52,046 nt of DNA from Mediterraneibacter glycyrrhizinilyticus. Lineage in GTDB: Bacteria > Bacillota > Clostridia > Lachnospirales > Lachnospiraceae. Below, piece after piece: positions 1 through 52,046 of this stretch. The translations under genes and the position numbers were made by a program. The notes below the pieces were generated by a model. It had not been told where the DNA came from, did not search any database, and worked only from the letters and a program-made list of their open reading frames with translations. The DNA lies in NCBI RefSeq assembly GCF_015560805.1, contig NZ_JADMSO010000016.1, positions 1 through 52,046 of the forward strand, read 5' to 3'. Position 1 is the first letter of the stretch, and every line of letters starts with the position of its first letter.

Positions 1-78
1 AATGCCATACTTATTTTGAGAATTAATAAATTCCATGGCTTATATGTGAGGGATGGAATTTACTTTTACAATTCACTC
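1..78. repeat. Left copy of 78-bp terminal inverted repeat
   Basis: Bases 1-78 are the exact reverse complement of 51969-52046; identity stops at base 79. Inside is a small palindrome (AATTCCAT at 29-36 against ATGGAATT at 53-60). The sequence is therefore present at least twice in this genome in opposite orientations, and it may be a mobile-element end or another dispersed repeat where the assembly broke. No transposase is visible. Confidence 0.9.
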
Positions 79-112
79 TTTCTGCACTTTCTGCACATTT
101 TTTATTTTTTGC

Positions 113-142
113 TTGCTTTTTCCAATTCAATATATTATACTA
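113..142 (+). promoter_or_regulatory. Sigma-A promoter upstream of candidate sRNA
   Basis: A -35 TTGCTT (113-118) and -10 TATACT (137-142) are separated by 18 bases. No protein gene follows on this strand before the terminator at 199-229, so the transcript would be short and noncoding. Confidence 0.5.
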
Positions 143-148
143 ATGCAT

Positions 149-233
149 GTAGAAAGGATGCTTTCTACAACCCCTTATTAATTATTTATACTCCCCTCAA
201 AAGACCGATGGCTCCCCCATCGGTCTTTTACTT
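149..233 (+). ncRNA. Candidate small RNA with C-rich linkers
   Basis: Predicted RNA of about 85 nt. It starts about 7 bases after the -10 box, opens with a perfect 8-bp hairpin (GTAGAAAG 150-157, loop GATG, CTTTCTAC 162-169), continues through an AT-rich single-stranded linker carrying two C-runs (ACCCC near 170 and CTCCCC near 191-196), and ends in an intrinsic terminator. C-rich unpaired motifs that pair with Shine-Dalgarno sites are typical of Firmicute regulatory RNAs such as RsaE/RoxS, but I do not claim homology. No good open reading frame fits inside. The alternative is that the terminator merely serves the minus-strand gene at 298-759 and the promoter is fortuitous. Confidence 0.4.
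199..229. terminator. Bidirectional intrinsic terminator
   Basis: AAAAGACCGATG (199-210) pairs with CATCGGTCTTTT (218-229), followed on the plus strand by a broken T-run. The A-rich 5' side makes it usable from the minus strand too, downstream of the gene ending at 298. Confidence 0.8.
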
Positions 234-297
234 TTTGTCAAGTACAGATTTCTATCCGATATTCCCACCGTTCATTTCACTGGCTTTTCTCTTCATC

Positions 298-759
298 TTA
301 TCGCCGTTTTCCTTTCAATATCCGTATCACAAGAATCACAAGCAATATCGGAAGTACAAATGGTGCAAAAATACGGATCACTCCGCTGATGATCGCAAAG
401 ACAAGCAGCACGATCATGATAACAAACAGGACTAGCAGCAGTTTCTTCCACCATTTTCCGCTCTCCTGTTCTTTTCCGCCGGCGTCTCCATTCCGATTCC
501 GTCCGGCACTTTGATTCTCATAAGTTCCGCCGGTCTCATATACTGTCTCCCGATCTGTGCCGTTATCCGCATCGATCAGTGTCCGTGCAAGAATCCACGG
601 ATCTCCAAGCATCTGAAGAACTTCTTCTTCCGTCTTTCCTCCCTGCACTTCCCCCGATATATACTCACTGTAATAACGCAGGTTTTCATTTACTTTTCCA
701 CTGTCCATATTGCCCGAAAGCGCGCTGCCAAGCTGTGACAAAAATGTCTCTTTCGTCAT
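298..759 (-). CDS. DUF1700/HAAS-type membrane protein
   Basis: A protein of about 153 residues. The N-terminal half is a charged, helical, soluble segment that begins with TKETFLSQL and contains YYSEYI and the EEEVLQMLGDP stretch, a pattern typical of DUF1700 (HAAS) proteins. A Gly/Glu/Asn-rich linker follows, then two adjacent C-terminal membrane segments (residues about 105-150) and a basic tail. DUF1700 genes usually sit beside a PadR regulator, but none is next to this one. Start choice: ATG at 759 lies 8 bases from AGGAGG (768-773); the in-frame TTG at 762 is too close to the SD. It is monocistronic here, with a promoter at 828-856. Its exact role is unknown; membrane-stress signalling is only an inference. 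Confidence 0.75.
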   Translation of the reverse strand: MTKETFLSQLGSALSGNMDSGKVNENLRYYSEYISGEVQGGKTEEEVLQMLGDPWILARTLIDADNGTDRETVYETGGTYENQSAGRNRNGDAGGKEQESGKWWKKLLLVLFVIMIVLLVFAIISGVIRIFAPFVLPILLVILVIRILKGKRR

Positions 760-827
760 CAACTATTCCTCCTGATCTTATCTTTTTCTGATTTATTCCA
801 GCAATCCATTCTACTTGCTTTACCGTT

Positions 828-856
828 AGGATAGCATATTACGAAATGTATTCCAA
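828..856 (-). promoter_or_regulatory. Promoter of the DUF1700-like gene
   Basis: Minus-strand -35 TTGGAA (856-851) and -10 TATCCT (833-828) with a 17-base spacer, about 60 bases upstream of the start codon. Confidence 0.6.
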
Positions 857-1043
857 GAAACAGTTTCTTAAATTTTTCTATACTTTTCCGTTCACATTTT
901 ATTCATTTATCTTTCAAAATTCTTTCATCTTTAAAACACGTTTTCTTCATTTCTTCTCCATATACTAACATTATCAAATAAAAACTATTTGATACCTTGA
1001 TTAAGACAATTATTCTTTTTTCGAAAAAACTTTTTCATAATAC

Positions 1044-1076
1044 ATGCCAGGGGCTGAGAGATCAGCTGCCTGGCAT
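1044..1076 (+). promoter_or_regulatory. Long hairpin in aldehyde dehydrogenase leader
   Basis: ATGCCAGG (1044-1051) pairs with CCTGGCAT (1069-1076), and inside it GCTGA and TCAGC close a GAGA tetraloop. The hairpin is followed by a pyrimidine tract (CCTCCCTTTT) rather than a clean U-run, so it may be a weak attenuator or part of a structured leader. It matches no riboswitch consensus I know; the CTGAGAGATC string resembles part of the TPP riboswitch, but the rest of that motif is absent. Confidence 0.45.
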
Positions 1077-1258
1077 CCTCCCTTTTCCGGGATATTTTCT
1101 CACTCCAGACATCGTTTTCCGCCTGACATCTTCTTCACAATTGTGTATGTTTCTCCCCTCGAGCACATCTACGTCAGTCTATTCCTGCGCCCGCTTGCGA
1201 ATCCGTCAGATATGCCGTATGATAAAGCAAATATGTTTTTTCATCTAAGGAGGTTCTC

Positions 1259-2638
1259 ATGAATCAACAGGATATCCATTCGATCGTAACCACACAGCGG
1301 CGTTTTTTCTTCAGCGGCAAAACACAGTCCGTTGACACAAGAATTGCCGCCTTAAAAAATTTACAATGTGCTATTCAAAAATATGAGCCGGAAATCAACG
1401 CCGCACTCCGCCGCGATCTGGGAAAAAGTCCCTTTGAGAGCTATATGTGCGAGGTCGGTCTTACTTTAAGCGAGATCAGCTATATGCTCCGTCACATCCG
1501 CTCCTTTGCAAAAGAAAAAGCTGTACGCACGCCATTGGCGCAATTTGCATCCCGTAGTTTTCGGAAACCATCTCCGTATGGTGTTACATTGATCATGAGT
1601 CCATGGAACTATCCGTTTCTTTTGACCATCGATCCTCTTGTCGATGCGATCGCGGCCGGAAATACTGCCGTCGTAAAGCCAAGTGCCTATTCGCCTGCCA
1701 CAAGCGGGATCATCCAAAAACTGCTGTCCGAATGTTTTGACAAGTCCTATGTATCCGTCGTTACCGGAGGGCGCGCTGAGAATACCTGCCTTTTAAATGA
1801 ACATTTTGATTATATTTTCTTTACCGGAAGTCAGGCTGTCGGAAAAGAAGTCATGCGACGCGCTGCCGAACATCTCACGCCGGTCACACTGGAATTGGGC
1901 GGCAAAAGTCCCTGCATCGTCGATGCCACCGCAGATTTAAAACTGGCTGCCAGACGCATCGTGTTCGGCAAATTCTTAAACTGCGGACAAACCTGTGTCG
2001 CACCGGATTATATTTACTGCGATGCCAAGGTCAGAGATGCTCTGACTTCAGAACTAAAACTCCAGATCCGAAAGCAATTCGGAAAGCATCCGCTTTCGAA
2101 TCCAAATTACGGAAATATGATCAGTGAAAAACATTTTGACCGGATTCAGGAGCTGATCGATCCCGAAAAAACAATTTTCGGTGGAAACACGGATCGCGCT
2201 CTCCTCAAAATCGAACCGACTTTACTTTCTCCGGCGACTTTCGATGATCCCGTTATGCAGGAAGAAATCTTCGGTCCGCTTCTCCCCATCGTAACCTTTG
2301 ATACTCTGGATGAGGCGATCCGAAAGATCAACTCCATGCAGCACCCGCTGGCGCTTTATCTCTTCTCCCAAAACCGAAGCGCCGCCCGCAGAGTCATGAC
2401 GCTCTGCGGATTCGGCGGCGGATGCATCAACGATACGATCATTCACCTTGCCACCAGTGAAATGGGCTTCGGCGGGTTCGGTGAAAGCGGAATGGGATCT
2501 TATCACGGAAAAGATGGATTCCTGACCTTTTCTCATATGAAAAGTATCGTGGATAAAAAGACCTGGATCGATCTTCCATTCCGCTATCAGCCCTATCGGA
2601 AATCTTACGCGCATCTTCTCCGACATTTTCTAAAATAG
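1259..2638 (+). CDS. Aldehyde dehydrogenase (ALDH3-like class)
   Basis: A cytosolic NAD(P)+-dependent aldehyde dehydrogenase of 459 residues, the short length typical of ALDH3/fatty-aldehyde-type enzymes. Visible landmarks are the cofactor-pocket motif SPWNYPF near residue 114, the general-base Glu in LELGGKSP (about 212) and the catalytic Cys in NCGQTC (about 246), followed by the EEIFGPLLP motif. It would oxidise an aldehyde to its acid; the substrate cannot be read from sequence. It lacks the phosphorylating or CoA-acylating partners found in fermentation enzymes. The start follows AAGGAGG closely. It stands alone and is convergent with the pseudokinase gene, sharing the hairpin at 2650-2674. 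The long structured leader suggests post-initiation control. Confidence 0.9.
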   Translation: MNQQDIHSIVTTQRRFFFSGKTQSVDTRIAALKNLQCAIQKYEPEINAALRRDLGKSPFESYMCEVGLTLSEISYMLRHIRSFAKEKAVRTPLAQFASRSFRKPSPYGVTLIMSPWNYPFLLTIDPLVDAIAAGNTAVVKPSAYSPATSGIIQKLLSECFDKSYVSVVTGGRAENTCLLNEHFDYIFFTGSQAVGKEVMRRAAEHLTPVTLELGGKSPCIVDATADLKLAARRIVFGKFLNCGQTCVAPDYIYCDAKVRDALTSELKLQIRKQFGKHPLSNPNYGNMISEKHFDRIQELIDPEKTIFGGNTDRALLKIEPTLLSPATFDDPVMQEEIFGPLLPIVTFDTLDEAIRKINSMQHPLALYLFSQNRSAARRVMTLCGFGGGCINDTIIHLATSEMGFGGFGESGMGSYHGKDGFLTFSHMKSIVDKKTWIDLPFRYQPYRKSYAHLLRHFLK

Positions 2639-2649
2639 CGTTCACTTCT

Positions 2650-2674
2650 CCGGCAGCCTGCGTCAGGCTGCCGG
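2650..2674. terminator. Hairpin terminator between convergent genes
   Basis: An 11-bp perfect stem, CCGGCAGCCTG (2650-2660) with CAGGCTGCCGG (2664-2674), and a three-base loop. A pyrimidine-rich tail lies on the plus strand only. It overlaps the last codons of the minus-strand gene ending at 2663, so it mainly ends the aldehyde dehydrogenase transcript. Confidence 0.75.
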
Positions 2675-4147
2675 ATCTTCTGTCTTGACCGATCCGTTCT
2701 CCGCAGGCGTCGTTTCTTCCTGTGATGCGCTTTCCGGCGCAGGATTCTCCTGTGCGATGTTCTCCTGTTCTGTATTTTCCTGAGCCTCTTTCCCGGCACT
2801 CTCTTCTGTATTTCCCAGTAAATGAAACGTTTCCTCCAGTTGTATGTAGGATTCTGTTTCTTTCAAAAACGGATATCTTTGCACCAGATTTTTCGCTTCT
2901 TGTTGTCGTTCTTCCTTTTTCACCGTCTCACACTGATAAATTGTTTTCAAATATGCCGTCTGGATCTCCTTGGACTCCGAAAATCGTGCAGAGGCCTCCC
3001 GCCCCGTTTCGAGAGCCGCCTGGCTGTCGCCGCATTCCTCTTCTAATTGAATACGCTTCATATATATTTCCCGTAAACGTTCCGTGTCCGTCTCGGTACG
3101 GCATAATTCCCGGTACACATCCAATGCCTGTTCCGTCTGTTTTTCTCTGATATATGCCTCTCCCAGACAGCGCAGAACTTCTCGTTTGATATTTTCTCCG
3201 CATCGAATCACCTCCCGATTGCCCTCCGACGTCTGAAATGCAAGCTGCTCTCCCAACGCCGCCGCTACCTGCCTGTCCAATCCGGCACTATTTTGCACGG
3301 CATCTCCCGCATGCTCTCCCACTGTACTTTCCGCCGACTGTTCCGCAGTATTTTTTTCCATGTCTGCGTTTTCCACGCCTGCTTTTCCCACGTTGTCTGT
3401 CTCCGCCGAATTTACACTCTGACTGCTCCCGTCTTCCGCATTCACCAGTTCCATCCGGGACTGCATTCTCTCCCCACGTTCCTCCCGCTCAGCCAATGTC
3501 CGGTACATCACACTCCCTGCCGCAAGAAATAAAACACATGCAGACACTGCTATTCCACGTATTTTCCGCCTGTCACCCGGATTCCTCACAACAGGAAGAT
3601 CTCTCTGGATCTGTCCGAATTCCTGATAAACCCGCTTCGGATCTTCGCTGAGACATTTTTCCGTTATCCGATAAAGTTTCCGGCTTTCACCGCGTGTCAA
3701 CGGCGGATCAGGAATCGTACTCGCCATCAAAAACTGTACCGTCTTCCCAAATCCGTAAAAATCCGCAAACAATCGTGTATGATCTCTGATGTGGAGCAGT
3801 GGTTTCACAAAATGATTGCGCATCGCCCTCTTTTGCATATTCTTTAACACAAACGCATTACTCTGTGCATCCAGATCCAGAAGCATGATCTGTCCGTCCC
3901 GTGTGATCATCACACTGTACGGATTCACATAACGATAGCACTGCCCGCTCCGGCATCGATGAAAGCGCTCCAACTGCTGTGCAAGCTGTCTGATCCATCC
4001 AAACACCTCCTCTTTTTCCACTTCCGGACACCGTCTGACCCGATCGATCAAAAGTTCTCCCTGAACACAATCCATCGCCGGATGCCACCGGTTCCCATGT
4101 TCCATAAAACGTATGATTTCATAATTTTCCGCAGCCGATTTAAACAC
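2663..4147 (-). CDS. Membrane-anchored kinase-like (pseudokinase) protein with TPR-like exterior domain
   Basis: Roughly 494 residues in three parts. Residues 1-200 resemble a Ser/Thr kinase fold: a degenerate catalytic loop (YVNPYSVMI where active kinases have an HRD-type Asp) and a DLD in place of DFG within GQIMLLDLD. Neither a glycine-rich loop nor a clear ATP-binding Lys is visible, so a pseudokinase is likely. One membrane segment follows at about 202-220 (AVSACVLFLAAGSVM). The outside part has an acidic Gln/Asn/Glu-rich linker, a run of TPR-like helices (for example LGEAYIREKQTEQALDVYREL near 330) and an acidic, Pro/Thr-rich tail. The start is uncertain: GTG at 4147 has AGAGGAG almost touching it. 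It is monocistronic with its own promoter. The arrangement recalls EssB/YukC, but no type VII secretion genes are nearby. Confidence 0.75.
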   Translation of the reverse strand: MFKSAAENYEIIRFMEHGNRWHPAMDCVQGELLIDRVRRCPEVEKEEVFGWIRQLAQQLERFHRCRSGQCYRYVNPYSVMITRDGQIMLLDLDAQSNAFVLKNMQKRAMRNHFVKPLLHIRDHTRLFADFYGFGKTVQFLMASTIPDPPLTRGESRKLYRITEKCLSEDPKRVYQEFGQIQRDLPVVRNPGDRRKIRGIAVSACVLFLAAGSVMYRTLAEREERGERMQSRMELVNAEDGSSQSVNSAETDNVGKAGVENADMEKNTAEQSAESTVGEHAGDAVQNSAGLDRQVAAALGEQLAFQTSEGNREVIRCGENIKREVLRCLGEAYIREKQTEQALDVYRELCRTETDTERLREIYMKRIQLEEECGDSQAALETGREASARFSESKEIQTAYLKTIYQCETVKKEERQQEAKNLVQRYPFLKETESYIQLEETFHLLGNTEESAGKEAQENTEQENIAQENPAPESASQEETTPAENGSVKTEDPAA

Positions 4148-4253
4148 TCCTCTCTTTCGTTTTTAAACATGCCATTCTTTTTCTCTGTACTGAAAATCTG
4201 ATCAGAAGCGATCTTGAAAGTAGATTTTTCAGATTTGTTATCAGAATAGTTGT

Positions 4254-4282
4254 ATCATACACGATTCTTTCTCTTTACGCAA
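4254..4282 (-). promoter_or_regulatory. Promoter of the pseudokinase gene
   Basis: Minus-strand -35 TTGCGT (4282-4277), 17-base spacer, -10 TATGAT (4259-4254), about 107 bases before the start codon. Confidence 0.6.
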
Positions 4283-4321
4283 GTGTTTTTGTGCATTTTA
4301 TCTATTATATTATTTTTATCG

Positions 4322-4350
4322 TTTACAAATTAGTTATTATGCACTAAAAT
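4322..4350 (+). promoter_or_regulatory. Promoter of pfp
   Basis: -35 TTTACA (4322-4327), 17-base spacer, -10 TAAAAT (4345-4350). The gene starts about 40 bases after the predicted start of transcription. Confidence 0.65.
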
Positions 4351-4396
4351 ATGGATATGACACATTGCAAAATATGAGCGATTCGGAGGTATCAAC

Positions 4397-5629
4397 ATGA
4401 AAGGAAATGTTATCGTAGGACAATCCGGCGGTCCAACCACCGCTATCAACTCAAGCCTCGCAGGAGTATACCGCACTGCCCGGGACCGCGGTGCGGGCAA
4501 GGTATACGGTATGCTGCACGGGATCCAGGGGCTGCTGCAGGAACGTTATATCGATCTCTCAGAGTACATTACGTCCGATCTGGATACAGAGCTTTTAAAG
4601 CGGACTCCGGCAGCCTTTCTCGGCTCCTGTCGTTATAAACTTCCGGAAATCCATGAAGACCGGGCAGTATACGATAAGATTTTTGAGATTCTGGAAAAGT
4701 TAAATATTGAAGCCTTTATTTATATCGGCGGTAATGATTCCATGGACACGATCAAGAAGTTATCGGATTATGCCATCGTAACCGGTTTCCCGACCCGTTT
4801 TGTCGGCTGTCCGAAAACCATTGACAACGATCTGGCGCTGACCGACCATACACCGGGATACGGAAGCGCCGCCAAATATATCGGTACTTCGGTCAAGGAG
4901 ATCATCCGCGACAGTTTCTCACTGGAATACAGCAAAGGTCTTGTTTCCATTGTGGAGATCATGGGACGTAATGCCGGGTGGCTGACCGGCGCCGCCGCGC
5001 TCGCACAAGGGGAAGACTGTACCGGTCCGGATCTCATTTATCTTCCGGAACTTCCATTTGATGTGGAAAAATTCGGTGAAAAAGTACGTGATCTTCTGGC
5101 AAAGAAATCATCCGTAGTTGTCGCCGTATCCGAGGGGATCCGGCTTGCTGACGGAAGATATGTATGCGAACTCGGACAGAGCATTGATTTTGTCGATGCA
5201 TTCGGACACAAACAGCTCTCCGGAACCGCAAACTACCTTGCGAGTTACATAGCCGGAGAGATTGGCTGCAAAACGCGCGCGATCGAATTAAGTACCCTGC
5301 AGCGTGCAGCCTCCCACTGTTCTTCACGCGTGGATATTCTGGAAGCTTATCAGGTAGGCGGAGCCGCTGTCAAAGCCGCTGACGAGGGAGACTCCGGAAA
5401 GATGGTCGTACTACAGAGATTATCCGACGATCCTTATCAGGCAAGCACGGAAGTCAAAGATGTGCACAAAATTGCAAATGACGAGAAGCTTGTTCCGCGA
5501 AGCTGGGTCAATGAAGAGGGCGACTATGTAACCGAAGATTTCATCAGCTATGTACGTCCGCTGATCCAAGGAGACGTTTCTCCGGTTGTGGTGGACGGTA
5601 TCCCAAGGCATCTGTATCGCCACCCTTGA
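4397..5629 (+). CDS. pfp: Pyrophosphate-dependent 6-phosphofructokinase
   Basis: Phosphorylates fructose 6-phosphate to the 1,6-bisphosphate in glycolysis. Of 410 residues, the N-terminal phosphate-binding segment is GQSGGPTTAINSS, the donor-site motif is GGNDSM (about 111) and the catalytic motif PKTIDNDL (about 139). The Asp after GGN and the Lys in PKTID, where ATP enzymes have Gly residues, mark PPi rather than ATP as the phosphoryl donor. The reaction is then reversible and could also serve gluconeogenesis. Start ATG at 4397 has GGAGG about 8 bases upstream. Monocistronic, with the hairpin repeat at 5668-5707 downstream that could act as its transcript end. Confidence 0.93.
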   Translation: MKGNVIVGQSGGPTTAINSSLAGVYRTARDRGAGKVYGMLHGIQGLLQERYIDLSEYITSDLDTELLKRTPAAFLGSCRYKLPEIHEDRAVYDKIFEILEKLNIEAFIYIGGNDSMDTIKKLSDYAIVTGFPTRFVGCPKTIDNDLALTDHTPGYGSAAKYIGTSVKEIIRDSFSLEYSKGLVSIVEIMGRNAGWLTGAAALAQGEDCTGPDLIYLPELPFDVEKFGEKVRDLLAKKSSVVVAVSEGIRLADGRYVCELGQSIDFVDAFGHKQLSGTANYLASYIAGEIGCKTRAIELSTLQRAASHCSSRVDILEAYQVGGAAVKAADEGDSGKMVVLQRLSDDPYQASTEVKDVHKIANDEKLVPRSWVNEEGDYVTEDFISYVRPLIQGDVSPVVVDGIPRHLYRHP

Positions 5630-5667
5630 TCACCAGCTCACCATTGTGCACTGACGCAGTCTTTCAT

Positions 5668-5707
5668 TTCAATCACCGGAAGTGCCAAAAGGCACATTCC
5701 GGGATTG
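5668..5707. repeat. Hairpin repeat family 2, copy 1 (5' half only)
   Basis: Carries the first hairpin of the repeat: CCGGAA-GTGCC, loop AAAA, GGCAC-A-TTCCGG. It matches copies at 5921-6013 and 23694-23785 over about 36 bases, then diverges into a T-rich stretch. It lies 40 bases after the pfp stop codon and may serve as a terminator or 3'-end stabiliser there. Confidence 0.85.
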
Positions 5708-5743
5708 GAAAGCACGATTTTTTTACTTTTTTCAAAAAAACTA

Positions 5744-5772
5744 TTGACATCTTTGTACAAAACCATTATACT
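5744..5772 (+). promoter_or_regulatory. Consensus promoter of tRNA-Arg
   Basis: -35 TTGACA (5744-5749), exactly 17 bases, -10 TATACT (5767-5772). The strong match fits a stable-RNA gene. Confidence 0.9.
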
Positions 5773-5801
5773 AATACTTGCTTTGAGCGAGACTCAAGCA
5801 T

Positions 5802-5875
5802 GTGCGCGTAGCTCAGCTGGATAGAGCGTCTGGCTACGGACCAGAAGGTCGGGAGTTCGAATCTTCTCGCGCACG
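5802..5875 (+). tRNA. tRNA-Arg (anticodon ACG)
   Basis: Full cloverleaf: acceptor GTGCGCG (5802-5808) with CGCGCAC, D-arm AGCTCAGCTGGATAGAGC, anticodon stem TCTGG with loop CTACGGA, T-loop GTTCGAAT and discriminator G. The ACG anticodon is read as ICG after deamination and decodes CGU/CGC/CGA. CCA is not encoded. It has its own promoter and terminator. Confidence 0.97.
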
Positions 5876-5877
5876 TT

Positions 5878-5906
5878 AAGCCTGTGGATTTCCCACAGGC
5901 TTTTTT
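5878..5906 (+). terminator. Intrinsic terminator of tRNA-Arg
   Basis: AAGCCTGTGG (5878-5887), loop ATTTC, CCACAGGCTT (5893-5902), then T-run. Confidence 0.92.
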
Positions 5907-5920
5907 GTTTCCTTTCATTC

Positions 5921-6013
5921 GAATCACCGGAAGTGCCAAAAGGCACATTCCGGGATCGTAAGCAGTCGCCAAGGTCTCGGGCAAGCCGGACTTTGGCTCG
6001 TCGCCCATACAAC
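5921..6013. repeat. Hairpin repeat family 2, copy 2 (full length)
   Basis: About 90 bases with two hairpins: the CCGGAAGTGCC/GGCAC-A-TTCCGG stem, then GCCAAGGTC pairing with GACTTTGGC. Nearly identical to 23694-23785. The reverse strand can be read as a short peptide (PGMCLLALPVI) in both full copies; I take this as a by-product of the repeat, not a gene. Confidence 0.88.
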
Positions 6014-6097
6014 AAACGATCCGCTACAGACTGCTTCGCCTATATTCTATCCCTTTTCCGCCCGCTGTCCGCCGTAATCACTCTCATACAATCGAAA

Positions 6098-6125
6098 AGA
6101 GCAGACGTTTTCCACATCTGCCCTC
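6098..6125 (-). terminator. Probable terminator of trpS
   Basis: On the minus strand GAGGGCAGATG pairs imperfectly with CGTCTGCTC and is followed by TTTT, 25 bases beyond the trpS stop codon. Confidence 0.5.
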
Positions 6126-6149
6126 TCATTTTTCTTAGTTATTCACATA

Positions 6150-7232
6150 TTAACGAAACTTCTCCACCTGACTGTTGATCAATTCCTGATCGTCAAAGTA
6201 GTTGATCTTCATCGCTGCTTTTACATCCTGTAAAGTCTTCGCCGCAACCGCCTCGGCTTTTTCACTTCCCTTGCGAAGGATCTCATATACATACGGAATA
6301 TCTTTCTGATATTCTTTTCTGCGATTCCGGATCGGTTCCAACTCAGTCTGCAGAACATTGTTGAGGAAGCGCTTTACTTTCATATCGCCGAGACCGCCAC
6401 GCTGATAATGATCTTTCAATTCCTGCAGCGACTGATATTCCGGGAGAAATTCCTCAAAATGCTCCGGTCTGCAGAATGCATCCAGATAAGTAAATACGGT
6501 ATTGCCCTCCAGTTTGCCCGGATCCGATACTTTAATATGAGTCGGATCGGTAAACATACTGAACACTTTCTTCTGGATCTCATCCGGTTCTTCCGACAGA
6601 TAAATACAGTTGCCGAGCGACTTGCTCATCTTCGCCTTTCCGTCAATTCCCGGAAGACGCAGACACGCCTGATTCTCCGGAAGCAGGATCTCCGGCTCAA
6701 CCAATGTATCGCCATATACAGAATTAAACTTTCTTACGATCTCTTTTGTCTGCTCCAGCATCGGAAGCTGATCTTCCCCTACCGGAACCGTCGTCGCCTT
6801 AAACGCGGTGATATCCGCCGCCTGACTGATCGGATATGTAAAGAATCCGACCGGGATGCTCGCTTCAAAATTACGCATCTGGATCTCTGATTTCACCGTC
6901 GGATTCCGCTGCAGACGTGATACCGTCACCAGATTCATATAGTAGAACGACAATTCGCAAAGTTCCGGAATCTGCGACTGGATAAACAGCGTAGATTTCT
7001 CCGGATCCAGACCGCACGCAAGATAGTCCAGCGCAACCTCAATGATATTCTGGCGCACTTTCTCCGGATTGTCGGCATTATCCGTCAACGCCTGCGCATC
7101 CGCGATCATAATGAAAATATCGTCAAAATCCCCTGTATTCTGAAGTTCCACTCTCCGACGCAGAGAACCGACATAGTGTCCGACATGCAGTCTCCCCGTC
7201 GGTCTGTCTCCCGTCAACATAATCTTTCCCAT
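6150..7232 (-). CDS. trpS: Tryptophan--tRNA ligase
   Basis: Class I aminoacyl-tRNA synthetase that charges tRNA-Trp. Of 360 residues, it has the HIGH-type signature [10 protein letters not shown] near residue 13 and the KMSKS loop in [10 protein letters not shown] near 200. The length is slightly above the usual 330-340. Start ATG at 7232 has AGGAGG 8 bases upstream. It lies only 45 bases after the PAP2 gene on the same strand, with no terminator or T-box between them, so the two are probably cotranscribed from the promoter at 8053-8081 and trpS is not controlled by tryptophan through a leader here. Confidence 0.96.
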
Positions 7233-7277
7233 AACATGTTCCTCCTCACACTTCTGTGTCCTTTTTCATTTCCCTTT

Positions 7278-7964
7278 TTATTTGCTGAATACAGTACTCT
7301 TCTTCTGCCGCTCCAGCTTCGGAACTTTCTTGTGTTCCGTTACATATACAATCTGATACAATGCATATGCCAGCACAAACGCGGCGATCACATCGTAAAT
7401 CGAATGTTGTTTCAAAAACATCGTCGCCAGGATGATCAGCCCTGCCAGAACATAAGACACCCCGCTGATCACGCGGTGTTTCTGCAATGTCTCACTGTTA
7501 TAAATTGCAATACACGCTGCAAGAGAGTTAAACACATGCAGGCTCGGAAATACATTCGTCGGCGTATCCGCCTGATAAAGCATCCTCACCATGTCTACAA
7601 ACACATTGTCTCTTGCGAAAAAATGCGGGCGGAGTTCCAGACCATTCGGCACAAGTGTCGAAATGATCAAAAAGATCGTCATCCCGATAAAGCTTAGCTT
7701 CGCAAGTTTGTAAAATCCGTCCACATCCGTAAAGAAAAAATACAGAAAAACCACAGCGATAAATACAAACCACAGCAGATAGGGCACGATAAAGTACTCG
7801 ACAAACGGGATCTTCTCATCGATCCATGAATGGATCACATAATAATTCTCCGTCACCTGACTCTCCAGATACAAAAACCACGGTACATATAACAGGATAT
7901 AACTAAACACCCATGCATGCTTATACTTCTTCAAAAGCTCCGCAATCCTCTTCTTTTTGCTCAT
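7278..7964 (-). CDS. PAP2-superfamily membrane phosphatase
   Basis: Integral membrane protein of 228 residues with about six hydrophobic segments. It shows the later phosphatase motifs: PSLHVFNS near residue 140 (PSxH-type, with the catalytic His) and KQHSIYDVIAA near 185 (HxxxD). The first PAP2 motif (KxxxxxxRP) is not obvious, as in the inositol-phosphotransferase-like PAP2 branch. It should act on a lipid phosphate or diphosphate at the membrane. Start ATG 7964 follows AAGGGAG. Upstream gene of the trpS operon, with its own promoter. Confidence 0.82.
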   Translation of the reverse strand: MSKKKRIAELLKKYKHAWVFSYILLYVPWFLYLESQVTENYYVIHSWIDEKIPFVEYFIVPYLLWFVFIAVVFLYFFFTDVDGFYKLAKLSFIGMTIFLIISTLVPNGLELRPHFFARDNVFVDMVRMLYQADTPTNVFPSLHVFNSLAACIAIYNSETLQKHRVISGVSYVLAGLIILATMFLKQHSIYDVIAAFVLAYALYQIVYVTEHKKVPKLERQKKSTVFSK

Positions 7965-8052
7965 CTTTTACACTCCCTTGAGGCGAAATCGATCTCATAC
8001 CGATCAGTCAAATCCTGCTCCCCCTGTTCACCTGTCAATTTAACTGTTTCCG

Positions 8053-8081
8053 ATTATAACACGATTTCATACCAACAACAA
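8053..8081 (-). promoter_or_regulatory. Promoter of the PAP2-trpS operon
   Basis: Minus-strand -35 TTGTTG (8081-8076), 17-base spacer, -10 TATAAT (8058-8053). Confidence 0.7.
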
Positions 8082-8140
8082 GGAGGTTCATAAAAGCTTA
8101 ACAATTTTTCAGATCGTCCGCGAAACTCTTCTTCCACACT

Positions 8141-9061
8141 TTACGGAACGATCACGCGGATCTGAACAGGAAGCAGATGCGCGCCCATTTCCTGTTCGAT
8201 CTCCACGTTCTCTCCGTCTGTATGTATCGGCGCCGCTTTTTCAAAATGAATCGCGGCTTCCCGGCACTGAAACAGATCGATCCCCCGGAATTTGGTATGT
8301 TTCCCCTTGAACGCCGTCGGCAGGCAGAACAAGATTTTCCATTTTGAGATCCCCGAAATGACGATCACGTCCAAAAGCCCGTCGTCGATCCGTGCATCCG
8401 GACAAAAACGGAATCCGCCGCCCTCATACGGGTGGTTCATAACCGCCGCAAAAAATGTCCTTTCAAACCGTTTCTTCTGTTTTCCGTCGATCAGGATTTC
8501 CGATGTACAGATTGGTTCTCGGATCATCTGGTTCAACGCAACGCCCAGATAAGTCAGTTTTCCCAGTCCGACTTTGTTCAATATCTTTTTTAGTTTGGAA
8601 CGATTGACCTGATGACATACCGCCGCATCGAAACCGATCCCTGCACTCACCGCAAACCGATATTGCTTTTCACCGCATTCGATCACCCCGAGATCCATTT
8701 TCCGCTCCTGCGCACGCCGCCGTATACTTTCCCACGCTTTCTGCGGATCGGTCGGGATCTTCAGCGCACGGGTAAAATCATTGCCGGATCCGGTCGGAAT
8801 ATATCCGAACACAACTTTGCTGCAGTCCAATATCCCATTGATCACCTCATTCACCGTACCGTCTCCGCCCAGCGCAACGATCAGATGCTCCTCTCCGTCT
8901 GCTGTCATTTCCGCCGCAAACTCCTCCGCCTGTCCCGCATACTCCGTGCATCGGGCTTCAAAATCGATCCCGTCGTTCTCCAAGATCTGTTTTAAATCCT
9001 CCCAGACACGCGCACCTCTCCCGGAACGCGCTTTCGGGTTCACAATAAACTGGTACTTCAC
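8141..9061 (-). CDS. Diacylglycerol kinase-family lipid kinase
   Basis: Soluble lipid kinase of the DgkB/YegS family, 306 residues, that phosphorylates diacylglycerol or a similar lipid at the membrane surface, probably recycling it into phospholipid or lipoteichoic acid metabolism. The N-terminus IVNPKARSGRG and the nucleotide motif GGDGTVNEV near residue 65 are diagnostic, with PTGSGNDF near 91. The start is GTG at 9061, preceded by GAGAGG 6-7 bases away; no in-frame ATG fits better. It lies 57 bases downstream of the TetR gene and is likely the third gene of the sfsA/mutY-TetR-kinase unit. Confidence 0.9.
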   Translation of the reverse strand: MKYQFIVNPKARSGRGARVWEDLKQILENDGIDFEARCTEYAGQAEEFAAEMTADGEEHLIVALGGDGTVNEVINGILDCSKVVFGYIPTGSGNDFTRALKIPTDPQKAWESIRRRAQERKMDLGVIECGEKQYRFAVSAGIGFDAAVCHQVNRSKLKKILNKVGLGKLTYLGVALNQMIREPICTSEILIDGKQKKRFERTFFAAVMNHPYEGGGFRFCPDARIDDGLLDVIVISGISKWKILFCLPTAFKGKHTKFRGIDLFQCREAAIHFEKAAPIHTDGENVEIEQEMGAHLLPVQIRVIVP

Positions 9062-9117
9062 ATTCTACCTCTCTTCTCCGTCTCCTCTTTTGTCTTGCCT
9101 CCGGACTTCTTTTTCTG

Positions 9118-9729
9118 TCACTTGGGTGACACAACGGTACTGTCCAGATATTTTCCGAGAGACCGGCGCATATTCCCCTCAAAATCTGTCTCTCCCTGAT
9201 GCAGACACCACTCAAATACATTTCCGATAACGATCATCCGGATATCGGTCGTGAACTCTTCGATCGCTACATTCAGCCGGGCAACGCCCGCCTCGATCGC
9301 TTTTTCCACATAAGTCTGCACGGTCACGATCGGATACGGACGCTCCGTCCGGATCACCGGATTCAGCGCCTGATTTTTCGGATTGTAATATCCTGCCATA
9401 AATTCAACGCCCAGTTCTCGGCAATATTCCACATAATTCAAATATACGCGGATGATCGCGATCTTGACCTCCTCCGAATTATCCGGAAGATCGAGCAGAT
9501 CCGGATTGATACTCGGCTGTTCTTCTATATAATAAGAAAGAAGATCGTCTTTCGTCTTGAAATGATGATAAAAACTTCCGTTGGAAACTCCCGCTTCCTC
9601 GCAGATATTTTTGATCGACAGTTCTTCATATCCTTTCTTCTGCAGGATCTGTTTTGCTGCCCGGAAAATTCGCGCCTTTGTTTCTTTTGATTTTTTCTGC
9701 TGTTTCGACAGCTCTGTCTGCTCACTCAT
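9118..9729 (-). CDS. TetR-family transcriptional regulator
   Basis: 203 residues from ATG 9729. The helix-turn-helix is ICEEAGVSNGSFYHHFKTKDD (residues about 40-60), the TetR recognition-helix signature; the C-terminal ligand domain is not assignable. The start is fixed by AAGGAG upstream and by an 8-base overlap with the end of the upstream sfsA-mutY fusion, which implies translational coupling. Readable sequence upstream of 9729 belongs to the fusion gene. It may regulate its own operon, including the lipid kinase; no operator is obvious. Confidence 0.9.
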   Translation of the reverse strand: MSEQTELSKQQKKSKETKARIFRAAKQILQKKGYEELSIKNICEEAGVSNGSFYHHFKTKDDLLSYYIEEQPSINPDLLDLPDNSEEVKIAIIRVYLNYVEYCRELGVEFMAGYYNPKNQALNPVIRTERPYPIVTVQTYVEKAIEAGVARLNVAIEEFTTDIRMIVIGNVFEWCLHQGETDFEGNMRRSLGKYLDSTVVSPK

Positions 9730-11515
9730 GCTTTCTCTCCTTTTCTCTCGGCAAATATGCCTCGAATGCCGACGGAATCGAATATTTCTTTTGGATCTCA
9801 TCTTTTGCTGCAAAAATCATTTCTTCACTGCAGTTTTTTTCCAATTCGTCTACGACAACCTCATATCCGGTCATATGCCATTCCACATGACTGAAAATAT
9901 GCTTCGCCGTCCCCATTTTTTTGATACGCACCGGCATCAGCCCGATGGACGCACTGTACGCGATCACCTCTTCAGCGGAAAGATGACCGTCCAAATTCGG
10001 CAGTTCATACAGACCTGCCAGCAATCCTTTTGCTGGACGTTTCCGGATCGCCACTGTTTCACTGTCCCGGAACAAAAGTACCGTCCGCTTTTCGATCCTG
10101 CGCGCTTTGGCTTTCTTTTTAACCGGAAGCTGCATCTGGATGCCCTGCGCTTTCGCCTTACAGAGATGGGAGAGCGGACACACATCACATTTCGGCTCTC
10201 CGTTCGGCACACAGACGATCGCTCCCAGCTCGATCAGCCCCTGATTAAAATCCGATGCCGCATCCGGCGGGATCACCTCTTCGATCCGATTCTCCATCTC
10301 GGCGCGGACACTTGCTTTCATAATATCCGCATCGCTTGCAAGAAGTCTCGAAACGACCCGGAGCACATTTCCGTCCACCGCCGGCTTCGGGATGCCGTAT
10401 GCAAACGAACAGATCGCCCCGGCTGTGTAGTTTCCGATTCCGGACAACATCCGGATCTCCTCATAAGTTTCCGGAAATCTGCCGTCATACAGATCGACGA
10501 TCTGCTGCGCCGCTTTCTGCATATTCCGTACCCGGTTATAATAACCAAGTCCCTCCCACAGTTTCATCAGCCGGTCTTCTTTCGCTTCCGCAAGCGCCTG
10601 CACATCCGGCAGTTCCTGCAGAAATCTCGCATAATACGGCTTCACCGCTTCCACCCGTGTCTGCTGCAGCATGATTTCGGAAACCCATACCCGATACGCG
10701 TCCGGATGATTCCGCCACGGCAGATCCCGATGATTTTCCCGATACCAGCAAACCAACGGATCCACTGCTTCTTTCAATAACGGACTTTCCAAAACGACCG
10801 GAATCTCCTCGTCCATCCGAATACTGTCTTTTTCCACCACACAGTCATAAGCCAGCACATGAACGCCCGCTTTTTTTGCCGCTTTTAACGCCTGACAAAA
10901 CTCCGGATGTGTATCTATATTCGGCGTAAAATAGCGCACGCCTTTCATCTGGATCACAAAAACAACGTACGCTTCGTATCCCTCTTTCACCGCACGGCTC
11001 AGCTCCTCCAAATGTTTGACCGCCCGCTCGCTTGGCGCATCCGGAAACCGGGTCACGCCGTTTTCTTCCAGCGTCACACCTTTCACCTCAATAAAAATCT
11101 TCCGAAGCGCCGTTTCGTTTTCCGGATCATTTTCGGAATCGTTTTCCGGATCGCCACCTGCTTCCACATACAGATCAAACCGGGAATTTCCGTAGGTTGT
11201 CTCCGGACGGATCTTTCGGATATCCGGAAACAAATGTCCCTCGCCAAGCCATTCTCTGACGACCTGATTCGGTATCTGGGAGTCCATATTGACAAGCCGG
11301 TCGCCCTTTTCCACGCAGATCAGATCCCACTTCGTCTTCCGCTTTGTATTCTGACTTTCCTGTACATAGATCACAGCGCCGGGCTTCAGCAGTTCCGCGC
11401 ATCGTCCGGTGTTCTTCACATGGATCGTCTCTTTCTTTCCAGCCAGCTCTGCATAAGCAAGAAACCGGTTCGGGCGCTCTAAAAAAACGCCTTTTGAAAT
11501 ATGTTCATATCGCAT
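9722..11515 (-). CDS. SfsA nuclease-MutY adenine glycosylase fusion protein
   Basis: One uninterrupted 597-residue frame carries two proteins normally encoded separately. Residues 1-240 are SfsA-like (OB-type start; nuclease motifs NSRFDLYVE and IEVKGVTL) with an acidic repeat insert, PENDSENDPEN. Residues about 245-510 are MutY: helix-hairpin-helix LSGIGNYTAGAI, catalytic Asp region AVDGNVLRV and four [4Fe-4S] cysteines (CVPNGEPKC-DVC-PLSHLC). Residues about 515-590 are the NUDIX-like 8-oxoG reader. MutY removes adenine opposite 8-oxoguanine; SfsA has been described as a DNA/RNA nuclease. Start ATG 11515 has only a weak GGGGT ribosome site. First gene of the unit with TetR and lipid kinase. 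Confidence 0.92.
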   Translation of the reverse strand: MRYEHISKGVFLERPNRFLAYAELAGKKETIHVKNTGRCAELLKPGAVIYVQESQNTKRKTKWDLICVEKGDRLVNMDSQIPNQVVREWLGEGHLFPDIRKIRPETTYGNSRFDLYVEAGGDPENDSENDPENETALRKIFIEVKGVTLEENGVTRFPDAPSERAVKHLEELSRAVKEGYEAYVVFVIQMKGVRYFTPNIDTHPEFCQALKAAKKAGVHVLAYDCVVEKDSIRMDEEIPVVLESPLLKEAVDPLVCWYRENHRDLPWRNHPDAYRVWVSEIMLQQTRVEAVKPYYARFLQELPDVQALAEAKEDRLMKLWEGLGYYNRVRNMQKAAQQIVDLYDGRFPETYEEIRMLSGIGNYTAGAICSFAYGIPKPAVDGNVLRVVSRLLASDADIMKASVRAEMENRIEEVIPPDAASDFNQGLIELGAIVCVPNGEPKCDVCPLSHLCKAKAQGIQMQLPVKKKAKARRIEKRTVLLFRDSETVAIRKRPAKGLLAGLYELPNLDGHLSAEEVIAYSASIGLMPVRIKKMGTAKHIFSHVEWHMTGYEVVVDELEKNCSEEMIFAAKDEIQKKYSIPSAFEAYLPREKERKHE

Positions 11516-11542
11516 TCATTCTACCCCATTGTAATAGCAACG

Positions 11543-11576
11543 AAAAGACAGCCCTCCGTTTTGGAGAACTGCCTTT
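11543..11576 (-). terminator. Terminator of the amino-acid ABC operon
   Basis: On the minus strand AAAGGCAGTTCTCC pairs (two G-T wobbles) with GGAGGGCTGTCTTT and ends in TTTT, about 34 bases after the ATPase stop codon. Confidence 0.85.
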
Positions 11577-11609
11577 CCCATATAAAGGACCGCTTCCGAT
11601 CCGCAATGT

Positions 11610-12356
11610 TTACAAAATCTTCGACAAAAATTCTTTCAGTCGCTCGTCTTTCGGGTTTCCGAAAAATTCTTCCGGGCTTCCCTGCTCTCTGACTTCTCCG
11701 GATTCCATAAAGATCACGCGGGTTGCTACCTCTCTGGCAAATCCCATCTCGTGTGTCACGACAACCATCGTCATGCCGTCCCGCGCCAGTTCTTTCATCA
11801 GTTCCAGCACCTCGCCGACCATCTCCGGATCGAGCGCGGAAGTCGGCTCATCGAACAGCATCACTTCCGGATCCATCGCCAGCGCGCGCACGATCGCGAT
11901 CCGCTGTTTCTGTCCACCGGAAAGCTGGGACGGATACGCATTTGCCTTTGCCGCAAGTCCGACTTTTTCCAACAGTTCCATTGCCCGCGCTTCCGCTTCC
12001 TCTTTGCTCTTTTTCAGAACTTTGATCGGCGCAAGCGTGATGTTTTCCAGAATCGTCTTATGCGGGAACAGATTGAAATGCTGGAATACCATGCCCATCT
12101 TCTGCCGATGCATATCGATGTTTGTTTCTTTGCTTGTAATATCGGTCCCCTCGAAGAAAATGCTTCCGCTTGACGGAACTTCCAACAAGTTCAGGGAACG
12201 TAAGAACGTCGATTTCCCGGATCCTGACGGACCGACGATCACGACAACTTCGCCCTTTCGGATCGTTTCGGAGACCCCATTCAAAGCGTGCAGTGAATTT
12301 CCGAATACTTTGTGCACGTCTTTTACTTCGATCAAAACATCACCATTAGTGATCAC
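11610..12356 (-). CDS. Polar amino-acid ABC transporter ATPase
   Basis: ATP-hydrolysing subunit of an amino-acid importer, 248 residues. Walker [10 protein letters not shown] (about 41), signature LSGGQKQR (about 145), Walker [13 protein letters not shown], and the switch His in VVTHEMG are all intact. Typical of the GlnQ/HisP/ArtP group. The likely start is GTG at 12356, with GGAGG 10 bases upstream, overlapping the permease stop by 11 bases. Last gene of binding protein-permease-ATPase. The ArgR-like boxes before the operon favour arginine or another basic amino acid as substrate. Confidence 0.93.
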
Positions 12357-13038
12357 TGTTTCTCAGCCTCCTCTCCAGCATATTAACAAGTTTCGTAAAG
12401 ATCATAACCATTACAAGATAAATCACCGCAACAGCGATCAGCGGCATAAATGCATCGTATGTACGGCTTCTGATAATGTCTCCGCCCTTTGTCAGATCTT
12501 CCAGTGCGATGTAACCGGAAACAGACGTCTCTTTTAAAAGTACGATAAACTCGTTTCCGAGCGCCGGAAGCACATTTTTAAACGCCTGCGGCATGATAAT
12601 ATAGAACATCGTCTGCGCATAGTTAAAACCAAGGCTTCGTCCCGCCTCGAACTGTCCGTCGTCGATAGACATGATACCGGAACGGAAGATCTCCGCCACA
12701 TACGCTCCGGAGTTAAATCCAAACGCCATCACGGCAACGAGCGTTTTGTTGATGTCCACACTTCCGAAGATGATAAAGTAAATGATCAAAAGCTGGACGA
12801 CAACCGGAGTTCCGCGGATCACCGTCAGATACACTTTGCAGATCAGATTCAGAATCTTCAGCTTGCCAGTTTTATCATAGGTCGAACGAACGATCGCTAC
12901 AAGGAAACCGAGAACCACACCGATGATCAATGCAAAAAATGTGATCGTCAGCGTTACTTTCAGACCGTTCACAAGATATTTCCAACGGTCATCCGCTATA
13001 AAATTAAGATAAAACCTCTCCTGAAATGATTGTAACAT
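12346..13038 (-). CDS. Polar amino-acid ABC transporter permease
   Basis: Membrane subunit of the importer, 230 residues from ATG 13038 (AGAGGA 8 bases upstream; a TTG two codons earlier is less well placed). It has about five membrane segments and the HisM/GlnP-type cytoplasmic loop that docks the ATPase, in [21 protein letters not shown] near residues 130-150. Only one permease gene is present, so the channel would be a homodimer. Confidence 0.92.
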
Positions 13039-13056
13039 GCTCAATATCCTCTTTCA

Positions 13057-13827
13057 TTATTCTGCGTCTGCAGAAATGTATTTTCCAATGATCTCGTCAA
13101 GTTTTCCGGACTCTTTTAAGTTTGCCAGCGCTTCGTTCAGCTTCTTTGTCAGTTCTTCGTTGTCTTTTGCAACGGCAAGCGCATAATCTTCTTCTGTAAA
13201 TGCTTCGTCAAGGATCTTCAGACCCTCTGCATCCGCAACAAATTCTTTTGCCGGCTCGCTGTCGATCACGACCGCATCGATCTTGCCCTGAGACAATGCC
13301 TGAACAGCCTCGAATCCTTTTTTGTAACGCTCTACTGTGGAATCTTCCACATCTCCTGCATAAATATCACCTGTTGTTCCAAGCTGGACACCGATGGATT
13401 TTCCAACCAGATCGTCCGGTCCTGCAATCTCGCTGTCCTCTGTTACGATGATCACCTGTGTCGCATGTGCGTAAGTATCTGTAAAGTCAACGTTTGCAAG
13501 ACGCTCTTCTGTGATCGTCAGACCTGCTGCCCCGAAATCTGCTTTTCCGCTGGAAATCGCCGGGATCACGGAATCAAAGTCCATATCTTCCACTTTTACT
13601 TCCACACCAAGCTCTTCTCCGATCGCATTTGCAATGTCGATATCGATACCGACGATCTCTTCTCCCTCACGATATTCATACGGCGGGAATTCTGCGTTTG
13701 TCGCCATGACAAGTGTTTCCTTCTCTGCTGCGTCTCCGCCATCTTCACTCTTTCCGTCTGAACCGCAGGCTGCCATGGAAAATGCGCAGGCTGCAACCAA
13801 TAATACGCTCAATACTTTCTTTTTCAT
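13057..13827 (-). CDS. Amino-acid ABC transporter substrate-binding lipoprotein
   Basis: Extracellular family-3 solute-binding protein, 256 residues. The signal peptide ends in the lipobox SMAAC, with Cys 21 as the lipidated residue, followed by a short acidic linker. The mature part begins with TNAEFPPYEY and has the ligand-site strings GIDIDIANAIG and FGAAGLTITEERL, typical of polar amino-acid binders. First gene of the importer operon; the SD GGAGG lies 8 bases before ATG 13827. The upstream region holds two ArgR-like boxes (13840-13875), so arginine is a plausible ligand; cystine or glutamine cannot be excluded. Confidence 0.92.
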   Translation of the reverse strand: MKKKVLSVLLVAACAFSMAACGSDGKSEDGGDAAEKETLVMATNAEFPPYEYREGEEIVGIDIDIANAIGEELGVEVKVEDMDFDSVIPAISSGKADFGAAGLTITEERLANVDFTDTYAHATQVIIVTEDSEIAGPDDLVGKSIGVQLGTTGDIYAGDVEDSTVERYKKGFEAVQALSQGKIDAVVIDSEPAKEFVADAEGLKILDEAFTEEDYALAVAKDNEELTKKLNEALANLKESGKLDEIIGKYISADAE

Positions 13828-13839
13828 CTTTCATTCCTC

Positions 13840-13875
13840 CACATATTTATTCATAATTATTTGTATGTTTATGCA
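13840..13875. promoter_or_regulatory. Two ArgR/ARG-box-like sites before the ABC importer
   Basis: TGTATGTTTATGCA (13862-13875) fits the ARG-box consensus TGNATWWWWATNCA except one base. A second, weaker copy CACATATTTATTCA (13840-13853) lies 22 bases away, two helical turns, the usual spacing of paired ArgR sites. They sit just upstream of the first gene's SD, where a bound repressor would block transcription. Confidence 0.45.
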
Positions 13876-13914
13876 CACTATCTTTATATTCTAACACTTT
13901 TTTCCGAAAAAACA

Positions 13915-13952
13915 AGTGCATATTCCATTTTTTTATAAAAAGAATATGCACT
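13915..13952 (-). terminator. Terminator of the HAD-uppP operon
   Basis: AGTGCATATTC and GAATATGCACT form a perfect stem; on the minus strand it is followed by TTGTTTTTT, about 30 bases after the uppP stop codon. Confidence 0.9.
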
Positions 13953-13981
13953 CACTTTTCTTACACGATTTACGCTGCCGC

Positions 13982-14809
13982 TTATGCCATCAACGCGGTA
14001 ACGCCAAAATACAAAAGCACGATCACACCAAGCACGATCCGGTAATATCCAAATACTTTAAAGTCATGGTTTTTGATATATTTCATCAGGAATTTGATCG
14101 CGAACACCGATACACCGAATGAAACCGCGCATCCGAGCAGCAGCATGAAAAATTCCTGCCCGGTAAATGCAAAGCCGAACTTCAGCATTTTCAAAAAGCT
14201 CCATCCGAACATGACCGGGATCGCAAGGAAGAATGTAAATTCCGCCGCCACGCTTCTGGATGCCCCGATCAGGAGTCCACCGAGGATCGTCGCGCCGGAA
14301 CGTGAAGTTCCCGGGATCATCGCAAGCACCTGAAAGCCTCCGATCGCAAGGATCATCGGGATCGTCAGCTGAGAAAGCTTCGCCGCTTTCGGAGGTACGC
14401 CCTCATGTTTCTTTTCCACAACGATAAATAAGATACCATAGATGATCAGCATCGCCGCAACCACATACGCGTTCATAAAATGCTCATCCACATAATCGTC
14501 GAACAATAATCCGAATACCATAGCCGGGATCGTTGCGATCACTACTTTGACCCAAAGCTGAATGGTCATCAATTTCTGCTTCTCCGTTTTCTTCGGCGAG
14601 AACGGATTCAACTTGTGGAAATACAGTAAGATCACGGCCAAGATCGCGCCGAACTGGATCACGACATTGAACATTTCCACAAATGCATCACTTAATTCCA
14701 GATGAACGAACTCTTCCACCAGGATCAGATGTCCCGTACTGCTGATCGGAAGCCATTCCGTGATGCCCTCCACGATTCCCAAGAAAATTATTTTTAACGC
14801 TTCTAACAT
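13982..14809 (-). CDS. uppP: Undecaprenyl-diphosphatase
   Basis: Integral membrane enzyme (BacA/UppP) that dephosphorylates undecaprenyl pyrophosphate, recycling the lipid carrier for peptidoglycan and giving bacitracin tolerance. 275 residues with about eight membrane segments. Catalytic regions are visible: EGITEWLPISSTGHLIL near residue 13 and PGTSRSGATILGG near 165. Start ATG 14809 lies 6 bases from AGGAGG; frame upstream of it runs through the ribosome site and is not coding. It follows the HAD phosphatase gene by 32 bases in the same operon. Confidence 0.95.
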   Translation of the reverse strand: MLEALKIIFLGIVEGITEWLPISSTGHLILVEEFVHLELSDAFVEMFNVVIQFGAILAVILLYFHKLNPFSPKKTEKQKLMTIQLWVKVVIATIPAMVFGLLFDDYVDEHFMNAYVVAAMLIIYGILFIVVEKKHEGVPPKAAKLSQLTIPMILAIGGFQVLAMIPGTSRSGATILGGLLIGASRSVAAEFTFFLAIPVMFGWSFLKMLKFGFAFTGQEFFMLLLGCAVSFGVSVFAIKFLMKYIKNHDFKVFGYYRIVLGVIVLLYFGVTALMA

Positions 14810-14841
14810 TCTTCTCCTCCTATTTTTCAACTGTCTGTGCT

Positions 14842-15699
14842 TTACTGCACAGTTTCCCCGAGCACAAACCGGGCGATCGCCTTTGCGACACCGTCCTCAT
14901 CGTTGCTCCCTGTCACATAATCTGCGACTGCTTTCACTTCCTCGTCCGCATTCTGCATCGCAACGCCGAATCCGACTTCCCGAAGCATCGCAATGTCATT
15001 GTCTCCGTCTCCGAACACCATGATCTCCTCTCTTGAAATACCGAGGATCTCGCCTAATTCCAGAAGCCCTTTTCCTTTGTTGACTCCTGCCGCATTGATC
15101 TCAATATTATATTTCAGCGAGCCGACCAGTTCAAGACTGTCAAACTGCTTCAATTCCTGCCATGCCTGCTCCCGCTCTTTCATATCCGCAAACAATCCCT
15201 GCACTTTATCCATTGCCCGGTTTTCCTGCGCTATGATCTCATCCAATTCGGAAACACAGATCCTGCTTTTTCTTACATATTCCTGCATATGCGGACTGTG
15301 ATGGTAACGTTGGACTTCCTCCAGTTTGTCTGCTTCCGCATACCCCTGTCCGTCAAAATATACCTCTTGTAATGTATCATATTTTCTGAGGATTTCCAAT
15401 GCTTTTTTCGCATCCTCCAGCGGGAGCAGATGTTCGGTAAGCACGCCCTTTTCCTCCGTGTCTTTCATTTTCTCCCGGTCTATGATCCTCGCGCCGTTGG
15501 ATGTCAGGGCGTAGCGCATCCCCGGAAATTCTCTTAATTCTTCCGGGATCCCCGTATAAGGTCTTCCGGTCGCGGTCAGTATCGTCACACCGCTTTCGAT
15601 CGCACGCGTGAGAATCTCTTTTGTATACTCCGTCAACTCTTTCTTCGTATTCAATAAAGTCCCGTCGAGATCGAGACCGATCATTTTTATCCTGCGCAT
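14842..15699 (-). CDS. Cof-type HAD-IIB phosphatase
   Basis: Cytosolic phosphatase of the HAD superfamily, Cof subfamily, 285 residues. Motif I is GLDLDGTLLN near residue 8, motif II the Thr in TATGRP near 42, and motif IV GDGDNDIAML near 220; the insert between them is the type IIB cap. Members act on sugar phosphates, flavin or nucleotide phosphates; the substrate is not predictable. Start ATG 15699 follows GGAAAGG; ATG 15684 is an alternative. First gene of the operon with uppP, transcribed from the divergent promoter pair at 15821-15862. Confidence 0.88.
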   Translation of the reverse strand: MRRIKMIGLDLDGTLLNTKKELTEYTKEILTRAIESGVTILTATGRPYTGIPEELREFPGMRYALTSNGARIIDREKMKDTEEKGVLTEHLLPLEDAKKALEILRKYDTLQEVYFDGQGYAEADKLEEVQRYHHSPHMQEYVRKSRICVSELDEIIAQENRAMDKVQGLFADMKEREQAWQELKQFDSLELVGSLKYNIEINAAGVNKGKGLLELGEILGISREEIMVFGDGDNDIAMLREVGFGVAMQNADEEVKAVADYVTGSNDEDGVAKAIARFVLGETVQ

Positions 15700-15745
15700 T
15701 TCTATAAATCCTTTCCTTATATATGTCTGTTCTCCTATCTTTTTC

Positions 15746-15811
15746 ACGTCGTTTTGCAAAGAGATGCATATCCGCTCTTTCTCTCCTGTATCCCCTTTTG
15801 TACACCGACGT
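15746..15811. repeat. Palindromic element family 1, copy E (degenerate)
   Basis: The right arm CCCCTTTTGTACACCGACGT (15792-15811) faces a decayed left arm beginning ACGTCG at 15746. It lies at the very start of the predicted HAD leader. Confidence 0.6.
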
Positions 15812-15820
15812 TTTCGATAT

Positions 15821-15862
15821 ATTTTAACAAAATTTGCGTAATAACGCAATTTATAGTATAAT
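15821..15862. promoter_or_regulatory. Divergent promoters sharing a 16-bp palindrome
   Basis: The palindrome TTGCGTAATAACGCAA (15834-15849) supplies both -35 boxes. Plus strand: TTGCGT, 17 bases, TATAAT (15857-15862) for the SleB-type hydrolase. Minus strand: TTGCGT, 17 bases, TAAAAT (15826-15821) for HAD-uppP. A protein binding the palindrome would control both envelope operons at once. Confidence 0.7.
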
Positions 15863-15985
15863 GTCGTAGCAAATCTTTTTAATCGATGCCGCCGTTCCCA
15901 AATAACAGGAACGTTTCTCCTGATACCGGGACGGTGCTTATACCAAAAAGTGTCGGACACAACGTCTGACACGCTACAAAAGAAA
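15863..15985 (+). promoter_or_regulatory. Structured leader of the SleB-type hydrolase gene
   Basis: The 5' leader of about 130 nt can fold: outer GTAGC (15867 region) with GCTAC near 15973-15977; CCGTTCCC with GGGACGG; CGTTCC with GGAACG as an alternative; and a solid hairpin GTGTCGGAC/GTCTGACAC near 15950-15972. It matches no riboswitch consensus I know, including the ydaO c-di-AMP class often found before wall hydrolases. Confidence 0.35.
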
Positions 15986-15998
15986 GGAATCTGACTCT

Positions 15999-17216
15999 AT
16001 GAACACATATTTCAAGCGCAGTTTTATCGCCGGAACCGCTGCCCTTTGTACATTGACAGCCACACTTCCTACGCTTCCGACCTATGCGGAAGACATTGCT
16101 ACGCTGGAAAGCAAAACAGCGGCACTGCAGGCGCAGCTAAGCGGACTCAATCAGGAAATGGTCAGCATCAGCGATCAGATCACCACCACTCAGATGCAGG
16201 TAGAGATCACCAACGGAGAAATCCTCCGTACACAGGAAGCGCTCGCAACCGCACAGGCAGACGAAGCAAAACAATACGAAGATATGAAAACCCGTATCAA
16301 GTATATGTACGAAACCGGAAATGCAACACTTCTGGAAATGCTTTTCTCTGCGGAAACGATGACCGATTTTCTGAACAAAGCAGATTTTATCCAGAATATC
16401 AGCAGTTATGACCGGGAAATGTTGGAAGAACTTCAGGCGCTTCAGGAAGAGATCGCCATGGAGGAAGCGACGCTGATCGATCAGCAGACTTCCCTGACCG
16501 AACTTCAGACAACACTGGAGGGACGCCAGGCAGCGCTGCAGGCAACTGCCGCAGCCACCTCCACGGATCTTGCTTCTTTCTCCGCACAGCTTACCCAGCT
16601 CCGCGCAGAGGAAGCGCAGCTTGCCGCACAGAAAGCCGCGGCGGAAGCCGAAAAGCAGAATGCGGCTCAGAATAATGGGTCTTCCAATAAACCAAATTCC
16701 GACAAACCGGACGAAAATCACTCCGATAACAGTTCCGGCAGCGACAATTCCGGAACCGCCGCACCGGATACGGCTCCTCCGGCAGAACCATCCGTTCCGG
16801 AGAGCGGTGGCAATTCCGGCGGCGATGACACTGTGATCCAAGGCGGAGGGACTCCGAATGTTTCATCCAGCGAACTGGACGTGTTTGCCGCGATCCTGCA
16901 GTGTGAAGCTTATCAGGATTATGACTCCATGCTTGCCGTGGCAACCGTGATCATGAACCGTGTATACAGCCCGCTGTTCCCGAATACGATCACCGAAGTG
17001 ATCTATGCGCCGGGACAGTTTGAACCGACCTGGAGCGGACGACTGGACACCGTTCTCGCGCAGGGACCGACCGCCTTGTCCTATCAGGTTGCCCAAGACG
17101 CGATCAACGGCGCGCGGCTTGCTTCCGTTGCCGACTGTTACTATTTCCTTTATGCCGGTGCGACCGACCGACCGGGCGTTAATGTAGGAAATAATTTATT
17201 CTTTGTAAGCTGGTAG
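15999..17216 (+). CDS. Secreted coiled-coil cell-wall hydrolase with SleB domain
   Basis: Exported protein of 405 residues. The signal peptide ends near TYA-ED (residue 30). Residues 31-215 are a long coiled coil resembling the N-terminal domain of PcsB/CwlO-type hydrolases (Gln/Glu/Leu heptads). A low-complexity Ser/Asn/Pro/Gly linker covers about 216-285. The C-terminal part is a SleB/CwlJ-type hydrolase_2 domain: LQCEAYQDYDSMLAVATVIMN carries the probable catalytic Glu, followed by VYSPLFPNTITEVIY. SleB domains cleave peptidoglycan as lytic transglycosylases in spores; here the coiled coil suggests FtsEX- or division-linked control in growing cells, which is inference. ATG 15999 follows AAAGGAA. 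Divergent from the HAD-uppP operon. Confidence 0.88.
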   Translation: MNTYFKRSFIAGTAALCTLTATLPTLPTYAEDIATLESKTAALQAQLSGLNQEMVSISDQITTTQMQVEITNGEILRTQEALATAQADEAKQYEDMKTRIKYMYETGNATLLEMLFSAETMTDFLNKADFIQNISSYDREMLEELQALQEEIAMEEATLIDQQTSLTELQTTLEGRQAALQATAAATSTDLASFSAQLTQLRAEEAQLAAQKAAAEAEKQNAAQNNGSSNKPNSDKPDENHSDNSSGSDNSGTAAPDTAPPAEPSVPESGGNSGGDDTVIQGGGTPNVSSSELDVFAAILQCEAYQDYDSMLAVATVIMNRVYSPLFPNTITEVIYAPGQFEPTWSGRLDTVLAQGPTALSYQVAQDAINGARLASVADCYYFLYAGATDRPGVNVGNNLFFVSW

Positions 17217-17220
17217 GATA

Positions 17221-17275
17221 AAAACACCTGACCGGACAGAGGAAATTGAAACCATCTGTCTGGGCAGGTGTTTTT
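17221..17275. terminator. Bidirectional terminator between convergent genes
   Basis: AAAACACCTG and CAGGTGTTTTT close a long stem that also pairs GGACAGA with TCTGTC, with T-runs on both strands. Confidence 0.88.
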
Positions 17276-17304
17276 CTGTTAATATACGTGCTACCTTAGA
17301 TTCC

Positions 17305-17586
17305 TTATTCCGCCAGTTCCAGAAACGTATCCGTTCCGGATTCATAATACGGCGCCATTCCCGGGATATGTTTTGCAAAGGACTCTCCCTGCACATGTGC
17401 AAGAAAATCTTCTTTTGCATCCCATTTCGATACGAATACGACGCGGTTCTCCACTTCCGGATCCACATATACGTTCATCTCATGACATCCTTTATCGTTT
17501 GCACCGTCCGCGGCGAATGCTTTTGCAAGCGGAAGATAGGCGTCCCGGTCTTTTACTCTGTTATCTGTGATCACCAATACCATCAT
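17305..17586 (-). CDS. ABM-domain monooxygenase-like protein
   Basis: A small 93-residue protein with the antibiotic-biosynthesis-monooxygenase (quinol monooxygenase, YgiN-like) ferredoxin-like fold: MVLVITDNRV start, NDKGCHEMNVYVD centre and VVFVSKWDAKEDFLAHVQ. Members are small dimers that oxidise quinols or degrade haem, or have no known activity. The start ATG overlaps the upstream flavoprotein stop (TAATG), so the two are translationally coupled and probably work in one redox pathway. Confidence 0.82.
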   Translation of the reverse strand: MMVLVITDNRVKDRDAYLPLAKAFAADGANDKGCHEMNVYVDPEVENRVVFVSKWDAKEDFLAHVQGESFAKHIPGMAPYYESGTDTFLELAE

Positions 17587-18563
17587 TATGCCTCGATATA
17601 TTTCTCAAAATTTTTGATGCGATCCATCTTTTCATCCAGCAATTCTTTGTTTGCCATGATCTTCGGTCCGCAGATAGCACCAAATCCCTGAATCTCAATT
17701 GTATGCTCGCGAAGTCCTTTAAATGTTCCTCTTGCTCTTGCCTGCTGTTCCTCAGAAAATGTTACTTCCAGCTTGTCTCCGTTGATCGCAATCTTTCCTT
17801 CGATTCCACAGATCGGACATTCTACTGTTGTTGTTCCATTCACTGTCAGAAGGTCCTGATGGCAGACCGGACATGTTCCGTTTCCTTGCGGTCCGTAAAA
17901 TTCTACATCTTTCGGATCCATCTCAAATGCTTTAGCAGTACGTTTTCCGATTTCATGCATCTGGTCGATCAATTCTTCATCCAGATATGGATTTCCGATC
18001 GTTCCCATACTATAAGCGTTGTAATTTGCAACAACCTGCATCATTGCAGACATTCCAAACAAATGTAATCCGGCTGTTCCCATGGAAACCCAGTTTTTCG
18101 TGCTTGCTCCGCCAACAGAAATATAAGATACCGTACGTCTTCTCAAACGCTCCTGTGGGAATTCATCCGGATCTCCCGGCATCTCGCCGCTTCTTCTCTT
18201 ATCCAGCACCCAGTTGATCGCAGATACATCGTGACGGCATGAAAAACGGTCTACGAAATCTTTCAGCTGTCCTACCGGCTGAAGCACATAAACCGGAGCT
18301 GCCACGATAATCGCATCTGCTGCTCGTACTTCGTTCTCCAACATCTGAAAGTCATCTTTGATGATACATTCATTGTCTTTTCCCTTTTCCAGAGCCGTAG
18401 AACATGCTCCGCATCCGATACAACGACCGATATTCAAACGCTGTGTGTTGATGAATTTGATCTCTGCGTCCGGATACGCCTCGCGTGCTCCGTACAGCGC
18501 TTCTTTCGTGAGAATGTCGCAGTTTGCATTTTTCTTTCCAAATGATAAACCTAAAATCTTCAT
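17586..18563 (-). CDS. Iron-sulfur flavoprotein / NAD(P)H-dependent FMN reductase with Zn-ribbon tail
   Basis: 325 residues from ATG 18563 (AAGGGA upstream). The N-terminus KILGLSFGKKNANCDIL is the FMN phosphate loop of the flavodoxin-like reductase fold. A compact Cys cluster, CIGCGAC plus a fourth Cys near residue 66, matches the [4Fe-4S] motif of the iron-sulfur flavoprotein (Isf) group. Near residue 232 a CPVC...CPIC pair forms an extra zinc ribbon or rubredoxin-like knuckle, not part of the usual Isf core. Expected role: electron transfer to a small acceptor, possibly detoxifying oxygen species or reducing quinones with its monooxygenase-like partner. Substrate unknown. Confidence 0.83.
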   Translation of the reverse strand: MKILGLSFGKKNANCDILTKEALYGAREAYPDAEIKFINTQRLNIGRCIGCGACSTALEKGKDNECIIKDDFQMLENEVRAADAIIVAAPVYVLQPVGQLKDFVDRFSCRHDVSAINWVLDKRRSGEMPGDPDEFPQERLRRRTVSYISVGGASTKNWVSMGTAGLHLFGMSAMMQVVANYNAYSMGTIGNPYLDEELIDQMHEIGKRTAKAFEMDPKDVEFYGPQGNGTCPVCHQDLLTVNGTTTVECPICGIEGKIAINGDKLEVTFSEEQQARARGTFKGLREHTIEIQGFGAICGPKIMANKELLDEKMDRIKNFEKYIEA

Positions 18564-18737
18564 TGTTTTATCCCTTTCTCTCTTCATTTTGACCTTGGCG
18601 TCGATGATCACCGACCCTGACATCGTTTATGTATTTAAGTATAAATCAGCCTCCCTCCGACGGCTTCCCTTTTTTTGCCGTCTTTCCTCGCTCAAAAATG
18701 ACCTGTCTTTCCATTTTTCTTTTTACCATAAAAACAT

Positions 18738-18769
18738 GAGGTCAAAATTACACCTCTGATTTTGACCTC
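18738..18769 (-). terminator. Terminator of the GH35-like glycosidase gene
   Basis: GAGGTCAAAAT and ATTTTGACCTC form a perfect 11-bp stem; on the minus strand it is followed by ATGTTTTT. Confidence 0.85.
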
Positions 18770-18790
18770 ACTGTTTTTCATATCCCAATA

Positions 18791-20350
18791 TCAATATTTA
18801 TATAACTCCACATACAGACATTCTGCCATATCTCCGCATTTCAGGCTCATCTGCTCATCTCCGTTCAAGATTCTTCCCGGCAGCCACTCGCCGTTTTTGA
18901 TCTCGCCCTCCTGTACTTTGACATAATTCACTTTCTTTCCGTCACTTTCCTTTGCACGGAATGTAAATGTACTTCTCATACCGACGATCAGAAACTGATC
19001 TTCTGAGAGTTCATAGATCATTCCTGCTGCCAGCGGTTTCTCCGGCATCTTCGGTGCATATGCCACCGATACATCATAATTTTTAAACCGGAAATAGATT
19101 CCGAAATCTGTATCGGATTTCCGCACATACGCTTTCAGATGCTCGCTTCCGCGGTATTTCATATAAAGTGGTTTCATCTCATCGATCAACTGATAGACTC
19201 TTCCGAGATATTCTTTACTCCCCCGAATCTCAAATGCAGACGGATCGATATTGAGCGCCGCCATCACTTCCATCGGCGGACGGTCGATCGCTTCCGGCGG
19301 CAGCGCAAGATCCTCGATCCCAAATGGCGAATAGCAGATCGCATTGTGTTTTCCAAAGGCATACAGCGCGTAAGATGCCGTCACCGCGTCTTTTCGGACT
19401 TCCGGCACAAACAGCGGATTGCCCTCATAACTATATTCATCCATCGCATTTGCAACATACGGCACATAAATATCCGGCGCCAGCGTAAACAGCGACGGGG
19501 CCGCCATCTTCCAGATCTTATGTACTTCACAGACCGGACCGCCTGACGGATAAGATCCCGCATACCACGGATATTGCCTGAGCCACGCATTCGCATAGCA
19601 TGGAAGCGGATATTCTTTCCGCCCCGCATCTGTGATCTGCTCCACCGCTTTCGCAAAATGATATGCCATAAAATATTCTTCCGCATCGTCGCCGAACGCA
19701 GATTTCCAGTCCCCCCGCGCGCCGTAAAGCTTCGTCATTTCCTCCGGGATTTCCTCTGCAAGTACTTCCCTTGCCCTCGGGCTGTAATCGCACGCCGTAT
19801 TCAAAAGTCCGATCTCATTTTCCACCTGCATGACGATCACGGTGGATTCGTCCGCATCAACTTCCCGGATGTGCGCCATCACCGCCGCAAATGCTTTCGC
19901 ATCCTTTTCGACCGCGTCCCGGCAGAGCGGTGAGATCGTATTGATCGTCTCGCCCAGAGCCGTCTGCACGCGCCAGTATTTTTCCGAATCCCGCTTCATC
20001 CAGCCCGGCACATAAAATGATTCTGCATTTTTCCAAAGCCCGAACCATAGAAAGATCAGATGCATCTTATGTTTTCTTGCCTGCCGGATCAGTCCGTCCG
20101 GAAGTGTGAAATCATACTGTCCCTCTTCCGGCTCGATCGACTCCCAGTAAAGCGGTACGATCAGAGAATTCAAATGCATATCTTCCACTTGTTTCCACAC
20201 ATGTTCTTCCATATAATCCAGACTGCTCGCACTGGAATTGTGGATTTCTCCGCTCAATGCGAAGAACGGTTCCCCTTTCACATATAACGTGGAGATCCGA
20301 CCGTCTTTCCGGATCTCCGGAATCGGGTATTTTTCTGTTGTTTCACCCAT
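18791..20350 (-). CDS. GH35-like beta-galactosidase family protein (DUF5597 type)
   Basis: A cytoplasmic glycosidase of 519 residues. The TIM-barrel part has the clan-A landmarks IVPLYWESIEPEEGQYDF near 70, the acid/base Glu in VMQVENEIG near 190 and the probable nucleophile Glu in LFVPEVRKD near 330. The C-terminal beta domain resembles the DUF5597 module of GH35 relatives. No signal peptide, so it would act on imported oligosaccharides, presumably terminal beta-galactosides or a related sugar. ATG 20350 is 8 bases from AGGAGG; upstream in-frame codons lack a ribosome site. Single gene, divergent from the AraC regulator at 20556 and sharing its operator region. Confidence 0.85.
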   Translation of the reverse strand: MGETTEKYPIPEIRKDGRISTLYVKGEPFFALSGEIHNSSASSLDYMEEHVWKQVEDMHLNSLIVPLYWESIEPEEGQYDFTLPDGLIRQARKHKMHLIFLWFGLWKNAESFYVPGWMKRDSEKYWRVQTALGETINTISPLCRDAVEKDAKAFAAVMAHIREVDADESTVIVMQVENEIGLLNTACDYSPRAREVLAEEIPEEMTKLYGARGDWKSAFGDDAEEYFMAYHFAKAVEQITDAGRKEYPLPCYANAWLRQYPWYAGSYPSGGPVCEVHKIWKMAAPSLFTLAPDIYVPYVANAMDEYSYEGNPLFVPEVRKDAVTASYALYAFGKHNAICYSPFGIEDLALPPEAIDRPPMEVMAALNIDPSAFEIRGSKEYLGRVYQLIDEMKPLYMKYRGSEHLKAYVRKSDTDFGIYFRFKNYDVSVAYAPKMPEKPLAAGMIYELSEDQFLIVGMRSTFTFRAKESDGKKVNYVKVQEGEIKNGEWLPGRILNGDEQMSLKCGDMAECLYVELYKY

Positions 20351-20432
20351 CAGAACATCCTCCTTAATCTGTTTTCTGTTTGTCTCCTTTTGGTTTGTTT
20401 TCCTTTTTGGTTTATATTCCGTTTCTGCCTTT

Positions 20433-20462
20433 ATTATAAGGATTCTTGACATCCGATCACAA
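20433..20462 (-). promoter_or_regulatory. Promoter of the GH35-like gene
   Basis: Minus-strand -35 TTGTGA (20462-20457), 18-base spacer, -10 TATAAT (20438-20433). The weak -35 overlaps the shared activator motif at 20460-20487. Confidence 0.65.
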
Positions 20463-20474
20463 TCTTAATATCAT
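20446..20474 (+). promoter_or_regulatory. Promoter of the AraC regulator gene
   Basis: -35 TTGACA (20446-20451), 17-base spacer, -10 TATCAT (20469-20474). The -10 lies inside the motif at 20460-20487, so a bound regulator would repress its own gene. Confidence 0.7.
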
Positions 20475-20487
20475 AATATTTATATAA
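20460..20487. promoter_or_regulatory. Candidate AraC operator, copy 1
   Basis: 28 bases matching 23863-23890 at 24 positions; both begin CAATCT and end ATATTTATATAA. In each case the motif abuts the -35 box of a minus-strand glycosidase promoter from upstream, the position of a class II activator site. Confidence 0.6.
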
Positions 20488-20494
20488 TAATATT

Positions 20495-20539
20495 AGCATC
20501 AGTGTACAAGGGGGAAAACATTCCTTGTACACCGACGCT
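20495..20539. repeat. Palindromic element family 1, copy A (short)
   Basis: Left arm AGCATCAGTGTACAAGGGG (20495-20513) and right arm CCTTGTACACCGACGCT (20523-20539) form a hairpin with two mismatches and a loop of about 10 bases. It sits in the regulator's leader, ending one base before the SD AAGGAGG. Confidence 0.85.
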
Positions 20540-20555
20540 AAGGAGGTCTTACACT

Positions 20556-21392
20556 ATGATGTTCCATATCCAAAATCCGAACCGCCCGCTCCCACTGCAG
20601 CTGGAACTGATCGGAGTCGACCATCACCAGGAACCGATCGTCCGCCCCGGTGGCATGCCGTTCTTCCAATGGTTTTACTGTGTCAAAGGACAAGGGGAAT
20701 TTATTGTAAACGGACAGCGTTCTATCATTTCTCAAGGGCAGGGGCTTCTCATTTATCCGGAGATTCCGCATGTCTATCAGGCAGTTTCCGATGACTGGAC
20801 GGTGCATTTCATCGGATTCGGAGGATCAGCTTGCAGGGAAATTCTTCACGCACTGCAAATGTACGAAACCGGCGTCTATCATTTGTCGATTCCGGAAATC
20901 TTCGAACGCCATCTCCGGACGATCTGCCTGATACACGACCGCAGTATTTCCGATCATACAAAAAACGATTCGCTTGAATTTTCCAGAGAATGTTACGGTT
21001 TTCTGCTCGATCTCTGCCCGTCTGTCTCGCGGATTTATCCGAGCGCGCAAAAAAACACAAATGAACGGATCACGTCGGTGATCTCCTATATTGAGGAACA
21101 TTATGCCGAAGATTTATCCTTAGATGAACTCGCCGCGCATGCCGGGCTTTCCCGGGAATATCTCTGTGCCCTGTTCAAACAGACGATGCAGCAGACATTG
21201 TCCCATTTCATCCTCGGCATCCGCGTAAGCCGTGCCAGAGCATTGCTCCTCACCCATCCCGACATGAAGATACTGGATATTGCGCACACCTGCGGTTTTC
21301 AGAGTCCCAGTTATTTCGGAAAAATGTTCAAACGCGAAACAGGGGTGACTCCGGAAACATTTCGCAAATCCCCCTCTCATTCAGTTCAGTAA
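20556..21392 (+). CDS. AraC-family regulator (cupin plus HTH), likely glycosidase activator
   Basis: 278 residues from ATG 20556 (AAGGAGG 9 bases upstream; earlier in-frame codons lie within the hairpin element). The N-terminal cupin sugar-sensing domain includes PFFQWFYCVKGQGEF near 35 and GLLIYPEIPHVYQAV near 60. The C-terminal double HTH includes LSLDELAAHAGLSREYLCALF near 190 and the AraC signature HTCGFQSPSYFGKMFKRETG near 245. It lies divergent from the GH35-like gene and convergent with GH3; the two glycosidase promoters share a 28-bp motif, so this protein is the obvious candidate to bind it. A close paralogue is at 30332. Confidence 0.92.
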   Translation: MMFHIQNPNRPLPLQLELIGVDHHQEPIVRPGGMPFFQWFYCVKGQGEFIVNGQRSIISQGQGLLIYPEIPHVYQAVSDDWTVHFIGFGGSACREILHALQMYETGVYHLSIPEIFERHLRTICLIHDRSISDHTKNDSLEFSRECYGFLLDLCPSVSRIYPSAQKNTNERITSVISYIEEHYAEDLSLDELAAHAGLSREYLCALFKQTMQQTLSHFILGIRVSRARALLLTHPDMKILDIAHTCGFQSPSYFGKMFKRETGVTPETFRKSPSHSVQ

Positions 21393-21407
21393 AGTCTTAT
21401 AAAGTCG

Positions 21408-21439
21408 ATCAGGCTGTACGGATATCCGCACAGCCTGAT
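21408..21439. terminator. Hairpin between convergent araC-type and GH3 genes
   Basis: ATCAGGCTGT (21408-21417) pairs with ACAGCCTGAT (21430-21439), with GGAT/ATCC inside. T-runs are short on both sides, so termination efficiency is uncertain. Confidence 0.65.
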
Positions 21440-21452
21440 TGTAAGTCCCACC

Positions 21453-23657
21453 TTAAAATTTCACTCTGATCTCTTCACACAGACAGTCTCTGGAATTGCC
21501 GCCGACATAGATTCGGAACAATCCGTCTTCTTTTACATACTGTCCCTGATTGTCGTAAAATCCCATTTCTGCTTTTTTCAGCGTCAGTTCCACGCGTTTC
21601 TCTTCTCCCGGCTGCAGTTCAACCTTTGCAAAGCCGCGCAGTTCTTTGACCGGACGCACCAGACTTGCCGTCACATCCTGCATGTAAAGCTGCACCGTTT
21701 CCGTTCCGGTATGGTCTCCCGTATTTTTCACAGACACGTTGACATGCAGGCAGTCGCTTTGTTCTTCCACATGAAGCTCCTCATATGCAAATGTCGTATA
21801 GCTCAATCCATGGCCGAACGGGTACAGCGCTTCATGCGGCGCGTCCAGATATCGGGAAGTAAATTTACTGTTGCTTCCCGGACGTCCGGTACTCGGATGA
21901 TTGTAATACATCGGACACTGTCCGCTCACAGACGGGAACGAAGACGCCAGTTTTCCGCTCGGATTGACGTCGCCGAATAATACGTTTGCGACCGCATTTC
22001 CCATTTCGATCCCAAGATGCCATGCCTCCACGATAACCGGCAGATGTTCCGCCTCCCATCCAAGCGCCAGCGGACGTCCGTTCATCAGAACCGTTACGAC
22101 CGGTTTTCCCGACGCCAGCAGTTTTTCCAGAAGTTCCCGCTGTTTTCCCGGCAACGTAATGTCCGCTTTCGAGGATGCCTCTCCGCTCATGCTGCAAAGC
22201 TCTCCGACCACTGCCACGATCACGTCGCTGTCCGCGCACGCCCGGCGGATCTCTTCCTCATTCAGTTCCCCCTCCGGTCCTCCGCACGGATAATAAGCGA
22301 GGTCTGCACCGCTCTTTTTCAGCCCGTCCAGGATCGACACACAGTCTTCCTCTTTCCAGCTCATCGCCCATGCGCCGCAGACTTCTTTCGCATCTGCCGC
22401 AAGCGTTCCGACAAGACTGATCTTCTGCCCTCTGGAAAGAGGCAGGATCCCGTTTTCATTTTTTAAGAGAACGATCGACTTTTCCGCCGCTTCACGCGCG
22501 GTCTGCACGTCCGCTTCCGGAAGTCCGCTCTGCTCATACAGCCTGATCACATCTTCCGGCACATACGGATTCTCAAACAAGCCGAGCCACATTTTCACGG
22601 AAAGGATCCGGCGGACAGCGTCGTCGAGCACGTCCATGGAAACCCGTCCGTCTTCCACCGCCTGTTTCAGATGATCTTTGTAAATATGCGTTCCCATATC
22701 CATATCCAGTCCCGCATTAACCGCCTGACATCCTGCATCTTTTTCATCTTCCGCAATGCCATGCGCCACACATTCTTTGATCCCGTTGGCGTCGCTGACT
22801 ACAAATCCCGGCAGTCCGTACAGATCTTTTAAAATCGTCCGGAGTGTATAAGGATTGACGGTACACGGAACGCCGTTTAAATCATTGAACGCCGCCATTG
22901 CCGTCGCCGCGCCCTCTTCCACCGCCGCTTTGAACGTCGGAAGATAAACATTGTGAAGCTGGGAAACCGACATGCTCGTCGTATTGTAATCCCGCCCCGA
23001 TTCACATGCGCCGTATGCCACATAATGTTTCAGACATGCCGCCACATAATCAGCCGTATCCGATGTATCGCTCTGGAGTCCCCGGATTTTTGCACGGGCA
23101 AATGTACTTCCGAGATACGGATCTTCTCCCGGTCCCTCCGATACACGTCCCCATCTGGAATCTCTCGCCACATCGATCATCGGCGCAAAATTCCAGTTGA
23201 TCCCATGGGCTCTCGACTCACGCGCCGCCAGATGTGCCGTCCGCTCAAACAGCTCCGGGTCGAATGTTCCTGCTTCCGCGATCGCGATCGGATACACGGT
23301 GCGCAGTCCGTGGATCACATCAAATCCGGTCAGCATCGGGATCCCCAGTCTGCTCTCCTCCACTGCGATCTTCTGCAGCTCATTATTTTTCCGCGGATCA
23401 TCCGCCATCATCGCCCCGACCATTCCGGCGCGGATATCATCTTCATGATAATCACGCTGTGCGGTGGACATGATCTTCTGAAATTCTTCTTTGGACAATC
23501 TACCGTCCGTCATCATCTCGATCAATTCTTCAAACGGCACGTCGAATCCGCCGACGATGGACGGGGATTCCAGATTCATCTGTCCGATCTTCTCCTCCAA
23601 TGTCATCTGCGCGAGCAGTTCTTCCACCCGCTCTTTTTGCTCTGCACTCAGTTTCAT
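21453..23657 (-). CDS. GH3 beta-glucosidase (BglX type)
   Basis: 734-residue glycoside hydrolase family 3 enzyme, cytoplasmic (no signal peptide). The N-terminal barrel runs from MTLEEKIGQMNL to the conserved NFAPMIDVARDSRWGR and the substrate-binding ACLKHYVAYG near 200; the nucleophile Asp is in GFVVSDANG near 280, where most relatives have SDW. The second alpha/beta domain and a C-terminal fibronectin-III-like domain (YPFGHGLSYTTF onward) complete the standard architecture. It removes beta-linked glucose or xylose from imported oligosaccharides. ATG 23657 is 9 bases from AGGAGG. The leader is unusual: a terminator and a hairpin repeat lie between promoter and start. Confidence 0.93.
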   Translation of the reverse strand: MKLSAEQKERVEELLAQMTLEEKIGQMNLESPSIVGGFDVPFEELIEMMTDGRLSKEEFQKIMSTAQRDYHEDDIRAGMVGAMMADDPRKNNELQKIAVEESRLGIPMLTGFDVIHGLRTVYPIAIAEAGTFDPELFERTAHLAARESRAHGINWNFAPMIDVARDSRWGRVSEGPGEDPYLGSTFARAKIRGLQSDTSDTADYVAACLKHYVAYGACESGRDYNTTSMSVSQLHNVYLPTFKAAVEEGAATAMAAFNDLNGVPCTVNPYTLRTILKDLYGLPGFVVSDANGIKECVAHGIAEDEKDAGCQAVNAGLDMDMGTHIYKDHLKQAVEDGRVSMDVLDDAVRRILSVKMWLGLFENPYVPEDVIRLYEQSGLPEADVQTAREAAEKSIVLLKNENGILPLSRGQKISLVGTLAADAKEVCGAWAMSWKEEDCVSILDGLKKSGADLAYYPCGGPEGELNEEEIRRACADSDVIVAVVGELCSMSGEASSKADITLPGKQRELLEKLLASGKPVVTVLMNGRPLALGWEAEHLPVIVEAWHLGIEMGNAVANVLFGDVNPSGKLASSFPSVSGQCPMYYNHPSTGRPGSNSKFTSRYLDAPHEALYPFGHGLSYTTFAYEELHVEEQSDCLHVNVSVKNTGDHTGTETVQLYMQDVTASLVRPVKELRGFAKVELQPGEEKRVELTLKKAEMGFYDNQGQYVKEDGLFRIYVGGNSRDCLCEEIRVKF

Positions 23658-23693
23658 AACCTGCTGCCTCCTGTCCCTTTGTCTTCGCGGTAT

Positions 23694-23785
23694 CAATCAC
23701 CGGAAGTGCCAAAAGGCACATTCCGGGATTGTAAGCAGTCGCCAAGGTCTCGGGCAAGTCCGGACTTTGGCTCGTCGCCTGTACA
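23694..23785. repeat. Hairpin repeat family 2, copy 3 (full length, in GH3 leader)
   Basis: Nearly identical to 5921-6013. Located 37 bases upstream of the GH3 start, so transcripts starting at 23838-23865 would include both hairpins. A possible promoter lies inside on the minus strand (TTGCCC, 18 bases, TACAAT), which could feed GH3 independently. Confidence 0.88.
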
Positions 23786-23823
23786 AAAAAAGGACAAGGA
23801 GCAGTTTTCCCACTCTCTTGTCC
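23785..23823 (-). terminator. Strong intrinsic terminator upstream of GH3
   Basis: On the minus strand GGACAAG-A-GAG pairs with CTC-CTTGTCC (one bulge) and is followed by seven T. It lies after the thiolase operon's last gene but also downstream of the GH3 promoter. Confidence 0.9.
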
Positions 23824-23837
23824 ACCGCTATATCTTT

Positions 23838-23865
23838 ATTATAAGACAATCCCGCCGTTCTTCAA
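23838..23865 (-). promoter_or_regulatory. Promoter of GH3
   Basis: Minus-strand -35 TTGAAG (23865-23860), 16-base spacer, -10 TATAAT (23843-23838). Confidence 0.6.
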
Positions 23866-23890
23866 TCTAAAGATTATTATATTTATATAA
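23863..23890. promoter_or_regulatory. Candidate AraC operator, copy 2
   Basis: Matches 20460-20487 at 24 of 28 positions and has the same placement against the -35 box. See the entry there. Confidence 0.6.
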
Positions 23891-23898
23891 CAATCTCG

Positions 23899-24420
23899 TT
23901 ATCTTGACTCCGGAAGAATCTTTCTCACAAGCCATTTCTGGAGCGCGTCCACTCCGATCCCCACATATACGACGCCGGCGATCATCGCCACGCCGATCTG
24001 GATCGGCAGAGAACCAAGTTCCGCAACCGGAAGCGGTCCCATGATCGTAAGACCGATCGCCCAGCCGCAGAGCCAGGACGGTACAAAGATCCACTTCGGC
24101 AGGCTCTCCCCGATCAGAACTGCCAGTCCGCCAAGCACAAACAACGTACCGTACAATTCCACATTCGGATGAAACGGAAGTGTTTCCATGATCCAGACTG
24201 CAAGCACTGCCCAGAGATCTCCACAGAGAAATCCGACCGCGATCTTCAGCGCATCTTTCCGCTTATTTCCGTTTGCCACATAAAGCCCCGCGCAGATCAG
24301 CGCCACCGCTCCGGTGCTCACACCGAGATATGGGGAAAGCACCGCCCAGATCGGAGGCATAAATGCGATTCCAAATGCCAGCGTCAGCATATTGACCCGT
24401 TTTCTCTTTTTTTCATCCAT
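23899..24420 (-). CDS. DUF1097-family membrane protein
   Basis: 173 residues from ATG 24420 with about five membrane segments (GIAFMPPIWAVLSPYLGV, LYGTLFVLGGLAVLIGES and others) and a Lys/Arg-rich N-terminus. The overall pattern matches DUF1097 proteins such as E. coli YcdZ, which have no proven function. It starts 4 bases after the butyrate-kinase stop codon, with AGGAG within that gene's end, so it is the last member of the thiolase operon. Being the only membrane protein there, it may move the operon's substrate or product; this is inference from position. Confidence 0.78.
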   Translation of the reverse strand: MDEKKRKRVNMLTLAFGIAFMPPIWAVLSPYLGVSTGAVALICAGLYVANGNKRKDALKIAVGFLCGDLWAVLAVWIMETLPFHPNVELYGTLFVLGGLAVLIGESLPKWIFVPSWLCGWAIGLTIMGPLPVAELGSLPIQIGVAMIAGVVYVGIGVDALQKWLVRKILPESR

Positions 24421-24424
24421 GCGC

Positions 24425-25540
24425 TTACTCCTGCCACGGGAATCCGTCCCATACAAGTTTGCCTGTATATTCTTTGACTTCTTCTTCCCCGTTCAGCACG
24501 CGGATCGCGCCTGCCGCCATCGCTTCCATCTCAAATTCACCCGGATATGCGTAAACCGGAGCGATGAAAGAACAGCTTTCCGTGATCTGGCGGACCAGAT
24601 CTTCATTATAGACCATTCCGCCTCCGAGCAGGATTCCGTCTACCTTTCCGTGGAGCACCGCAGCCATGGAACCGATACATTTCTCGATCTGGTAGATCAT
24701 CGTGTTCCAGAGCATTTCCGCATACTTATCGCCTGCCTGCGCGCGCTTTGTCAGTTCCAGCGCGTCGGAAATTCCGGTATGGCTTACAAATCCGCCGGTT
24801 CTCGTACAGAGTTTCTTCACATCCGCGATCTCCAGATTCTCTTTCTTCATATATTGAAGCAGATCTGCCACGGAAACGCTTCCGCAGCGTGTCGGAGCCA
24901 TCGGTCCCTCGCCGCCTACGATGTCGTAACCGTCTACCATTTTTCCCTGACGGTGCGCGGAAACAGAGATTCCGCCTCCGATATGGCAGACTACATAATT
25001 ACATTCTTCATATTTCTTGTTCATCACATTTTTACTGTGACGGATCGCTGTCTCTTTTAAGTTCAGCGCATGCAGATGGATGACGCGGTTCACGCCTTTG
25101 ATACCGGTCATTCTCGCAAGATCCTGCAGTTCATCCACGTCCGGCGGATTGACAACCATTGCCTTTGCGCCGTACTGTTCTGCAAATTCACGGGCAAGCT
25201 GCGGTCCGAGACTTGCCGGATGGATCACGCCGTTTGCGCAATTCTTCGCATGATCGAGCATCAGATCCGTCACTTCGTATGTACCGCCCTCCATTGCCAG
25301 AAGTCCGCCTCCGCGTCCTACAAACACGTCCACGTCTTCCAGAGATACGTTCGCCTCTTTTAACAGAGACAGGATCATATCCCGACGGTATGGAAGCTGT
25401 TCGCTCAATGTAGCAAACTTTTCCAATTCTCCCGCATCATGAGAGACATTTTTTGAAAACAGACACTCTTCTCCGTCAAACAACGCGATCTTCGTCGATG
25501 TAGATCCCGGATTGAGCGCCAATACTTTATATTTCTTCAT
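24425..25540 (-). CDS. buk: Butyrate kinase-family acyl kinase
   Basis: 371-residue ASKHA-fold kinase that converts an acyl phosphate and ADP to a carboxylate and ATP. Visible are the N-terminal phosphate loop ALNPGSTSTKIALF, VFVGRGGG, the HIGGGISVSAH motif near 195 and GILLGGGM near 300, all typical of butyrate kinases and distinct from acetate kinase. Branched or hydroxylated acyl phosphates are also accepted by family members, so the substrate is open. It lies 19 bases after the phosphotransacylase gene; together they would conserve the energy of an acyl-CoA or acyl-carrier thioester as ATP. Confidence 0.92.
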   Translation of the reverse strand: MKKYKVLALNPGSTSTKIALFDGEECLFSKNVSHDAGELEKFATLSEQLPYRRDMILSLLKEANVSLEDVDVFVGRGGGLLAMEGGTYEVTDLMLDHAKNCANGVIHPASLGPQLAREFAEQYGAKAMVVNPPDVDELQDLARMTGIKGVNRVIHLHALNLKETAIRHSKNVMNKKYEECNYVVCHIGGGISVSAHRQGKMVDGYDIVGGEGPMAPTRCGSVSVADLLQYMKKENLEIADVKKLCTRTGGFVSHTGISDALELTKRAQAGDKYAEMLWNTMIYQIEKCIGSMAAVLHGKVDGILLGGGMVYNEDLVRQITESCSFIAPVYAYPGEFEMEAMAAGAIRVLNGEEEVKEYTGKLVWDGFPWQE

Positions 25541-25559
25541 CTTGTATTTCCCTCTTTTC

Positions 25560-26561
25560 TTATTGCATTCCCGCTGCGCGCACTGCGCTGATCACGATAT
25601 TTCCTTTGATCTCGGAAACCGGAGCCCCTCTGGAACAGTCACATACCACCTTGTTGAATCCCTGAAGCATCGGACCGTACGCGTTGGCATGTCCGAACTG
25701 CTGGATCAGTTTGACTGCCACATTTCCCACATTCAAATCCGGCCAGATCACAACATTGGCTTTTCCTGCCACCTTGCTCTCACGTCCGACTTTCTTCGCC
25801 GCAACTGCCGGAGAGATCGCCGCGTCAAACTGAAATTCTCCGTCAATCGCGAGATCTGGGCGCTGTTCCTTTGCAATCTTCACAGCCTCCACGACTTTGT
25901 CGATCAGTTCTCCCTGACCGCTTCCAAGCGTAGAGTAACTTACCATCGCACACCGCGGTTCCCAGTCGAGCAGAGCTTTTACCGTGTCGCACGCGGAGAT
26001 CGCAATGCTTGCAAGCTGTTCTGCATTCGGGTTCGTACATACCGCACTGTCTCCCACTGCCAGAAGACTTCCCTCGCTGCCCTCAAATCCCGGAATGTCG
26101 CAGAGTCCGATACTGGAGATCGTGCTGATCCCCGGCTGCATTCCGATGATCATCTGTCCTGCCAGAAGAACGTCTCCGGTCGTATTATCAATCCCGGCAA
26201 ATGTAACTTCCGCCTCTTCCACTGCCTGCATGACCATCGCATAGTAAAGCGGATCCTGCATCCGGCGTGCGAGCGCCTTTTCTTTCAAAAATCTGCCCGG
26301 CTGCGCTACATACATGCCGATCAGTTTGTTCTTATACTCTTCTTCCTGAATATCGACAAAACGGAATACCGAACTGTCATATCCACGTTCCTCGCTCAAA
26401 TCTTTAAGCTTCTTAGCGTCTCCTACGAGGATCGGAATGATATAACCGTCTTTTCCGGTCTCGTAAGCCGCCTGCATCATCTTCTCATTTTCCGCTTCCG
26501 GAAATGCAACGCGCTGCGGGTTTTGCTTCGCTTTCTCGTAAATCTGATCTAAAATACTCAT
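25560..26561 (-). CDS. Phosphate acyltransferase (Pta/Ptb family)
   Basis: 333 residues, the length of short phosphate acetyltransferases. Family signatures include RVAFPEAENEKMMQAA at the N-terminus and ANVVIWPDLNVGNVAVKLIQQ near 270, with YGPMLQGFNKVV after it. It exchanges the thiol of an acyl thioester for phosphate, giving acyl phosphate. Pta-type sequences favour acetyl, Ptb-type butyryl; I judge this closer to Pta, yet its partner is a butyrate kinase. The ATG abuts the acyl-carrier stop codon (TAAATG), implying coupled translation and matched amounts. Confidence 0.9.
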   Translation of the reverse strand: MSILDQIYEKAKQNPQRVAFPEAENEKMMQAAYETGKDGYIIPILVGDAKKLKDLSEERGYDSSVFRFVDIQEEEYKNKLIGMYVAQPGRFLKEKALARRMQDPLYYAMVMQAVEEAEVTFAGIDNTTGDVLLAGQMIIGMQPGISTISSIGLCDIPGFEGSEGSLLAVGDSAVCTNPNAEQLASIAISACDTVKALLDWEPRCAMVSYSTLGSGQGELIDKVVEAVKIAKEQRPDLAIDGEFQFDAAISPAVAAKKVGRESKVAGKANVVIWPDLNVGNVAVKLIQQFGHANAYGPMLQGFNKVVCDCSRGAPVSEIKGNIVISAVRAAGMQ

Positions 26562-26801
26562 TTACATCTGCTCCTCAACTTTGTCCACCAGTTCGCCGAT
26601 CGTTGCGCATGCCGCTGCTACCTGAAGCTGGATCAGAACGTCCAGTTCATTTTCGATTTCGGAAACAAGTCCTACCATCAAAAGGGATGCTCCGCCCAAT
26701 TCTTCTTTGATCTTTGTGTCTACGCTCAGTTCGCTTGCGTCTTTGTTGTAAGACATCGCTACCAGTTCAATGATCTTTGCTTCTAATTCTTTTCTATCCA
26801 T
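26562..26801 (-). CDS. Acyl carrier protein
   Basis: A 79-residue acidic helical protein. The phosphopantetheine site is Ser 39 in ELGGASLLMVGLV, corresponding to the DSL motif, with Ala replacing the usual Asp. Helix II continues with SEIENELDV as in normal ACPs. No fatty-acid synthesis genes are near, so this is a dedicated carrier for the thiolase pathway rather than the housekeeping AcpP. Its presence beside a phosphotransacylase and kinase is unusual, since those enzymes normally use CoA thioesters. Confidence 0.88.
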   Translation of the reverse strand: MDRKELEAKIIELVAMSYNKDASELSVDTKIKEELGGASLLMVGLVSEIENELDVLIQLQVAAACATIGELVDKVEEQM

Positions 26802-26821
26802 GATAAATCTCCTTTTTCTTT

Positions 26822-27232
26822 TTATTCCTCGTCCAGCGCGAACACAACAGTTTTGTATCCGTCTCTCTGGAAGATTTCCGCGTGTACCGGAACCGGAAGT
26901 TTCTCCAGCAGTTCTTTTCTTTTTTTCTTGTTGATCCCTTTGACGACCGCATTGAAACTTGCGCCCTCTTCTATCTCAACTTCTCCGTATGCGATCGGTC
27001 CCATCTGGCTGTATTCCGGTTTTGAGGACAATGCAGCCGGCATAACGATCGATTTCATCACAGCTTTTCCGCTGATCTCGACCCATTCCATATCCATGCA
27101 TCCGCAAGTGTTGCATGCATAAACCGGAGGAAATTCTACCGCTCCGCACTCTTTACATTTACGTCCGAGGAATTTTCCTTCTTCCAGACTTTCGTAAAAT
27201 TTTTCTACTACTTTTTCCAATTTAACGCTCAT
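26822..27232 (-). CDS. Zn-ribbon OB-fold protein (DUF35), thiolase partner
   Basis: 136 residues from ATG 27232 (AGGAGG 9 bases upstream). The N-terminal helix is followed by a four-Cys rubredoxin-like zinc ribbon (CKEC near 25, CNTC-GC near 40) and an OB-fold with IAYGEVEIEEGA. DUF35 proteins bind SCP2-type thiolases and align their active sites, as in archaeal acetoacetyl-CoA synthesis, PhlB of acetylphloroglucinol formation and the steroid side-chain aldolases. Thirteen bases separate it from the thiolase gene. Confidence 0.9.
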   Translation of the reverse strand: MSVKLEKVVEKFYESLEEGKFLGRKCKECGAVEFPPVYACNTCGCMDMEWVEISGKAVMKSIVMPAALSSKPEYSQMGPIAYGEVEIEEGASFNAVVKGINKKKRKELLEKLPVPVHAEIFQRDGYKTVVFALDEE

Positions 27233-27245
27233 CGTATTCGTCCTC

Positions 27246-28565
27246 CTATTCCTCAATCGTCCGAAGAAGTACCGCCGCTACGTTCTGCGCACCGCCGTAT
27301 CCTCGAAGCATCGTTGTCTTCGGCAGTTTTTTCACCTGACGTTCGCCGCATTCGCCGCGCATCTGCATACATGCCTCGTATACGTCTGCCATACCGGACG
27401 CCGCATGCGCGTGACCAAACGAAGTTCTTCCTCCGTTTGTGTTGATCGGTTTATCCCCGTCGTATGCGGTACGTCCCTCGCAGATATATTTCCATCCCTC
27501 TCCGTACGGAAGATATCCTGCGATCTCAGCCGCACAGAGGTGTGAGGTGATGATGAAGTCATTTGCAAAGAACAGATCCAGCTCTTCCGGCTGTACCCCT
27601 GTCATCTCGTAGACCTGACGGACTGCTTCTTCTGTCGCACGCAGTTCAAAGTGAGGAGTTGTGGACTCGCATGCCGCGCTTCCGACTCCCAGAACTTCGA
27701 TCGGTCTGTGTTTTAAATTCTTTGCGATCTCCGGAATCATCTCGGTTGCGCATACGATCGCAGCTGCCGCTCCGTCACATTTACGCTCTACGCCCTCCAT
27801 ACGAAGAAAGTCTCCCATCTTCGGGTTGTACGGGGATCTCATGTAATCCATCACATTATCGAATCCTTTTTCTTTTGCAATATCCGCAAATTCCGTACGC
27901 TCCAGCGCCAGCGGATTCTTTGCCGCGTTACGGCGGTTGTTGATCGCCATCCAGTTCAATGTATCGTCCATCTCCTGCGCTGTGATCCCGCGGGTACGCA
28001 CATAGTCTTCTGCCGCGTCATCGTAGATCAGTTCCATCGGAGCCATCAGACTTCTTGCATAAGCACGGTCATAAAGCCAGGATGTTGTTGCAAGGAATTT
28101 ATCCATTGTCATCTTTTCGCGCTTATACGGGTGCTTCGGAGCCTCCACGCTTGTTGCCGGAGCCGGGATGCTGTCGCCGAACTCCACACATCCGGTCAGG
28201 ACGCAGTTATATTTTCCGGAAGCGACTGCATTGACTGCCTGCTCGATTGCCAGATATCCGGTACAGCATGCTTCGGAATGGTGGATCGATCCTTTTCCTT
28301 TCATACCGAACCAGTTTCCGATCTGGATGTTCGGAGTCAAATAGTTGGATCCGTTCAGCGGACTTGCCTGTCCATGGAAATAAAAATCCACATCCTGCGG
28401 ATTTACTCCTGCATCTTCCATCGCTTTGAGCGCGGCATATCCGAACAATTCTCCCTCTGTCAGACCGTTCGTCTCCGGATTGTCCACTGTATACATAAAC
28501 GGAGTACAGCCGACACCGATGATGGAAACGCTTCTCTGATACTTGCCTAATGTTGTACGATTCAT
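27246..28565 (-). CDS. SCP2/archaeal-type thiolase
   Basis: 439-residue thiolase-fold enzyme, first gene of the operon. The nucleophile Cys lies in HHSEACCTGYLAIEQAVNA near residue 100, and the catalytic His in SFGHAHAASG near 380, following NTNGG. The C-terminus ends RGYGGAQNVAAVLL rather than the CxG loop of ordinary biosynthetic thiolases, placing it in the SCP2/archaeal group that works with DUF35 proteins. That group does thiolytic cleavage, Claisen condensation, Friedel-Crafts acylation or retro-aldol cleavage depending on the partner. Start ATG 28565 has AGGAA 7 bases upstream. Confidence 0.9.
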   Translation of the reverse strand: MNRTTLGKYQRSVSIIGVGCTPFMYTVDNPETNGLTEGELFGYAALKAMEDAGVNPQDVDFYFHGQASPLNGSNYLTPNIQIGNWFGMKGKGSIHHSEACCTGYLAIEQAVNAVASGKYNCVLTGCVEFGDSIPAPATSVEAPKHPYKREKMTMDKFLATTSWLYDRAYARSLMAPMELIYDDAAEDYVRTRGITAQEMDDTLNWMAINNRRNAAKNPLALERTEFADIAKEKGFDNVMDYMRSPYNPKMGDFLRMEGVERKCDGAAAAIVCATEMIPEIAKNLKHRPIEVLGVGSAACESTTPHFELRATEEAVRQVYEMTGVQPEELDLFFANDFIITSHLCAAEIAGYLPYGEGWKYICEGRTAYDGDKPINTNGGRTSFGHAHAASGMADVYEACMQMRGECGERQVKKLPKTTMLRGYGGAQNVAAVLLRTIEE

Positions 28566-28606
28566 TTTTTTCTTCCTTTCTTTTTGTACTTTACCTTTGT
28601 ACGCTC

Positions 28607-28667
28607 ATTATATATAATATAAGCGCCGGAATCATTGGTTTATTGTCCGAGAAACAACCCGTTGTTT
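28607..28667. promoter_or_regulatory. Control region of the thiolase operon
   Basis: Minus-strand -10 TATAAT (28612-28607) has no good -35 (the best is ATGATT at 17 bases), which suggests dependence on an activator. About 40-55 bases upstream of the -10 is the perfect palindrome AAACAACCCGTTGTTT (28652-28667), also preceded by TTGT-N7-ACAA, a reasonable site for the divergent PucR-type regulator. Confidence 0.5.
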
Positions 28668-28706
28668 TTTATTTTTTTGTGTGTCTGCACAATGTAGGAG
28701 ATTACT

Positions 28707-30251
28707 ATGGAATTACACCTTTTATTAGATAAATTAAAAGAAAATAAATGCGCCCCACAGTGCTTCGGATGCCCGGATCAGTCGCGGGATCTGCTCTGCG
28801 TGCGCATGTTGGAACAGAAACAGTCCGTCTTTGAACCATCCACGCTCTATCTGACCGATCCGGATTCACTTCCCGATCCGTCTGTGACGGAAGATTTCGC
28901 CGTATTCTGCTGCGGCGACGCCATTGATTTTTCCGCATATGAAAACAGCGCATTTACCGTCGTATACTTCGGAAATGAGATTTCCTGCGAGCGGTTATTT
29001 AATCTGACTATGGAACACCTGACGGAATTGCAGCAGATCACGGTCGGCATGCATCTGCTCGTCAACGCAGTATTCTCCGGAAACGGACTGCAGTATCTGA
29101 TCGACACTGCCACCCACATTTTCGGAAATCCGATCTACGTCGTGGATCTGCAGAACAAATATCTTGCAATGCCGGAGGGACTGCTTCCGGACAGTGATTT
29201 TTTCCGGGAAGAGAGCCGAAGCGGCTATATCAGCGCCTCGGGGATCGCATCGATCCGCGCCAACCGTCTGGATGAGAAAGTCCGCCGGTCCGGCACGGCT
29301 TATTACTATGTCAACGATCTTGTCGGAAAAGGAATGCTCGTAGACGCCGTCAAAATACAGGGGATCGAAGTCGCACACATTATGATGCTGGAATCAGAGC
29401 AGCCATTTCATGAGTACGATCCGGATTTCTTTCACCGTTTTTCCAATCTGGTTTCTCTGGAACTGCAGAAAGATTCCGCCTACACGCGCAACAAAGGGAT
29501 GATGTACTCTTATTTTCTCGCCGACCTGCTCCGAAATTCCAATGTCAGCAACATCCGCCAGCGTCTGGAAGATCTCGGCGTGCACTTAAAAGAGACCTTT
29601 TATATCATCGCGATACCGCCCGCCGGAGTCGGTCTTTCCAACCTGCGTCAGGAAATCATTTTGGAGCGGGTCAAACAGATCCTGCCGGAAAGTATTTATG
29701 TCATCTACGAGGAGACGATCGTCCTTTTGATCAGTCAGGATCTGGATCAGAATCTGAACAAATATGAGATCGCCCGGCTCGACGAATATCTCTCGGCGAA
29801 CCATTTAAAAGCCGGGATCAGCAACTTTTTCCAGTATCTCGAAGATACCGCCCGTTTTTACCGTCAGGCTGTGGATTCCGTCCGCATCGCCAACCGGCTC
29901 AATGTTCCGGACGCGATCTGTTATTACAGCGACTATTATGTCTACCGGATGCTGGAGACATTTGAAAAAGAAGATACCGAAATCCGCTTCCTGATCCATC
30001 CCGGACTGATGAAGCTCTATCTCTATGACCAGAAGCGGGAGACCGAACTGATTTCGACACTGCGGGAGTATCTGGTCCATCCGGGACAGTCTTCCCTCGT
30101 CGCGGAGAACCTGCACATCCATAAGAATACGTTGCTCTACCGGCTCGGAAAGATCCGCGAGATCACCGGATGCAGTCTCTCGGACGGCGAAGAATTTATG
30201 AACCTCAATCTTTCCCTGATGATCATGAATTATCTCGGAATGCTCGCCTGA
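28707..30251 (+). CDS. PucR/CdaR-type transcriptional regulator
   Basis: 514 residues. The N-terminal 30 residues are Cys-rich (CAPQCFGC, then C near 32), which could bind a metal or sense redox. The middle has a GGDEF-like/PucR central region without an obvious catalytic motif. The C-terminus is the PucR-type helix-turn-helix: LREYLVHPGQSSLVAENL followed by HIHKNTLLYRLGKIREI near 475-495. Such proteins are mostly activators that respond to a catabolic intermediate. Its gene is divergent from the thiolase operon with 141 bases between, so it is the likely regulator. ATG 28707 follows TAGGAG. Confidence 0.88.
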   Translation: MELHLLLDKLKENKCAPQCFGCPDQSRDLLCVRMLEQKQSVFEPSTLYLTDPDSLPDPSVTEDFAVFCCGDAIDFSAYENSAFTVVYFGNEISCERLFNLTMEHLTELQQITVGMHLLVNAVFSGNGLQYLIDTATHIFGNPIYVVDLQNKYLAMPEGLLPDSDFFREESRSGYISASGIASIRANRLDEKVRRSGTAYYYVNDLVGKGMLVDAVKIQGIEVAHIMMLESEQPFHEYDPDFFHRFSNLVSLELQKDSAYTRNKGMMYSYFLADLLRNSNVSNIRQRLEDLGVHLKETFYIIAIPPAGVGLSNLRQEIILERVKQILPESIYVIYEETIVLLISQDLDQNLNKYEIARLDEYLSANHLKAGISNFFQYLEDTARFYRQAVDSVRIANRLNVPDAICYYSDYYVYRMLETFEKEDTEIRFLIHPGLMKLYLYDQKRETELISTLREYLVHPGQSSLVAENLHIHKNTLLYRLGKIREITGCSLSDGEEFMNLNLSLMIMNYLGMLA

Positions 30252-30331
30252 TGGAATTTTGTCTGAATATTAGATTGGATTTCGATTGTTCTGAATTGAT
30301 TTGAAATTGATTTGCAAAGGAGAGACTGCCT

Positions 30332-31147
30332 ATGATTTACCCGTTTCACTCCACTGATCTGACAGAATCGCTGCCGGTCGGTCTGCGGCTTTTCGGAGTT
30401 AGCCACTTACAGCCTCCGGTCAAACGTCCCGACGGCGTGCCTTATTTTCAATGGTTTTATTGTATCAAAGGACAGGGAGAACTGGTCCTGAACCGCCAGC
30501 GTTTTCTGATCCGGCCAGAACAGGGTTTTCTGATCTGTCCAAATGATCCCCATTCCTATCAGGCGGTAACCGCCGACTGGACGCTGCATATCTTCGGATT
30601 TGACGGTTCTCTCTGCGGAGAGCTGTTAAAGACGCTTCAAATGCACGCATCCGGCGCTTACCAGTTCACCGACGGGGATCTGTTTGTGCACCATATCGAA
30701 ACCCTCGCTTCCCTCTATAACACCCATGGCTGTCGGAACGCCGTTGATTTTTCCAAAGAATGTTACAGCTTCCTGCTGGACATTTCCAACAGCATCACAC
30801 GAAGCCGCGCCGCCGGAAACGCCGTGGAAAATGAGCTGACCGACACATTGACATCCTATCTGGAACGTCATTTTGCTTCCCCGGTCACGCTGGAAGAATT
30901 GGCGCGGATCGTCAATCTTTCGCCGGATTACATGTGCGCGCAATTCAAAAAGGAGATGGGTCTTACGATCATGCAGTATCTGACCGAGATCCGCATCGGT
31001 CATGCCCGCCACCTGCTCACGCTGCATCCGGAAAAGAAAGTCCTCGAGATCGGAAAAATGTGCGGATTTGAAAGCCCCAGCTATTTCGGAAAGATTTTTA
31101 AAAAAGAAGTCGGGATGACGCCGGAGAAGTATCGGAAAAGCAGGTAA
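30332..31147 (+). CDS. AraC-family regulator, paralogue of the one at 20556
   Basis: 271 residues with an N-terminal cupin and a C-terminal double HTH (SPDYMCAQFKKEMG near 208 and MCGFESPSYFGKIFKKEVG near 245). It aligns along its whole length with the regulator at 20556, sharing strings such as QWFYC-KGQGE and YQAV--DWT, so one is a duplicate of the other. ATG 30332 follows AAGGAG. It is 80 bases downstream of the PucR-type gene on the same strand, perhaps cotranscribed, and convergent with the MATE pump. Targets unknown. Confidence 0.9.
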   Translation: MIYPFHSTDLTESLPVGLRLFGVSHLQPPVKRPDGVPYFQWFYCIKGQGELVLNRQRFLIRPEQGFLICPNDPHSYQAVTADWTLHIFGFDGSLCGELLKTLQMHASGAYQFTDGDLFVHHIETLASLYNTHGCRNAVDFSKECYSFLLDISNSITRSRAAGNAVENELTDTLTSYLERHFASPVTLEELARIVNLSPDYMCAQFKKEMGLTIMQYLTEIRIGHARHLLTLHPEKKVLEIGKMCGFESPSYFGKIFKKEVGMTPEKYRKSR

Positions 31148-31169
31148 AACGAGACAAATCGGCAATTAT

Positions 31170-32549
31170 TTAGGATTTCCACTTTTCACTTTCTCCATCG
31201 TCAAGCTCCCTCGTCAGCCGATGGATCCACTTCCACGAATTACACCGCAAAAATGCCGGAACGCATTTGAACAATTGATCCGCATTCAGACAGCAGACAA
31301 CGACCGCCGGAGACGCTTTCACAACAAACGCCATAAAGAAAGAAAGCGGCAGCACGATCAGCCATATACTGATCAGATCCATCTTCACGACAAACATCGT
31401 ATCGCCTCCACCGCGGATGATCCCGGTGTTGGTCGGCATCTGGTATGACATACCGACGTCCACCACGCTCAAAATGATCAGAAACGTATTTGCCATCGCT
31501 TTTGTCTCCGGCTGCAGATCGTAAAGTGACAGAACCGGGATCCGCAGGAAGAACAGCAGGATCCCCGAGCAGATGCCGATTCCTAAGAACAGCTTCTGCA
31601 GCCGTCTCGCGTAACATTTTACCCGATCCATATCGCCATATCCGATCGCCTTTCCGATCAGCACCCCTGCCGCAGAAGATGCGCCGACCGCGGTAGATTT
31701 GACAAGGAGGAACAGATTCGACGCCGCAGAATTGGCAGCGATCGCCGCTGCCGTCATATGTCCGAGGATCGCCGTCTGCATCGCAGTGTTCACACCCCAA
31801 AGTCCGTTTGTAAATAAGATCGGCGCCGTCACTTTGATATAGTCTTTCCAAAGCTGTCTGTCAAACCGGAAGAAATCTTTTACTTTCATGCAGAGATTCT
31901 TTTCCGTCTTTACAATATAAAGGATCAGCACCGTCGTTTCCAGGATCCGCGCTATCAGAGTTCCGACCGCCGCTCCCGCCGTTCCCAGTTCCGGCGCGCC
32001 GAAGTGTCCGAAAATCAATGTATAATTAATTCCACAGTTTACAAAGAACGCCATCGCCGACAGATACAGCGCGATCTTCACCACCTGCATACTTCGAAGA
32101 ACTGCCAAAAGCAGCTGTGTGACCGCAAAGAACAAATAGGTAAACCGAATGATCCCGAGATACTCCGCTCCCTCGGAAATGATCGCCGCATCCGTTGTGA
32201 ACAGCCCGATCGCCCATTTCGGGAACAGGCTGATCACGCAAAACAGGACTGCCATCACTGCCAGCCCATGCTGCATCATCATCGCCGCAATCTTCTTCAT
32301 CGGTTCGGTCTGCCGTTTCCCCCAATACTGACTTCCGAGAATGACCATGCCCTCGCCAAATGCGCCCAAAAGCATCTGATAGACAAACTGGATCTGATTT
32401 GCCGCCGCAACTCCGGCAAGCGAAGTCTCGCTGTACGCACCCAGCATGATATTGTCCGCGAGATTAACGCTCAAAGTAACGACATTTTGCAGTACGAGCG
32501 CGATGTACAGCGTAAAAAATTCTTTGTAAAATATGGTATCTTTTTTCAT
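31170..32549 (-). CDS. MATE-family efflux transporter
   Basis: 459 residues from ATG 32549, twelve membrane segments in two homologous halves; typical strings are LADNIMLGAYSETSLAGVAAANQI near 35 and the second-half GVNTAMQTAILGHMTAAAIAANS near 255. Exports drugs, metabolites or cationic compounds with Na+ or H+. The ribosome site is odd: nothing SD-like precedes the ATG, but AGAGGAGGAA lies on the far side of the 161-bp palindromic element at 32560-32720. The next in-frame upstream start, a TTG, is inside the element and also lacks an SD. Expression may need the element to fold, or may be lost. Confidence 0.87.
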   Translation of the reverse strand: MKKDTIFYKEFFTLYIALVLQNVVTLSVNLADNIMLGAYSETSLAGVAAANQIQFVYQMLLGAFGEGMVILGSQYWGKRQTEPMKKIAAMMMQHGLAVMAVLFCVISLFPKWAIGLFTTDAAIISEGAEYLGIIRFTYLFFAVTQLLLAVLRSMQVVKIALYLSAMAFFVNCGINYTLIFGHFGAPELGTAGAAVGTLIARILETTVLILYIVKTEKNLCMKVKDFFRFDRQLWKDYIKVTAPILFTNGLWGVNTAMQTAILGHMTAAAIAANSAASNLFLLVKSTAVGASSAAGVLIGKAIGYGDMDRVKCYARRLQKLFLGIGICSGILLFFLRIPVLSLYDLQPETKAMANTFLIILSVVDVGMSYQMPTNTGIIRGGGDTMFVVKMDLISIWLIVLPLSFFMAFVVKASPAVVVCCLNADQLFKCVPAFLRCNSWKWIHRLTRELDDGESEKWKS

Positions 32550-32559
32550 GGTAAATAAT

Positions 32560-32720
32560 AGCGTCGATGTACAAGGGGAAACACGCCTCAAACCGCGTAA
32601 TTTCGGTGATTTTCAGCGTTATCCTCAATCAGCGTACGTCCAGTACGTGGAGTGAAAGTAACAACAAAGAGGCTTAGATTTTCTCTTCATCGACCGTTTT
32701 CCCCCTTGTACACCGACGCT
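32560..32720. repeat. Palindromic element family 1, copy B (full length, 161 bp)
   Basis: 19-bp terminal inverted repeats: AGCGTCGATGTACAAGGGG (32560-32578) and its complement CCCCTTGTACACCGACGCT (32702-32720), one mismatch. The interior has a smaller hairpin CGTAC/GTACG near 32633-32647 and no coding capacity. MITE-like: short, non-coding, with terminal inverted repeats. It separates SD and start codon of the MATE gene. A target duplication is not clear. Confidence 0.85.
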
Positions 32721-32747
32721 TCCTCCTCTTTTGTGATTTCTTACAGG

Positions 32748-32776
32748 ATTATATCCCGCCCCGCCAAAATATACAA
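32748..32776 (-). promoter_or_regulatory. Promoter of the MATE gene
   Basis: Minus-strand -35 TTGTAT (32776-32771), 17-base spacer, -10 TATAAT (32753-32748). Confidence 0.65.
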
Positions 32777-32850
32777 CGAACTTTTGACCGTATTTACATT
32801 TTTTACAACGATCTTTTGTGTTTTTCCTACACTTTTTACAACGAACTTTT
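32772..32850. repeat. Three 14-bp iterons upstream of the MATE promoter
   Basis: TACAACGAACTTTT at 32772-32785 and 32837-32850 and TACAACGATCTTTT at 32804-32817, spaced 32 and 33 bases (about three helical turns). The proximal copy overlaps the -35 box. They look like a regulator-binding array. Confidence 0.75.
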
Positions 32851-32873
32851 TGTCCCATATTTCATTTTGCATG

Positions 32874-32915
32874 AAAAACGCCGCTTTGCAAATGAATCTT
32901 CATTCCAAAGCGGCG
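32874..32915 (-). terminator. Terminator of the decayed esterase gene
   Basis: CGCCGCTTTG and CAAAGCGGCG form a perfect 10-bp stem with a further GAATGAA/TTCATT pairing inside; on the minus strand it is followed by TTTTT. Confidence 0.9.
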
Positions 32916-32920
32916 CTTCT

Positions 32921-34035
32921 TTAAAACCTCTTCACAACCGGATTTTCTCTCGTATACGCTTCCCATCTTTCCCCGTCGGCGCATCCCGGATCTCCTGTCT
33001 TCATAAAATTCGTCCAGTAGGTCACCATCTGCTCACTCAAACACTGATCCTCCGTTCCCATCGGTCTCCAGCAGCGACCGTATGTTCCGAACATATACCA
33101 GAGTTCCGCCGAGTGAAACGCTCCCCAATCGTCTCCCGGAAGCTCATGTGCAAAATGATACAGATAGACCGGAGTACCCAATTTTTCACAACTATCTGCC
33201 CATCGTTTACATTCTTCCATCAGGATCCCGGTTTCTTTTTTCGCCACTTCTTCCGGCACAGCTCCGAGATCGTCGGTCACAACTCCCAGCATATACGGAA
33301 TTTTCCGGAGTTTTCCACATTTCCATGTCTCTTTTACACTTTGTTTCAACAGTTTGCCGTCCACATTCGGCACCATTACAAGACCGTCCCCTGTTTCCAA
33401 CATTTTCGCGTCAAATTTCCGGCGGGCTTCCTGTATCTCTTCCACGGAAAGGCTGCGAAGCTCTTCCGGATTTTTCGCTCCGGTCAGTTCCACAAATAAT
33501 TTTCCGTATTCCTCTTCTTCCTCCAAAGTCGGCGTCGCCAGAATCTCTTCTTTGCAGGACAGTCCGCTCTGCATGACCGCTTTTGCGATCAGCCCCTCGG
33601 TTTCCGCGGTGGACACCAGCACCTGCGTGCTCATACTTCCCGCAGATTGTCCGAATACCGTGATATTTTCCGGGTCGCCGCCGAATACCGCGATATGTTC
33701 ATGCACCCAGCGCAGCGCCGCGATCTGATCGAGGATTCCATAGTTTCCGGACACATGATCTTCATTTTCTTCCGTCAGCCACGGATGTGCCAGAAAACCA
33801 AACGCATTCACACGATATTCCACGGTAACCAGGATCACGCCTTTCTCACAGAATGCCGCACCGCTTTGCGGACTCCCTCCCAGCACTCCGGTTCCTGCGG
33901 CGCCTGAAAACGTAGTTCGCCTACCGGAGGTTTTGCATAAGGTACGCCCTTGAACACGAGATAATTTCCGCTGTCCACGCCCTCCAAAATTCCATGTTTT
34001 GTTCTTACCTGTGTTGAAATGAATGTGCCCATCAT
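32921..34035 (-). pseudogene. Carboxylesterase type B, broken by deletion and frameshift
   Basis: The N-terminal frame (ATG 34035, AAGGAG upstream) encodes the family start: [20 protein letters not shown] then [12 protein letters not shown] up to GVRKA near residue 58. At about 33860-33890 the family sequence jumps to another frame, which resumes at [17 protein letters not shown] and runs to the end. About 60-70 codons between, including the EDCLYLN and GGGF oxyanion-hole segments, are missing. The catalytic GQSAGS survives in the second frame. Without the oxyanion loop neither part can be active, so I call it a pseudogene. It once hydrolysed esters, perhaps acyl or feruloyl side groups of glycans, judging by the neighbouring glycan genes. 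Confidence 0.87.
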
Positions 34036-34113
34036 TTTTTCCTCTCCTTTCCGAATTGTTACCGAACAGCTTTCTTTTTTCCCTGCCTGAAACTATCAAA
34101 CTCTTTTTTCAAA

Positions 34114-34139
34114 AGGGACCGCCCCTCACGGCGATCCCT
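34114..34139 (-). terminator. Terminator after the first GPH symporter gene
   Basis: On the minus strand AGGGATCGCC pairs with GGCGGTCCCT (one G-T) followed by TTTTG. Confidence 0.75.
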
Positions 34140-34183
34140 CGAAGCAAGTATTTTATGAAGTTTTGAAATTCTTACCTTTTATA

Positions 34184-35629
34184 TTAGCTGAGTTCCCCTG
34201 CCGCGATCTTCGCTGCCAGTTTCTCCTCGTTCTCTTTTGCTTTCGCTCTTGTGATACTGATGCAAAGGAACAGAAGCGCCGCCACTACAAAAAATCCGGC
34301 CGGAGCAAAGTTGATGACTTTGTTCATGTTTGTCAATACAGTTGCGCTCAAGTCCGTTGCATTTGCAACAAATCCGACCGCGCCGAGTGCAAGGATACCG
34401 ATGGATCCTCCGATCGCATTTCCCAGCTTCGTGGAGAACGAAATACAGGAAGCGATCACACCGTCGGAACGGATACCTGTCTTCAGCCAGCTGTCGTCGA
34501 TGATCTCAGCGCTCAAGGTAAAGCATGTGATCGATACGACATTTGTTACGCCATACAGGAAGCCGGAGATCACAACCAGATTGGTCAGATGATTCTGACC
34601 GATCACATAGAAGAATACACAGCACAGAGCCTGTGCGACACATCCCATAGCTCCCACATATTTTTTGCTCATCCGGTTCAGAAGAAGCGGTGCGTAGAAG
34701 TTTACAACAAGCATACCAAAGGACATTGCGGTTGCAAATCCGGCGATCAAAAGCGGATCGCCCATGATGTAAATGAAGTAATATGCCATGATACCGATTC
34801 TTCCGAACAAACCTGTTAAGAATGTGAACATCGCCAGCATCAAAAATACAGCGTCACGGTTTTTAAATGTGTATTTGAATGAAGCCGCAAGGTTCTTCAT
34901 CGTACCGCCGATCGTCTCTTTCTTTGCGTCCGCCTTTCTTCCGATGATCTCTTTGGAAGATGCAAAACATACCCAGAAACACGGAACACATACGATTGAG
35001 AATACAAGCGCCGCCATGAAATATCCTCTGCTCGAAGAAGCAGATCCGTTTCCAAAATGGAGGATCATCGGCATTGTCACAGCGCTGATCACCATCTGGA
35101 TCAGACCGGAACCGATTCCTTTATACGCATTCAGAGAAACACGTTCCTGATTGGAAACGGTCATAACGTTTGCTACGCACTGTGTGGAAATATTGACTGC
35201 GGTATAAGCCATACCACATCCGATATATGTAAATCCACACCAGATTGCTTTCCATGAATTCGGAATATCCAGATTCAAAAATGTCAGGCAGTTAAATAAC
35301 GCCAGGATCGGAGCTCCCCACAAAATATAAGGACGAAATCTTCCCCATCTCGTTTTTGTATTCTCAGCGATCGCTCCGAACATCGGGTCGTTGATCGCAT
35401 CCCAGATACGGGCGATCAGCATGATCGCGGAGATCACAACCGGGGTCAGACCTACAACATCTGTGTAGAATACAGTCAGATAGGAACTGATCAGTGTCCA
35501 GGAACACTGAGAACCGATCTCACCGAAGCTGTATCCGATTTTTTTCCAAACAGGAAGTTTTTTGTTGACATCAAGAGCAGCTTCGGTTGTCGCTTTTGCT
35601 GTCATTGTTTCTGCTGCGTTTTCACTCAT
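34184..35629 (-). CDS. GPH-family sugar:cation symporter
   Basis: 481 residues with twelve membrane segments, GPH (glycoside-pentoside-hexuronide) subfamily of the major facilitator superfamily. Typical first-half features: GYSFGEIGSQCSW, ARIWDAINDPMFGAIAENT near 72 and RWGRFRPYILWG. It imports a mono- or oligosaccharide with H+ or Na+. ATG 35629 has AGGGAG about 9 bases upstream. Single gene with its own promoter and terminator. Together with the neighbouring esterase remnant and glycosidases it suggests uptake of a decorated plant oligosaccharide; the substrate cannot be given. Confidence 0.92.
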   Translation of the reverse strand: MSENAAETMTAKATTEAALDVNKKLPVWKKIGYSFGEIGSQCSWTLISSYLTVFYTDVVGLTPVVISAIMLIARIWDAINDPMFGAIAENTKTRWGRFRPYILWGAPILALFNCLTFLNLDIPNSWKAIWCGFTYIGCGMAYTAVNISTQCVANVMTVSNQERVSLNAYKGIGSGLIQMVISAVTMPMILHFGNGSASSSRGYFMAALVFSIVCVPCFWVCFASSKEIIGRKADAKKETIGGTMKNLAASFKYTFKNRDAVFLMLAMFTFLTGLFGRIGIMAYYFIYIMGDPLLIAGFATAMSFGMLVVNFYAPLLLNRMSKKYVGAMGCVAQALCCVFFYVIGQNHLTNLVVISGFLYGVTNVVSITCFTLSAEIIDDSWLKTGIRSDGVIASCISFSTKLGNAIGGSIGILALGAVGFVANATDLSATVLTNMNKVINFAPAGFFVVAALLFLCISITRAKAKENEEKLAAKIAAGELS

Positions 35630-35772
35630 TACTCTTTTCTCCCTTCACGATTTACGTTGATAACATCTTACCAACGAATCAAAAGGTGTGCATTTTCTTT
35701 CATGACACGTTTTCTTACAAATATGACCAAAATTTTATACTGTTTTCGTATCTCTTTTATAGATATCAATAA

Positions 35773-35802
35773 AGTATAGTATAATTTTGACCTCCCTTTC
35801 AA
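35773..35802 (-). promoter_or_regulatory. Promoter of the first GPH symporter gene
   Basis: Minus-strand -35 TTGAAA (35802-35797), 18-base spacer, -10 TATACT (35778-35773). A leader of about 140 bases follows. Confidence 0.6.
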
Positions 35803-35821
35803 AACGTCTTTTCATACCATG

Positions 35822-35853
35822 AAAAAACGATGCAGACGATCTGCACCGTTTTA
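35822..35853 (-). terminator. Terminator of the GH-GH43-AraC/GH39 operon
   Basis: On the minus strand AACGGTGCAGA pairs with TCTGCATCGTT (one G-T) around a TCG loop and is followed by TTTT. Confidence 0.88.
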
Positions 35854-35887
35854 ATCTATTTATCTGATTTTCCGCATGCTTTCCATA

Positions 35888-38296
35888 TTATGCAAGTTTC
35901 CGCACACGGATAAACGCAATCTCGTTATACTGCATCGGAATATTCAATTTCAGCGCAGCATCCTCCACATCCTGTTTGCGGATCGTCAGCTTCGGCTCGC
36001 ACATCCTGCGGAAATATTTGATATCATTTCTGGAAAGCTCCTTTTCATAAGCCATTTCTTTCCATATATTCATGACGTTCCCATTCTTGATATTGATGCA
36101 ATACGTCTTGATCTGGTACGTTCCGTTCGGAAGATCGTTCAGTTCCAACTGCAGATCCAGCGTGTCCCTGTCTTCAAAATATTTCCAGAGAGACTCTTTT
36201 TCCAGTTCATCTTCCTTCGTCAGATAGTAAATGTACCCAAGCTTCCGCTGATTATGGCAGATGATCCCATAGGAATCATGCCGATCGGTCGTGATCAGAT
36301 AATTGGCGCCCTTTCCGATATAATAAGGATACAGTCGCTGCAGGAATTCAAACGCAAATCCCGCCGGTTTCAAAATACCGTCGCGCGTCATCAATCCGGT
36401 TCCACCGTAAAGCAGTTCCTGAGAATCATAAGATTCCGAAATACGGTCACTGCCGATAAAATATCCCATATCATCGACCATTCCATACAGATCCAGTATA
36501 TTTTTGATAATGTATGCACCTTTAAAACAAGTATCATTGATATAATTTCTCTCAGAAAACGTCAGATTCCACTCCGTCAGGTAACGTTTGATATTTCCAA
36601 GCCCCGCTTCATTTAAAAGATCGATTTCCCGCTCAAGCCAATGTTTCATACATGCGTCGTCGGTACTTCGTTTTGCATACATATCCTGCTGCTCCTCGCC
36701 CCGGTCATATGCAAAATAAATGATCGAAAGAAAATCCGGCTGGATCTCCCGCGCTTTCCACCGGCGATAAAATTCCCTGCGGCTGTCTAATTTACAGTCC
36801 AGACGGATCCCGCATCCGCCGACTTCCAAGCTGTCACTATACTGTCTCACCGTCCTGTATAAAATTTCAAACAGACGGAAATAAGTGTCGGATGTGCCGG
36901 GACGTCCCCATTCACATTCGTTGAACCACAGTTCCATCCTCCATGTATCCAGTTCCGCCCTGCCGTAGCGGCGCGCAAGATGCTGCATCATCGCCGTTAA
37001 AACGTCCTGCCACTTCTCTTCATCCGGAAACGGAACGTCTTTCGTCGTCCCCTCATATTCGGATTTCTGTACCGCAAACACAATGACTTTTGGCTTTTGA
37101 CCGATCTCAATATGTGGTTTCAGTCCCTGCGCCAGTACAAAATCCAGAACGGAATCCAAACGGGAAAAATTATATTCCCCGCTGCCGTCAAGGCTGATCA
37201 GCATTTCTTTGGAAAACAGGTTCCAGAACCGCACATATTCAAACTTCAGCGCTTCTTTCAGAAGCATCACATGTTCCCGGATTTCCGAACGGAGCAGATC
37301 CGCCGCAGATCCTACATTGAGCATCCGCCCCCAGTACCGCGGCAGTTCTTTTTCCTCACAGACGGAATAACGATTACTGCACACATCGACTGTCTGCGTC
37401 TCTTCTTCCTCATTTTCCGAGATCAGATATTGCTCCAGACGCTTTTCTAATACTTCGTCCTTTTCCTCCTGCCCTGCCGCATCTTTCTGGCTCTTCGCCT
37501 TTTTCCGAAATGCGGACGGCGTCTCTCCGTAAGCATTTTTGAATATTTTATTAAACACGGCAACGCTGGCAAATCCGTTGTCATAAGCGATCCGTGTGAT
37601 CGGCGTACTCGTATAAAGCAAGTCGTCCACTGCATGGAACAGGCGCACATTAGTCAGATATTCCGCAAAACTCATCCCATAGTTCCGCTTGAAAAACCGG
37701 GATAAATAGCCGTTCGACAAATACAACTGATCCGCCAGTTCTTTCAGACTGATCGGCTGACTGTAATTCGCCCGGATATAGTTATTGATCTGCCGGATCC
37801 GCTCGTCGAATTTATCCTGCTCATCCAGCATTTCCTTATCCGACGTCCGCACCAGAAAATACATCGACAGATTATCGAGCACACGGTAGCAAAGCGCGAT
37901 ATGCCCGAAATTCGCGGTGTCCCCTTTCATTTCCACATAATGTTTCAGAAGCACTTTCAGGATCTTCCGCAATTCCTCATAACGTTCGCTTTTGTCATTT
38001 GTCGAATTACACCAGAAGATCACATCGCCGCTTTGCAGGACATCGCTGACTGTCTGGTACAGGATGGAAAGCTGAAGAAACAGTACATTTTCCGAGCCGT
38101 TCAGCATATGGTGTTTGTTGGCGTTGAGCACAAAAATATCTTCCGCCTCCAAATGTACCGTCTCTTCCCCGGAAGTCACCTCCAGCGTTCCCTCCAGCAC
38201 ATAGAGCAGTTCAATGTCCTGATGAAAATGTTCGATCCCGTCCGTCTTATTATATATATGTAGTTTTACTCGCTCCCTGCGCCCGTTCGTATCCAT
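35888..38296 (-). CDS. AraC regulator fused to a GH39-like domain
   Basis: 802 residues. Residues 1-150 are a cupin sensor (HFHQDIELLYVLEGTLEV). Residues about 165-270 are the AraC double HTH (ISLKELADQLYLSNGYLSRF; YDNGFASVAVFNKIFKNAYG). From about 310 to the end is a TIM-barrel plus beta domain like GH39 beta-xylosidases: the acid/base position reads WFNECEWG (NEC instead of NEP) and the nucleophile region reads YLTEWNLTF. The domain may sense xylo-oligosaccharides rather than, or in addition to, cleaving them. ATG 38296 lies 3 bases after the GH43 stop codon, so it is the last gene of that operon and may control it. No membrane segment or signal peptide. Confidence 0.9.
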   Translation of the reverse strand: MDTNGRRERVKLHIYNKTDGIEHFHQDIELLYVLEGTLEVTSGEETVHLEAEDIFVLNANKHHMLNGSENVLFLQLSILYQTVSDVLQSGDVIFWCNSTNDKSERYEELRKILKVLLKHYVEMKGDTANFGHIALCYRVLDNLSMYFLVRTSDKEMLDEQDKFDERIRQINNYIRANYSQPISLKELADQLYLSNGYLSRFFKRNYGMSFAEYLTNVRLFHAVDDLLYTSTPITRIAYDNGFASVAVFNKIFKNAYGETPSAFRKKAKSQKDAAGQEEKDEVLEKRLEQYLISENEEEETQTVDVCSNRYSVCEEKELPRYWGRMLNVGSAADLLRSEIREHVMLLKEALKFEYVRFWNLFSKEMLISLDGSGEYNFSRLDSVLDFVLAQGLKPHIEIGQKPKVIVFAVQKSEYEGTTKDVPFPDEEKWQDVLTAMMQHLARRYGRAELDTWRMELWFNECEWGRPGTSDTYFRLFEILYRTVRQYSDSLEVGGCGIRLDCKLDSRREFYRRWKAREIQPDFLSIIYFAYDRGEEQQDMYAKRSTDDACMKHWLEREIDLLNEAGLGNIKRYLTEWNLTFSERNYINDTCFKGAYIIKNILDLYGMVDDMGYFIGSDRISESYDSQELLYGGTGLMTRDGILKPAGFAFEFLQRLYPYYIGKGANYLITTDRHDSYGIICHNQRKLGYIYYLTKEDELEKESLWKYFEDRDTLDLQLELNDLPNGTYQIKTYCINIKNGNVMNIWKEMAYEKELSRNDIKYFRRMCEPKLTIRKQDVEDAALKLNIPMQYNEIAFIRVRKLA

Positions 38297-38299
38297 TTT

Positions 38300-39928
38300 T
38301 TACTCACTCTCCACACATGTAAACCAGTCAAATTCCGCATGATTATCGCTGTCTGTTCCGTTGCCCGACGCATACATTCCCATGACCGTTCCGGTCATAC
38401 ATCCGACTTTCTCCGGATTGATCATGCCGCCGTCTGCCATACAGAGTACATGCAGCGCCTCTTTCGACACCCCGTAGCGGAACGTGAACATTTCACCGTC
38501 CATCTCGATCTCCAGCATAATGTCTTTTTCATTCCATTCGACTTCCGCAAGAACCTCCCGATGTGTCGTACTCTCAAATCCCGGAAAATACGGAGGGCAG
38601 TTGAAATCCGATGTATAAAGGACGAGTCGAAGTATCTGTCTGTCGTCTGTTTTTGCCCGCTCCAGATGCATCTGATGGTTCATCGCCTGCACAACCGCCA
38701 GTCCGGCGCTCTCCTGTCCCTCCGGCAAAAATGACATCTGACAGGATACGGCCGTATGGAGCGCACACTGTCTCTGTGCCAGCATTCCGACATATCGGTC
38801 TTTCTTTTTCTCTCCGGTCATCGCCATCGGCTCCAGTTCTTCCGCTAACTTCTGACGGATGCACCGGATCGAAAGTCTGGAATCCCGAATCGAATAGAAC
38901 TTCTCATACGGTGTGCCTAAAAATACCCATTCCGGTTCCAGTTCTTCCGCGTCAAATTCATAGACCGATTTCTTCTCCGGCTTCTCCGACCACGGAAGAC
39001 ATTCCGGCGCGTCATATTCCCACTCTACTTTTCCGGTCTCCGGCGAGAACAACGGCCAGTCCCTCTCCCAGACAACCGGGCAGATAAAGGTCTCCCGTCC
39101 CAGATTCTTATAAGCTTTGTCGATCAGCCGGGACGCCAGCATCACCGCATACCAGCTTCCGTCCGGCAGTTCCACAAGATCAGCATGTCCCACATTGATG
39201 ATCGGACTTGTAAATCCCATATGGCGGTGCGTCATCACCGGATTTGCAGGATTTGCTTCATAGAACCCGAAAATCTCCTTGCTTCTTGCAACCATCACTG
39301 CGTGGTAATGTTCCGTGCCGCCCTCTGCGATGATGAGATAATAATAATCTCCGATATGGTACAGGTGCGGCGCTTCCGGTGAACTTCCGACGCGTAGCGC
39401 GCTGTTAAAGATCGTCACCGGTTCCCCTGCCATTTTGAAATGCTCCATATCATATTTGGCAAGCCAGATGCCGCGCTCTTTTCCTCCGGCTCCATTATCC
39501 CACACATCTCCCGTGCCCATAATGTATGCCTGTCCGTCGTCATCAAAGAAAATCGACGCATCGATCCCCGGCACGTCCGTCAGCCAGTGCGGCTCGGACC
39601 ACGGTCCCGCCGGATCTTCTGCGGTAATGATATAGTTTCCTTTGTCACTGAAATTCGTATTGATGATGTAAAACAGTCCGTCGTTGTAACGGAGCGTGGG
39701 CGCCATCACGCCGCCCACCAATGTATTTTTCTCCACATGAAATCCGTTTTCCGGTGTCATCGCATTGCCGATCTGCTCCCAGTTCGCCAGATCTTTACTG
39801 TGGAAGATCGGGATCGCCGGACTCATCTCGAAACTGGAACACGCCAGATAATAATCGTCGCCCACCCTGCAGATCGTCGGATCCGGATAATATCCCGGAA
39901 TGATTGGATTCTTTAATTTCTTTTCCAT
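38300..39928 (-). CDS. GH43 beta-xylosidase/alpha-L-arabinofuranosidase
   Basis: 542 residues: an N-terminal five-bladed propeller and a C-terminal beta-sandwich. Blade signatures: NPIIPGYYPDPTICRVGDDY with the catalytic-base Asp at the start, GIDASIFFDDDGQAY with the pKa-modulating Asp, and SSPEAPHLYHIGDYYYLI with the acid Glu. No signal peptide, so it acts on oligosaccharides in the cytoplasm, most likely removing xylose or arabinose. Start ATG 39928 follows AAGGAGAGG and is 21 bases after the preceding glycosidase gene. Middle gene of a three-gene operon with an AraC-GH39 protein. Confidence 0.93.
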   Translation of the reverse strand: MEKKLKNPIIPGYYPDPTICRVGDDYYLACSSFEMSPAIPIFHSKDLANWEQIGNAMTPENGFHVEKNTLVGGVMAPTLRYNDGLFYIINTNFSDKGNYIITAEDPAGPWSEPHWLTDVPGIDASIFFDDDGQAYIMGTGDVWDNGAGGKERGIWLAKYDMEHFKMAGEPVTIFNSALRVGSSPEAPHLYHIGDYYYLIIAEGGTEHYHAVMVARSKEIFGFYEANPANPVMTHRHMGFTSPIINVGHADLVELPDGSWYAVMLASRLIDKAYKNLGRETFICPVVWERDWPLFSPETGKVEWEYDAPECLPWSEKPEKKSVYEFDAEELEPEWVFLGTPYEKFYSIRDSRLSIRCIRQKLAEELEPMAMTGEKKKDRYVGMLAQRQCALHTAVSCQMSFLPEGQESAGLAVVQAMNHQMHLERAKTDDRQILRLVLYTSDFNCPPYFPGFESTTHREVLAEVEWNEKDIMLEIEMDGEMFTFRYGVSKEALHVLCMADGGMINPEKVGCMTGTVMGMYASGNGTDSDNHAEFDWFTCVESE

Positions 39929-39949
39929 TGTAAACCTCTCCTTTTTTAT

Positions 39950-42601
39950 TCATTTTTCTCCTTTGACAAACAACACAACTTCCCCGAACATTCCGGTCGG
40001 TTCCATCGCCTCGTGTGAAAAATCAAACGGCGGCTGCGGATAATTCAACTGATCCCTTGCCGGAGTCGTAGCTACTTCAATCTGCAGTGTATTTTCCCCT
40101 GCATTCAGATATTCCCCGACCGGAAGCTGATACGGCGGCGCCAGCCGGATTCCCGCCTGCTGCCCGTTCACAGTCACTTTCATCATCTCATACACATGCC
40201 CGGCTTTCAGATATGCCTCTTTCGGAAGCCGCTCCTCTGCTCCATCTAATGTAAATGTCTTTTCATACCGGATCACACCTGCAAATGCCGGCTCCGTATC
40301 TGAGATCGGAGTCAATGTCTTCACCGCATCCATCTTCATCGTCTCCGGATCTTCTTTCGCTTTTCTCTTTCCGACCATCCAGTCTTCGGAAAGATCGATC
40401 ACATTGCAGCCCTCTGTCATTTCCGCAAAAGAACGATGCGCTTTCTCACACACGATTTCTTTTTTCTCCATAAGGACGCAGCTTTCGCCCGCTTCTAATT
40501 CTACTTCAACCCATACGCCTTTTCCATCTTCCGCCGGTTTTACTTTCGCATTTTCATAACAATCTTTCATTGCGTCATAGTATACCACGTCTTCACCGAT
40601 CGGCAGGTATACGTTTCCGGCAAATCTCTGTTCTGCCGACTCATTGAGCAGCATAAAAATCTGACGGTCTTTCTCATAATGATAGACGCTCAGATGCTTG
40701 TACGCAGGAACTGCCTCTACCTCATACATTCCATGTGCTTTCAATGTTTCACTTAAATTTGCGAGCGGTACTTGCACGCAGGATTTTGGAAGCCGTACCG
40801 CTTTTTCTTCCTGACCGATCACCTGATCCGGCATCGCATCCACAAAGAACACCGGAAGCCCGTCCATTTGCGTAAGCACATCTGCAAGACGCGCCGGGAT
40901 CTGTTTCACATATGGGATCACAAGCCCCCCAAACGTTTCCCCGTTGATCTGCAGTGTATTTCCGTCGCATGCGCCGTTGTATGCGGAAAGATCACAAAGC
41001 ATATCCAGACTCACGATATCCAGATCGATCTGGCTTCCCAGCAGTTCTCTGCATACTTTCTGCATCGGCATATGCTCTCCACTCCAATCTGCTTCTCCGT
41101 CGTAAAGCACCGCCACCGATGCGATATGCCGTCCGCCGCTGAGCAGATCACACATCCGGTTTCCATATTTCATCAATTCTGCAAAATACGGAAATTCCGG
41201 GTTATTTCCTCTCGCATAAAAATGCGGCGGACAGTCAATGTCCGGATAATCCGCCATCGAAAATGCATGCGGTACCAGATAGTTCACGCCTTTTGCCAAA
41301 AGGTGATCCAGCAGATATTTCATATCCCGCACACCGAAACTCCATCCATACGCACCGAACAATTCGCACATCGTGCGCCCTTTCTTTTTCGGATCCAAAT
41401 GCCCGCAGGATGCGCCCATTTTTCCAAGTGCATAATGATAAAATTCACCGTCCGCGTCAACCATTCCTCTTCGCGTCTCCACCGGAGCTCCGTACACGAT
41501 CTGACCGCCAATGCAGTCGATCCCTGCCATATCCTGCCCGGACATGGCGCGGAAATAGTGCGCCGCTCCCATTCCGAGACGGCTGTGGATGCCGTTGTCC
41601 TCGACCACGTGTCCGATATACTCCACGCCGTGTTCTGCGCACCATGCGCCGATCATATCGCTGAAGTTCTTCTGATACAGTTTCGATACCATATCCATAT
41701 AATCATAACGGATCTGTACACCCATCTGTTTTTCTTTCGTCTCTGCAAACAAATACGGGAGATAAGAAAGGAATGTGTTTCCATATTTTTCTTCCATCAT
41801 CTCCTGCAGCTCGTCACTCCACGGAAGCGGCATTTTCCGTCTTCCCACATTCATGTCGAATCCCATCTCCGACGTGTTGCCGAACTGCGGTTCATCGGAG
41901 AAGAATCCCGCGATCGTCTTGCCGAATTCATCCGCATAATGTGCATAATGCGCCTCATACACGCCCTCGATCTGCGTGTGCGCCGACTCTTTGTCGATCA
42001 TATTGATGTAGGACTCGTTTCCTCCGTCAGTTCGTGTTTTGTAGATCACATAGACTCTCCACTGTCCCTCCGGAAGTTCAAACGTTGCAAACGTTCCGTC
42101 AAATGTATCCGTCAGATCGATCACTTCTTCCGTGAACACGTCGCCCTCATAAAAACGCACTGCCACGATCGCCAGCATACGGTTATTTTTCCGTTCTTCT
42201 TCATTGACCGGTTTTCCGATCTCCCAATATCCGATCGTCGGTTTCAGCATCCGGCTGATGTTCAGTGTGAGTTTGTGACTGCTGCCGAACACATCCGCCG
42301 TCGTACAGTTGATATATAACTTTTTCCGCTCCGGATATTTCTTCTCGATCAGTCCGTTCGCATATCCGGTCGGGAAATGTTTGTCATCGAGGATCCAGAT
42401 TTTCATATCCCTTTTTTTTGCCTCGTCGATCACGATATCCATATCATGCCACCAGCCGTCGCCGCAAAAATCATCATGCGGGCGCGCTTCCACGCAGACC
42501 GCCTTGATTCCGCACTCCGCGATCTTCCCGATCTCCTCCCGTAAAATCTCTTCCGCTTCGCCGCGCATCCATAAAAACGGGAAAATATGATTCTCTGCCA
42601 T
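39950..42601 (-). CDS. Large GH106-like glycoside hydrolase
   Basis: 883 residues from ATG 42601 (AGGAGG upstream; earlier in-frame sequence has no ribosome site and runs through a terminator region). The N-terminal barrel begins FLWMRGEAEEILREEIGKI and continues with VCVEARPHDDFCGDGWWHDM and KIWILDDKHFPTGYANG, a layout shared with GH106-type alpha-L-rhamnosidase relatives. The C-terminal 150 residues look like a galactose-binding-type beta-sandwich (TLDGAEERLPKEAYLKAGHV to QIEVATTPARDQLNYP). No signal peptide. I am confident it is a glycosidase, less so of the family; rhamnosidase activity is a guess supported by the GH106 neighbour. Confidence 0.75.
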   Translation of the reverse strand: MAENHIFPFLWMRGEAEEILREEIGKIAECGIKAVCVEARPHDDFCGDGWWHDMDIVIDEAKKRDMKIWILDDKHFPTGYANGLIEKKYPERKKLYINCTTADVFGSSHKLTLNISRMLKPTIGYWEIGKPVNEEERKNNRMLAIVAVRFYEGDVFTEEVIDLTDTFDGTFATFELPEGQWRVYVIYKTRTDGGNESYINMIDKESAHTQIEGVYEAHYAHYADEFGKTIAGFFSDEPQFGNTSEMGFDMNVGRRKMPLPWSDELQEMMEEKYGNTFLSYLPYLFAETKEKQMGVQIRYDYMDMVSKLYQKNFSDMIGAWCAEHGVEYIGHVVEDNGIHSRLGMGAAHYFRAMSGQDMAGIDCIGGQIVYGAPVETRRGMVDADGEFYHYALGKMGASCGHLDPKKKGRTMCELFGAYGWSFGVRDMKYLLDHLLAKGVNYLVPHAFSMADYPDIDCPPHFYARGNNPEFPYFAELMKYGNRMCDLLSGGRHIASVAVLYDGEADWSGEHMPMQKVCRELLGSQIDLDIVSLDMLCDLSAYNGACDGNTLQINGETFGGLVIPYVKQIPARLADVLTQMDGLPVFFVDAMPDQVIGQEEKAVRLPKSCVQVPLANLSETLKAHGMYEVEAVPAYKHLSVYHYEKDRQIFMLLNESAEQRFAGNVYLPIGEDVVYYDAMKDCYENAKVKPAEDGKGVWVEVELEAGESCVLMEKKEIVCEKAHRSFAEMTEGCNVIDLSEDWMVGKRKAKEDPETMKMDAVKTLTPISDTEPAFAGVIRYEKTFTLDGAEERLPKEAYLKAGHVYEMMKVTVNGQQAGIRLAPPYQLPVGEYLNAGENTLQIEVATTPARDQLNYPQPPFDFSHEAMEPTGMFGEVVLFVKGEK

Positions 42602-42721
42602 TCTTGTATGTCCTCCTGCTTTCGTTTTTAACTTGATAGTAACACAGACATGTAAGAACTTCATTTCCGATAACAGCGAAAATGGGGATGATTTTTTTCC
42701 TTTCTTTTTCCTATTGAAAAA

Positions 42722-42756
42722 ACAGGTCAAAAAAGAAATGCTCTTTTTTGACCTGT
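42722..42756 (-). terminator. Terminator of the GPH-GH106 operon
   Basis: ACAGGTCAAAAAAG pairs with CTTTTTTGACCTGT; on the minus strand followed by TTTTTT. Confidence 0.9.
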
Positions 42757-42785
42757 CTTTTTGATTTCCTATGATTTCGGACATC

Positions 42786-45700
42786 CTACAACTCAATTCT
42801 CGTATAAGTAATAAGTTTCACTTCTCCTGTCATTCCATAATCGACAACCGTTGTATGTACATTAAACAGTGCCGCAGGATCCGCCCCTGCTTCCGCCTGA
42901 TTTTCTTCCATTCCTGCATTCGCATTATTTGCATTTGCGGCAAGCGCCATGGAAAATGCTTTTCCTTTCTCATAATATCCTCTCGCAAGAAGCCGGTTAT
43001 TCAGACTGGTCGTGACTTCCACACGGATTTCATTTTCTCCATCTTTCAAAAGATCGCTGATGTCTACTGTCAATGCGTCAAAATCTACTACATCTGCCTG
43101 TTTTCCGTTTACCCATACACGAACCGTATGCTTATTCACACTTCCGATCTTCAAAACCGCACCGTTTCTCTCCGACCATGCTTCCGGGAGTTTAAATGTC
43201 GCGCGATACTGCCCGATTCCCGACACTTCCGGTCCTACAGCTTCGATTTCTTTCCATGGTTTCAACATTGTCTCACCGACAGAAATCTTTCTCTTCGCCG
43301 TCTCATAATATACTTCTTTTGTCACGATTCCAAGTCCGCGGTTCTCGATGATTTCTTTCTTCTCACCCTCGTTCCAGTCTTCCACTTCCAGTGTCCAGCT
43401 TGGCAGTTCAAGATCTTCCGGAACTTCCACAGAAATCTCCCTTTTTGTTCCATCCGATAATACCGCTTCGTATGTTCCTGATACCAAAGCTGCTGCCTGA
43501 AGATGTTCTCCCTCTTTTTCAATCGCTGCAAATGTATGGGAAACCACATGCAAGTCTGCCGCTTCTTTCTGATCGATCACATACATACATGCTGCTCCCG
43601 GAGCCAATGTCAGATCAAGAACAGTGCATCCTGCTTCCTGCCGATATGCCCCCGCTTCTCTTACTGTCCCGTTCCAGCAATCGATCTCATATGTTTTTCC
43701 GACTCCGCGCACTTTCATTGTAAATGAAAACGCTTCTGTTTCACTGTACTGCATATTATAGGCATAAACAAACAATTTCCCATCTGCTTCCTGTACATGC
43801 GTCAAAATATGTTTATTGCTCTCTGCAAATTCCGTGATCGGTCGGATATCCAATTCCTGCAAGATCCGGTATACGTCTTCCTGATGCTCTGCCTCCCGTA
43901 CGTTTGCAAGAGATTTCATCTCCGCAACAATGTGCTGAAGTCTTTCATCTTCACCGTCATAGAACGGAGTCCGGATTGCCGCTTTTCCATGCGTCTTTGT
44001 GATACCGCCCGGACGGATTGTCTCATTGACTCCATTCACAAACAAGATCGGCAGACCTTTTTTTGCCATTGCAAGCAGTTTTTCTGCTGTCCGAACCGGA
44101 AGCGTTTCCTGATAGATGATCAGCGCCCGATAGCCCGGTCCATCCGGAAGAAGCTCCCCGTCTTCAAAATCTACAAAGGATTCTTCCAGAATCTGTGGTG
44201 CAAAATAATCCCATGTATAACCGGCATTTTGCAGCTTCATATCTTTCCAGTATAGCCCCTCATTTCCGCGCATCAGTTCTTTCGCATATAATTCCCGTTC
44301 GTCTCCCCCCATGATAAGATTGTTAAAGTTATAATCTAACCGAAGAATTCCGAGATCCATTCTTGGTTTTCCCTGACGAAGCAGCATCTGATATCTCGCG
44401 ATCATTGCCGTCCAATCTTTATAATGTATATAAGACGGCTGTCTTGATCCAAACCGTTCGGAAAAGATCGGCCACATTCCCTCATGTCCCGGCCAATATG
44501 TCGATTCTTCCGAGCCGCGTATACTGGAATATCCGTGCAACACTGTCTTTGTCACCCCCGCCGTAAACTGTGTAAAGATAATCTGTGTATAAAAATCAAG
44601 CCCCATCATGTAATTCAGAAGCGTTGCACCCGTTTCACTGGAATACGTTCTGTTGTAAATGTGTGCCGGTCCCGCCAGATTTCGATATGATTCGATCTGT
44701 GATGCAAATTCCAATGATTCCGTCTCAATTCCATCCACATATTTTCCTGGTTGTGAAATTTCAAACGGCAGCCCATAAGAAATTTCCGCACGCAATGTCA
44801 TATTATGTGTATGCAGCCATTCCTGCATCGGTTTCAGCATATTTTCCATATACATATCCGTCATCGTCTGATACAGGTCATTGTAAAGTTTCTCCGTAAA
44901 CACCTCATCTTCGCAGACATAATAATAATGATATACCGGCTGCATCATTCCCGGCTGTTTTAAGATCAACGGCAGATATGGCGTCAGATCATAGCCTCTC
45001 CTTTTTTCAAATTCTTCCCGAAAATGATATCCCCAGAATTGTCCGCCTTTTCCGAACGTCCCTAATTCCAGCGAATCCATATACATCATCGCGCGTCCGT
45101 TTTCTTCCACATTTTTACGTAGTTCAGGGGTCAATACCGTATTCTCCCAGTAATCGATAAATGCTTCCACACCGTATCGGTCAATATAGTTGATCGTATA
45201 GGAGGTACTTACCGACGGTTCCGCAGTCTGTCCTGTTCCATGGATCCAGAAGAAGAATAACAGATAATCTCCGTCTTCCGGCGCTGTCCATATAAGAACT
45301 TCCTCTTTTACCTGATCTGTCAAGATCATACTTTTCTTCCGGTCAAGACATGTTTTTCCATTTTTTTCTCCTGCGATGCGGATCGCTACGACCGCTTCCA
45401 ATTCCTGTTTCGTCACACCCGGCATCGTCAATTCTGATTTCAGGATTGCTCCGCTTCTGCTTTCTCCTGCTTTTACAGTTTCCACCGCATAATCCAATTC
45501 TTTCGCCGCCGCTTTATCATCCGGCGTGATCGTGATCAGGTTTGCATTGGACCAGTTTGTTCCACTTGTCATACTGACGCCCATTTTTCTTTTCGTTGTC
45601 TCCTCCACGATCGTATGAGAATCATGTACCCATTCCTCGGATCCCCAGCCGTACAGTTTGGAATCCGCTCCCGGTTCTTCCATCGCCAGAAACTCCACTG

Positions 45701-45836
45701 CACCGAATCCGGTTTCCTCCAAATCTGCAATCTCCTCTTTTAATGTTTCATCTGTGTGGAATCCCTCTGCCAGCCACCAACGTACATCCGGCCGATATTG
45801 GATTTCCGGATTCTGCAATTTTTCATACTTCTTCAT
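42786..45836 (-). CDS. GH106-type alpha-L-rhamnosidase
   Basis: 1016 residues. The N-terminus (NPEIQYRPDVRWWLAEGFHTD then EEIADLEETGFGAVEFLAM) is the hallmark of GH106, followed by a long barrel with MYMDSLELG and the RAEISYGLPFEISQPG region, and a C-terminal galactose-binding-like beta-sandwich (VRVWVNGKQADVVDFDALTV). A low-complexity Asn/Ala/Glu stretch (ANANNANAGMEENQAEAG) is inserted near the C-terminus. No signal peptide. Expected to release L-rhamnose from imported pectin fragments or rhamnosides. ATG 45836 follows GGGAGAGG; it is the second gene after a GPH symporter (28-base gap), so transport and cleavage are coexpressed. Confidence 0.85.
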   Translation of the reverse strand: MKKYEKLQNPEIQYRPDVRWWLAEGFHTDETLKEEIADLEETGFGAVEFLAMEEPGADSKLYGWGSEEWVHDSHTIVEETTKRKMGVSMTSGTNWSNANLITITPDDKAAAKELDYAVETVKAGESRSGAILKSELTMPGVTKQELEAVVAIRIAGEKNGKTCLDRKKSMILTDQVKEEVLIWTAPEDGDYLLFFFWIHGTGQTAEPSVSTSYTINYIDRYGVEAFIDYWENTVLTPELRKNVEENGRAMMYMDSLELGTFGKGGQFWGYHFREEFEKRRGYDLTPYLPLILKQPGMMQPVYHYYYVCEDEVFTEKLYNDLYQTMTDMYMENMLKPMQEWLHTHNMTLRAEISYGLPFEISQPGKYVDGIETESLEFASQIESYRNLAGPAHIYNRTYSSETGATLLNYMMGLDFYTQIIFTQFTAGVTKTVLHGYSSIRGSEESTYWPGHEGMWPIFSERFGSRQPSYIHYKDWTAMIARYQMLLRQGKPRMDLGILRLDYNFNNLIMGGDERELYAKELMRGNEGLYWKDMKLQNAGYTWDYFAPQILEESFVDFEDGELLPDGPGYRALIIYQETLPVRTAEKLLAMAKKGLPILFVNGVNETIRPGGITKTHGKAAIRTPFYDGEDERLQHIVAEMKSLANVREAEHQEDVYRILQELDIRPITEFAESNKHILTHVQEADGKLFVYAYNMQYSETEAFSFTMKVRGVGKTYEIDCWNGTVREAGAYRQEAGCTVLDLTLAPGAACMYVIDQKEAADLHVVSHTFAAIEKEGEHLQAAALVSGTYEAVLSDGTKREISVEVPEDLELPSWTLEVEDWNEGEKKEIIENRGLGIVTKEVYYETAKRKISVGETMLKPWKEIEAVGPEVSGIGQYRATFKLPEAWSERNGAVLKIGSVNKHTVRVWVNGKQADVVDFDALTVDISDLLKDGENEIRVEVTTSLNNRLLARGYYEKGKAFSMALAANANNANAGMEENQAEAGADPAALFNVHTTVVDYGMTGEVKLITYTRIEL

Positions 45837-45864
45837 ACTCTTAACACCTCTCCCGCATTTCATT

Positions 45865-47214
45865 TCATAGCGATACATTCTTTTCCCTTACTTCTTTCAT
45901 TTCAGCAGCTTGTGCTTCCAGCTTTTCTTTCGTCAGCGGATAGGCGCCTGCAAAAATGATAGATCCCAGAATACCAAGCACTGCCGGGATCACAAGCGCA
46001 CCAATAATGATCACTGTTTTTACTCCGTCCGGCTGCTGAGCTGCTGCCGCGTCAAATCCAACTGCCGCCAGCATATATCCCGGGATTGCTCCGCCGATAC
46101 CCATTGCACATTTTGTGATAAAACTGGACAAGGCTGCTACCGCCGCCTCAGCATGTACATTCATTTTTAAATTGACATAATCGGTATTGTCCGCCTGAAT
46201 CCCATAAGACAACGGCATACATAATCCACTTGCAAATCCTCCTACAATCGTAGCAATCATCAAAATCGGAACATTTGTCACGTCGATCAGCCGGATCAAC
46301 GGGATCACCCCCACTGCGATCACACCAAATGCATAGAGTTTTTTCTTTCCAAACTTCTGGATCAGCTTTCCTACAAGCAAGCTTGCCGGAATCAATGCGA
46401 GCAACTGCACAAGAGAAACAACACTGATCAAAGACAGATTTCCGATTACATATGTAAAGAAATATGCAAGCATCGTATTTGTCACAGACATTCCGACCAT
46501 ATAAGCAAGACTGCTTAAAAACGTAACGATCACCGGACGCTGTACCAAAATTTTAAACAAGTCTTTTAATTTATACTTGCTGTCTCCCGGCTGCTGTGTC
46601 ACGCGTTCTTTCAGTCCAATTGTACCGACCACTGAAAATACAACCACAATAATCGTGACAAAAATAACAAGACGGATATATCCGGCAGCCTCCGTCGTAT
46701 TTCCGATAATGATCGGCGCAATCATATTCAGTCCGAACATCCCGACCATATATACGACACCTTTTAAGGAACTCAGCATATTCCGCTCTTCCATATCTGT
46801 TGTCATAACCGGGAGCATACTGTTCAGAGAAATATCCATCACAGGGAACAGGACGCCGATCAACAGATAAGATACATACGCGATCGCCAGTTTTCCACTT
46901 GTCGCCATCAACGGACCAAACCAGAGCAGTAAGAAATTCAACGCGCACAAAATGGATCCCACGACCAATGTCGGTCGAAAATGTCCATGCTTTGTCGTCG
47001 GAATATGGTCGATCGCAAAACCGACAAACGGATCGTTCAATCCATCCAGCACTCTTGCGATCAAAAATAAGGTTGCACAGGACGCCGGACTCAACCCGAC
47101 AATATTCATGTAAAAGATCAACAAATATGATCCAAGAATTGTCTGGATCGGGATATTGCCCAGGTTAACCAGCGCATAAGATATTTTTTCTTTTAATGTC
47201 ACTTTATCACTCAT
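45865..47214 (-). CDS. GPH-family sugar:cation symporter (second)
   Basis: 449 residues, twelve membrane segments, with LGNIPIQTILGSYLLIFYM and the GPH signature IARVLDGLNDPFVGFAIDH near 52. First gene of the operon with GH106, so its cargo is probably a rhamnose-containing oligosaccharide or glycoside. It is only distantly similar to the symporter at 34184. ATG 47214 has AAAGGA about 12 bases upstream, a rather long gap. Divergent from the AraC regulator at 47472, which most likely controls it. Confidence 0.92.
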   Translation of the reverse strand: MSDKVTLKEKISYALVNLGNIPIQTILGSYLLIFYMNIVGLSPASCATLFLIARVLDGLNDPFVGFAIDHIPTTKHGHFRPTLVVGSILCALNFLLLWFGPLMATSGKLAIAYVSYLLIGVLFPVMDISLNSMLPVMTTDMEERNMLSSLKGVVYMVGMFGLNMIAPIIIGNTTEAAGYIRLVIFVTIIVVVFSVVGTIGLKERVTQQPGDSKYKLKDLFKILVQRPVIVTFLSSLAYMVGMSVTNTMLAYFFTYVIGNLSLISVVSLVQLLALIPASLLVGKLIQKFGKKKLYAFGVIAVGVIPLIRLIDVTNVPILMIATIVGGFASGLCMPLSYGIQADNTDYVNLKMNVHAEAAVAALSSFITKCAMGIGGAIPGYMLAAVGFDAAAAQQPDGVKTVIIIGALVIPAVLGILGSIIFAGAYPLTKEKLEAQAAEMKEVREKNVSL

Positions 47215-47383
47215 AACACTTCTGATTCCTTTCTTTGCAGAATTTTGATGTCAGTACAAACAGTCTTTTTGACTTTCACACACAAAAATGCGCAAATTGC
47301 CCCTCATCTTTCTTTTCAGAGTTTCATACTTTCTTTCACTATTTTTCGTCTTTTTATGCATAAATTCCGAAATGTTTCTTGAT

Positions 47384-47454
47384 ATTGCTATTATACTGCG
47401 CTACAATTCGATTATGAATCACTCTGATTGCTCAAAATAATGTAAATATTGCTC
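47384..47454. promoter_or_regulatory. Divergent control region with phased ATTGCT repeats
   Basis: Minus-strand promoter for the symporter: TTCATA (47418-47413), 17 bases, TATAAT (47395-47390). Three ATTGCT sites lie at 47384, 47427 and 47448, spaced 43 and 21 bases, close to whole helical turns, as expected for direct-repeat half-sites of an AraC protein. Confidence 0.5.
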
Positions 47455-47471
47455 TTAAAAGGAGAAAGATC

Positions 47472-48479
47472 ATGTACGATCCGATTATCAAAGAATTATT
47501 TCCAAACCGGAAATCCTTATATATGGAACAGCTGCTTTCTGCCCCAACTCACGATTCCTTTGAACTTCCGGAATCATATGAACGGAATGATGCACTCTGG
47601 AAACGGCATAATCTGGATTATTTAAACGGCGATTATAATCTGTCACATACATGCTCTCACTATGGTCAGAATTTCTTTCCATCCACATTTGCAAGGAAAG
47701 CGCTTCTCTATCTGCAGCTTTTATGTTCCGTCACCTTTTCAGAAAAGCATTACACGATCCGAAAGGATCTTCCATCCTATCTGATCGCACAGACATTTTA
47801 TGGGAAAGGGCTTCTCCGCTATGATGGAAAAGAATACACCTTAGTTCCCGGAGACCTCTTCTTCATCGACTGTCGGCAAAAACACGAATATTTTGCAGTT
47901 TCCAAGAAAGGATGGGGATATCGCTTTATCCACTTTGACGGATATTCCATGTCCGAATATTACAAAAAAATCCTGGAAAGCGGCAATGTCCGTTTTACTT
48001 TTTCAGACACTTCCCACTTCCAGGAATTATTCAAAGAATTGATATTAATAAATTATGGAACAGATTCCAACAAAGAAGTGATCACAAACCGCATTTTGAC
48101 CGATATGATCACAGAAATCTTCTGTCAGCTTCCCCAATATCAGGATTCCGGTTCACCGGAATTTATCGCCGAGTTATGCGATTATCTTCAAAATTCATTT
48201 ACGCAAAAACTGACTCTGGACAAGATTGCCGCTGAATGTAATTTGAGCAAATTTTATGTAAGCCGGGAGTTTAAGAAATATACCGGCAAAACCATCTTCA
48301 ATTATATTACGGATCTTCGGATCGCACTTGCTCAAAGGCTTCTTCGTTACAGTAATCTTTCTATCAATGATATCGCCGATCAGATTGGTTTTGACGATCA
48401 CAATGGCTTTTACAGAGCTTTTACGCAGCGTGAAGAGATGTCGCCGTCTGCCTATCGGAAATACTGGAAGACCTTTTAA
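47472..48479 (+). CDS. AraC-family regulator (cupin plus HTH)
   Basis: 335 residues. The cupin sensor includes GKEYTLVPGDLFFIDCRQKHEY near 125; the double HTH is LTLDKIAAECNLSKFYVSREF near 250 and IADQIGFDDHNGFYRAFTQ near 305. ATG 47472 follows AAGGAG. Divergent from the GPH-GH106 operon with 257 bases between, it is the expected sugar-responsive activator there. Not closely similar to the paralogous pair at 20556 and 30332. Confidence 0.92.
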   Translation: MYDPIIKELFPNRKSLYMEQLLSAPTHDSFELPESYERNDALWKRHNLDYLNGDYNLSHTCSHYGQNFFPSTFARKALLYLQLLCSVTFSEKHYTIRKDLPSYLIAQTFYGKGLLRYDGKEYTLVPGDLFFIDCRQKHEYFAVSKKGWGYRFIHFDGYSMSEYYKKILESGNVRFTFSDTSHFQELFKELILINYGTDSNKEVITNRILTDMITEIFCQLPQYQDSGSPEFIAELCDYLQNSFTQKLTLDKIAAECNLSKFYVSREFKKYTGKTIFNYITDLRIALAQRLLRYSNLSINDIADQIGFDDHNGFYRAFTQREEMSPSAYRKYWKTF

Positions 48480-48558
48480 CTTCCTGATAAACTGGCGTTT
48501 TATCGCTTCTTCAAAAGAATACACTTAGCCACAGCAAATAAAAAATAAGGAAAAATAC

Positions 48559-48599
48559 TTGACAATTTTAGTAGGGATTCTTATAATGAACATTGTTCA
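48559..48599 (+). promoter_or_regulatory. Consensus promoter with overlapping palindromic operator
   Basis: -35 TTGACA (48559-48564), 17 bases, -10 TATAAT (48582-48587), a perfect sigma-A promoter. The palindrome TGAACATTGTTCA (48587-48599) covers the start of transcription, an ideal place for TetR autorepression. Confidence 0.85.
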
Positions 48600-48619
48600 G
48601 TTTGGATGGAGGGATATTT

Positions 48620-49207
48620 TTGAACACGACGATTACTTCAAAAGACGAAATCTTATGCGTATGCCGGGAATTGATCCGCAAAGAGGGTTATAAAAGTATC
48701 AATATACGGCATGTAGCAAAATGCTGTCATATTTCCGTCGGATCTGTTTACAACTATTTTGAATCAAAAACAGATTTGATCGCTGAAACGGTAGCCAGCG
48801 TCTGGTGCGATATCTTTCATTTTCCGGATTACCGGAATACGGAATCAGACGATCCGGACGAATCCGAAATCTTTCAAAGCTTCCCCGATTGTGTCGCATG
48901 GATCTTTGACAGACTCAAACAGGGCGAAGAAAAATATCCCGGCTTTTTTTCGCTTCATTCGATGGGGTTTATCGAAGAAGAAAAAAAGGACGTTCAGGAA
49001 AGAATGGATCGCTCTTGGTTTCATATCCGGCAAAGTCTTGTCGTTGTTTTAAAAAATGACGCCAATATCCGGTCAGATGCTTTTGATGAAAATTTTACCG
49101 AGGAAGACTTCGCAGAGATCATATTTTCCCTGATTCTCGCCTCATTCGTACAACATGATTTTGACGCAAGGAGAATCTTCAACATGATCCGGAAAATGCT
49201 TTATTAG
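48620..49207 (+). CDS. TetR-family regulator (autoregulated)
   Basis: 195 residues, starting at TTG 48620, which is 6 bases after GGAGGG; an upstream in-frame TTG at 48593 lies within the operator and has no SD. The HTH is VAKCCHISVGSVYNYFESKTDL near residues 30-50. The C-terminal ligand domain is unassigned. The two membrane-protein genes downstream on the same strand are its probable targets; a half-site TTGTTCA recurs upstream of them near 49249. A regulator of envelope or drug response is likely, though this is inferred from context. Confidence 0.88.
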   Translation: MNTTITSKDEILCVCRELIRKEGYKSINIRHVAKCCHISVGSVYNYFESKTDLIAETVASVWCDIFHFPDYRNTESDDPDESEIFQSFPDCVAWIFDRLKQGEEKYPGFFSLHSMGFIEEEKKDVQERMDRSWFHIRQSLVVVLKNDANIRSDAFDENFTEEDFAEIIFSLILASFVQHDFDARRIFNMIRKMLY

Positions 49208-49260
49208 CATCTTCATTTTTGCTTCTGTCGGTTTTTTATAGAAAATATTGTTCATGATCC

Positions 49261-49330
49261 GCGTCGGTGTCGATTAAAAGCTGTCGGATTTACGCGATTT
49301 GAGACATATTGCCTCTTGTACACTGACGCT
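49261..49330. repeat. Palindromic element family 1, copy C (partial)
   Basis: Right arm CCTCTTGTACACTGACGCT (49312-49330); decayed left arm GCGTCGGTGT at 49261. The inner TTTACGCGATTTGAG matches the reverse complement of the left interior of the full copy at 32560-32720, proving common origin. It lies in the leader of the membrane-protein gene at 49350. Confidence 0.75.
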
Positions 49331-49349
49331 CTGATAGGAGGAAACGAAA

Positions 49350-49766
49350 ATGAAAGTCAAAAAAAGAACCCTTTTATTGATCGCCTGCCTTGTTTGGGGA
49401 ATCGCAGGCTTTAATATTTTGCGTATCGGTCTTTTAGCATACCGTCCTTATATTTCTGTTTTGAATGTTATATTGTCCTTACTTGTTTTTGCAATATTTC
49501 AAACATTTATTTTCGGACGACTGGTCAAAAAACATACGCAAAGAATCCTCGATTACGAAGATGAAAAGCAATACTTTTTCAACTTCTTCGACGGGAAATC
49601 ATTCCTGATCATGGCTGTTATGATGACCGGAGGTATTTACCTGCGCGTCTCCGGGCTTGGACCGGAACATTTTATCGCCGTCTTTTATTCGGGACTGGGC
49701 GCCGCTCTTTTGTTGGCAGGCATTTTATTTGGCAAAAATTATTGTTTAGAAAGGAAAGAGAATTGA
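49350..49766 (+). CDS. Small four-helix membrane protein
   Basis: 138 residues with four predicted membrane segments (about 8-25, 33-55, 85-103, 112-128) and a charged loop near 56-80. No family recognised. TAGGAGG is 8 bases before ATG 49350. It is followed after 2 bases by the DUF2871-type gene, so they form an operon, probably under the TetR regulator upstream. Confidence 0.8.
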   Translation: MKVKKRTLLLIACLVWGIAGFNILRIGLLAYRPYISVLNVILSLLVFAIFQTFIFGRLVKKHTQRILDYEDEKQYFFNFFDGKSFLIMAVMMTGGIYLRVSGLGPEHFIAVFYSGLGAALLLAGILFGKNYCLERKEN

Positions 49767-49768
49767 AT

Positions 49769-50191
49769 ATGAAACGACTTTTAAACACAGCAATCGGATA
49801 TTTTATCGCAGCATCCGCTGCCGGTGTCTTTTACCGGGAGTTTACAAAATGGAACGGATTTACCGGAAAAACAACTTTAGGATTTGTACATACACACCTG
49901 TTCGTATTAGGTATGTTTCTCTTTTTGATCCTTGCACTGACATGCAAAGAAGAACACGCGCTTTTGGAATCCAAGGCTTTCAAAAGGTTCTATATCGTCC
50001 ATAATATCGCACTTCCGTTTATGACAGACATGATGGTCGTAAGAGGAATCCTCCAGGTCTTAAATGTAAACCTGACACACGCGGCAGACGCCGCGATTTC
50101 AGGAATTGCAGGAGTTTCCCATATCCTGATCACGATCTCTTTGATCCTGTTCTTTATCATGCTGAAAAAATATCTTATAAAAGAAAAATAA
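49769..50191 (+). CDS. DUF2871-family membrane protein
   Basis: 140 residues from ATG 49769 (AAGGAAAGAG upstream). Four membrane segments; conserved polar residues within them include His in FVHTHLFVLGMFLF and IVHNIALPFMTDMMVVRG, plus a third His in GVSHILITISLI. The pattern of membrane-embedded His residues fits DUF2871, whose function is unknown; haem or metal binding is conceivable. Second gene of the two-gene unit. Confidence 0.82.
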   Translation: MKRLLNTAIGYFIAASAAGVFYREFTKWNGFTGKTTLGFVHTHLFVLGMFLFLILALTCKEEHALLESKAFKRFYIVHNIALPFMTDMMVVRGILQVLNVNLTHAADAAISGIAGVSHILITISLILFFIMLKKYLIKEK

Positions 50192-50199
50192 GAACGTTT

Positions 50200-50239
50200 C
50201 AGGGGCAGATTTGATCCAATTGAGTCAAATCTGCCCCTG
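50200..50239. terminator. Long perfect-stem terminator
   Basis: CAGGGGCAGATTTGA (50200-50214) pairs with TCAAATCTGCCCCTG (50225-50239), extended by GTTTC/GAAAC flanks. It separates the membrane-protein unit from the convergent Cys-rich gene. Confidence 0.85.
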
Positions 50240-50262
50240 TTTGAAACTATCGCGCTTTGTAC

Positions 50263-51093
50263 TTATCGAAGAAAGAAGCGTCGATCCCGTACTTCCGTCG
50301 GAATCTCCTCGGGTGTTTCCGAACAATCACATGGTTCTTCCGAAACGTTTCCACACTGTACGGAAGCTGCTCCTGTCTCAATGGCAGCCCCAAAAGAAAT
50401 TGGGATCTCGATACACAAATTCTGAGTGACCGTAAACGTGCAAGATGTCTGCTCTCCGCCACAGGTTGTTCCCTGACGTATGATCGGCGTTCCGCAGCAT
50501 GTTGCCGTAGCAGTTCCCGATGTCGCATAAGGTGTAATGGTAACCGGAACACAAATACTCTCTTTCTGATAGAAGATAGATTCGCAGGACTCGCTCGATC
50601 CACAGACCGGACCACAGACCGTCAAACCTGTCGCTGTAGTATTTCCGCCAAATAAGCAGACGTTGACCGGACCGATCGTGTACACTGTGCGCAGCGAAAA
50701 GCATACTTTCATATAGCCGGTGATTTTATTTAACGGAAAATCTAATTTTAAACCGATACAGCCAGTGGGATGATCCGGATTCTCCGCTGTTTTTATTTCT
50801 GCATTTTCTCCCCATAGGATCGTTTGCGGGTCGTCATTAATCGATACGCTGAGATCCACGATATCTTCCTCTTTGATAAAAGGACAAATTCCAAATAAAA
50901 GATAACTCAGATCCGCATCTTGCGGTTGGTCATTTCCGACGCCGACAATATCATAACAAAATTTCTAATGTTCATTTTCTGAAGGCGTAAGAATTGAGTC
51001 TTCCAGGTTTAAAGAGATCACAAAAGGAAGTCTTCGTTCTCCGGTCATACCAGAGTAATCAATCTGCAAATTACAGGATGGATTTGCTTTCAT
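50263..51093 (-). pseudogene. Cys-rich protein gene interrupted by an in-frame TAG
   Basis: Starting at ATG 51093 (AAAAAGG 7 bases upstream) the frame reads MKANPSCNLQIDYSGMTGER and on for 42 codons, meets TAG at 50967-50965, then continues in the same frame without another stop to 50263 (276 codons in all). The second part holds 16 or more Cys, many as CG or CC pairs, and strings such as CVPVTITPYATSGTATATCC and CTFTVTQNLCIEIPISFGA. The composition recalls clostridial spore-surface proteins, but I do not recognise the family. A GTG at 50859 has no good SD, so the downstream part alone is an unlikely gene. Most simply a recent nonsense mutation; readthrough or a sequencing error are alternatives. 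Confidence 0.72.
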
Positions 51094-51168
51094 TTTTTAA
51101 CCTTTTTATAATGAGATTCTATATATAATATGGAAAGAAAAGAAAATGTTGCACAGATCGAATTCTTC

Positions 51169-51215
51169 AACATCCGTGTACAACGAAATCTCATTGCCCT
51201 TTGTACACCGGCGCT
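51169..51215. repeat. Palindromic element family 1, copy D (short, degenerate)
   Basis: Right arm CCCTTTGTACACCGGCGCT (51197-51215), left arm near CATCCGTGTACAACG (51171-51185). Lies between the Cys-rich gene and the tRNA operon terminator. Confidence 0.65.
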
Positions 51216-51228
51216 ATTCTTAAGAAAT

Positions 51229-51269
51229 AAAAAAGAACCGCTGTCATAGAAAAACTATCCCAACGATCC
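51229..51269 (-). terminator. Terminator of the tRNA operon
   Basis: On the minus strand GGATCGTTGGGATAG pairs, with a two-base internal loop and wobbles, with CTATGACAGCGGTTC and is followed by six T. Confidence 0.75.
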
Positions 51270-51275
51270 TTTTTA

Positions 51276-51359
51276 TGCCGCAGACCGGACTTGAACCGGT
51301 ACGGGATTGCTCCCGAAGGATTTTAAGTCCTTTGCGTCTGCCTATTCCGCCACTGCGGC
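51276..51359 (-). tRNA. tRNA-Leu (anticodon TAA)
   Basis: Class II tRNA with a long variable arm. Acceptor GCCGCAG/CTGCGGC, anticodon loop CTTAAAA, T-loop GTTCAAGT, discriminator A; CCA not encoded. Last gene of the six-tRNA unit. Confidence 0.96.
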
Positions 51360-51370
51360 TTAGAAAAATA

Positions 51371-51443
51371 TGGGGCCTACAGGGCTCGAACCTGTGACCC
51401 TCTGCTTGTAAGGCAGATGCTCTCCCAGCTGAGCTAAGACCCC
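51371..51443 (-). tRNA. tRNA-Val (anticodon TAC)
   Basis: Acceptor GGGGTCT/AGGCCCC, D-arm AGCTCAGCTGGGAGAGC, anticodon loop CTTACAA, T-loop GTTCGAGC, discriminator A; CCA not encoded. Confidence 0.97.
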
Positions 51444-51483
51444 ATATCAAGTCACACACAAATCTTTACGATCCGTATGCAAA

Positions 51484-51557
51484 CGACCCAGAAGAGACTC
51501 GAACTCTCGACCTCCGCCGTGACAGGGCGGCGCTCTAACCAACTGAGCCACTGGGCC
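51484..51557 (-). tRNA. tRNA-Asp (anticodon GTC)
   Basis: Acceptor GGCCCAG/CTGGGTC with one wobble, anticodon loop CTGTCAC, T-loop GTTCGAGT, discriminator G as expected for Asp; CCA not encoded. Confidence 0.97.
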
Positions 51558-51613
51558 AAATAAATAATATATAGTGATCGGTATCAAAAGATACGTCCTA
51601 CTTTTTTGAAAAA

Positions 51614-51687
51614 TGGACCTTCGGGGACTCGAACCCAGGACCGATCGGTTATGAGCCGATTGCTCTAACCAACTGAGCTAAAGGTCC
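51614..51687 (-). tRNA. tRNA-Ile2 (anticodon CAT, lysidine type)
   Basis: Acceptor GGACCTT/AAGGTCC, anticodon loop CTCATAA, discriminator A. Although CAT suggests Met, the acceptor stem and the CTCATAA loop match the Bacillus Ile2 tRNA, whose C34 is changed to lysidine by TilS so that it reads AUA. CCA not encoded. Confidence 0.9.
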
Positions 51688-51711
51688 AAATCATGTCCCT
51701 TAAAGGAACAA

Positions 51712-51784
51712 AGCCGATGATCGGACTCGAACCGATAACCTGCTGATTACAAATCAGCTGCTCTGCCAATTGAGCCACATCGGC
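51712..51784 (-). tRNA. tRNA-Thr (anticodon TGT)
   Basis: Acceptor GCCGATG/CATCGGC, anticodon loop TTTGTAA, T-loop GTTCGAGT, discriminator T; CCA not encoded. Confidence 0.96.
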
Positions 51785-51801
51785 ATATTAACATTTCAAA
51801 A

Positions 51802-51873
51802 TGACTCCAACGGGAATCGAACCCGTGTTACCGCCGTGAAAGGGCGATGTCTTAACCGCTTGACCATGGAGCC
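51802..51873 (-). tRNA. tRNA-Glu (anticodon TTC)
   Basis: Acceptor GGCTCCA/TGGAGTC, D-arm GGTCAAGCGGTTAAGAC, anticodon loop CTTTCAC, T-loop GTTCGATT, discriminator A; CCA not encoded. First gene after the operon promoter. Confidence 0.97.
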
Positions 51874-51904
51874 AAAACACATAGCTGTCTCAACAGCGAT
51901 TTAA

Positions 51905-51933
51905 ACTATATCATAGATTTTCGTCTTTTGCAA
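51905..51933 (-). promoter_or_regulatory. Promoter of the tRNA operon
   Basis: Minus-strand -35 TTGCAA (51933-51928), 17-base spacer, -10 TATAGT (51910-51905), about 32 bases before tRNA-Glu. Confidence 0.85.
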
Positions 51934-51968
51934 GTATTTTTCGTAAATTTTTCATTTAAATTTTCCCC

Positions 51969-52046
51969 GAGTGAATTGTAAAAGTAAATTCCATCCCTCA
52001 CATATAAGCCATGGAATTTATTAATTCTCAAAATAAGTATGGCATT
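51969..52046. repeat. Right copy of 78-bp terminal inverted repeat
   Basis: Exact reverse complement of bases 1-78. It begins about 36 bases upstream of the tRNA operon's -35 box. Confidence 0.9.

Follow-up and report, generated by a model that had tools for sequence, protein, structure and literature searches.

Proteins of the thiolase fold with a DUF35 partner include the Ltp2-ChsH2 and Sal-Shy aldolases, which carry out retro-aldol cleavage of steroid-type CoA thioesters, as well as the benzoylsuccinyl-CoA thiolase BbsAB and the archaeal acetoacetyl-CoA thiolase/DUF35 pair, for neither of which do we know of an acyl carrier protein (ACP). DUF35-thiolase complexes such as PhlACB acylate phenols, and Cys88 of PhlC was acetylated from monoacetylphloroglucinol in a crystal (PMC6392133). 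In F. plautii the flavone pathway is composed of FLR, CHI, EnoR and PHY, and the structures 7D38-7D3B are those of FLR (PMC7862272). In this study, we analyzed an operon of six genes in a 52,046-nucleotide stretch of DNA (the window, which throughout means that whole stretch) that combines a thiolase/DUF35 pair with an ACP, a phosphotransacylase (Pta), a butyrate-type kinase (Buk) and a DUF1097 membrane protein. We hold with about even confidence that the operon encodes a module for the energy-conserving cleavage of reduced plant polyphenols, and that this module would stand in for phloretin hydrolase (PHY). The features of the window that bear on this proposal are as follows.

39950-42784 and 42786-45878, minus strand: two GH106 alpha-L-rhamnosidase-like genes (PF17132)
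28707..30251, plus strand: PucR-type transcription regulator, divergent from the operon (HTH_30, 2e-18)
27246..28565, minus strand: SCP2/archaeal-type thiolase-like subunit of an ACP-associated clade, 439 aa (Thiolase_C_1, 8e-30)
26822..27232, minus strand: DUF35-type partner with zinc ribbon, 136 aa (zf-ChsH2, 4e-7)
26562..26801, minus strand: dedicated acyl carrier protein, 79 aa (PF00550, 3e-8; motif GGASLL)
25560..26561, minus strand: phosphotransacylase of a distinct subgroup, 333 aa (PF01515, 3e-86)
24425..25540, minus strand: butyrate-kinase family acyl kinase, 371 aa (TIGR02707, 373.4 bits against a cut-off of 289.1)
23899..24420, minus strand: DUF1097 membrane protein (family match, 6e-20)
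21453..23657, minus strand: first gene downstream of the operon, GH3 beta-glucosidase-type
18791..20452, minus strand: GH35-family beta-galactosidase-like gene (NF051902, 505.8 bits against a cut-off of 500)
17586..18623, minus strand: FLR-type flavone ene-reductase homologue (7D38, E=1.8e-35)

The initial annotation had described six tightly packed genes facing away from a PucR-type gene, and a coordinate check returned the same layout, with all six ORFs on the minus strand, gaps of 13, 20, 0, 19 and 4 bases, and the regulator starting at 28707. Profiles matched every family that it had named (thiolase, DUF35, ACP, Pta, Buk and DUF1097), the DUF35 partner only in its zinc-ribbon part, and the alanine that it had placed before the pantetheine serine lies in the GGASLL motif. 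The window Pta retains the Ser-Arg motif and, judged by its sequence, is a separate subgroup of PF01515. Buk passes the TIGR02707 butyrate kinase equivalog cut-off, which is a sequence-based assignment to family. Two narrower candidate identities for the Pta were rejected, as it scored below the NCBIfam cut-offs both for the pta equivalog (253.5 versus 311.2) and for the Ptb equivalog (68.9 versus 410.5). Among the glycosidases, a role in deglycosylation is possible for the GH106 pair. A gene of the same cluster as the window GH3 gene occurs in a paralog locus (L038), and a GH3 look-alike, judged by eye, adjoins an FLR orthologue in another locus (L150).

A gene-neighbourhood survey found that the operon core recurs across Lachnospiraceae and beyond, the thiolase-DUF35-ACP-Pta-Buk genes being present also in Erysipelotrichaceae, in two streptococci and in Lachnospiraceae of the rumen and gut; no relative was found in the viral contigs searched. 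After removal of ten near-duplicate thiolases (97% identity or more to another one), 39 non-redundant thiolases with at least 56% identity to that of the window were defined as clade A. In the DNA around each of these, DUF35 was present in 39/39 loci, ACP in 35/39, Pta in 30/39, Buk in 29/39 and PucR-type genes in 12/39, as counted by searching stop-to-stop frames with profiles at score thresholds of our own choice, the ORF caller having overlooked some genes. The ordered core was intact in 14 of the 39 loci and the exact six-gene order in seven, many loci being interrupted by contig ends. The gene order is not unique to one strain; such uniqueness would, according to the initial annotation, have refuted its proposal. 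No contig end accounts for the absence of Pta from L067 or of Buk from L027, L030, L031 and L046, and in L072 and L073, which have FLR-THIOL-DUF35, ACP was not found in the surrounding sequence examined. The controls were 20 regions from seven genomes bearing the module or a paralog, several of them on the same contigs; one (L127, in G036) holds a module remnant comprising the end of DUF35, ACP, Pta and Buk, and is therefore not independent, and was scored as 1/20 for ACP, Pta and Buk. The operon recurs more often than expected by chance.

The claim that a private carrier protein belongs to the cluster was borne out by two features of the relatives. The modifiable serine is present in 73/73 distinct ACP domains found, including that of the window with its PF00550 (PP-binding) fold, and in Erysipelotrichaceae, as well as in a sister clade, a single protein joins DUF35 with one or two ACP domains by gene fusion. 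Because of these fusions, the sequences indicate that the ACP is an integral and genuine partner of the module. They also count against the view that the operon consists of a generic CoA thiolase and Pta-Buk, with an ACP of fatty-acid synthesis that merely happens to lie next to them; although each family is common by itself, the fusions and the ACP in 35/39 loci leave that explanation very improbable. Genes for PPTase or AcpS occur near 13 of 74 loci, a minority (7/39 and 6/35), versus 0/20 control regions (p=0.03, a value that, like the one given below, assumes independent loci although the genomes are related and the control sample is small). There are only one or two such genes per genome in the eight genomes searched. 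Since PPTases lie near those 13 loci and the window's own genome has two, the ACP is likely to be pantetheinylated in the cell.

In the thiolase, the presumed nucleophile Cys100 and His385 are conserved in 49/49 aligned rows, and the AF2 model (pLDDT 91.6) has a thiolase fold with structural matches down to E 8.5e-31, the closest being CoA thiolases. The fold search gave no separation between thiolase, PhlC and aldolase chemistry. A PhlC-like active site, in which His64 would correspond to the essential His56 of PhlC, was considered and is not supported, because in the HMMER alignment the near-invariant His64 aligns with PhlC Tyr53 and His56 lies three residues further. Structural matches include the Ltp2 and Sal-Shy aldolases, and the only Pfam match of the DUF35 partner is the ChsH2 zinc ribbon, as would be expected of a retro-aldol lyase acting on a carrier-bound substrate whose product is then processed by Pta-Buk. 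However, the invariant Cys100 favors acyl transfer, aldol cleavage would leave no thioester for Pta unless the substrate were already thioesterified, and an acyl-CoA ligase is absent among the six genes, making a lyase of this kind quite improbable.

The initial annotation had found the carrier protein unexpected as no reductase was present, which proved incorrect, since an FLR-type ene-reductase gene lies in the window and reductase genes lie inside the operon in relatives. In the PDB, the window protein had a sequence match at E<=0.01 to FLR (7D38) alone. It contains the FMN_red domain (PF03358), Trp149 and a C-terminal segment that holds His271 and Ile275, and by sequence is a member of the family. 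In the linked set these residues are kept in 26/26 (Trp149), 25/25 (His271) and 24/25 (Ile275) aligned rows, while Gly106, also needed in FLR, is variable across the set and is Ser in the window homologue. Identity to F. plautii FLR reaches 61% (L068) and is 48% in L049 and L063. FLR homologues occur near 17/39 clade-A thiolases, being absent from 22/39, versus 0/20 controls above the threshold of 100 bits (p=0.0002), the one control match having 35 bits. Butyrivibrio-type loci add a fumarate-reductase-like flavoprotein (FRD) with NADH-side partners, as in L048 (PucR / FLR-FRD-NQO7-C22-THIOL-DUF35-ACP-PTA-BUK-DUF1097-MFS), and FRD-type flavoproteins are absent from 28/39 clade-A loci. It is likely that the window FLR homologue acts in the same pathway as the operon.

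Three PHY-bearing genomes connect the module with phloretin hydrolase, as in each of them PHY adjoins the same reductive genes as the module does: L200 is FLR-FRD-NQO7-C22-MFS-transporter-PHY, L234 is PucR / NQO7-C16-FRD-PHY-DUF1097, and L238 is NQO7-C16-FRD-DUF1097-PHY. The PHY protein of L200 matches a phloretin hydrolase of known structure (5XE5, 4.9e-33) and also PhlG (2e-29). Conversely, four Butyrivibrio-type FLR-FRD genomes (L048, L052, L054 and L056) have the module and no PHY-family gene. PHY is lacking in 10 of 11 named module genomes, which were hand-picked, and in 4/8 genomes with a close thiolase orthologue, including the window's own, where PF18089 had no matches. The alternation is not strict, because the other 4/8 also have a PF18089 gene (the match in G154 is weak) and in L042 and L098 PHY lies less than 15 kb from a thiolase with ACP and Pta. 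We examined 25 of 31 PHY places; ACP, Pta and Buk are absent from 22 of 24 loci, the exceptions (L191 and L042) being ACP or thiolase loci. Among those 22, a set from which L191, L042 and L098 are omitted for having PHY with ACP or thiolase genes, FRD is found in only four and FLR in only two, and PHY is thus not always tied to the reductive trunk.

This arrangement bears on a rival that keeps the polyphenol setting, namely that the substrate of the thiolase is a classical beta-keto (Claisen-type) intermediate, produced for instance by hydrolytic ring opening, and that the ACP merely carries the acyl product. CoA thiolases are the closest relations in both fold and family, Cys100 and His385 are kept as in thiolases, and the reductive trunk is compatible with both intermediates. 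However, in L200, L234 and L238 the thiolase's position next to these reductive genes is occupied by PHY, a family in which the characterised members cleave aryl ketones, and this suggests that the aryl-ketone step itself is the one concerned. In addition, no ring-opening or CoA-activating enzyme was recognised in the recurrent clusters examined, some neighbours being unassigned. Overall, we consider the Claisen-type route unlikely, although the best placed of the rivals.

Under the polyphenol cleavage that we prefer, glycosidases such as those among the neighbour genes would first free the aglycone. The linked FLR-type ene-reductases, joined in relatives by fumarate-reductase-like ones, would saturate the aglycone, yielding an aryl ketone of the dihydrochalcone type or a 1,3-diketone, and Cys100 of the thiolase/DUF35 pair would then attack the ketone carbonyl, with departure of the polyhydroxyarene. 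The dedicated ACP, whose link to DUF35 is seen in the gene fusions, would receive the acyl group on its pantetheine arm. Judging from their families, Pta may convert acyl-ACP and phosphate to acyl phosphate, from which Buk would form ATP and a free aryl-alkanoic acid. Conceivably, the DUF1097 and MFS membrane proteins move substrate or product. Both the substrate and the direction of this pathway we infer from gene content. Of the earlier suggestion, the ATP-yielding breakdown of an acylated compound is still the best reading, whereas an unspecified beta-keto acid is not, because polyphenols are the substrate class suggested by the FLR, FRD-type and PHY genes nearby.

ACPs and PPTases are typical of biosynthesis, and L044 joins thiolase-DUF35-ACP to genes that by eye are FabD-like and carboxyltransferase-like. 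Given also that PhlACB-like complexes acylate phenols (PMC6392133), the reverse direction deserves consideration, in which Buk and Pta would use ATP to activate a free acid to acyl-ACP and thiolase/DUF35 would acylate a phenol or condense with it. We regard this as improbable, since the linked genes have a catabolic character: they include those for glycosidases, PHY, PucR regulators, ene-reductases accompanied by NADH partners and, at L193, a subunit of a C-glycoside deglycosidase.

The cleavage module may be one form of something broader. In a third variant an S15/CocE hydrolase, fused to ACP once, takes the place of thiolase-DUF35, a DUF1097-family gene being present also in two such loci (L193 and L197), and in L191 a PHY-family gene is inserted between ACP and Pta of the operon. 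Tentatively, we suggest an ACP-based substrate-level phosphorylation in which interchangeable enzymes load polyphenol-derived acyl groups and an ACP-adapted Pta and kinase yield ATP; a similarly guarded suggestion is that these enzymes comprise thiolase/DUF35, the S15/CocE-type hydrolase and, in one locus, the PHY-family protein. Gut bacteria with the conserved module would probably gain ATP from flavonoid-like cleavage, energy that the simple hydrolase found elsewhere wastes. If so, their motive for cleaving polyphenols is explained, the module provides marker genes for degraders overlooked by PHY-based surveys, and it represents an ACP-dependent biocatalyst that breaks, and possibly makes, C-C bonds.

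No characterised pathway matching the cluster, which would also have refuted the proposal of the initial annotation, was found in the searches made, and each of the known systems resembles it in part. The C. scatologenes phloroglucinol pathway (PMC10470551) shares anaerobic polyphenol catabolism and a final kinase step, but processes the released ring via CoA thioesters; the family of its BKACE is absent from the window's own genome, and a BKACE-type follow-on pathway was therefore ruled out. BbsAB and the archaeal acetoacetyl-CoA thiolase/DUF35 pair are alike in fold and DUF35 pairing, but are CoA-dependent and have ~25% identity. Ltp2-ChsH2 and the Sal-Shy aldolases likewise have the thiolase fold and DUF35 partner, but no Pta-Buk. 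PhlACB is similar in having a thiolase-like subunit with a DUF35-type partner and a Cys that becomes acylated by an acylphloroglucinol (PMC6392133). The operon differs in that no FabH-like PhlA subunit is among its six genes, in the His64 position and in adding ACP, Pta and Buk. The likeness of the module to the phloretin hydrolase/PhlG family (PF18089) is functional only; members lie beside FRD-NQO7-C16/C22 genes in L200, L234 and L238, and with DUF1097 in the last two, but are single hydrolases of a different family that involve no thioester and no ATP. The F. plautii flavone pathway has an FLR-type reductase, and we propose the same substrate logic; in contrast to that pathway, FRD-type flavoproteins are found in 11/39 clade-A loci, and the module would replace PHY and give ATP.

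In this analysis, re-checking of the open reading frames confirmed that the positions of the six operon genes, their intergenic gaps and the divergent PucR-type gene in the initial annotation are exact, and Pfam and NCBIfam profiles upheld the family assignments of all six genes: thiolase, DUF35, acyl carrier protein (ACP), Pta, Buk and DUF1097. The Pta is a PF01515 member by profile search that scored below both the acetyl and butyryl equivalog cut-offs of NCBIfam, the Buk scored above the butyrate-kinase equivalog cut-off, and the zinc ribbon was the sole part of the DUF35 partner recognised by Pfam. A remnant second module occurs in genome G036 (L127:3800-6510), where the last part of a DUF35 gene comes after an unrelated gene and precedes ACP, Pta and Buk frames; a MATE-type transporter was seen there by eye, and the same kind is also near the window operon.

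Relatives of the thiolase (E<=1e-20) were found in 12 of 299 Lachnospiraceae genomes, and eight of those 12 have a thiolase >=76% identical to the window's, its own genome being included in both counts. A pattern-based scan of a species-genome collection identified at least 367 relatives among 594 candidate stretches, the best 80 of which were kept, giving 79 loci. Hosts among the matches listed include Butyrivibrio, Pseudobutyrivibrio, Eubacterium plexicaudatum, Blautia MAGs, Streptococcus ovis, S. 'caviae' and Erysipelotrichaceae, and record titles indicate a herbivore-gut origin for many loci. Removal of 10 near-duplicates left 89 thiolases for counting, divided among the matches listed into clade A (>=56% identity to the window thiolase, n=39), clade B (41-56%, n=35) and a remaining 15. 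By profile counts, the listed clade A thiolases neighbor DUF35 (39), ACP (35), Pta (30), Buk (29), FLR (flavone ene-reductase; 17), PucR (12), DUF1097 (11), FRD-type (fumarate-reductase-like) flavoprotein (11) and PPTase or AcpS genes (7), and those of clade B neighbor DUF35 (34), ACP (28), Pta (17), Buk (17), OYE-type reductase (8), PPTase (6) and acyl-ACP thioesterase genes (6). ACP, Pta and Buk were all absent from the other 15 by the same profiles. In two of the four clade A loci without ACP the sequence stops <=0.8 kb from the thiolase.

The gene-neighborhood survey that the initial annotation had called for showed that the operon order recurs beyond the window strain: among the 39 listed clade A loci, thiolase, DUF35 and ACP follow in that order in 32, the thiolase-DUF35-ACP-Pta-Buk core is unbroken in 14, and the exact six-gene order occurs in seven. 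A maximum-likelihood tree placed the window thiolase within well-supported, almost wholly ACP-associated groups (smallest starred sets of 6, 15 and 28 rows, with one row lacking ACP in the last), apart from relatives that have no ACP, archaeal ones among them. The thiolases at L033, L035, L083 and L099 form a subgroup for which the DNA examined lacks ACP, Pta and Buk. Next to them lie a pair of xylose-isomerase-like genes together with one gene each for a VOC-like and an aldo/keto reductase-like protein. Separately, a distant thiolase-DUF35-ACP operon (L044:2049-6575) with FabD-like and carboxyltransferase-like genes, noted by eye, suggests a malonyl-ACP variant.

Judging from DUF35-ACP fusions and its invariant serine, the ACP is part of the thiolase system. 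A sister clade and Erysipelotrichaceae encode DUF35 joined to one or two ACP domains as a single polypeptide, and Pfam confirmed two PP-binding stretches in the L097 fusion. The serine is kept in 73/73 distinct ACP domains. The residue preceding it varies (Ala 38, Glu 10, Ser 7, Gln 7, Lys 6, Thr 2, Pro 2, Asp 1), and the alanine pointed out in the initial annotation is therefore ordinary for module ACPs. Only one or two PPTase-superfamily genes per genome were found in the eight genomes searched, and the only one found in each of G291 and G036 is no more than about 10 kb away from a module-type thiolase. Pantetheinylation of the ACP is predicted to be likely because of the serine conservation, these few PPTases near thiolases and the acyl-ACP thioesterase genes beside six clade B loci.

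The genomic context of the module points to polyphenol breakdown. The gene at 17586-18623 of the window had one PDB sequence match at E<=0.01, 7D38 (E=1.8e-35), and its homologue inside a relative's operon likewise matched only the protein of 7D38. Structures 7D38-7D3B are of FLR from Flavonifractor plautii, reported to be important for flavonoid consumption by gut bacteria; in the same study a C. ljungdahlii homologue with 29.7% identity was deleted and complemented (PMC7862272). In 26 thiolase-linked FLR-like proteins, residues reported there as required were retained (Trp149 26/26, His271 25/25 aligned, Ile275 24/25), and Gly106 was poorly conserved (Gly in 8, another residue in 5, a gap in 13). 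Identity to F. plautii FLR was 27-33% in 23 of the 26, 61% at L068 and 48% at L049 and L063. FLR genes (>100 bits) were found in the surrounding DNA of 17/39 listed clade A thiolases versus 0/20 control regions, and the ten genomes searched have 0-8 FLR-type genes each. The window also encodes GH3, GH35, GH43 and two GH106 alpha-L-rhamnosidase-like glycosidases, a carboxylesterase, and the following:

17305-17586, minus strand: ABM-type protein of 93 aa (PF03992), abutting the FLR homologue
35888-38296, minus strand: AraC-type regulator that carries a fused GH39-like glycoside hydrolase domain (profile match)

The former could perform an isomerase-like step, and the latter is possibly a sugar-sensing regulator. 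A look-alike ABM/FLR pair adjoins a GH3 gene in G036 (L150, by eye). UroD-like (methyltransferase-type) genes recur by thiolases at L034, L041, L042, L060, L072, L073 and L094, possibly for O-demethylation of methoxylated phenolics.

Four Butyrivibrio-type loci (L048, L052, L054, L056) share the order PucR / FLR-FRD-NQO7-C22-THIOL-DUF35-ACP-PTA-BUK-DUF1097; in L048 and L054 an MFS gene comes next. The best NCBIfam match of FRD is the vinyl phenol reductase VprA, below cut-off, and NQO7 and C16/C22 resemble NAD(P)H and iron-sulphur partners of FRD. In G230 (L200), FLR-FRD-NQO7-C22, divergent from a regulator PucR-like by eye, is followed by an MFS gene, another transporter gene and then, in the place that the thiolase module has in the Butyrivibrio type, a gene of family PF18089 matching the solved phloretin hydrolase and PhlG. 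Other phloretin-hydrolase-family (PHY) arrangements are PucR / NQO7-C16-FRD-PHY-DUF1097 in G265 (L234) and NQO7-C16-FRD-DUF1097-PHY in G126 (L238). PF18089 occurs (E<=1e-20) at 31 places in 15/299 Lachnospiraceae genomes, 25 of which were examined as 24 loci; ACP, Pta and Buk were absent from 22, among which FRD occurs in four, NQO7 in three, and FLR and DUF1097 in two each. In the remaining two, the PF18089 protein lies inside DUF35-ACP-PHY-PTA-BUK (L191) or 6 kb from a thiolase with a fused DUF35-ACP and Pta (L042), an arrangement resembled by L098 of the species scan. PF18089 was absent from 10 of 11 named module genomes hand-picked from scan loci, the exception being Faecalicatena orotica (63.5 bits); of eight genomes with a close thiolase orthologue, four lack PF18089 and four have it (one weakly). 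Thiolase and PHY occur together in 4/299 genomes, above chance (p=0.002, treating related loci as independent), as expected of polyphenol specialists. The operon-level swap and the shared genomes thus argue that module and PHY are alternatives per operon, not strictly per genome.

Six loci (L193, L195, L196, L197, L198 and own-genome L146) pair an S15/CocE-type hydrolase gene with linked ACP and Pta genes; all except L146 also have Buk, and none has a thiolase in the examined stretch. Five of the six have FRD, NQO7, FLR, OYE or DUF1097 genes, and L193 also has a C-glycoside deglycosidase subunit (CGDB). The L063 hydrolase has an N-terminal ACP (57 bits, custom profile) that Pfam did not report at 1e-3. 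Since ACP-Pta(-Buk) recurs with this hydrolase instead of the thiolase, it looks like a plug-in energy module. The L146 cluster (contig C11, L146:1637-15079), a second one in the window's genome and without a thiolase, comprises NQO7, C16, a VOC protein, an AcpS-like gene, S15/CocE hydrolase, ACP, Pta, MFS and an OYE-type reductase.

Potentially, Cys100 of the thiolase would accept the acyl group of a reduced substrate, either an aryl ketone or a 1,3-diketone, with departure of the arene, and the acyl group would move onto the ACP's DUF35-held arm, from which Pta would form an acyl phosphate and Buk would yield ATP. Cys100 is present in 49/49 aligned thiolase rows and His64 is near-invariant (47/49). 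Neither a paper on this module nor a match to an already characterised pathway was found in the open-access literature searched, with most subscription journals and all preprints outside its scope; the component families are known, and nothing within the scope searched describes their joint use, linked to an ACP and yielding ATP, in polyphenol cleavage. The model of the window thiolase (pLDDT 91.6) matched the folds of thiolases, BbsB, PhlC and Ltp2-type aldolases alike, with CoA thiolases at the top. A PhlC-like active site is not supported, as a HMMER alignment does not pair PhlC's essential His56 with His64 of the module thiolases, and catalytic details must therefore differ. An acyl-accepting cysteine has a precedent in a related complex: Cys88 of PhlC is reported to become acetylated upon soaking with MAPG, an acylphloroglucinol (PMC6392133).
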